Virus record (IMG/VR): IMGVR_UViG_3300030328_001641
Location: 1-28,958 of that record
Strand: one strand, 5' to 3'
Origin: a virus
DNA: 28,958 bases
Shown: piece after piece, positions 1 through 28,958 of the stretch
Layout: each line of letters begins with the position of its first letter
How positions within the stretch are numbered: position 1 is the stretch's first letter
The notes under the pieces: generated by a model
Seen by the model: only the letters and a program-made list of their open reading frames with translations
What the model was told of the DNA's origin: nothing
The model's database searches: none
Made by a program: the position numbers and the translations under genes

Positions 1-342
1 GTAGAAGATATGCGAGACTCTATACAAGCGTTCATGGAAAATGCCTGGTCTAGATCCAAGACCCGTGATGTCTACACAGGAAAAGAAATCATAGACGAGA
101 AAAGATTTGTAAGCTTACTTCAAGAAGGCGTAAGCAAACCAAAGAAAATTACGCCTCTTACAGCAAACGATCCTCTATCTATCAGAGAGACTAGAAAGTT
201 CGCAGACTTTATCGGTCAGGTTAAAGGTCAAGACGCAGTTAGAAATATAATCAACCAAGAAGAAACTGACATACTTAACTCAGCAATACGTGAACAGTTA
301 CTTAAAGATAACATTGAAAATTTTATTGCTTCAAAGATTTGA
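1..342 (+). CDS. 3' end of an unidentified phage gene (partial)
   Basis: The reading frame is open from the first base (V-E-D before the first ATG at 10) and stops with TGA at 340-342, so this is most likely the C-terminal part of a gene that starts outside the window. The visible 113 residues are charged and mostly helical, with no membrane segment and no motif I recognise. It lies on the same strand as the virion genes at the other end of the window and is followed after 17 bp by a nuclease gene. A C-terminal piece of a virion or ejection protein is possible from strand alone, but that is inference. Translation starting at the internal ATG (110 aa) cannot be excluded. Confidence 0.55.
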   Translation, partial: VEDMRDSIQAFMENAWSRSKTRDVYTGKEIIDEKRFVSLLQEGVSKPKKITPLTANDPLSIRETRKFADFIGQVKGQDAVRNIINQEETDILNSAIREQLLKDNIENFIASKI

Positions 343-359
343 TAACCTAACATAAACCT

Positions 360-773
360 TTGACAGACAAGAAGAAGACAATAAGCACTGGCTTACGAGG
401 TGAACTACTTGTTACAGAAAAACTAATCTCGTTAGACTGGAATGTTTCAGTACCTGTAGGCCAACAAACTGTATATGACTTTATTATACAAAAAGGTAAA
501 CGCCTCCATAAAGTTCAAGTAAAATCTACGGAGGGTTTATCAAGTTGTTCTAAAGCAAATACTTCAATGTTTCAGTTTTCATGCAAACGCGGCAAGTCTC
601 ACACAAGTTATTCTAAATCTGACGTAGACTTTTTTATTTTTTGTGCTCTAGATTGTATAAAGTTTTGGGTCTTGCCTATAGCTGTAGTGAAAAGTACTAC
701 CGTTAAAATTTATACAGGATCAAGATGTAAATACACCAGCTACGAAAACGCTTGGACTTTACTTGAGACTTAA
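360..773 (+). CDS. PD-(D/E)XK endonuclease-like protein
   Basis: A 137-aa protein whose first 60 residues carry the core of a PD-(D/E)XK nuclease fold: a glycine followed by glutamate in the first helix (GLRGELLV, about 12-19), an aspartate at the start of a strand (VYDFII), then a strand ending in the catalytic lysine (HKVQVKST, about 50-57). It resembles the PDDEXK_5 family, which includes intron-type and Holliday-junction-type nucleases. The start is uncertain: TTG at 360 is the only upstream candidate and has no clear ribosome site, while the first in-frame ATG falls after the catalytic core. It is the last plus-strand gene before convergent transcription and overlaps the end of the minus-strand gene at 759. 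Substrate unknown; junction resolution or homing-type cleavage are both possible. Confidence 0.6.
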   Translation: MTDKKKTISTGLRGELLVTEKLISLDWNVSVPVGQQTVYDFIIQKGKRLHKVQVKSTEGLSSCSKANTSMFQFSCKRGKSHTSYSKSDVDFFIFCALDCIKFWVLPIAVVKSTTVKIYTGSRCKYTSYENAWTLLET

Positions 774-932
774 ACTCTTCTTCAATTCAACACTTCTTTG
801 AGTTTGTATCTTACGTGCTTGTAAGATAGCTCGGCTAAGTATTAACTGAGCTTCTGTACTGTTCAGTAGTTTTTGTACAGCCTTATGCTGTTCTACAAGA
901 TCTATTATTAACTGTTCTAGGGTTTCTTCCAT
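759..932 (-). CDS. Small helical protein (57 aa)
   Basis: A short ATG-started frame, MEETLEQLIIDLVEQHKAVQ onward, ends in TAA at 759-761. The leucine, isoleucine and valine pattern over the first 40 residues predicts one long amphipathic helix, followed by a basic tail. It begins 16 bp after the stop of the helicase gene (949) in the same direction and is the last gene of the minus-strand block. Its last 15 bp overlap the end of the convergent nuclease gene at 773. No family is recognised. Spacing, strand and lack of any other content in the gap support it as real. Confidence 0.55.
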   Translation of the reverse strand: MEETLEQLIIDLVEQHKAVQKLLNSTEAQLILSRAILQARKIQTQRSVELKKSLSLK

Positions 933-948
933 TACTTTATTAAGTTGG

Positions 949-2172
949 TTACTTTGATTTCGGAAGGTATACTAACTTTCCACCCTTTTTTGCGGCAGTT
1001 ATTTGATCCGTCTGCAGTAGAAATTCTAGTGCAGCCTCTAGCTCATCCTTTTTTAAATCGCTGTGCCAATCTAGCCACACTCTTTTGTGAGATATACCAT
1101 CAGGTGAGCTAGATATATACTCACCTAGCTTACGTGTGAATTCATGTATAGCGTTACGTCCTGTTAAATCATAAGAAAGGTGCATAAAAATTTCTGTCTC
1201 AGCTATAAACTTCTCCGCTTGCTTAAATGATTCTAGTTCAATCTCCTGAGACTCTGCAGATTTACCCATCTGTATGCAAAGAGCTAGTTTCTGTAGATGA
1301 ATATTCTTCCTAGCGTAGTACATGTCTAGCTTTGGGCTAGTGTTTATTCTGTTGTGTATATATGAACCACTCTCGTACCTTCTCTTATGATAAGCTGCAC
1401 ACTCTTCTGACATAGGCACTGGACCACAACGCTTACTCAAAGCTTTCATATGTTTAACCAAGTCTGCCCTAGCCTGTAACTGGTCATCAGTAAAGCCTGT
1501 GAACTGCCTCAAAAATCTAGGTTGATCTTGGTAGACTACAACAAAGCGTGAAGTAAAACCCTGAGAGATCAGATTCTCGTTGAAGCACTCACGTATGAAT
1601 GAAGGTGTTGTACCTGCAACTAGTGAAACACATACATTCTTTACGTCATCCTTACCTTTCTGCTTTGTGTAGTACCTATAGTTACGTGCATCATAGAGTT
1701 GGTTAAGCATATTAACTGTGTCTTCCGTACGCTTCTTTAAGAAGACTCCAAGCTCCTCAACAAGCATAGTGCATGATGCGTGTACGTAGTCTTTGCCTTC
1801 GTCTGTTGTGAATATCTTTGTGCATTCTTTTGCTAAGTATTCACTCAAGGCTTCTGCTGTTATGCTGTCGGCTGTAAACGGAAACAAAGGTGCGGTTTGT
1901 TTCTTGTCCTTACTCATGATCTTCAGTTCACTATCTTCTATCAAGTCTGCTATCATAGATACAACTCGACTCTTGCCGCAAGCAGGTGGGCCTACAAAAA
2001 GCATAAAGAGATTAGCGTAGATTGCATTGATGCCTTGGGAAGTCCATATCCTACGTTGTAGGCAGGTACTAATAAGAAAGTAAAATCCCCAGTCTATGTA
2101 GAGATTGGGGGATTCTAAATCTTTCAGATAGTGTCTCCACTTCTCTAAGTTCGTCACGCTAAACCTCCCCAT
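949..2172 (-). CDS. Replicative helicase-like P-loop ATPase (DUF3987-type)
   Basis: A protein of about 407 aa with a Walker A motif (GPPACGKSR), an acidic Walker B-like strand (TMLVEELGVFL), a sensor-like segment (SLVAGTTPSF) and a conserved arginine context (GFTSRFVVVY). This arrangement is typical of DUF3987-type phage and plasmid proteins related to the RecA/DnaB helicase core. No primase zinc finger or Toprim motif is visible. The likely role is unwinding DNA for the adjacent polymerase. Start choice: ATG at 2172 overlaps the polymerase end by 19 bp; a GTG at 2157 would give the 4-bp GTGA coupling used elsewhere in this operon and is also plausible; a TTG further upstream is less likely. 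The C-terminal 60 residues look like a small winged-helix-type tail (inference). Confidence 0.68.
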   Translation of the reverse strand: MGRFSVTNLEKWRHYLKDLESPNLYIDWGFYFLISTCLQRRIWTSQGINAIYANLFMLFVGPPACGKSRVVSMIADLIEDSELKIMSKDKKQTAPLFPFTADSITAEALSEYLAKECTKIFTTDEGKDYVHASCTMLVEELGVFLKKRTEDTVNMLNQLYDARNYRYYTKQKGKDDVKNVCVSLVAGTTPSFIRECFNENLISQGFTSRFVVVYQDQPRFLRQFTGFTDDQLQARADLVKHMKALSKRCGPVPMSEECAAYHKRRYESGSYIHNRINTSPKLDMYYARKNIHLQKLALCIQMGKSAESQEIELESFKQAEKFIAETEIFMHLSYDLTGRNAIHEFTRKLGEYISSSPDGISHKRVWLDWHSDLKKDELEAALEFLLQTDQITAAKKGGKLVYLPKSK

Positions 2173-4541
2173 GTATCGCCTATACAAGCTTCACTCTTCA
2201 TCTTAAATCTCTCACCTCTAGGAGAGATCAACTCGCAGTTCATTACGTTAACAGTTTCTTCGGCTACGTAGTCTGCGTGTTCTGGTGGACATTGGAGTAG
2301 TACGCTATCATGGTTATTTTGTACTATGTCCACACTCATAGTAGATAGCTTGTCATTTGGATTTTCTATTTTCTGTTGCATTTTACTAAACGTTAGGTTT
2401 GTGATTGTGCCTACAGTAGATTGAGGTACGAAGGCGTAGGCTTCCTTGTACATGGATTCTTCCACTTGTGCTGTGAACACTCGCGGATAACCAAACAGGT
2501 TACGCAGAATACCGTCTCGTCGCAATGTGTTTATAGTTTCTGTTTGCCATAGTTGTATTTCAGGGAATAATTGGTGATAAGTGTTTAAGAATCTTTTAGC
2601 TTCTGATAGTGAGATTGATACTTTACCTTCTGATTTCTGTAACATATTGATACGAAACGTAGGAGGTTTCATACCGTAGTTACTAGCGTGGCATACCATC
2701 TTGGATATAAAATAGTAACGCTTGTCTGCTGGCCAGCCGTCACTTGACTTTATTAAGGTGTCTAGTTCTTGCCACCCTTTAAGGGAAGTAACTTCTCCAA
2801 TAGGTGCAGCACAGTACTCATCAACTGAACGACCCAGTTCTGCAGACCACACGTCGGCAAAAAGACGAAGGGCAACGTACACGTGACTTTTAATACCGTG
2901 TAGAAACAGACTACGAAAGTTACCTTCATAACAAAGATAAGAAACGATAAGAGCTTCTGCACCTGACTGATCCACTTGTATAAATACTTTGCCTTCATCG
3001 GGTATAAATAGTTTACGTAATTCTTTAGGAAAATTTTGTACGTTAGTACCCCACCTATTCAATAGCCTTCGTGATGCTAGACGAAAACTTGTAGTACCCG
3101 CTAGGTTATACGCTGTCGTTACTCTTTCTTTAGTTGTTCCACGTGGAACGTATGGAGGAAACTTTAACTGACCAGACTGTTTGGCCATCTCTCTGTACTT
3201 TAAGATCAAAGTAAGTACAGGGTTAGGATGCTTCAGTCGTAGCTGCAACAAAGTCTTTTCGTTTGTAAGATCCTTTGCTGGTTTCTTGTACATCATACAA
3301 TTATACAGATAGTTTGATACCTGCTTGGGACTATTAGGGTTAAGCTCGTAGCCTACAAGTAGTCTTAGCATACGAGAAATCTGAGCACAGTATCTATTGT
3401 TATAAGCTATACGTGCATCTAGTTTATCCTTGTCGTAGTTGAGTCCTTGAAACATAGCAGTCAGGTACGGGGTAACACTGTCGTTTACCTGTTGTATGCT
3501 TTCCTTTGCGTGAAGTTGTGCAGCATGACGCTCTAGCTTTGGTTTAAGTAAGGCGAGAGCTACAACATCCTTTGCGTTATAGTGGTAGAGGGAAAGTATC
3601 TGCTGTTGATTGCGGGGTTCAAAGACTCCCTCGTTCTTGTGGTACTCTCTGTCTAGGTAGAGTGAGATACAATGACCTAGAGATTTCTCTACCTCTGGGT
3701 AAAGTCTGTGGTGTGCAAGCATGGTGTCGTAGACTTTGCGAGGTGCTGGGATACCATACTTGTATGCCATAACAAACAGATCAAACAGTGCGTTGTGTAT
3801 TACTACTGTATTGTCACGGAAGGCTACAGCCAAGGCTCTTAAAATCTTTGCAGTACCTTTACCGTTATAATAGTAAGCCTGTCTTGGTATCTCGTACATG
3901 GGTACACAGATAGAAACCTTTGTATCCCAACCATAACCAAAGCAAGTAAGCGTAAGATCGCTTGCGGTTTCTACATCAAAAAATAAATCCTTACCTTTAG
4001 TCTCAGTTAGATCTTTAACTACGTCATCTAATTCTGGATAGATTACCTCTTGTGCATCATGTATCATAGGCTTAACCAACAGATACCGACACGCTTTCTT
4101 TATATCTTTGAGTAACCAGAATCTCCAGTTCTGTCTCTTGGTTCTGCCATGAGTTACTTTATCGTCATCACTACCACCTACGTACTCTTCGTTAGGGTTG
4201 AAATAGTTCTTACGATCAAACGTATCCTGTGGCATATAAGATGCAATGTAAGTTACTCCATCTTCTATCCAAGGGTTTCCTCTTTGTTCATCCAGACCTA
4301 CGCCAGGTTTATATTGATGCAAAGATTTACGACCAAGCAGCAAGACTACGTTTGTGTTTGGTAGCAGACCTGCGTTCATAGTACTTAGCGTACGTAAGTC
4401 GCAGGATTCCCGACTAACTGTAAGGGTAGAGTCAAAAAACGCCCCCGCGTAACCGCTAAATAAAACACGGCGGTCAAAACGCGAAGGCGTGTCAATGACA
4501 ACAGTTAGACCAGAGTAAGTTTCACTCGGTTTTTGTCGCAT
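2154..4541 (-). CDS. polA-like: Family A DNA polymerase with 3'-5' exonuclease and UDG-like N-terminal domain
   Basis: A 795-aa replicative polymerase. Exonuclease motifs: Exo I FFDVETASD (D189, E191), Exo II HNALFDLF (249-256), Exo III YNAKD (D325). Polymerase motifs: TTSFRLAS and QNFPKELRKLF near 483-512, motif A DQSGAEA with D524, motif B as a lysine-containing helix ending in NYG (614-623), and motif C HDS with D745. Motif C has HDS where T7 and Pol I have HDE. Residues 1 to about 125 precede the exonuclease and resemble the uracil-DNA glycosylase superfamily: a strand VVLLLGRKSL, then RGNPW, then a hydrophobic strand where glycosylases carry their HPS motif, here SYMPQ, so the site looks degenerate. 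The start at ATG 4541 overlaps the upstream gene by 20 bp. Confidence 0.93.
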   Translation of the reverse strand: MRQKPSETYSGLTVVIDTPSRFDRRVLFSGYAGAFFDSTLTVSRESCDLRTLSTMNAGLLPNTNVVLLLGRKSLHQYKPGVGLDEQRGNPWIEDGVTYIASYMPQDTFDRKNYFNPNEEYVGGSDDDKVTHGRTKRQNWRFWLLKDIKKACRYLLVKPMIHDAQEVIYPELDDVVKDLTETKGKDLFFDVETASDLTLTCFGYGWDTKVSICVPMYEIPRQAYYYNGKGTAKILRALAVAFRDNTVVIHNALFDLFVMAYKYGIPAPRKVYDTMLAHHRLYPEVEKSLGHCISLYLDREYHKNEGVFEPRNQQQILSLYHYNAKDVVALALLKPKLERHAAQLHAKESIQQVNDSVTPYLTAMFQGLNYDKDKLDARIAYNNRYCAQISRMLRLLVGYELNPNSPKQVSNYLYNCMMYKKPAKDLTNEKTLLQLRLKHPNPVLTLILKYREMAKQSGQLKFPPYVPRGTTKERVTTAYNLAGTTSFRLASRRLLNRWGTNVQNFPKELRKLFIPDEGKVFIQVDQSGAEALIVSYLCYEGNFRSLFLHGIKSHVYVALRLFADVWSAELGRSVDEYCAAPIGEVTSLKGWQELDTLIKSSDGWPADKRYYFISKMVCHASNYGMKPPTFRINMLQKSEGKVSISLSEAKRFLNTYHQLFPEIQLWQTETINTLRRDGILRNLFGYPRVFTAQVEESMYKEAYAFVPQSTVGTITNLTFSKMQQKIENPNDKLSTMSVDIVQNNHDSVLLQCPPEHADYVAEETVNVMNCELISPRGERFKMKSEACIGDTWGGLA

Positions 4542-4797
4542 TGTCTGGCAACTCTAGCTTACCAAGTTTTTCTATTGCGATCTCTTCAGACTCCTTATTG
4601 AAATCTTTATTACCCTCGAAGTGATCCTTAGCGTAAGATAACAAAAGTGATGCACCATCTTGGAAACCGGACTTGTATCCTATAACCAAAATCTTAGACA
4701 TTAATTCTGTAACCCTATGAGCAGCAGCTTCCGACTCTTGTTTATTGTCAGGAGCTACGCTAGTTATTATTTGTTTTACCTGTTCAAGTACTGTCAT
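4522..4797 (-). CDS. Small acidic helical protein of unknown function (91 aa)
   Basis: An ATG-started 91-aa frame between the ssDNA-binding gene and the polymerase gene. The sequence is acidic and almost wholly helical, with a central stretch SKILVIGYKSGFQDGASLLL that could pack as a helical hairpin; I see no catalytic motif. It overlaps the polymerase start by 20 bp, which suggests coupled translation and a role with the polymerase. Its 5' untranslated region holds the structured element at 4812-4899, only 14 nt upstream of the ATG, so its expression may depend on that fold. Only a weak AAGAAA ribosome site precedes the start. Confidence 0.7.
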   Translation of the reverse strand: MTVLEQVKQIITSVAPDNKQESEAAAHRVTELMSKILVIGYKSGFQDGASLLLSYAKDHFEGNKDFNKESEEIAIEKLGKLELPDNATKTE

Positions 4798-4811
4798 AAT
4801 TTTCTTAAGAT

Positions 4812-4899
4812 AGAGACTTACGTTTGTTTCAGATGGAACCGAGAACCAACATCAGCTACCAGTTGTAGAATCTCTCTACACACCATACCGCAAGTCTCT
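4812..4899 (-). ncRNA. Structured RNA element, copy A
   Basis: An 88-nt element on the minus strand in the 117-bp gap between two genes. The outer helix pairs 4889-4899 with 4812-4822 (11 bp, one G-U). Inside, reading 5' to 3' on the minus strand: GT, then ATGGTG (4886-4881), a perfect 6-bp hairpin TGTAGA-GAGAT-TCTACA (4880-4864), a variable stretch with a weaker GATG/CATC helix, and GAAACA (4830-4825) two nt before the 3' strand of the outer helix. Copy B at 9072-9157 has the same parts in the same order. The hairpin stem changes keep pairing while the GAGAT loop is unchanged. The element ends 14 nt before the start codon of the next gene. Function unknown; a cis-regulator, processing signal or small stable RNA are all possible. 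Confidence 0.6.
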
Positions 4900-4914
4900 G
4901 TGTTTGAGTCTAGA

Positions 4915-5391
4915 TTAACCCAGATCGTGATCTGGTGCAGCTTCTAACCTGCGTTCCACGTTGTACCGATAGGTAGCAAGTGGCTGATTCGAGATCGGGT
5001 CGATCATAGGGTCGCCTGTGATCTCGTCCATTCTAGCCTCAGACTTAGTGTAGAGTACAGCCTTAAACGCTTTACCCTTAATACCGTCTGCGATTTCATC
5101 GTAATCATCCAGATCAAACTCTTCTGGAAGATCGAAGATCTTGTGATACTCCTTAAGACTCCGTGAAGGAATCAAAGGATAGTCACGCACTTGAACACCA
5201 CCAACTTCAACGAAACCGTTAGGTCCGTTAACTTCTGTAGGTTCAACTACCTCAGCTACAACTGCAACCATATCGTTGCCTTTGCTGCTTACTCTACGTT
5301 CTGCTTCAACAATGCGAAGCGTGTATGTACCGTTCGGTAGATAAGGTCTACCTGAACTTTCCGTTATTTCTTTTAGACTTATTGTAGCCAT
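4915..5391 (-). CDS. Putative ssDNA-binding protein (DUF669-like)
   Basis: A 158-aa beta-rich protein beginning with a conserved-looking opening in which an LPNGTYTLRIVEAE strand is followed by KGNDMVAVVAEVVEP, the pattern of DUF669-type phage proteins thought to act as single-strand-binding partners in Sak4-type recombination modules. A central acidic segment (DLPEEFDLDDYDEIADGIKG) and a return strand (KAFKAVLYTK) fit an OB-like barrel. Context agrees: the next gene upstream encodes a RecA/Sak4-like ATPase and a Cas4-like nuclease lies nearby. The ATG start has no good Shine-Dalgarno site. I assign the family from pattern and neighbourhood; a profile search would be needed to settle it. Confidence 0.6.
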   Translation of the reverse strand: MATISLKEITESSGRPYLPNGTYTLRIVEAERRVSSKGNDMVAVVAEVVEPTEVNGPNGFVEVGGVQVRDYPLIPSRSLKEYHKIFDLPEEFDLDDYDEIADGIKGKAFKAVLYTKSEARMDEITGDPMIDPISNQPLATYRYNVERRLEAAPDHDLG

Positions 5392-5473
5392 TTATTTTAA
5401 CTTTAGTTTATTGTTTAGTGTTTATTTTATTAGGTGTAACGTACACATTTCTCCTACACTCATAGGAAAATTC

Positions 5474-6130
5474 TTACTTATAATATTTGTCAATGCTATC
5501 AAGTACAGTGACAATATCGTTTGGTATAAGTTGATCATCGAACATACCCATTGGGGTCTTGGCCGATGTAACTCCATCAGTATTAGTCTGAAAAAAGTAT
5601 TCCATCTTTTCAGTCTTCTCGTTCTTACGTGTTTCAGTAAACAGTACCATTAGGAACTCCTTCTCTATCGCCCCTTCATGTACCTTACCTTGCACTTTAA
5701 TTCTACGGTGGGAAGTTTCTCCTCCTGTAACTTGTGGTATCTTAACGATGTCGTCTACTGCTGTGAATATAACTGTAGCCTTGTCGTTCTTTACGGCATC
5801 CAAGGTTGCACGAATTGTGCGATTATAGAATGACCATATATCATAGCCCTTAAACGATGCGTTAGCTAGGGTATGTACTTGTTCTACGTACTTAGTAAAG
5901 GATTCAACTACAACAGTCTTACAGTTGTCTTCTTTAAGTACCTTGTTAAGTTCCCTTGTAAAAGCGTTAGCGTTTTCTATAGGGATTATATTGAACTTAT
6001 TAGCATCTACAAATGGAAAGCCTTTGCGTTCCAAGTCTAGGATATAAGTTGTCTCAGGGTCTAGGTTACGCAAGGACGAACTCTTGCCGCTACCGCTATG
6101 ACCTACTATGGCGATTAGTGGTTTAAACAT
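5474..6130 (-). CDS. RecA-like/Sak4-type P-loop ATPase (AAA_24-like)
   Basis: A 218-aa single-domain P-loop protein. Walker A is GHSGSGKSS at 10-18, very close to the N terminus, followed by a strand TYILDLERKGFPF. A strand CKTVVVESFTKY in the middle is the likely Walker B, and a strand ATVIFTAVDDI the sensor strand. Length and motif placement match the phage AAA_24/Sak4 group, which act as ssDNA-annealing recombinases or as related DNA-handling ATPases. It stands between the DUF669-like protein and the Nmad1 gene. The downstream gap to 5391 (82 bp) contains a small perfect inverted repeat, GTGTA-ACG-TACAC at 5431-5443 or nearby, with no T-run. Confidence 0.72.
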   Translation of the reverse strand: MFKPLIAIVGHSGSGKSSSLRNLDPETTYILDLERKGFPFVDANKFNIIPIENANAFTRELNKVLKEDNCKTVVVESFTKYVEQVHTLANASFKGYDIWSFYNRTIRATLDAVKNDKATVIFTAVDDIVKIPQVTGGETSHRRIKVQGKVHEGAIEKEFLMVLFTETRKNEKTEKMEYFFQTNTDGVTSAKTPMGMFDDQLIPNDIVTVLDSIDKYYK

Positions 6131-6139
6131 TTTCTTATT

Positions 6140-6493
6140 TTATTTTGTGTGTGTTTCGGTATCAGTTCCTACGATACCGTAAAAAGGTTGTGCATCTTCT
6201 GGTTCATCTGCTGGCCACTTATCTCTAAGTAACATCAAGCCTATCAAACCATAGTTAGCTATGTCTTTAAACGTATCCTCTACAGATTCGTTTGCTGGTT
6301 CACTATCTTTATCCATTAGAAGATGAGCGAGCCTCTCTACCTTATCGTATAGCCTGACAGCTAGACCACGTACACCGAACCTACTTATGTTACGAGGTCC
6401 GTAGTCTTTCTGCTTGGCATCGAGTAGGCTTACGCACTCACCAGCTATAAAGATAGCTTCCTTACCTGCAAGCGTTTCAAGTTTTATCCTCAC
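6140..6493 (-). CDS. DUF1599 / Nmad1 (nucleotide modification associated) protein
   Basis: A 117-aa all-helical protein. The segments KQKDYGPRNISRFG, LAVRLYDKVERLAHLL and ESVEDTFKDIANYGLIGLMLLRDKW match the hallmark pattern of DUF1599 (nucleotide modification associated domain 1), a MazG-related helical family encoded by many phages. The E/D pairs in the VERL and EDTFKDIANY helices would bind metal in the MazG fold. Known members are linked to nucleotide pools or modified DNA bases, but the exact reaction is not established for this family. GTG start at 6493 overlaps the upstream stop by 4 bp (GTGA), indicating coupled translation. Confidence 0.78.
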   Translation of the reverse strand: MRIKLETLAGKEAIFIAGECVSLLDAKQKDYGPRNISRFGVRGLAVRLYDKVERLAHLLMDKDSEPANESVEDTFKDIANYGLIGLMLLRDKWPADEPEDAQPFYGIVGTDTETHTK

Positions 6494-6774
6494 TTGCTTA
6501 TGTTCCTTCCCATGATAATGCTAAAGTTTTGTACGGTCTTATCTAGTGCAGTGATCTTACTACCTAGCATATCGGCTGCAGCTAGTATTGCTGCAGACTG
6601 ACTAGCCGCATCAGGTGTTAACATACCGTTGAGGTCGTTCTCTTGTAAGGTAGCAAGAATCGTCTGACTAAGAGATTCCATTGCTGCCTTGTAACGTAGC
6701 ATAGTGAAGTTATCCATGCCGTCTTTGTAGGCATCTAGCCTAGCGTCCAATGTTTTCTGTTGTGGTTTTTCCAT
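6490..6774 (-). CDS. Helical protein of unknown function (94 aa)
   Basis: I place the start at ATG 6774 (MEKPQQKTLDAR), which has AGAAGAG five bases upstream. A TTG at 6828 would add 18 residues and lengthen the overlap with the upstream gene from 35 to 89 bp, so it is less likely. The protein is helical with an alanine-rich middle (AASQSAAILAAADMLGSKI) and could form a coiled-coil or oligomer. No family is recognised. It is coupled by GTGA overlap to the Nmad1 gene. Confidence 0.65.
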   Translation of the reverse strand: MEKPQQKTLDARLDAYKDGMDNFTMLRYKAAMESLSQTILATLQENDLNGMLTPDAASQSAAILAAADMLGSKITALDKTVQNFSIIMGRNISK

Positions 6775-6961
6775 TTTTCTCTTCTGGTTTTCTAAGTTTA
6801 TATTTTCTTCCGTAGCTTTTATCTCCAAAAAACCTACGATGGTTTAGTTCTCCGTGGTTTTCATTATCAATGCTATCCCAATTTCTATATCTGTTTACGT
6901 TAGATACAGAAACGCTAACAACTACACCATTTTCTATTCCTAGTATTCTTTGACTGCTCAT
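6740..6961 (-). CDS. Small basic protein of unknown function (73 aa)
   Basis: ATG at 6961 overlaps the stop of the Cas4-like gene (ATGA), the standard coupling in this operon. The first 30 residues are a beta-strand pattern (RILGIENGVVVSVSVSNVNRY), and the C-terminal half is rich in lysine, arginine and asparagine and probably disordered or nucleic-acid-binding. The last 35 bp overlap the next gene. No known family. Confidence 0.6.
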   Translation of the reverse strand: MSSQRILGIENGVVVSVSVSNVNRYRNWDSIDNENHGELNHRRFFGDKSYGRKYKLRKPEEKNGKTTTENIGR

Positions 6962-7872
6962 AATTGAAATTGTAGTGGGTCGTATACTTTACGTACGTAA
7001 TCCATCTGTATTATAGACTGCCTATCATCCTTGTTGTTTGCAGTACACAAGGGAGAGAAAGAACACAGGCCAAACCTAGTCTCGCATGATGCAAAGTTAC
7101 TAAGGAATATACTTTCTGGTTCTCTGTCAAGATCGTCTGAGTGTTCATCGAACTTGGCTACAAGTCTGTCTACTAGATCATCTACGTAGGCTTTAAACTT
7201 TGTTAACCTATCCTTACTGAACTCGAAGATCTCACTACGTTCAAACTTGTTCTTGTTAGAACGACCAAGGAAGATACCGTTTATCATACAACCTATGTAG
7301 TCTTCAGGGAACATCGTGTTCCATATCATATTATAAAACATAAGCTGCGGTGATACCTTATAGGCTGCGAAGTATGATGAAGTGTTGTAAGCTGCAGTTG
7401 ATTTGTGATCTACAATAACTGGCCTACCAAAGTAAGTGCCAACAAAATCTATCGTACCGCAAAAGAGTACATCCAATTTCTCTGTCTGCCTGTAAGGATA
7501 AGCGAACCGCATTTCAAGTAACGGATCTGGATCACGCTTAACCTCTAGACCTGTATCTACTTTGAAGTACTGAGTGAGTAGGTTAACTAGGTGAGCTAGG
7601 TCACGAAAGTCTTTGTCAGGTACAAGTACGTCTGCATAATGGTCTATAGCTGCGTTGATTGCTTTGTCTTTATCGTTGTCTGTGTAGTAGGACTCCAGTG
7701 CTTTATGTACTGCAGTACCATACTCCATCTTATGATTAGAGTTTCTCTTACGTAAGCCACGAAATAACATATACCATAGCTTACGTTCACACGCTGATTC
7801 TTTTATGAGGGAAGCATCTATCTTCATGATGTACTTGCCCTCCTTAGTTTTTTCTAGATTAAGTAATTCCAT
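6958..7872 (-). CDS. Cas4-like PD-(D/E)XK exonuclease with iron-sulphur cysteines
   Basis: A protein of up to 304 aa with the order of parts seen in Cas4/RecB-family nucleases: first cysteine C28 in SACERKLWY, a GTAVHKALE helix (52-60), acidic E120, the catalytic D142 in GTIDFVG, DHKST (155-159) with K157, and Q176 in the following helix. The C-terminal cysteines C263, C270 and C276 complete a four-cysteine set typical of a 4Fe-4S cluster. The likely role is 5'-3' resection feeding the Sak4-like annealing module. Start: ATG 7872 overlaps the upstream gene by 14 bp; an ATG at 7827 (MKIDASLIKE) has an AGGAGG 11 bases upstream and fits the family start well, so both are possible. Confidence 0.85.
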   Translation of the reverse strand: MELLNLEKTKEGKYIMKIDASLIKESACERKLWYMLFRGLRKRNSNHKMEYGTAVHKALESYYTDNDKDKAINAAIDHYADVLVPDKDFRDLAHLVNLLTQYFKVDTGLEVKRDPDPLLEMRFAYPYRQTEKLDVLFCGTIDFVGTYFGRPVIVDHKSTAAYNTSSYFAAYKVSPQLMFYNMIWNTMFPEDYIGCMINGIFLGRSNKNKFERSEIFEFSKDRLTKFKAYVDDLVDRLVAKFDEHSDDLDREPESIFLSNFASCETRFGLCSFSPLCTANNKDDRQSIIQMDYVRKVYDPLQFQL

Positions 7873-8074
7873 AAGTTCTCTTTAATAGTTCTGCTTCATC
7901 AAGCAGGGATTTCTTTTCTTTTACCACACGTTTCTTACGTGCAGTCTTTGGTTTAGCTAACTCTACCTTTGGTTCTGTTAATGCAAGGTACTTCTCAAAA
8001 TGCTGGAGTAATTCATCATCAGACTTAGACTCAAGCTCCTCAACAGTACAGTCTAAGAGTTCTTCGATGGTCAC
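7859..8074 (-). CDS. Small charged protein of unknown function (71 aa)
   Basis: A GTG-started frame coupled to the upstream RlpA-like gene by a GTGA overlap (8071-8074). The N-terminal 35 residues are acidic and helical (IEELLDCTVEELESKSDDEL), then a lysine-rich linker (KPKTARKKRVVKEKK) and a short C-terminal helix. The split charge suggests a small adaptor or DNA/protein-binding peptide, but no family is recognised. Confidence 0.6.
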   Translation of the reverse strand: MTIEELLDCTVEELESKSDDELLQHFEKYLALTEPKVELAKPKTARKKRVVKEKKSLLDEAELLKRTYGIT

Positions 8075-8478
8075 TTTACTTTATATTGTACGGTTGCAAC
8101 TCCCTTTAATTTATACTCAGGCATTACTTTACCTTTGTACTCCACTAGATTAGTGCCGACTAACTTACCCATCAAGTATGGCGTAAGGTCTAGCTTTCTA
8201 CCTTTGTTATATAGAGAACGTGATGGCCCTCTGTCTTGCACTACACCTACCACAACATTAGTACCATACTTTAACTCTAGCTGTGTACCAAATGGATAGT
8301 CTAGGCTTGCGATGTACGGCTTAGATGGATCAAACTTTTTACCGCTTGCCATTAAGTCACCCTTCTTGTAGCTGTCACCTTCCCCATAGTAGCTACACTC
8401 TGTAGTCTTGTATGCTTTGCCTTTGTTACTAGCCCATAGAATAGGAACGAGGGCTACGATTAGTATTAGTTTCTTCAT
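8071..8478 (-). CDS. RlpA-like double-psi beta-barrel protein, probably exported
   Basis: A 135-aa protein with a classical signal peptide (MKKLILIVALVPILWAS) and then one double-psi beta-barrel of the RlpA type: CSYYGEGD (28-35), MASGKKFDP, IASLDYPFGTQLEL (57-69), QDRGPSR (81-87) and a closing KLDLT (95-99). Members of this family include peptidoglycan lytic transglycosylases; the aspartate in DRGP and the following D of DLT are the conserved acids. It has no SPOR domain. It sits among replication genes rather than with a lysis cassette. It could act in the periplasm during infection, in lysis or in exclusion; the data do not decide. Confidence 0.8.
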   Translation of the reverse strand: MKKLILIVALVPILWASNKGKAYKTTECSYYGEGDSYKKGDLMASGKKFDPSKPYIASLDYPFGTQLELKYGTNVVVGVVQDRGPSRSLYNKGRKLDLTPYLMGKLVGTNLVEYKGKVMPEYKLKGVATVQYKVK

Positions 8479-8481
8479 GCG

Positions 8482-9054
8482 TTATCTTATTATAGTAAGT
8501 TTATCTTCAGCCGTATCAAACTCAAAGTCTGTTATCTTTTGCTTTTCTTCTAGCCACTTTATGTCTTCTGGTTTTATGACTAGGTTTTCTTTACGCCACG
8601 TGTCCATATCTTCAGCAGTTTGTAACCAAGCAAGAAGTTCTCTACGCCATACAGAAGAGTCTTTGAAATTGTACTCTAGCTCTTTAGCTTTAATCTGATT
8701 ACGAAGTGTATCTTTAAAGTATATTAAGACACCTGTATCAGTTTTCTTTAACGAAACCTGTGACCGAAGTTCAGCATAGATCGGGCCGTACTCTGTAGAA
8801 TTGTCGACGAGAAACTTAAACCCGTCCACTAACTTTACATACAGTGTGTTAGCTGTATAACCTGTCTCCTCTGAAGTTACTAATATATCTTTTTGATTGT
8901 TCAGTAGCTTATCTATAATCGGTTTTACTTTAGCTAAATTGTTTGCCGTGTAAGTTGAGCGTGAACTTACAGTACGCTCTCTTACTCTACGTAATAGTTC
9001 TGAATGATTCTTTAATTCAAGACTGCTGATATAATTATTCTCTGTTTTATCCAT
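8482..9054 (-). CDS. Protein of unknown function (190 aa)
   Basis: An ATG-started 190-aa frame ending 3 bp before the RlpA-like gene. The N-terminal half has a basic helix (SELLRRVRERTVSSRSTYTA) followed by a segment (SEETGYTANTLYVKLVDGFKFLVDN) that could be a helix-turn-helix-like unit: it reads like repressor proteins in which TANTLYVKL is a recognition helix. The C-terminal half is helical with several tryptophans (WRRELLAWLQ). DNA binding is a guess. Its leader region contains structured RNA copy B, which ends 17 bp upstream of the start codon; no ribosome site is visible in the AT-rich TTTAATTTAAT stretch. Confidence 0.65.
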   Translation of the reverse strand: MDKTENNYISSLELKNHSELLRRVRERTVSSRSTYTANNLAKVKPIIDKLLNNQKDILVTSEETGYTANTLYVKLVDGFKFLVDNSTEYGPIYAELRSQVSLKKTDTGVLIYFKDTLRNQIKAKELEYNFKDSSVWRRELLAWLQTAEDMDTWRKENLVIKPEDIKWLEEKQKITDFEFDTAEDKLTIIR

Positions 9055-9071
9055 ATTAAATTAAATTAAAT

Positions 9072-9157
9072 AAGATAGCGTAGTGTTTCTATAAGCATAA
9101 CATATATGTTGACTGACTCGTCACAGGATCTCCCTGCACACCATGCTACGCTATCTT
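9072..9157 (-). ncRNA. Structured RNA element, copy B
   Basis: An 86-nt element on the minus strand in the 128-bp gap between two genes. A perfect 12-bp outer helix pairs 9146-9157 with 9072-9083. Inside, on the minus strand: C, then ATGGTG (9144-9139), a hairpin TGCAGG-GAGAT-CCTGTG (9138-9122; four Watson-Crick pairs and two G-U), a variable part with the perfect palindrome AACATATATGTT (9099-9110), and GAAACA (9089-9084) directly against the 3' strand of the outer helix. Relative to copy A, two stem pairs switch from T-A or A-T to C-G or G-C on both sides. The outer helices are unrelated in sequence but alike in length and place. Weak short frames inside it do not look like a gene. Confidence 0.6.
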
Positions 9158-9182
9158 GGTTTATCATGACCAACAATAAAAG

Positions 9183-9605
9183 TTACGCATCGTCTTGCGA
9201 TAGCATAGCTTCCATACGTTTAATGAGTTCTTTACCGTCTTCTATATCACCGTTAGCAAAGGCAGCTTTCGCTCTCTTGAATAGCTTACTAGGTGTCTCG
9301 TTGCCAGTATTTTCTGGTGTCCACTTGTCAGCATCCTCCTTAGTGTAGATTACCAAGTCAGGATACTTCTCAGTTAACTCAGCCTTTAGTTCTTCACTTG
9401 TCTTACCGTTAGGTTTCAACGAGTTCTTTACTGTAGACCGTATCCTAGCACTAACTTGTTGATTAAGTAGTGCTAGTGTTTTCTCTTCACCGTACCTATT
9501 AACTGCATCAGCAGTAGTTTTGAATTCTGGTACGTGAAACTTAAAGCCTTCCCAGAGTCCACTCTGAAAATGCTCTACCCCGTATTTTGTGTTTACTTCT
9601 AACAT
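9183..9605 (-). CDS. Protein of unknown function (140 aa), first gene after the middle promoter
   Basis: An ATG-started protein with a lightly hydrophobic N-terminal beta region (GLWEGFKFHVPEFKTTADAV) followed by helices (GEEKTLALLNQQVSARIRSTVKNSLK) and an acidic C-terminal helical part ending in a DA-rich tail. The pattern of residue spacing in the AVNRYGEEKTLALLNQQVSA segment is what I have seen in phage proteins of unknown function close to replication genes; I do not assign a function. It is the first gene downstream of the predicted sigma-54 promoter at 9697-9712 (transcript leader of about 80 nt) and is followed by structured RNA copy B. Confidence 0.7.
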   Translation of the reverse strand: MLEVNTKYGVEHFQSGLWEGFKFHVPEFKTTADAVNRYGEEKTLALLNQQVSARIRSTVKNSLKPNGKTSEELKAELTEKYPDLVIYTKEDADKWTPENTGNETPSKLFKRAKAAFANGDIEDGKELIKRMEAMLSQDDA

Positions 9606-9866
9606 ATGTTTACCTATCTGTTATTAATGCACGTATAACTGTTAGTGCAATAAATTTTTTTCTTCATTGAATTAAATTTTCAATAGTATTATATAAGCAG
9701 GAATCATGCCAACTGTTATAACTGTTGAAAAATAAATTTATAATCTTCGTTTTTGTTTGTAGAGTAGGAAGTTTGCTTCGATGCAACGACCTGCACTATG
9801 ACCAATAGCAGTATTATTGTTTCCCGTTGTAATATTCTTCACGCTTTATAACCTATCGCAACGTTT
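9606..9866 (-). other. Intergenic control region between the two minus-strand operons
   Basis: A 261-bp gap, large for this genome. It contains the predicted sigma-54 promoter (9697-9712), three TAAC(A/T)GTT-type sites (9636-9644, 9711-9719, 9720-9728), and a dyad of TTGC and GCAA arms around TCGA (about 9772-9785) roughly 60-75 bp upstream of the -24 element, the distance range of an enhancer site. The 9636-9644 site is itself nested between GCAC and GTGC (9630-9648). A TATAAT on the minus strand (9693-9688) could serve as a sigma-70 -10, but no -35 stands at 16-18 bp. No rho-independent terminator is evident after the activator gene, so some read-through from the upstream operon is likely. 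I see no gene in the gap. Confidence 0.6.
9697..9712 (-). promoter_or_regulatory. Predicted sigma-54 (-24/-12) promoter for the second replication operon
   Basis: On the minus strand the sequence reads TTGGCATGATTCCTGCTT. It has GG (9710-9709) and GC (9698-9697) separated by exactly 10 bases and matches the sigma-54 consensus TGGCACG-N4-TTGCW at 10 of 12 defined positions. The expected start of transcription is near 9685, about 80 nt before the ATG at 9605. Two tandem AACTGTT sites abut it upstream. The gene just upstream encodes a sigma-54 activator ATPase. Confidence 0.6.
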
Positions 9867-10640
9867 TTAGTACCGTGTGAAATCCAAATAGGCTGGACCT
9901 AAAACTTTGTATTGCTTTGCCAGCCTTAGTAACTCACGTACGTTTCCTTTAAGTCTATAGTTACCATCATAAACATTAGAGCATACCCTAGTCCAAAGAT
10001 CGTTTGCTTCTTCAGAGGTAAAGCCTAAGCCATAGTGATCTAGTATAAGCTTGATGTCTCCAAGTCTCCGACGCAAAGGTTTAATCTCTAGCTTGAACGT
10101 CGCTATCCTGTGGTATAGATCGTCACGGAAAGAACTGTCTAGATTATTTGTAGCAAAGACAAACCTACCTGTAAATTCTGTGTCTTCATTCTCACCTATC
10201 CTACGAAACCTACGAGTCTCTATAAGTCTAAGCAACATGGTCTGTATAGAAGGAGAGATGTCGCCTATCTCATCCATGAAGATCGTACCCTTGGATGCAG
10301 CTACTAGTAACCCCATACGATTTGATACTGCTCCTGTATAGCTTCCCTTTACATGACCAAAGAGTTCGCTCTGTATCATATTCTCAGGCATAGCCGATAG
10401 ATTCAATGCTATGAATCTACCGCTACGCCTGTTGTGTAGCCTTCGAGCTACAAGTTCTTTACCTGTACCACTCTCACCAGTAACAAGTACAGTATCATCT
10501 AGTGTCGCAAGCTTATCTGCCATCTGTAACATATGAATACAGTCTCCATCTTGTGTGGCGAACATATACTCTAGGTTAGGTTCAGCAGATTCTATAAGTT
10601 TCTTAGCTTGCTCTCTAAGTTTATCACTTTGCGACTTCAT
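9867..10640 (-). CDS. Orphan sigma-54 activator AAA+ ATPase (no receiver, no HTH)
   Basis: A 257-aa protein made almost entirely of the sigma-54 interaction (bEBP) AAA+ domain. Visible motifs: Walker A GESGTGKE (55-62), the sigma-54 contact loop as GSYTGA (99-104, consensus GAFTGA), Walker [11 protein letters not shown] (118-127), sensor [10 protein letters not shown], the arginine-finger region FRDDLYHRI (171-179), and sensor II GNVREL (232-237). Normal activators carry an N-terminal regulatory domain and a C-terminal helix-turn-helix; here about 30 residues precede the motor and about 20 follow it, so neither is present. The predicted role is ATP-driven opening of sigma-54 RNA polymerase complexes. 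ATG start overlaps the upstream gene by 17 bp. Use of the domain for a non-transcription AAA+ task is the main alternative, but the retained contact loop argues against it. Confidence 0.88.
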
Positions 10641-11505
10641 TAAACTTCTTATCCACTAAGTTAATAAACTCTTTCTCTATATCCTTTACCTTATCTACAC
10701 CAGATACATCATACCAAAAGATAAGTTCCGAACTGTCCTGCTGTATGGCTATGTCTTCTGGCTTAAGTGAACCCGATCTTATCTGTGTACCGTAACCACC
10801 TGACTGATAGTAACCGAACTTCTTGCGTATCCAATCTGGTTCTAGTTCTTGCAGGTGGAATAAAAATCTACGCATCATAAACGTAGAACATAAAGCTACA
10901 CACAACTTGTCTATGTCCATCATCTCTTGGAAGTTTTTAACCTTAACATATGTTACGTGTACATCTTCTCCTGCACGACAAGGAAACGTAGCAATGACTT
11001 CACACCCGTAGCCCAGGGTTTCTAAGTGATCTATTGCTTTGTATATTAAAGCTCCCCTATGAAAGTAACACTCCTCTGGTATACCGCAATGATTCCAACA
11101 GTTAACATACACAGTAAGTAGTCTCTTACCTGCAGCGATTACTGTATCTGTTTCCTCTTCGTCAAGGAAGTGTTCGGGACTTGCGTCTGTAACAGCAGCC
11201 TCGATGTTTATTACACCACCAGCTACACTAGGCACGAAGTCTGTTAGGTATTCTTCTAGTGGAGCTATAGAGTCTGTAACTTTCTCGTCCACCTCTATCT
11301 TTTCTAGTCTATCTATACCCCAACCGCCAGCGTCTAGCAGGAAGATGGCCTCGATCCAAGACTTTGTACCGTACCACTCGTCACTTTTAGTTTCCTCATT
11401 ACTGGAGTAGGAGTTTAGTTTTTCTACGTCACTCGTAAAAGGAGTGTCGTCTAGTCTATCGCGGAACTCATCCCACTCTAGAATTGTTTTCTTTATTATC
11501 TTCAT
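10624..11505 (-). CDS. CobT/DUF7192-like partner of the MoxR/CobS ATPase
   Basis: A 293-aa protein. Residues 40-70 ([24 protein letters not shown]) fit the opening of a phage family known to me as DUF7192, often annotated CobT-like. Residues from about 130 resemble a von Willebrand A-like Rossmann unit: a strand LLTVYVNCW, a helix [20 protein letters not shown], then strand IATF and a long helical end. The metal-site DxSxS motif of true VWA domains is not seen. MoxR-type AAA+ proteins are usually paired with a VWA protein, and here the ATPase is encoded two genes upstream in the same operon. Start ATG 11505 follows a TAAAAAGAACC leader shared with the next gene upstream. It overlaps the activator gene by 17 bp. 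Confidence 0.6.
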
Positions 11506-11785
11506 GGTTCTTTTTAATTACTCTTAATTTTTCTACACCTATATCTCTTTGCTTACACTTCCTCATAAACTGTAGCTTAGTTAACTGTTTATCTAGCTTC
11601 CATATAATATCATTAAAAGGTACGTGATCTACTAAATCTAAGTGCATACCTAGTAGCATACCTAATGGCTGTAGTATTTGTGAAGCAGCCTCGTCACTTT
11701 CAACGAATAGATAAGCAGTTATGTACTTTATAATGTCTTGTTCTGTATAGTCCTTATCTGGATCTAACTTAAGTTCTATGTTCAT
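11468..11785 (-). CDS. Protein of unknown function (105 aa)
   Basis: An ATG-started frame between the CobS-like ATPase and the CobT-like protein, overlapping the latter by 38 bp. It is helical: an acidic N-terminal part, a hydrophobic segment (ILQPLGMLLGMHLDLVDHV) that is amphipathic rather than transmembrane, and a basic tail. Its position inside the ATPase pair suggests it belongs to the same complex, but I see no motif. The leader repeats the AAAAAGAACC sequence directly before the ATG. Confidence 0.6.
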   Translation of the reverse strand: MNIELKLDPDKDYTEQDIIKYITAYLFVESDEAASQILQPLGMLLGMHLDLVDHVPFNDIIWKLDKQLTKLQFMRKCKQRDIGVEKLRVIKKNHEDNKENNSRVG

Positions 11786-11793
11786 GGTTCTTT

Positions 11794-12846
11794 TTAGAAT
11801 GGTACTTCTTTATCTACTATATCCTTTACATCCTCTGGTACTTCAACTTCTTTTACCTTTGGCTTAGGATCTTCTGTCTTAGGAGTGATAGGCTTACGCT
11901 TCTCTGTGTAGACATCGAGTAGCCTACTGCGAGCGTCACCTTTCACTGATCTAAATACCGTAGCATCTAGCGTATCAAACTCATCCCAACCTGAGATAGC
12001 TTGCAACTTAATGCACTGGTCTAGGTTACGACTAGAGAATATGATACGTATCTTCTTGGACACTGCATACTTTCTCATACTTTGGAAACGGTCTACGAAT
12101 TTATCAAGCTGTACCTCAGTAATGTAAGGCTTGTCTACTCTAGCGTAGGTTTGTTTGATCCAACCTTTTTCTGCTGCAGTATCATAAGGCCACTCTATAC
12201 ATACGAACTCATTGAGTAAGGCTACATCGAGAGCGTTACGTCCTACGTATTCTCTGTCTGGACCTAGACCCCAAGTGTTTGCGGTACACATGAGTCTACA
12301 GTCAGGGTGTACCTCTTGCATACCGTACGGCATAAAGATATGACCGCTTGTTATACCTTTAATAGTCATAAGTACATTAGAGTTGCCGTTGTCCATCTCA
12401 TCTATACAGACTAGACCTCCCTCTTGTATCACCTTAGTGAACACACCGGGTACGTAGTTTCCACTGGAGTTGTTGAACCCTATAAGATCATGAGTTGCTG
12501 TCTGCTTGTTCACTTGTCGTATAGCATAGTGCTTACAACCTAGTGCTTTCGATACAGCATGAGTTACCCTAGTCTTTCCGCTGCCTGTAGGTCCGATAAG
12601 CATGGCAGGTAGACCTGCTGCTAGTGTACTTATCAATGGCTTAGTCTGATAGTGCTGTCCCTCTACGGTACTATGATTAGTAACGTTGTGCTTTATGATC
12701 TGTTTGATCTCTAGTTTTTGCGGAGCTTGATGCTGTATCGCATCAACTCTTTTCTCTAACTCTTCAAACCAAAGTTTAAAGTTTGGTTCTACTATATCTG
12801 CTACCTCTTTGGATAATCCAGTTACCCACTTATTTTCTTCTGTCAT
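11794..12846 (-). CDS. MoxR/CobS-like AAA+ ATPase
   Basis: A 350-aa AAA_5-type ATPase. From the ATG at 12846: helical N-terminal region to about 65, Walker A GPTGSGKT (85-92), Walker B VCIDEMD (146-152), sensor I in CTANTWGLG with N190, and a GRNALDVALLNEF segment (202-214) where CobS and MoxR have their arginine-finger helix. The order is that of CobS, the AAA+ subunit of cobaltochelatase, and of MoxR chaperones; phages carry many such genes with unknown clients. The C-terminal 70 residues are charged and disordered. ATG 12846 is preferred over a start at 12900 because it reduces overlap with the upstream gene from 71 to 17 bp and has AAGAACC just upstream. Confidence 0.82.
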   Translation of the reverse strand: MTEENKWVTGLSKEVADIVEPNFKLWFEELEKRVDAIQHQAPQKLEIKQIIKHNVTNHSTVEGQHYQTKPLISTLAAGLPAMLIGPTGSGKTRVTHAVSKALGCKHYAIRQVNKQTATHDLIGFNNSSGNYVPGVFTKVIQEGGLVCIDEMDNGNSNVLMTIKGITSGHIFMPYGMQEVHPDCRLMCTANTWGLGPDREYVGRNALDVALLNEFVCIEWPYDTAAEKGWIKQTYARVDKPYITEVQLDKFVDRFQSMRKYAVSKKIRIIFSSRNLDQCIKLQAISGWDEFDTLDATVFRSVKGDARSRLLDVYTEKRKPITPKTEDPKPKVKEVEVPEDVKDIVDKEVPF

Positions 12847-13144
12847 TGTTTTGGTTCTTATCTTTGTTTTTCTTCTTGTACTGTATACTGAATGAATCAA
12901 TTGCTGTATGAATCATGTCTACGTTTTTGTCTGTCTTAAAAACTATACAGTAAAAATCTTCTTCACCTATTTCTATATCTACTACGTTCTCTAAAGAGTA
13001 GCCGTTAATTCTACCTATCTCTGCAAGTTTTTCTAACGCACTAGGTATCATATCAATCAAAGATTCTAAGGTATCGTGATTGTCTACCTGTACTATGTGA
13101 GTATGGGGTAGGTCTATGTATTCTTTATCTTCTGGATTGTTCAT
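12830..13144 (-). CDS. Protein of unknown function (104 aa)
   Basis: I place the start at ATG 13144 (MNNPEDKEYI), which forms ATGA with the stop of the upstream small membrane protein. A start at 13210 would read through most of that gene in another frame and is unlikely. The protein is alpha/beta with strands HTHIVQVDN and DVEIGEEDFYCIVFKTD-like segments and ends in a strongly basic tail (KKKNKDKNQNN). No family recognised. Confidence 0.68.
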   Translation of the reverse strand: MNNPEDKEYIDLPHTHIVQVDNHDTLESLIDMIPSALEKLAEIGRINGYSLENVVDIEIGEEDFYCIVFKTDKNVDMIHTAIDSFSIQYKKKNKDKNQNNDRRK

Positions 13145-13251
13145 GGGTAGAATAGTAAGTAGCCTAAACCTATGCCAGCTAACCAAACAAAGCCAGCAAA
13201 TGAAACCCACTTTAACATTACCTGTAACCTATCTATCGTTGTTAGTTTCAT
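13141..13251 (-). CDS. Very small membrane protein (36 aa)
   Basis: A 36-codon frame fills the space between two genes exactly, with ATGA overlaps at both ends (13248-13251 and 13141-13144). The peptide begins MKLTTIDRLQVMLKW and continues into a hydrophobic helix of about 18 residues (VSFAGFVWLAGIGLGYLLF) ending in YP. It has a basic N-terminal side and a single transmembrane segment. Double translational coupling and the clean helix make it a real gene despite its size. The function is unknown; a single-helix inner-membrane peptide could affect host envelope processes, or lysis timing. Confidence 0.68.
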   Translation of the reverse strand: MKLTTIDRLQVMLKWVSFAGFVWLAGIGLGYLLFYP

Positions 13252-13460
13252 CTTCTTAGGCTGTAGTCTCTAGGTGGTAGTATAGTTACAGGGTAATCGA
13301 TCAATGGTGTATCGTACATCTCATCTACTATACCGTAGGTTCCCCTACCTGCTGTAACTTGCATCGTATTAATACCAAACTTCTTCTTTTTTAATATAGA
13401 TTGTTTATTATCTATCAAGTCTAGGTATTCTACTATTTGTTTTAATGTAGCGTTGTTCAT
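13248..13460 (-). CDS. Small protein of unknown function (70 aa)
   Basis: An ATG-started protein with a helical N-terminal half (LKQIVEYLDLIDNKQSILKKK) and a beta-rich second half ending in PPRDYSLRR. The upstream stop and this start share one base (TAATG) and the downstream gene overlaps by ATGA, so it lies in a coupled chain of four short genes. No family recognised. Confidence 0.6.
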   Translation of the reverse strand: MNNATLKQIVEYLDLIDNKQSILKKKKFGINTMQVTAGRGTYGIVDEMYDTPLIDYPVTILPPRDYSLRR

Positions 13461-13663
13461 TAGCCAACTAATCCTTTCACTAGGTTTTCTATTCCTTGGT
13501 TTTCCATATCTACCAAGTGTATTATCTCTGCATTTATTTCTTCTAGCTCTAGTTGCTTTCCATCTTTGTACACTTGGTATACTTCACTCTCTACCAGATC
13601 ACCGCGTGGTTCGATCAGTAGCTTAACAGCTTTAGCTTGTTCTAGTTTTATAGGGTCTATCAT
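13460..13663 (-). CDS. Small protein of unknown function (67 aa)
   Basis: An ATG-started protein following the helicase gene by 15 bp, acidic and helical, with a short beta hairpin in the middle (LIEPRGDLVESEVYQVYKDG). It overlaps the next gene by one base. No recognisable motif. It may work with the helicase by position, but this is only context. Confidence 0.58.
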   Translation of the reverse strand: MIDPIKLEQAKAVKLLIEPRGDLVESEVYQVYKDGKQLELEEINAEIIHLVDMENQGIENLVKGLVG

Positions 13664-13678
13664 AGTTTGTCTTTCTTG

Positions 13679-15232
13679 TTATTTAGTTTCATTGTTTTGT
13701 ATCACGTTAAGATTCTCTTCCTCTAGTTCTTGGTACTCATCTTTGGTAGCTACATCTTGTTGTACTGTACCGTTAGTGAATACGTTAACCCAATTCTCTC
13801 TAGCACCTACGCTTGCGTTGATGCAGTCTAGCTTGGCCTCTACTCTAGCACACACTTTCTCTTCTATGGTGTCCTTGTACCACACAACATCTTGAGTTGT
13901 GTCAGACATAGAAGTAATTCTGTGTCCTCTGCCTAGTGCTTGTACTAAATCTATGGCTGACCAAGTAGGAGGTATGATTATATGTCGTGGCCTACCTTGC
14001 TCTGTGTCATGGTGTAAACTTATACCTACTCCACCTGATCGCATAGTAAATAGCATAATATCTGCCTTGCCTGTCTGGAATAACTGACGCTGTGCCTCAC
14101 GTTTAGCAGGTGTTTGTCCTCCAACTATGAATGCTATCCTAGATTCATCGACACCTTCTTTGACTAGTTCTTTGTATACAGTACGCATAGGTTCAACAAA
14201 GTTACAGACAACTATAGTCTGTCTGCCTTGTTCAACTGTATCTATCGCACGTTTAGCCATACGTGAAGCACGTACTAGTTCTGCTCCTTCTCTAAACTTT
14301 TGCATAGCTACTAGCATCTCGTTCCAACCAAAGTGTGTGTTACGATCCATCTCTCTACACTTGGCAAGGAAAGCCTCGTAGTACGAGTCGTATTGCTGGC
14401 GTTCCTCTGCAGTTTCAAACTCTATAAGTCTGCATCGAGTGTGAGTTTTAAATTTGTAGCGTACCTTTGGTACAAAGACAGCGTAGTCTTCCATACGTTT
14501 ACGTAGTCTAGTCATTGACGCTTGGCATAGAGAACTAGGATGACTATGTAATGCTATGTCACGTAGTAGTTCTGTTATGTTATCTTCTGTACAAGGTAGC
14601 TCTCCGTACTTCATACCTACACCTTGCACTACGCTACGTGCTTCGCTTACTTTCTGGTATGGTGTAGCACTTACAAAGATACGTTTGACTCCTTTGGGTA
14701 TAGACCAAGCGATTTGTGTTTGGCTACTTGTGTCATTCTTTAGTCCTTGGCATTCATCAAAGACTACGAGAGATGGTAGACGTGAAGCCTTCCAAGCGTA
14801 GGTGTACGTCTCGTACGTAGGATGCTTGAACTTTTCCCAGTATAAATCACCTGCTTTACCTCTGAATGCAGCGTAGCTTATGGTCATTATTTTACCTAGT
14901 AATCCAAACTGTTTTATAACTTCTTCAGTTTGAGGTATGACAGCAGCAGGAGTAACCCATAGAATAGGCATAGGAAACTCTGATTGCATCTCAATTAGGT
15001 TGTTTTCTAGGAGATACTTTATTACTGGCATAATGATATAGGTTTTACCTAGACCAGCATGAGCTTGGAGTAGGATACCTTGTTGTGTTTGTAGCTTAAT
15101 AGCTGCATCAGTTGCAGCTTTAAGTTGAAAGGGCAAAGCTTTCGCCCCTGACTTTGTTATCATAGATAACAGTGCGTCCTCTACTATATGAGAGGTACAC
15201 TCTATCGAGTGTTTCTTATCTGGTAGGTTCAT
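13679..15232 (-). CDS. SF2 DNA helicase (DEAD/SNF2-like)
   Basis: A 517-aa superfamily 2 helicase. A Q-motif-like LPFQLKAA is at 33-40, motif I AHAGLGKT at 57-64, motif Ia WVTPAAV at 92-98, motif II as FDECQ (158-162; DECQ in place of DEAH), motif III VSATP at 187-191, motif IV region RQTIVVCNF, motif V SGGVGISLHH and motif VI ALGRGHRI. The motif VI and V forms are closest to SNF2/phage UvsW-type remodelling helicases. The role is likely strand unwinding or branch handling in replication or recombination. Start ATG 15232 forms ATGA with the upstream gene's stop. Confidence 0.87.
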   Translation of the reverse strand: MNLPDKKHSIECTSHIVEDALLSMITKSGAKALPFQLKAATDAAIKLQTQQGILLQAHAGLGKTYIIMPVIKYLLENNLIEMQSEFPMPILWVTPAAVIPQTEEVIKQFGLLGKIMTISYAAFRGKAGDLYWEKFKHPTYETYTYAWKASRLPSLVVFDECQGLKNDTSSQTQIAWSIPKGVKRIFVSATPYQKVSEARSVVQGVGMKYGELPCTEDNITELLRDIALHSHPSSLCQASMTRLRKRMEDYAVFVPKVRYKFKTHTRCRLIEFETAEERQQYDSYYEAFLAKCREMDRNTHFGWNEMLVAMQKFREGAELVRASRMAKRAIDTVEQGRQTIVVCNFVEPMRTVYKELVKEGVDESRIAFIVGGQTPAKREAQRQLFQTGKADIMLFTMRSGGVGISLHHDTEQGRPRHIIIPPTWSAIDLVQALGRGHRITSMSDTTQDVVWYKDTIEEKVCARVEAKLDCINASVGARENWVNVFTNGTVQQDVATKDEYQELEEENLNVIQNNETK

Positions 15233-15606
15233 TTTACTGTAGGTTTATCTGTGAGAGTATGAAAATAACTTAGCATAGTTTCTAATGCTTGGCTCTTAAT
15301 GAAAGATTCAGCAGACTTAGCAATTCTCCACTCTGTAGGAGTTTCGTTTGCTTTATCTTCCGAGCTGATTGCTGGTGCAAGTTGCCACTCTTTAGGTTTT
15401 ACAGCAGCTAACTTTTCTAGATGACTAAACTTCAGCTTAGTGTAGGCTGGTATAGTCTCCATCAATACGTAGTCTTGTAGCACACGTTCACTTACTAGTA
15501 TATCACAGCGATCTACTAGTTTGTAGATGTTAATGTTCCACGGTAGCCTAGCATTAATAAGGTTAGCGTAGCTTTGTGTTAGTATTTTCTTGTTATGTTG
15601 GTTCAT
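15229..15606 (-). CDS. Protein of unknown function (125 aa)
   Basis: A 125-aa basic, helical protein lying between the first operon gene and the SF2 helicase, coupled to the latter by ATGA. The N-terminal part (SYANLINARLPWNINIYKLVDRCDI) and the middle (LVSERVLQDYVLMETIPAYTKLKFSHLEKLAAV) could form a winged-helix-type or HTH unit, but no clear family match is visible. Its start ATG 15606 has only an A-rich leader (CTACAGAAAA). Confidence 0.62.
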   Translation of the reverse strand: MNQHNKKILTQSYANLINARLPWNINIYKLVDRCDILVSERVLQDYVLMETIPAYTKLKFSHLEKLAAVKPKEWQLAPAISSEDKANETPTEWRIAKSAESFIKSQALETMLSYFHTLTDKPTVK

Positions 15607-15624
15607 TTTTCTGTAGGTTATAAA

Positions 15625-16287
15625 TTAATATTGATCTGGGTTTAGGTTTTTCTGGTACTCAAAGGACTGAACTTCTTCTAGCCTAGCTTTGGTTTCTTCT
15701 AGTGGAATAGAATCGTCGTAAGCTAGAAACTCAATACCTTGATTTGTGCTACCTAATGCACCTACTAAAGAAGCTTCTTCTGGCTGACTAGTAGCTATGA
15801 CTAAATCTCTCTGTGCTAGATACTTCTCTGCTTTGGGTAGCATATTATCTACTAGCTCACCTTGTCTAGCACGTCCTAGATCATACAGTTCTTGACGTAT
15901 TGCAGGTTCAGATATACCTAGACTAACTACTAGATACTTAACAACTGTAGAAACTTTTTGTTCTCTAGCTTTTATCTTTGCATTTTCAAGTTGTCTCTTT
16001 TGGCTGGATAATTCCCACGCTTTGCTACACCACAAGCGAGCTGTACCTACGGTAAGTCTAGGCATAGGCTTGTTGTCCCAAGTGTTAGTGTACTCTTTGC
16101 CTTGGTACTCTACTACTATACCTTTACATTTAGCGTGGGCTATCTTGGATGCCTCAGCTAGAGTAACTTCTACACTATCTAGTCTATAGTAGTCTTCGTG
16201 TAGTGGGTTTGTCTTCGTTAGTTTTAACTCTACCCAAACTTGGCATAGAGTAGGATCGTCAAGTAGGTAGTCTAGGTTTTTCTTCAT
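15625..16287 (-). CDS. First gene of the sigma-70 operon; unknown function (220 aa)
   Basis: A 220-aa protein whose N-terminal 75 residues are beta-rich (VWVELKL, VEVTLAEASKIAHAKCKGIVVEYQGKEY) with a conserved-looking PRLTVGTARLWCSKAWE, then a long helical stretch (SSQKRQLENAKIKAREQKV), a segment LGISEPAIRQELYDLGRARQGEL that resembles a helix-turn-helix, and an acidic tail. A DNA-binding role is possible from the HTH-like segment, but unproven. Transcription is expected from the promoter at 16321-16348, with a leader of about 25 nt. Position as the first gene suggests early expression. Confidence 0.68.
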   Translation of the reverse strand: MKKNLDYLLDDPTLCQVWVELKLTKTNPLHEDYYRLDSVEVTLAEASKIAHAKCKGIVVEYQGKEYTNTWDNKPMPRLTVGTARLWCSKAWELSSQKRQLENAKIKAREQKVSTVVKYLVVSLGISEPAIRQELYDLGRARQGELVDNMLPKAEKYLAQRDLVIATSQPEEASLVGALGSTNQGIEFLAYDDSIPLEETKARLEEVQSFEYQKNLNPDQY

Positions 16288-16320
16288 GTTGGTTCTGTAA
16301 ATATTTTACTAGCAACCTTT

Positions 16321-16348
16321 ATTATATCACAAGATAGGTTTATATCAA
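16321..16348 (-). promoter_or_regulatory. Strong sigma-70 promoter with extended -10
   Basis: On the minus strand: -35 TTGATA (16348-16343, 5 of 6 to TTGACA), a 16-bp spacer, and -10 TATAAT (16326-16321, 6 of 6) preceded by TGA, giving the extended TGnTATAAT form. The start of transcription falls near 16314, about 25 nt before the ATG at 16287. It lies downstream of the terminator at 16384-16413, so this operon is insulated from the gene at 16430-16966. It is the best sigma-70 match that I found in the window and probably drives the early genes including the sigma-54 activator. Confidence 0.75.
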
Positions 16349-16383
16349 TGATATGTTACGAGTGATTTTAGAAGAGTAGACAC

Positions 16384-16413
16384 AAAAAAACCCCGGCATA
16401 ATACCGGGGTTTT
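16384..16413 (-). terminator. Rho-independent terminator (bidirectional form)
   Basis: Stem CCCCGG (16391-16396) and CCGGGG (16404-16409), with a 7-nt loop. It is flanked by seven A on the left and four T on the right, so on the minus strand the hairpin is followed by a seven-base T-run. AAAA/TTTT pairing can lengthen the stem to 10 bp. It lies 17 bp after the stop of the 16430-16966 gene. Confidence 0.85.
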
Positions 16414-16429
16414 GTAGTTTTGTTTGTTA

Positions 16430-16966
16430 TTACTTAAAGGTCCTGCGTTGTTCTTTTAAGTCTTTATAAGTTAACTTTGCGTCTTCGTATTCTTTTTGTA
16501 GTTCTTTGTTTTTAGGATCATTCTCTAGCTTTTCCTCTAGTTCATCTTTTAACTCTTCTGCTTTGTCAATCTGATTGCATAGTTCAATCAGATTATTGAA
16601 TTGGGTAGTTTTGCTTGCTGATCCTTTTGCTCTAGCAAACCAGCGTAGAAGACGCTTTTGGATTGGTTCATAAGCTAGTAAGTCTTCTGTCAGATATGTT
16701 CCGGTTTCCTCGCTACCGCAAGTGATACCAGATATTCCACCGTCAAACTTTTGCTCAATAATCAAATCTGTTAGTTCTTGCGATACAGTTGACTCTTCAC
16801 CTTCACCGTCTTTCGATACTTGTTCTTGTACAAAGTCAACTATAATAGAAGGCAATTCTACTTCTGTCATAGGTGCGTCTTCTGGTAGTGTAAACTTCCA
16901 ATTAGTTCCCTTGTATCTGTTCTCTTGCACTGAGTAGCAAGCCATTAGTTTTGTTAGTTTTGTCAT
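16430..16966 (-). CDS. Monocistronic leftward gene of unknown function (178 aa)
   Basis: A 178-aa protein read from the control region and closed by its own terminator. The N-terminal half is mixed alpha/beta with an acidic segment (KDGEGEESTVSQEL) and a middle part (YLTEDLLAYEPIQKRLLRWFARAKGSASKTTQFNNL) that is helical and basic; the C-terminal 55 residues are a charged coiled coil (DKAEELKDELEEKLENDPKNKELQKEYEDA in register). A separate transcript next to the control region is typical of an immediate-early host-takeover or regulatory protein, but no family is recognised. A short palindrome, CCCGTACTACGGG, sits about 10 nt before its start codon. Confidence 0.72.
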   Translation of the reverse strand: MTKLTKLMACYSVQENRYKGTNWKFTLPEDAPMTEVELPSIIVDFVQEQVSKDGEGEESTVSQELTDLIIEQKFDGGISGITCGSEETGTYLTEDLLAYEPIQKRLLRWFARAKGSASKTTQFNNLIELCNQIDKAEELKDELEEKLENDPKNKELQKEYEDAKLTYKDLKEQRRTFK

Positions 16967-17035
16967 ATTTATAAACCCGTACTACGGGAACAAGTAAGCT
17001 AACAGTTGAGGCGTAGCGTGTCAATAGATATTTAT

Positions 17036-17057
17036 GTTAAATAATTTTTTAGTCAAC
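17036..17057 (+). repeat. Left arm of a 22-bp inverted repeat
   Basis: Matches the reverse complement of 17176-17197 at 21 of 22 positions. The core is AATAATTTTTTAGTCAAC. The two arms enclose 118 bp that include the GGGGAAAAG pair and the A/T-rich stretch. TTGACT within the arm, read on the minus strand, could also act as a -35 element for the leftward gene at 16966. Confidence 0.75.
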
Positions 17058-17175
17058 GGGGAAAAGTTGTAGAGGGGAAAAGGTATTTCTCTGGTTATAT
17101 ATATATAAAAAATAATATCATAATATATACATATTCTATTAACTTAACTTAATCCCTTCTCTCTCTTTTTTTCTT

Positions 17176-17197
17176 GTTGACTAAAAAATTATTCAAC
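17176..17197 (-). repeat. Right arm of the 22-bp inverted repeat
   Basis: Starts GTTGACTAAAAAATTATT and pairs with 17036-17057 with one mismatch at the fourth base of the arm. Such a long, near-perfect pair is unlikely by chance even in AT-rich DNA. It may be a binding site for a replication or repressor protein, or a cruciform. Confidence 0.75.
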
Positions 17198-17454
17198 CTC
17201 AACAATTATTCCCTCTTACTTTAATAACTGTTAGGGGTTTCTTCACTTGCTTGCAAAGTCCTGGACTAAGTACAAGCTTGTTATCGTTCTCTAGGTTTTT
17301 CATAATTCTACCCTACGATATTTTCACGTAGAGTACAGAGCGGAAGACCCCCCAGAAAGAAACCAGAACCAGAACTATCACCCTCTCTGGGAAAATGACA
17401 AAATTTACAATTGGGCTAACAGTTAGAAAAAACATTCTTAACTGTTGGACAAGT

Positions 17455-17470
17455 TGGCACGTAAGGTGCT
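17455..17470 (+). promoter_or_regulatory. Predicted sigma-54 (-24/-12) late promoter for the virion operon
   Basis: The sequence TTGGCACGTAAGGTGCTA has GG (17456-17457) and GC (17468-17469) exactly 10 bases apart. It matches TGGCACG-N4-TTGCW at 11 of 12 defined positions (G for the first T of the -12 box). The bases before it also fit the extended consensus. The expected start is near 17481. The TAAC-type sites at 17416-17426 and 17439-17447 lie directly upstream. A GAGAGG ribosome site for the ORF at 17486 would lie upstream of that start, so that ORF may need another promoter. Confidence 0.65.
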
Positions 17471-17485
17471 ATAGAGAGGCTAGTT

Positions 17486-17623
17486 ATGGATATGAAAGAA
17501 AAAGTTAGTTTTGAGGGGTTCTCTAAGAGAGCTGAGGAAATATGTCGGAGTACTGCACTTATAAGGCACTACTTCAAAAAACAAAAAGAGATATGGCAGA
17601 CAAAGGAAAAAAACACAAAGTAG
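17486..17623 (+). CDS. Small basic protein (45 aa) ahead of the virion operon
   Basis: A 45-codon frame (MDMKEKVSFEGFSKRAEEIC onward) with a good ribosome site, AGAGAGG at 17473-17479, six bases from its ATG. This is the best Shine-Dalgarno sequence in this part of the genome. The product is helical and basic (IRHYFKKQKEIWQTKEK). It overlaps the start of the long gene by 31 bp in another frame, in the manner of translational coupling. No family is recognised. The predicted sigma-54 start (near 17481) would remove its ribosome site, so it would be read from an upstream promoter or not at all. Confidence 0.5.
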   Translation: MDMKEKVSFEGFSKRAEEICRSTALIRHYFKKQKEIWQTKEKNTK

Positions 17624-20600
17624 GTTTTCGTGAGTTAAAAAAATTACGATCTCAAAACTCTAAATACTATAGACCGAATGCAGAAAATTTAGTTGATGGT
17701 GTTTATCCTCCTTTTACCGGGCCTTTAGTTATAAACCCAAGATCAGAAGATGCTGCTAAAGTAAGTGATCTTCCTTTTGTAACTATACAGCAGCCTGAAG
17801 GTATTTGGGTTAAAGATAAAGCAGAGCCAAGTCAAATTGTTATGCCATTAACACCTTCTGGTGCTTATAACCCCGAAGAAAGTGATTACGTATCTCCAAA
17901 CAATACAGGTTTAACAGGTCGAAACTTAGCTTATGCCCGTGGTAGTCGTGTAGTACCTGCTAGACCTATGAAAGGTGTACCAAATGTTTTACCCCCAACA
18001 ATAGACCCAAAGTATGGACCTGCAACAAATTTAGACGGTACGCCTGTAGAAACAAAAGGCCCAGAGTTCTACAGACAAAAACCAACAAACCAACTTATTC
18101 AAGAAGCTAACCCTTTCAGAGATGGCTTAACTAAGCTTGTAAGTACATTGTCAAAATTACCTACCTCTAACGTTGGTTTAGTATCTAAAGGTTTAGACAT
18201 GGCAGGAATACCTAATCCTATACCAGCAATTACAAGACCTATCAGTAATTTATCAGCAAATGCCACAGAAAAAATTGGCCAAGGTATAGGAAACGCTATA
18301 AACGAATTACGGCAACCTTGGCCTCAACAAAATTTAAGATCACCAACTAGAAAAGGAGCAACTGAAGCTGCACAACAAAAAAGAAACCAACTTGTTCAAC
18401 CTCTGTCAATAGCACGTCCTCCTCAAACAATTGTTCTACCGACCCCAAAAGGACCATCAATTAGGTTAGCTAATGAAGGAGAAAAAGCTGTTAGAGAAGC
18501 TTTTTGGGAAGCTGGAAGAGACATATTACGCAACTGGACAGGTACTCCACCAGAAAAAACTTTAACTGGAACGCCAGAAGTTTTACCTCCGCAAAACATA
18601 CTCGATAACCCAGCTAACCAAGTAACAGACCCATCTGTAGCTACTCCAAAGCTTCAAGGCTGGTCGTATACTGGTCCCGGTGGTTACGCAGATCAAAGAT
18701 GGAGATTCTCAGGAGCAGGTCAAGGTGCTCCTGTAATAACAGATAAACCTGCTGTAACTACACCACAAGTAGTTACAGACCCTGTAACAGGCAGAGTCTC
18801 TATTCAAGAACAACCTACAACATGGTGGTCTAATAGACTCGGTTATGACACAGCACAGACTATAACTGATCGACCTGCTCAGACGGTTACGCCAGTAGTG
18901 GGTACAAATATAGGAGGTACACTAGTTGATGATGTAAAACCTAATTGGATACCTCCTAATGCAACAATAACTGAAACAGGAGGTTACGATGTTCCAGCTA
19001 CAGACAAATATCCCGGCGGTGTAGTAGTAGAAAAAGTTGATAACGGTTGGATTATTAAAGACAAAACTAAACCACTTGACGACCCTATAATTGTTCCAGA
19101 TGCAGCAACACAAGCTGAAATAGATTCTTTAATAGCTCAGGGTAATGCTGACTTAGATGCAGCACAAAATCCAGTAGGAGGTAACAATATAATAACAGAT
19201 CCTATAACAGGTGTGGGAGGTAATACAGGTGTAGGTACAGGCAGTAACCTTGGTGGTGTTGGTGACAGTGCTTATAGTTTACCTATAGGTGGAGCAGGAA
19301 CAGGAGGTAGCGGCTTTATAGTAATTAATGACCCTGAAAAAGGTCCATCTACGTTAGAGCAGTTTATGGGTATGAGGTACGACAGAGACTTTATGGAAGG
19401 TGGAGATCTTGCTGGGAACCTTGGTCGTACTCCATCTGGAGGCCGAGGGTCAACTACTGGACCGTCAACATACGAAGAATGGTTAAACTTCAGAAGAGAT
19501 CCAGATGTTAAATACGAAGGTACTGGAGAAAGGATATTTGAAGATCTTATCTCAGGTATAGAAAAAAGTACTGGCCCAACAAGATTTGCTGAAGGTCAAC
19601 AGTACGGGGAAAAGGGTTCTCTAGTAAGAACTTTAGGTACATTCTATGATTGGCTTAGAGGTTGGAGCGATGAAAACTTTAAAATGTGGGAAGACAAAGG
19701 AATACCGTCAGAATTAAGTGGGCGTAATCCTTTTGGCCCAGACTACGCTAACGCCTTAAAAAACATAAAAGACATTTTAAAGAACCCCAGCAATATAAAA
19801 ACACAAGAGTACGGTGATCTACAGATTCCCGGCTTACTGTATGCTGCAGGTCTTATATCACAATACGGATCGCAAGCAGGTATACCTCTAGCTGCTTTAA
19901 ACTTGTCTAACGATATAATGAGTTCTGTTAACAATATATTTGCAGAGCATCCAGAAATGGCAGGTAATCCGATACAAGATGCAGTACACATGGCATTTTG
20001 GGTTCCCGGTAAGGTAGCAAAAGAAGCTTGGAATAATACATTAGGTAAAGTTTTACCTAAAATACAAGACAGTACAATTGCAGATAAGTTTAAAAACGCA
20101 ACACTAGGTGAGTTACGCAATCCACCTAAACCTCAACCTAACGTACGAGTATCTATAAAAGGCAAAGAAGTCGGCTTAGGGCAACCGTTAACTAGACCCA
20201 CTGGAGGCATAACTGGAAATGTTACACCGTTACCTAAGCCTCCTAGAACAACAGCACCTCTAGGTATGCCACCTGCGGGCAGAGGAACTACTCCAGAAGG
20301 AAGATCAAAAACACGACCTACTAGAGGTCAAGGACAGTTAAACCCTTTATCAGGTGATCCTGCGTATAGCGGCAATGAAGTTGAGTACAAAGGTGATCCA
20401 ATCTCGTCAAAAGGAAAAGATGAAGAAGGTTCTGTGACAGGCAAGTTTAAACGACCAATTACAGGTACGCCAGTAACTCAAAGTGATGAATCTCAAAGAG
20501 ATGATAAGGGACCAGATACAACAGATATAACAACCCCTAATAATACAATAATAATTGATCTTCCAGTAGACGAATCTAATAGACCTATAAACGATGATAT

Positions 20601-21270
20601 GGGGCCATTAGGTGATAGGTTAAACGAGATTGCAGGATTTCGACCTTTTCTACTTGATGCAGGAGACTACGCAGGTATGCGTGATCTCGTAGGTACAAGA
20701 AACGCAGATGCTTTTGGTAAAGATATGGGCCAAGCTAACTCTCAATACGGTGCAGGTGCTACAGCTTCGGAACTACTCAATAGTTACGCTATGCTTAGAC
20801 AAAATTGGGATATAAACCAACTTCAAAACATTAACCCAGTTGAGTTTAATCGGCCTGACTTTAGCACTACTGACCTAGTTAATCCGATTAATACACAAGA
20901 ACCTGCAGAGCCTTTTAATCCGTTAGATGACAATACTAACGTATGGGGCGGTGCAGGAGATACAACAACAACAAAACCTGAATTACCTAGACCGCAAGAT
21001 TTAACTTCAAGTGATGTAGAGTTTATTGCTCGCGGTCAATTTATTGGTGGAGATGCTGCTGTATACTTTTATCACCCACAGCTAGGAACTCAAGTAGTTA
21101 CTGTACCAGCCGAATACGTGCCAAGCGGTAATCAATGGAGAGTTAATTATGACTTAGACACAGCAGCTTATAATGCTTTTGGTGGAAATGCGTTTGAATG
21201 GAGAGCAAATAATCCTCCAAGAGATCAAGGTGTAATTGTAGATGTTAGTAAACATACCCGCAGTGATTAA
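17593..21270 (+). CDS. Very large low-complexity virion-operon protein (1225 aa)
   Basis: I choose ATG 17593 (MADKGKKHKVGFRE), which has AAAAAGAG upstream; ATG 17542 would add 17 residues read across the small ORF. The first 600 residues are rich in proline, threonine, asparagine and glycine, with a loosely repeated ITD(K/R)PA-x-T-x(0-1)-P-x-VV unit and a glycine-rich stretch (TGVGGNTGVGTGSNLGGVG). Residues from about 640 to 880 (up to TLGELRNPP) look folded and helical, with a mildly hydrophobic LYAAGLISQYGSQAGIPLAALNLS part. Another disordered proline/glycine region follows, then a helical region and a compact beta-like end (FIARGQFIGGDAAVYFYHP). No enzyme motif. The place directly before the terminase genes and the composition suggest a virion or ejected protein; that is inference. 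Confidence 0.75.
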   Translation: MADKGKKHKVGFRELKKLRSQNSKYYRPNAENLVDGVYPPFTGPLVINPRSEDAAKVSDLPFVTIQQPEGIWVKDKAEPSQIVMPLTPSGAYNPEESDYVSPNNTGLTGRNLAYARGSRVVPARPMKGVPNVLPPTIDPKYGPATNLDGTPVETKGPEFYRQKPTNQLIQEANPFRDGLTKLVSTLSKLPTSNVGLVSKGLDMAGIPNPIPAITRPISNLSANATEKIGQGIGNAINELRQPWPQQNLRSPTRKGATEAAQQKRNQLVQPLSIARPPQTIVLPTPKGPSIRLANEGEKAVREAFWEAGRDILRNWTGTPPEKTLTGTPEVLPPQNILDNPANQVTDPSVATPKLQGWSYTGPGGYADQRWRFSGAGQGAPVITDKPAVTTPQVVTDPVTGRVSIQEQPTTWWSNRLGYDTAQTITDRPAQTVTPVVGTNIGGTLVDDVKPNWIPPNATITETGGYDVPATDKYPGGVVVEKVDNGWIIKDKTKPLDDPIIVPDAATQAEIDSLIAQGNADLDAAQNPVGGNNIITDPITGVGGNTGVGTGSNLGGVGDSAYSLPIGGAGTGGSGFIVINDPEKGPSTLEQFMGMRYDRDFMEGGDLAGNLGRTPSGGRGSTTGPSTYEEWLNFRRDPDVKYEGTGERIFEDLISGIEKSTGPTRFAEGQQYGEKGSLVRTLGTFYDWLRGWSDENFKMWEDKGIPSELSGRNPFGPDYANALKNIKDILKNPSNIKTQEYGDLQIPGLLYAAGLISQYGSQAGIPLAALNLSNDIMSSVNNIFAEHPEMAGNPIQDAVHMAFWVPGKVAKEAWNNTLGKVLPKIQDSTIADKFKNATLGELRNPPKPQPNVRVSIKGKEVGLGQPLTRPTGGITGNVTPLPKPPRTTAPLGMPPAGRGTTPEGRSKTRPTRGQGQLNPLSGDPAYSGNEVEYKGDPISSKGKDEEGSVTGKFKRPITGTPVTQSDESQRDDKGPDTTDITTPNNTIIIDLPVDESNRPINDDMGPLGDRLNEIAGFRPFLLDAGDYAGMRDLVGTRNADAFGKDMGQANSQYGAGATASELLNSYAMLRQNWDINQLQNINPVEFNRPDFSTTDLVNPINTQEPAEPFNPLDDNTNVWGGAGDTTTTKPELPRPQDLTSSDVEFIARGQFIGGDAAVYFYHPQLGTQVVTVPAEYVPSGNQWRVNYDLDTAAYNAFGGNAFEWRANNPPRDQGVIVDVSKHTRSD

Positions 21271-21273
21271 TAA

Positions 21274-21705
21274 GTGAAAACACAAGATTTACAGGCTGTG
21301 GCTCTTGCTAGGCAAGGCTTAAGCCCTACAAAAATTGGAGAGCTGCTTGGACGAAGCAAAGAAGAAGTAGCATTTAAAGTTACTTTTGACACTGAGTTCC
21401 AACACAAAGTTAAACAAGCTGTTGCAAAATCTGAGCGAGACTTAGAGTACAACGCAGAAGAACCAGAGTTTGATTTTGAGGAAGAACTAGAGAAGCTTAT
21501 GCCATTAGCTATCACCAGTGCTAGAGAGATTTTAGACTACGGTGAGAACGAAGCAGTAAAGGCAGGACTATTTAAATGGCTTGCAGATCACAAGACTGGC
21601 AAGCATAACAAGGGTGTTACGTTTAACGTGAGCGACTTAAACCTCCGCTTAGAGAACGCACAAAAACGTGTAGAAGAGAATTTCGTAGATGTCGACAGCT
21701 ACTAA
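21274..21705 (+). CDS. terS: Terminase small subunit
   Basis: A 143-aa protein directly before the large terminase gene. The N-terminal 35 residues form a helix-turn-helix (LQAVALARQGLSPTKIGELLGRSKEEVAFKV) of the kind that binds packaging-initiation DNA, followed by an acidic helical oligomerisation region and a C-terminal part. The start is GTG at 21274, three bp after the upstream stop; no ribosome site is obvious, so coupling to the long gene is likely. It overlaps the terminase large-subunit gene by 17 bp. Confidence 0.75.
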   Translation: MKTQDLQAVALARQGLSPTKIGELLGRSKEEVAFKVTFDTEFQHKVKQAVAKSERDLEYNAEEPEFDFEEELEKLMPLAITSAREILDYGENEAVKAGLFKWLADHKTGKHNKGVTFNVSDLNLRLENAQKRVEENFVDVDSY

Positions 21706-23215
21706 ACAAGAGCGTAGCCTTAAATTTAAGTCTCCTCTAGAACTCGTTACATTTGTAGATGACGAGATACTTAGTGGTGAGATGAAACTCCATAAGTGGC
21801 AAGCTCAGATAATGACTGACTTTGCCAAACCATCAAATGACAAAGACCCTTTTCGATCTGTAGTACGTGCCGCCAACGGTTCTGGCAAAGACAAATATAT
21901 AATAGCTCCTTGTGCAGTATGGCTTGGTACAGTTTTTGACGACTCCTTGTGTATTATAACTTCTGCTTCTGGTAATCAGTTAGACCGACAAACAGACAGA
22001 TACATTCAACAACTTATGAATGGAATCAATAGGTTGTTTGACCAGCAGATCTGGAAGATAAACTACAGGCATTACACGAATATGCTTAATGGTTCTACTA
22101 TAGAACTTTTTGCTACGGACGAACCCGGTAGAGCAGAAGGTTGGCATCCGGCAGTAGCCAACGGTCAATTTGGTATATTTGTTTCAGAAGCCAAGTCTAT
22201 AAACGATGACATATTTACAGCACTTGCACGTTGTACAGGATTTACAAAGCGTATAGATGTTAGCTCCCCTGGTCTACCTGACGGACACTTTTACAATGCG
22301 TGTGTTGGTAACAGTTGGAAACAGTATCATGTAACAGCTTTTGACTGCCCTCATCTTAGCCAAGATTATATAGATGATGTAAAAAATTCTTATGGAGAAA
22401 ACTCTACACTCTATAGGTCTATGATCTTAGCAGACTTCGGAGGACTAGAAGAACAAGTAGTTATAAATTTTCAACAACTTGTCGAGCTTGCTGGTGTTGA
22501 GGTCAATCATGTTAAATCAGAGTATAATGTAGCCGGACTTGATTTATCAGCAGGAGGAGATGAACAGGTACTTGCTGTAAGAAATGGAAATGAACTGATA
22601 GCTTTGGAGAGTTTTAAATTTACAGACACAGTAGTTTTAATAGAACACCTAGAGAAACTTTTCTATAAGTATGATCTAAATAATGCAAATGCTATAATAT
22701 ATGGTGATGCTGGTGGTCTAGGTAAACCTATCTTAGATACTTTAAGAGCTAACAACTGGCCAGTTAAGTATGTACTTAACCAAGCAAAACCTATAAATGA
22801 ACTTGCTTATTTAAACAGAGGTGCAGAGACGTGGTTTAATGTAGCAAAGCTTATAGAAAATAAAGAGATAATCATACCAAACTATAGTACTTTACGTAAA
22901 CAGTTAGCATCACGTTATTACACAGTAACACCGCAGAACAAATTACAATTAGAAAGCAAGAAAGTTGCAAAGTCTAAAGGTCGTAGATCACCTGACCAAG
23001 CTGACGCTTTTGTGCTTGCTTTCTGTGACTACTATCCTACAAAGGCAAGAGGCACACGTGTCAAGTATAAACTTAATAAATGTGAACCTAAACCAGAGCG
23101 TAAAGTTTTTACACTTAGTCAGGCTAGGAATAACCATAGCATAAGACATATGTTACCTAAGCGTGATCCCATCGCTCAAGAATTTTTACTGGAAGAAATT
23201 AAAGCTCTACGATGA
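21689..23215 (+). CDS. terL: Terminase large subunit (packaging ATPase/nuclease)
   Basis: A 508-aa terminase. The ATPase part has the Q-like LHKWQAQIM (34-42), Walker A AANGSGKD (61-68, the terminase form), a Walker B acid in FGIFVSEAKS (E167), and a coupling-motif region VSSPG (191-195). The nuclease half carries D285 in AGLDLSAGGDEQ, D340 in IIYGDAGGLG and a final acidic site in RRSPDQADAFVLAF, as in RNase H-like terminase nucleases. It docks at the portal to pump and cut DNA. Its start overlaps the small subunit and its TGA forms ATGA with the portal gene, giving the usual TerS-TerL-portal order. Confidence 0.92.
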   Translation: MSTATKQERSLKFKSPLELVTFVDDEILSGEMKLHKWQAQIMTDFAKPSNDKDPFRSVVRAANGSGKDKYIIAPCAVWLGTVFDDSLCIITSASGNQLDRQTDRYIQQLMNGINRLFDQQIWKINYRHYTNMLNGSTIELFATDEPGRAEGWHPAVANGQFGIFVSEAKSINDDIFTALARCTGFTKRIDVSSPGLPDGHFYNACVGNSWKQYHVTAFDCPHLSQDYIDDVKNSYGENSTLYRSMILADFGGLEEQVVINFQQLVELAGVEVNHVKSEYNVAGLDLSAGGDEQVLAVRNGNELIALESFKFTDTVVLIEHLEKLFYKYDLNNANAIIYGDAGGLGKPILDTLRANNWPVKYVLNQAKPINELAYLNRGAETWFNVAKLIENKEIIIPNYSTLRKQLASRYYTVTPQNKLQLESKKVAKSKGRRSPDQADAFVLAFCDYYPTKARGTRVKYKLNKCEPKPERKVFTLSQARNNHSIRHMLPKRDPIAQEFLLEEIKALR

Positions 23216-24891
23216 AAGACGATTACAATTACATGGATTATGACGATGCAACAAAAGAAATTCATCGTTTAAACAGTCATCTCCAAACACAAGGAACAAA
23301 AGCAGATGAACACAGATTATTAAGACACCCTGCTATAGACATAGATGCAGAGCAGCGTAGTGGACATTTAGCACCTGACGAACTTTACATACCTATGCAC
23401 CTTGTAGATATGAACATACGCAGAGAGCAAGCTCGTTATGTATCTTATGTAGCTTCTTCTCGCCGTGTTGCAATTTTTAAAAGTCTTAATGATGTTACGT
23501 TCGATTCTACAGTTCTCGAAGAAGATTTTACAGATAAGACAAGATACGCAGGTTGGCAAACTCCACTATTTCGTATTATAGATTCTATGCAATTGCATGG
23601 GTACGGTATAGCTGAAGTAGGTTTCGATGTAACAAAGCCCGGTCACTTTGGTGTAACAGATGTAAACTTTGAAGACTTAGGTTTACCGGAAGATGCACGC
23701 GACATACAAGCGTGTGAGATGATTGTACATCGTCACCACTTTACCGATATGCAGCTAAGGCGTATGGCTGATTCAGATGATTTTAATAAAGAACAGTTAA
23801 AGAACTTAGACTTTAAGTCTTTGTCGGAAAATTATTCTTTAATGCAAGTACAGAAAGTTTTATTTAAAAAAGATAACATAGTTTATGTTGGTTGGACTTG
23901 TATAGATAGATGTAATGATTGGATACGTAAACCAAGACCTTTGTTCTTAGGGAAACGTGAGCAAGGTGAAGAACTTTACGAGACACAATACCCTTATGTA
24001 ATATTCCCTTACAATATTAATGAAGATACAACTATATCATTAATGAAAGGTAGAGCACAGCTAGATGAGTACGCACAAGAATCTGCTACGTCTTTACTCT
24101 CTTCGTTTGTGACTGCACATCGACGTGCTTCAGGACTTTACTTTGCGAAAGACAGTAACGATCCAAATAATACTAACACACAAACAGGTGTGTTCTTTAC
24201 ACCGAATGCTCTTATTGATTCTAACATAAAACAATTTCAACTTACACCACCTGACTCATCTATTATGGGTGCTATCCAAACTATCTTGGGTCAGAATATG
24301 CAGGAGACTTCTCAGGTAAACTATGCTGCAATGAATCGAAAGGATAGTCGTAAGACTGCTACAGAAGTACAAGCTGCTAGTTCAGAAGCTCAAGCATTAT
24401 CAGCATCTCAGGTTGCCTTATTTAGTATAGCACTTAAAAAAGTTTACACACAATGTTGGAACATATACAGATCAAGAACACTAGAAGGGTTAATACAACC
24501 AACAATACCAGCAAACTTTTTTACAGACCACGAATATGCAATAAGACCAGCGGGAGATACAGACGTTATAGAAAGGCAAGAAAAAATAAACAAAATGATG
24601 CAAGCGTGGCCTGTAATTCAACAAACAGGGGCATCATCAATATTCCTTAAACGTTTTGTTTCCATGCTTTTTCCAGAAGATGGCCAAGCTTATGTGCAAG
24701 CTATCGAAGACGATAACACAAAAACACAACTACTCATGCAACTTCAAACTATTATGCAAGCTTTGATTACAGATCCAGAAACAGGACAGTTAACAGAAGA
24801 AGCACAGCCTTACCAACAACAGCTAATGCAATTAATGCAGCAGGTGCAACAAGTATTAAACCCCGGTGGACAGCAACAACCAACAAGCTGA
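23212..24891 (+). CDS. Portal protein
   Basis: A 559-aa protein immediately after TerL (4-bp ATGA overlap). The central part (LLSSFVTAHRRASGLYF, then LIDSNIKQFQLTPP and NYAAMNRKDSRKTATEVQAA) is the wing/stem pattern of podovirus-type portals, in which a conserved RKTATEV follows the loop and is followed by long helices (SALSASQVALFSIALKKVYTQ). The C terminus is glutamine-rich (PYQQQLMQLMQQVQQVLN) and may form the portal barrel helix. Position, length and the TATEV segment support the call. It overlaps the next gene by 26 bp. Confidence 0.88.
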   Translation: MKDDYNYMDYDDATKEIHRLNSHLQTQGTKADEHRLLRHPAIDIDAEQRSGHLAPDELYIPMHLVDMNIRREQARYVSYVASSRRVAIFKSLNDVTFDSTVLEEDFTDKTRYAGWQTPLFRIIDSMQLHGYGIAEVGFDVTKPGHFGVTDVNFEDLGLPEDARDIQACEMIVHRHHFTDMQLRRMADSDDFNKEQLKNLDFKSLSENYSLMQVQKVLFKKDNIVYVGWTCIDRCNDWIRKPRPLFLGKREQGEELYETQYPYVIFPYNINEDTTISLMKGRAQLDEYAQESATSLLSSFVTAHRRASGLYFAKDSNDPNNTNTQTGVFFTPNALIDSNIKQFQLTPPDSSIMGAIQTILGQNMQETSQVNYAAMNRKDSRKTATEVQAASSEAQALSASQVALFSIALKKVYTQCWNIYRSRTLEGLIQPTIPANFFTDHEYAIRPAGDTDVIERQEKINKMMQAWPVIQQTGASSIFLKRFVSMLFPEDGQAYVQAIEDDNTKTQLLMQLQTIMQALITDPETGQLTEEAQPYQQQLMQLMQQVQQVLNPGGQQQPTS

Positions 24892-25174
24892 ACTAGCTTA
24901 CCTACAATGGCGTGACTCTTTATGTACAGAGTTACTTAAGAAAAGGATTGATGAATACAAAGATCAAATCCTTAACGAGATAAAATTTAAGTCTGTAGAC
25001 GCAGCCTCTCCAGACTCTATAATAAGGTTTAGGGCTGCACAGTTAAAAACAGTAGACGATATATTGAATATAATAAATGAACGAGGAAACATTATTCGAG
25101 CAAAAAGTAACGGTGCAAGATCAACGGGCGGGAACATCAAAGCCGGTAGAATCACCAGACACAGAACCAAGTGA
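24866..25174 (+). CDS. Small protein between portal and scaffold genes (102 aa)
   Basis: A GTG-started frame, MDSNNQQAELAYLQWRDS onward, overlapping the portal end by 26 bp. Residues 1-75 are helical with a pattern like small head-assembly proteins (ELLKKRIDEYKDQILNEIKF). The last 30 residues are basic and low in structure and are coded in the 98 bp that also encode the start of the scaffold gene in another frame. No family is recognised; small genes at this place often encode head-joining or decoration accessory proteins. Confidence 0.6.
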   Translation: MDSNNQQAELAYLQWRDSLCTELLKKRIDEYKDQILNEIKFKSVDAASPDSIIRFRAAQLKTVDDILNIINERGNIIRAKSNGARSTGGNIKAGRITRHRTK

Positions 25175-26213
25175 AACTACGGAAACTTCCGATGACCAAC
25201 TTGATTTGTTTAACGATGTCTTTGATGGAGATCTTGTAGAAGACGTAGAAGACGAAACAGAAAACACTGTATCTGATGAAGAACAAGAACCTTTACCCGA
25301 AGGTGATCTTACAGAAGACACAGAAGAAACAACAAACGAAGTTGTAGAAGAACCTCAGACAAAATCTGAAGCTCGCAACTATGACGACTTTGATGAATCA
25401 GAAAGGCCTCTGTTAAAGCAGATGTCTAACGCTGCTTTTGAGAAGTACGCTAAAAACAAGCGTGAGTTGGCAGAAGCTAAGTCTCAGATTGAAGAGTTAA
25501 GTAAACAATCTCCAGAAGTTAAAAAGCTTGAGAATCTTCATGAACATCCAGAAGCTTATACTCTGTCTGATGAATACAAAGAAGCTGCTACAAACTATGG
25601 TAAAGCTGAAATTGAGTTTAATCACTGGAAACAACAGCTAATAAACGTACGTAATGGAGAGCCTTGGCAAAGTATTGAAGGTTACGATCAACAAGGTAAA
25701 ATGGTTGTCGGCAAGCAACAGTATCAAGCTAACCCATCTTCTGAGATAGATATTGAATCTGCACTACAGGAAGCTAAAAACTTTATGACTCAGTTTGGTC
25801 AGCAAGCCTCACAGATTCAACACAACTACTCTAGTGACTACGCTAACGCTAACAATATGCTAGTAGATGAGCAGAAAAAATACTTTGAGTGGGAAGGTGA
25901 CGAGAAAAAATTAAACATTCCTGTTGAAACAGTCGAAGGAAAATCTAAGACAATACAAGATATTAAGAAAAGTTTTAGTGATTCGATGCCAAGAAACTTT
26001 AAAAAACATCCTATAACTAACTTAGCATCAAACCTTTACGTAACTCTACAGCTATACTCTTCTGAGTTAAGCAAACTGAAAAAACAGCTTGACATTGTAG
26101 AAACAAACAAGAAAGATTCTCGTCGAGTCGAACCAAAGTCAACAAGTAAGACCGAATCAGTTAGTGATGAGGAAATGTTTTCTGCGGACGATTTCGAAAA
26201 GCTACTAGGGTAA
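25077..26213 (+). CDS. Capsid scaffolding protein
   Basis: A 378-aa, strongly acidic protein directly before the major capsid gene. The first 105 residues are almost all D, E, S, T and P (disordered), followed by long helices with coiled-coil character (KYAKNKRELAEAKSQIEEL, KLENLHEHPEAY) and a C-terminal helix SADDFEKLLG that would contact the capsid protein. Acidic coiled-coil proteins just upstream of the capsid gene are the usual scaffolds of tailed phages. The start is uncertain: ATG 25077 overlaps the previous gene by 98 bp and has no Shine-Dalgarno site; a GTG at 25113 would shorten the overlap to 62 bp. Confidence 0.75.
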   Translation: MNEETLFEQKVTVQDQRAGTSKPVESPDTEPSETTETSDDQLDLFNDVFDGDLVEDVEDETENTVSDEEQEPLPEGDLTEDTEETTNEVVEEPQTKSEARNYDDFDESERPLLKQMSNAAFEKYAKNKRELAEAKSQIEELSKQSPEVKKLENLHEHPEAYTLSDEYKEAATNYGKAEIEFNHWKQQLINVRNGEPWQSIEGYDQQGKMVVGKQQYQANPSSEIDIESALQEAKNFMTQFGQQASQIQHNYSSDYANANNMLVDEQKKYFEWEGDEKKLNIPVETVEGKSKTIQDIKKSFSDSMPRNFKKHPITNLASNLYVTLQLYSSELSKLKKQLDIVETNKKDSRRVEPKSTSKTESVSDEEMFSADDFEKLLG

Positions 26214-26326
26214 GGGCATACCACTGCTACTATAGGCGAAGGGCATCGCAGCGTAGAGAGTACGCAATAGATCTCTCACAATACTAGAGTCTACGGACTC
26301 TTTAACTTGTTTTAAAATAAAATATT
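26214..26326 (+). other. Structured 5' region of the capsid gene (113 bp)
   Basis: This is the only gap inside the head gene cluster. It contains two hairpins on the plus strand: GCGTA-GAGAG-TACGC (26259-26273 or nearby) and AGAGTC-TACG-GACTCT at 26286-26301. The latter has a UACG tetraloop closed by a C-G pair, the very stable UNCG type. The T-rich AACTTGTTTTA after it is too weak for a confident terminator. The start codon follows at 26327 behind TAAAATATT. The fold may tune capsid mRNA level or stability. Confidence 0.5.
26286..26301 (+). other. UNCG-type tetraloop hairpin upstream of the capsid gene
   Basis: Stem AGAGTC/GACTCT (6 bp) closed by C-G around the loop TACG (UACG in RNA). Such loops are exceptionally stable and often occur in mRNA processing or stabilising structures. 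It ends 25 bp before the ATG at 26327. Without a long T-run it is probably not an efficient terminator. Confidence 0.6.
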
Positions 26327-27727
26327 ATGCCTACTTCAGTACAAGCTGATAGTGTGATTAATGCAACTAATGCAACAGCCGCACCATATCAGAATGAGTT
26401 TAAGAAACTTAGTTTCTATTTAGCTCGTAACGAAGTTGCCCAATTTCCTAAATGGAATACTTATGATAGCCTTTTTGGTTCTATTAAGTGGCAACCTAAC
26501 ATGGGTGATACCCTTAACGGCCTTACCGCACAGCCTAGCCCTGTGGAAAGGATAACTTTTGCTCCTAATACTTTAGACTCTTTCCCTGCGAAAGATCAGT
26601 TTAAAATTGGTGAGCGTATGGAAACTGCTAAACTTGGAGCACATCGCTTTGAGAGTCATCGGTTTCGATTTTTGAGTAACTTTGAATCTTTCTGGCGTGA
26701 TCAACTCCAGTACGCACACAAAGATATTGTTCGTCAGATTGCTTTGGCAAATAATATCTTTACTCGTACCTTGATGTACTACCAGACACCAGACGTTTAT
26801 GTTTGTAATAAAGGTTTGAGTTCTCAGTTAACACTCGCCTCGAACCACGAAAAGCGTGCGTTTACTGGTGCAGATGTTCGTCTTGTTAATAACGCTGCTG
26901 ACGGTATTGGAACTACAACTTCTCATGGTGGTTCTGCTACAGTTACTAACAGTGGTGGTGAATCTTATCGTGATCAGTTTGCTCACGGTGCAACTAATGT
27001 AGCAGGTGCTTTAACATTAAAAGACATCTACAAAGCTATGTTACATCTACAAGAGGATGTACAAGCTCCTACGTTTGATCGTATGCAAAACGTACCAAAG
27101 CAGTCTGAGTTTATGAAGGGTAAGTATATTCTTATTTGCTCTACAGAAGCTTGGTCTTCTTTAATTTGGGATGCTGACTTGAAGAAAGGTGATGATGGCA
27201 ACGCTCGTTTGGGTTCTGCTAATCTTAACCTTCTACAAGATGGTTTTGCTGGTGACTTGTTTGGTAAAGTTACCGCTAAGTTTGATCCGTATCCACTACG
27301 GTTTACAGATGACGGAAGCTTTTTGTCTCCTCAGACTGTAGATGCTAGTACACATAAGGTAGTTCCTAACAGTAACTACACAGCTATTAGTGCTACTAGC
27401 AGTGATACTAAAGCATCTCTTGAGGTAGCATTCCTTGTTGGTGCAGATGCCTTTAAGACAATCTCTGTTGGCCCACCGCCGAAAGAGTTTGCTTCAAAGA
27501 ATATGAGTGCTAAGAAGTTCTACTCTATGAAGTGGAACGGTGAAGTAACACTAACAGATCAGTTCTTGATCCCTAACAGTGGTACTGCACTCTCAGATAC
27601 TGGCACACAAGACTTGAACGTCTATGGTGATTACTTGAAGTTCATCTCTCAAGCAGTATTTGGCGGAATTCCTGGTGATGCCCGTCATTGTTTACCTATT
27701 GTTTACAGGCGTCGTCGCACGTCCTAA
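26327..27727 (+). CDS. Major capsid protein
   Basis: A 466-aa protein after the scaffold gene and before a strong terminator. It begins with a short segment (MPTSVQADSVINATNATAA), then helices such as FKKLSFYLARNEVAQFP and an E-loop-like part (PVERITFAPNTLDSFPAKDQF). The middle domain (KGKYILICSTEAWSSLIWDADLKKG) and a C-terminal half with mixed beta strands fit a HK97-like or related capsid fold, and the pattern KFDPYPLRFTDDG resembles podovirus-type capsid proteins. I see no protease site. The stem-loop at 27740-27768 closes it, as expected for a highly expressed gene. Confidence 0.8.
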   Translation: MPTSVQADSVINATNATAAPYQNEFKKLSFYLARNEVAQFPKWNTYDSLFGSIKWQPNMGDTLNGLTAQPSPVERITFAPNTLDSFPAKDQFKIGERMETAKLGAHRFESHRFRFLSNFESFWRDQLQYAHKDIVRQIALANNIFTRTLMYYQTPDVYVCNKGLSSQLTLASNHEKRAFTGADVRLVNNAADGIGTTTSHGGSATVTNSGGESYRDQFAHGATNVAGALTLKDIYKAMLHLQEDVQAPTFDRMQNVPKQSEFMKGKYILICSTEAWSSLIWDADLKKGDDGNARLGSANLNLLQDGFAGDLFGKVTAKFDPYPLRFTDDGSFLSPQTVDASTHKVVPNSNYTAISATSSDTKASLEVAFLVGADAFKTISVGPPPKEFASKNMSAKKFYSMKWNGEVTLTDQFLIPNSGTALSDTGTQDLNVYGDYLKFISQAVFGGIPGDARHCLPIVYRRRRTS

Positions 27728-27739
27728 TTCATAACTGTT

Positions 27740-27768
27740 GGAGGGGGAGTAATATCCCCCTCCTTTTT
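27740..27768 (+). terminator. Rho-independent terminator after the capsid gene
   Basis: GGAGGGGGA (27740-27748) pairs perfectly with TCCCCCTCC (27755-27763) around a six-base loop, followed by TTTTT (27764-27768). It lies 12 bp after the stop of the capsid gene and 11 bp before the next start codon. The short distance implies that partial read-through sets the ratio of capsid to downstream proteins, unless a separate promoter exists. A TAACTGTTG site (27732-27740) touches the stem. Confidence 0.92.
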
Positions 27769-27779
27769 ACTTTTCTATT

Positions 27780-28136
27780 ATGGCTACTTTATCTTTAAGG
27801 CATGGTCTTACAACAAATGGGACCGTCAATACTCCATCTATCTTAACTGTTCCTGCTACTGGAAGTTCTGTAACTCTACTTGACGGTAGGTATAAATACG
27901 GTGCTGCATTAGTGCAAAATGTAGGTTCTGAAAATATGTATCTACGAGTAGACGGAGTTGCTACTGATGACGTTTATCACATAAAACTTTCTCCAATGTC
28001 ACAGGCTGATATTGGTGATGTAGATTTTACAGATGTAACGGCCTGTACAGCAGCAGGAACAGCTACAACTACTGCCGTTGTCTTCAGTGTTCAAACTGAT
28101 GATAGCTCACATACTCCCGGCACAGCTTACGCATAA
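27780..28136 (+). CDS. Probable small virion protein (head or decoration), 118 aa
   Basis: A 118-aa protein made of beta strands separated by glycine, serine and threonine-rich turns (SILTVPATGSSVTLLDGRYKYGAALVQNVGSENMYLRVDG). There are no cysteines besides one, no catalytic motif and no membrane segment. Directly following the capsid gene, such small beta-rich proteins commonly decorate capsids or form part of the neck. It has no visible ribosome site and begins 11 bp after the terminator. The function is inferred only from position and composition. Confidence 0.6.
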   Translation: MATLSLRHGLTTNGTVNTPSILTVPATGSSVTLLDGRYKYGAALVQNVGSENMYLRVDGVATDDVYHIKLSPMSQADIGDVDFTDVTACTAAGTATTTAVVFSVQTDDSSHTPGTAYA

Positions 28137-28152
28137 AATATAAGGCTACGTT

Positions 28153-28958
28153 ATGGCAAGGATTACTCAACAAAGCTCAATTCATACTACAGGTGTCTCT
28201 TTCGAAAACGAACCCATTATCAAGTCAGACGGTTCTGGCGAGATAATGCAATGGCAACCATCTGACGGTGGTGCTGATGGTTTGTTTATTATTCAAGATG
28301 CAAGCACTGGTTCTGCTGAACTAGGTATTGGCGTTTCACCTACTGCACCGTTAACGATTAGTGCAGGTGATCCGCAAATTTTAATTTCTGATTCTGCTGG
28401 TACAAATCAGAATGTAGAGATCCGCAGCAACAATGGTAATGCTGAATTTTCTAGTAGAAACAACGCTTCCAACGGCACGTTTAAATTTATAGGTAATGCA
28501 GGAGGTACTGAAACTACTCACTTAGAAATTTCTGCTACTGGTGACACTACGCTTCTAAGAAAAACTGCTGGTGGTGGAACTGGTGCTAGTACCGTTTTAA
28601 CTCTTGGCGTTAACGATCATCCTGTTGGCACAAATATGGATGCTGGAGACGGCACTCGCTTGTTGTTCAAAGTTCCTGCTGCTGACACAAATAAAGTTGG
28701 CGCATCTATTGATGCAATTCGTGAACACGCAACTGATGCCAATTCTGACACTAGCTTGCGGTTTATGGTGTCTGGTAATGATGAGACATTAGATACTGCG
28801 ATGACGATTACATCTACGGGTGCAGTAAGTTTCAATAACGCAACCACAATTACTGGAAGCGACAACGCGTCTTCAAGACTGCGTTTAGTTAACACAGCAA
28901 CTTCACCTGATAATGTTTGGTCAATTGGTTCAAATTATAACTCGCAAGATTTAAATAT
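28153..28958 (+). CDS. Fibre- or spike-like structural protein (5' part, cut by window end)
   Basis: An open frame starts at ATG 28153, behind AAGG six to eight bases upstream, and runs to the last base without a stop (about 268 codons visible). The product is rich in alternating polar/hydrophobic strands with short repeat-like units ending in TxSTG or SATG followed by another strand (LTISAGDPQILISDSAG, LEISATGDTTLLRKT, MTITSTGAVSFNNATTITGS), a style common in phage fibre and other surface proteins with beta-helical shafts. The length and type suggest a receptor-binding or accessory fibre, not proven. The C-terminal region that would show the receptor-binding domain lies outside the window. 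Confidence 0.7.
   Translation, partial: MARITQQSSIHTTGVSFENEPIIKSDGSGEIMQWQPSDGGADGLFIIQDASTGSAELGIGVSPTAPLTISAGDPQILISDSAGTNQNVEIRSNNGNAEFSSRNNASNGTFKFIGNAGGTETTHLEISATGDTTLLRKTAGGGTGASTVLTLGVNDHPVGTNMDAGDGTRLLFKVPAADTNKVGASIDAIREHATDANSDTSLRFMVSGNDETLDTAMTITSTGAVSFNNATTITGSDNASSRLRLVNTATSPDNVWSIGSNYNSQDLN

Follow-up and report, generated by a model that had tools for sequence, protein, structure and literature searches.

We propose that a large family of uncultivated phages expresses its replication and late genes through host sigma-54, using a small AAA+ activator of its own. The best model for this system was a phage transcription switch on sigma-54, a variant of phage-encoded activators. 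Very likely, the motor is produced from an early sigma-70 operon and would act from solution to activate E-sigma-54 at the middle and late promoters of the phage. That the whole family has wired its middle and late expression to host sigma-54 via its own constitutive, DNA-binding-free AAA+ activator, an ATP-gated cascade that is unreported to our knowledge, we regard as likely. The window, i.e. the whole stretch of DNA analysed, is the 28,958-bp record of an uncultivated virus and is a phage contig. Genes for DNA polymerase, primase/helicase and nuclease were read leftward, and those for terminase and capsid rightward. Its genes, predicted promoters and other features were as follows.

949–2187 (−), primase/helicase, P1 operon
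949–9054 (−), remainder of the P1 replication operon, in the same order in relatives
2154–4541 (−), DNA polymerase, P1 operon
4915–5391 (−), gene with a weak DUF669 match, P1 operon
5474–6130 (−), AAA_24 gene, P1 operon
6958–7872 (−), PD-(D/E)XK/Cas4-like nuclease, P1 operon
8482–9054 (−), c4 gene, P1 operon
9183–9605 (−), 140-aa gene of family c9 that opens the P1 operon, function not assigned
9636, 9710 and 9719 (span 9636–9727), TAACWGTTA-type putative operators around P1, in the window's clade only
9696–9711 (−), predicted sigma-54 promoter P1, TGGCATGATTCCTGCT, 2 mismatches, GG/GC spacing intact, intergenic between activator and replication operon
9867–10640 (−), predicted motor-only sigma-54 activator of 257 aa with a bEBP AAA+ domain, closing the leftward early operon (Pfam, PDB profiles, AlphaFold2/Foldseek)
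10624–11505 (−), DUF7192/phrog_1909 gene overlapping the activator start, restricted to the window's clade and G030
11794–12900 (−), CobS/MoxR-like AAA_5 gene
16321–16348 (−), putative early sigma-70 promoter, TTGATA-N16-TATAAT plus a TG ahead of the −10 element (11/12), upstream of the operon in which the activator comes last
16387–16413 (−), intrinsic terminator-like hairpin between the 16430–16966 gene and the early operon
17417 and 17439 (span 17417–17447), two TAACWGTTA-type putative operators just upstream of P2, in the window's clade only
17455–17470 (+), predicted sigma-54 promoter P2, TGGCACGTAAGGTGCT, 1 mismatch, with a T in front as in YTGGCACG, intergenic, 87 bp upstream of where the rightward genes begin
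17542–21270 (+), 1242-aa gene that opens the P2 late operon, with GAGGAAAT preceding its start
21274–27727 (+), remainder of the late operon
21274–21705 (+), small terminase-like gene with a weak HTH_23 match
21689–23215 (+), large terminase, called by PHROG
23212–24891 (+), portal-like gene, by position
25077–26213 (+), late-operon gene
26327–27727 (+), HK97-fold major capsid protein, by AlphaFold2/Foldseek to Pan3, DEV and N4 capsids

The open reading frame at 9867–10640 starts with ATG and encodes 257 aa. It matched the Pfam family Sigma54_activat (PF00158) over residues 32–184 with an E-value of 8.1e-49 (166 bits, cut-off 20.2). The complete set of motor motifs described in an earlier sequence-only reading was intact. 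Among 22 family members, the Walker A motif (G55-E-S-G-T-G-K61), the Walker B residues D123-E124 and the arginine fingers R172 and R178 were invariant, as were G232, N233 and R235 of GNVREL (232–237). In the L1 loop (GSYTGA, 99–104), G99 was invariant and A104 nearly so. The window's GSYTGA is a form of the GAFTGA L1 loop, which contacts sigma-54, and its departure from GAFTGA (GSYSGA in some relatives) counts against the sigma-54 model; the loops of the family comprised GSYTGA, GAFTGA, GSFTGA, GAYTGA and GSYSGA. Profile comparison against solved structures ranked FleQ, NtrC-type activators, ZraR, LuxO and PspF at the top. The best Foldseek matches of the AlphaFold2 model (mean pLDDT 89) were the AAA+ domains of FleQ, NtrC1/4, FlrC and PspF. 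Profiles and predicted fold, the comparison with PspF and NtrC for which the sequence-only reading had called, thus supported placement in the NtrC/PspF clade of sigma-54 AAA+ activators and not in another AAA+ clade.

That reading had also described the protein as a motor alone, and no receiver, GAF or HTH domain was matched in the Pfam search. Only approximately 30 residues precede the motor, and no N-terminal receiver domain was found. Since the activator start overlaps the stop of the upstream gene (10624–10640) and 155 bp of non-coding DNA follow its own stop, a receiver or HTH domain has not been split off. An artefact or truncated gene was ruled out, as HTH-less copies of 235–328 aa were conserved in all family contigs examined. 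The activator and one distant family member matched PHROG 7998 (6.8e-34 and 4e-38), which is listed there as function unknown, without a recorded link to sigma-54 promoters.

The activator is a core gene of the phage family. A search of viral contigs with its sequence returned 97 relatives, and the phage ones were HTH-less and approximately 235–330 aa long. Twenty-four contigs fetched in full shared with the window a DNA polymerase, primase, Cas4-like nuclease, terminase and capsid, and the activator was present in 25 of 25. The c9 gene was found in 20 of these 25, adjoining P1 in nearly all of them, and relatives carried a gene of 900–1600 aa at the position equivalent to 17542–21270. Further contigs were fetched by DNA polymerase or capsid protein alone, which avoided selection on the activator. 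Sigma54_activat was detected in 17/24 of the polymerase-fetched contigs (the seven without it were ≤21.4 kb) and in 24/27 of the capsid-fetched contigs (the three without it were ≤24.2 kb). Every searched family contig longer than approximately 29 kb contained the activator. HTH loss held across the family in all sampled copies, with no HTH_8 in the 48 phage contigs searched. No phage RpoN (sigma-54 DNA-binding domain) was found in 30 contigs searched, and host sigma-54 is therefore presumably used. A search for a single-subunit phage RNA polymerase (PF00940) gave no match, and the control genomes gave none either. In a phylogenetic tree, the phage motors were placed apart from nine HTH-bearing regulators, with one long-branch exception (L363); because the deep branches were weak, a single origin of the phage motors is not established.

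Cultured phages were considered as carriers and rejected, as the GenBank matches were mostly bacterial-type regulators in phage-labelled records, and only MT121960 had a short divergent copy. This human-gut phage (MT121960.1, Phage DP SC_2_H4_2017) encodes a 304-aa short activator homologue (locus L276). No sigma-54 site at ≤1 mismatch was found in MT121960, which may be a divergent relative that uses other promoters. GenBank phages with a related terminase or polymerase were <35% identical. Host scans of genome contigs with the DNA polymerase and capsid alignments returned either none or two contigs, in a proteobacterial and an archaeal MAG, which were probably misbinned.

While the sequence-only reading had the protein class right, it did not say that the contig is a phage and missed the likely targets, P1, P2 and P3, in the phage genome itself. 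P1 and P2 of the window are intergenic and correctly oriented, with intact GG-N10-GC spacing. Within the family, predicted sites occupied three conserved places: P1 followed directly on the activator and preceded the replication operon, P2 stood ahead of the terminase-structural operon and P3 ahead of the gene for the major capsid protein. Placement was counted at ≤2 mismatches after removal of near-duplicates, with the expectation taken from dinucleotide shuffles. A site was present at the P1 place in 21 of 27 non-redundant regions (0.46 expected), at the P2 place, before the first terminase-operon gene, in 9 of 10 (0.11 expected) and at the P3 place in 14 of 18 (0.40 expected). In the capsid-chosen set, 39 of 45 non-redundant regions had a site upstream of the capsid gene (0.96 expected). 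Genome-wide counts at ≤1 mismatch, near-copies included, were 69 against 3 for the reversed pattern in 47 contigs, and 25 against 3 and 78 against 7 in two further contig sets. In eleven GenBank phages that have a related polymerase or terminase and lack the activator, the counts were 5 against 4, with no perfect site; sigma-54 sites in these eleven were at background level only.

A chance match was rejected as the explanation of the promoters. The scan of the window alone at ≤3 mismatches was not significant (30 against 26.6 expected), whereas conservation in the family was above expectation. Since that loose scan was at chance level, the case for the promoters rests on position and conservation. 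The consensus of 75 non-redundant sites was TTGGCAYG-N5-TGCT, with strong conservation only at the −24 and −12 elements and their immediate flanks; because GG and GC were the basis for picking the aligned sites, selection fixed these four positions, and the others much less so. P3 was missing in the window's own clade, where the capsid gene sits in the P2 operon. No good site was found in the tested places of G029, G094 and G095, nor any after the activator gene of G025. These gaps weigh against the model, as do the two mismatches in the window's own P1. Replication genes lie downstream of P1, and downstream of P3 lies the capsid family c15, with a predicted HK97 fold nearest to the Pan3, DEV and N4 capsids (AlphaFold2/Foldseek, moderate-confidence model, pLDDT 74). 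By position and pattern, predicted −24/−12 promoters thus stand before the phage replication, terminase-structural and capsid genes.

How a motor of this kind might find its promoters was considered next to their upstream DNA. The sequence-only reading had offered action from solution or a separate DNA-binding partner encoded nearby. The former was favoured, given an HTH domain absent family-wide and no fixed upstream element across the 75 non-redundant promoters. In the G033-type clade, the activator stop can lie approximately 20 bp before P1. With the missing element, this spacing indicates that a bound enhancer seems not to be required. The partner was not supported for the family as a whole, and is possible only in the window's genus, where TAACWGTTA-type sites abut P1 and P2 and a clade-specific partner or repressor could use them. 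In the window and G002, G006, G014, G016, G017, G018 and G069, such a 9-mer precedes the −24 element at both P1 and P2, and another copy lies approximately 75–85 bp downstream at P1 and approximately 22 bp upstream at P2. Within the window's clade, 38 of 109 matches were intergenic, although intergenic DNA makes up a few percent of the bases. The pattern suggests clade-specific operators of a putative DNA-binding protein. A phage or host protein on these operators might then recruit the activator, or repress P1 and P2 until relieved, and we give such tethering a fairly low chance: the intergenic enrichment and the abutment on the −24 elements speak for it, while the element was not seen in G033-type or other clades, the G033-type spacing and the lack of a fixed element argue against it, and no candidate binding protein was found among the tested genes near the activator. 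The DUF7192 gene is not an obligate partner, since it occurs only in the window's clade and G030.

In the switch that we prefer, host sigma-70 RNA polymerase would transcribe the leftward early operon, in which the motor gene comes last. Transcription would start at the extended −10 sigma-70-like candidate at 16348–16321 (−), behind the terminator. A similar site lies upstream of c24 in G014 and weaker ones occur in G002 and G005; the count of such sites alone was not above chance. The motor would form a ring and, by ATP hydrolysis, remodel host E-sigma-54 closed complexes at the phage −24/−12 promoters. Activation of P1 would turn on the replication operon, that of P2 the terminase-structural operon and that of P3, in most of the family, the major capsid gene. 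We infer ATPase activity, sigma-54 contact, open-complex formation, the timing and an RpoN-bearing host. The motor has no domain for binding DNA and so probably works from solution, at high concentration, like the truncated DctD250 and the natural FlgR. The AAA+-only DctD250 can switch on many sigma-54 promoters in vivo when no enhancer is present, more weakly than enhancer-bound NtrC (PMC3844500), and FlgR of Helicobacter and Campylobacter is naturally HTH-less and enhancer-independent (PMC9696931). These precedents make activation from solution realistic, and high expression together with gene dosage could offset its lower efficiency.

The same promiscuity of motor-only bEBPs means that host sigma-54 promoters should also respond (PMC3844500), and the motor could in that case serve mainly host sigma-54 genes, as a means of host takeover or an auxiliary regulator, with the phage sites secondary. 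We consider this improbable, as three conserved, correctly oriented promoters stand before phage replication and capsid genes family-wide and the activator is core rather than sporadic. Conversely, the phage promoters could serve host bEBPs and so sense the nitrogen or stress state of the host, the phage motor being a modulator; any active host bEBP could in principle use the same E-sigma-54 closed complexes. This is very improbable for a phage with its own full-motif motor, adjoining P1 in most contigs, which would hardly entrust a late promoter that it strictly needs to host signals alone. That the protein is a remodeller of the MoxR or another AAA+ type, working with the DUF7192 and CobS/MoxR-like genes just upstream in the window's clade and playing no part in transcription, is scarcely credible and was rejected, given the GSYTGA and GNVREL motifs, the fold matches, the stronger match to Sigma54_activat (8e-49, 166 bits) than to AAA_5 (6e-11, 43 bits), and the absence of both neighbours from most other clades, where activator and promoters stay.

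Several further observations concern the gene layout. The CobS/MoxR-like AAA_5 gene and the DUF7192 gene form a pair adjoining the activator in the window's clade. A giant protein of approximately 1500–2400 aa (family c2; window 1–342 (+)) ends the late operon and was common to 23/25 contigs; two examples searched had no Pfam or PHROG match. Upstream of P2, at approximately 17330–17410, lies a conserved block, CCAGAAC..ACTAT.ACCCTCTCTG..AAAATGAC.AAAA, with recognisable versions in the distant clades G033 and G038. It may be a cos/pac site, since it adjoins the terminase operon. The non-coding spacer from the activator stop to P1 (9712–9866 (−)) contains pieces of tail-fibre head repeats (TTGNNNTAIGHSAG, NVAIGYKA) resembling those in the c42 tail-fibre genes of relatives, and similar DNA occupies the same place in G010, G014, G016 and G017. 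The spacer is possibly an archive of recombined tail-fibre cassettes. In G021, G023 and G047, the DNA polymerase reading frame was in two parts with other ORFs between them, a split that points to an intron or to the insertion of a homing element.

Sigma-54 promoters give no transcription before an AAA+ motor acts on them. A phage that supplies this motor itself thus gains tight control and needs to make neither a polymerase nor a sigma factor. If the model is true, the sigma-54 route is a new phage strategy, host range would be limited to rpoN bacteria and loss of rpoN would confer resistance. Additionally, the unannotated family PHROG 7998 would gain a function, and the replication and late operons of an otherwise little-known phage family, uncultivated and found in many metagenomes, would be predictable from sequence. 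A natural motor-only bEBP with defined cognate promoters would also be usable as an orthogonal expression tool.

Known phage takeovers of transcription rely on new polymerases, on sigma or anti-sigma factors, or on activators of the sigma-70 class. Early proteins of T4 (MotA/AsiA and gp55), SPO1 (gp28), phage P2 (Ogr) and Mu (Mor/C) redirect host RNA polymerase to middle or late promoters, as an early phage protein would here. In contrast to the AAA+/sigma-54 mechanism proposed here, those switches use sigma-70-type polymerase or phage sigma factors, with no ATP-driven remodelling. The open-access literature searched yielded no report of sigma-54 activators encoded by phages or of phage late genes driven by sigma-54, and we know of no precedent for a sigma-54-based phage transcription switch. 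Canonical enhancer-bound bEBPs such as full-length NtrC and PspF place a C-terminal HTH on an upstream enhancer, whereas the phage protein has neither HTH_8 nor a fixed upstream element at its predicted promoters. The motor-only architecture is shared with PspF1-275, the PspF AAA+ domain, and with DctD250; those two were truncated in the laboratory, whereas the phage protein occurs naturally and is fixed throughout a phage family. FlgR likewise is a sigma-54 AAA+ motor without a DNA-binding domain, but it has an N-terminal receiver under FlgS and serves flagellar genes, whereas the phage protein has no sensory domain and would serve phage operons. As a protein, it adds a new motor-only member to the bEBP clade, comparable to FlgR minus the receiver.
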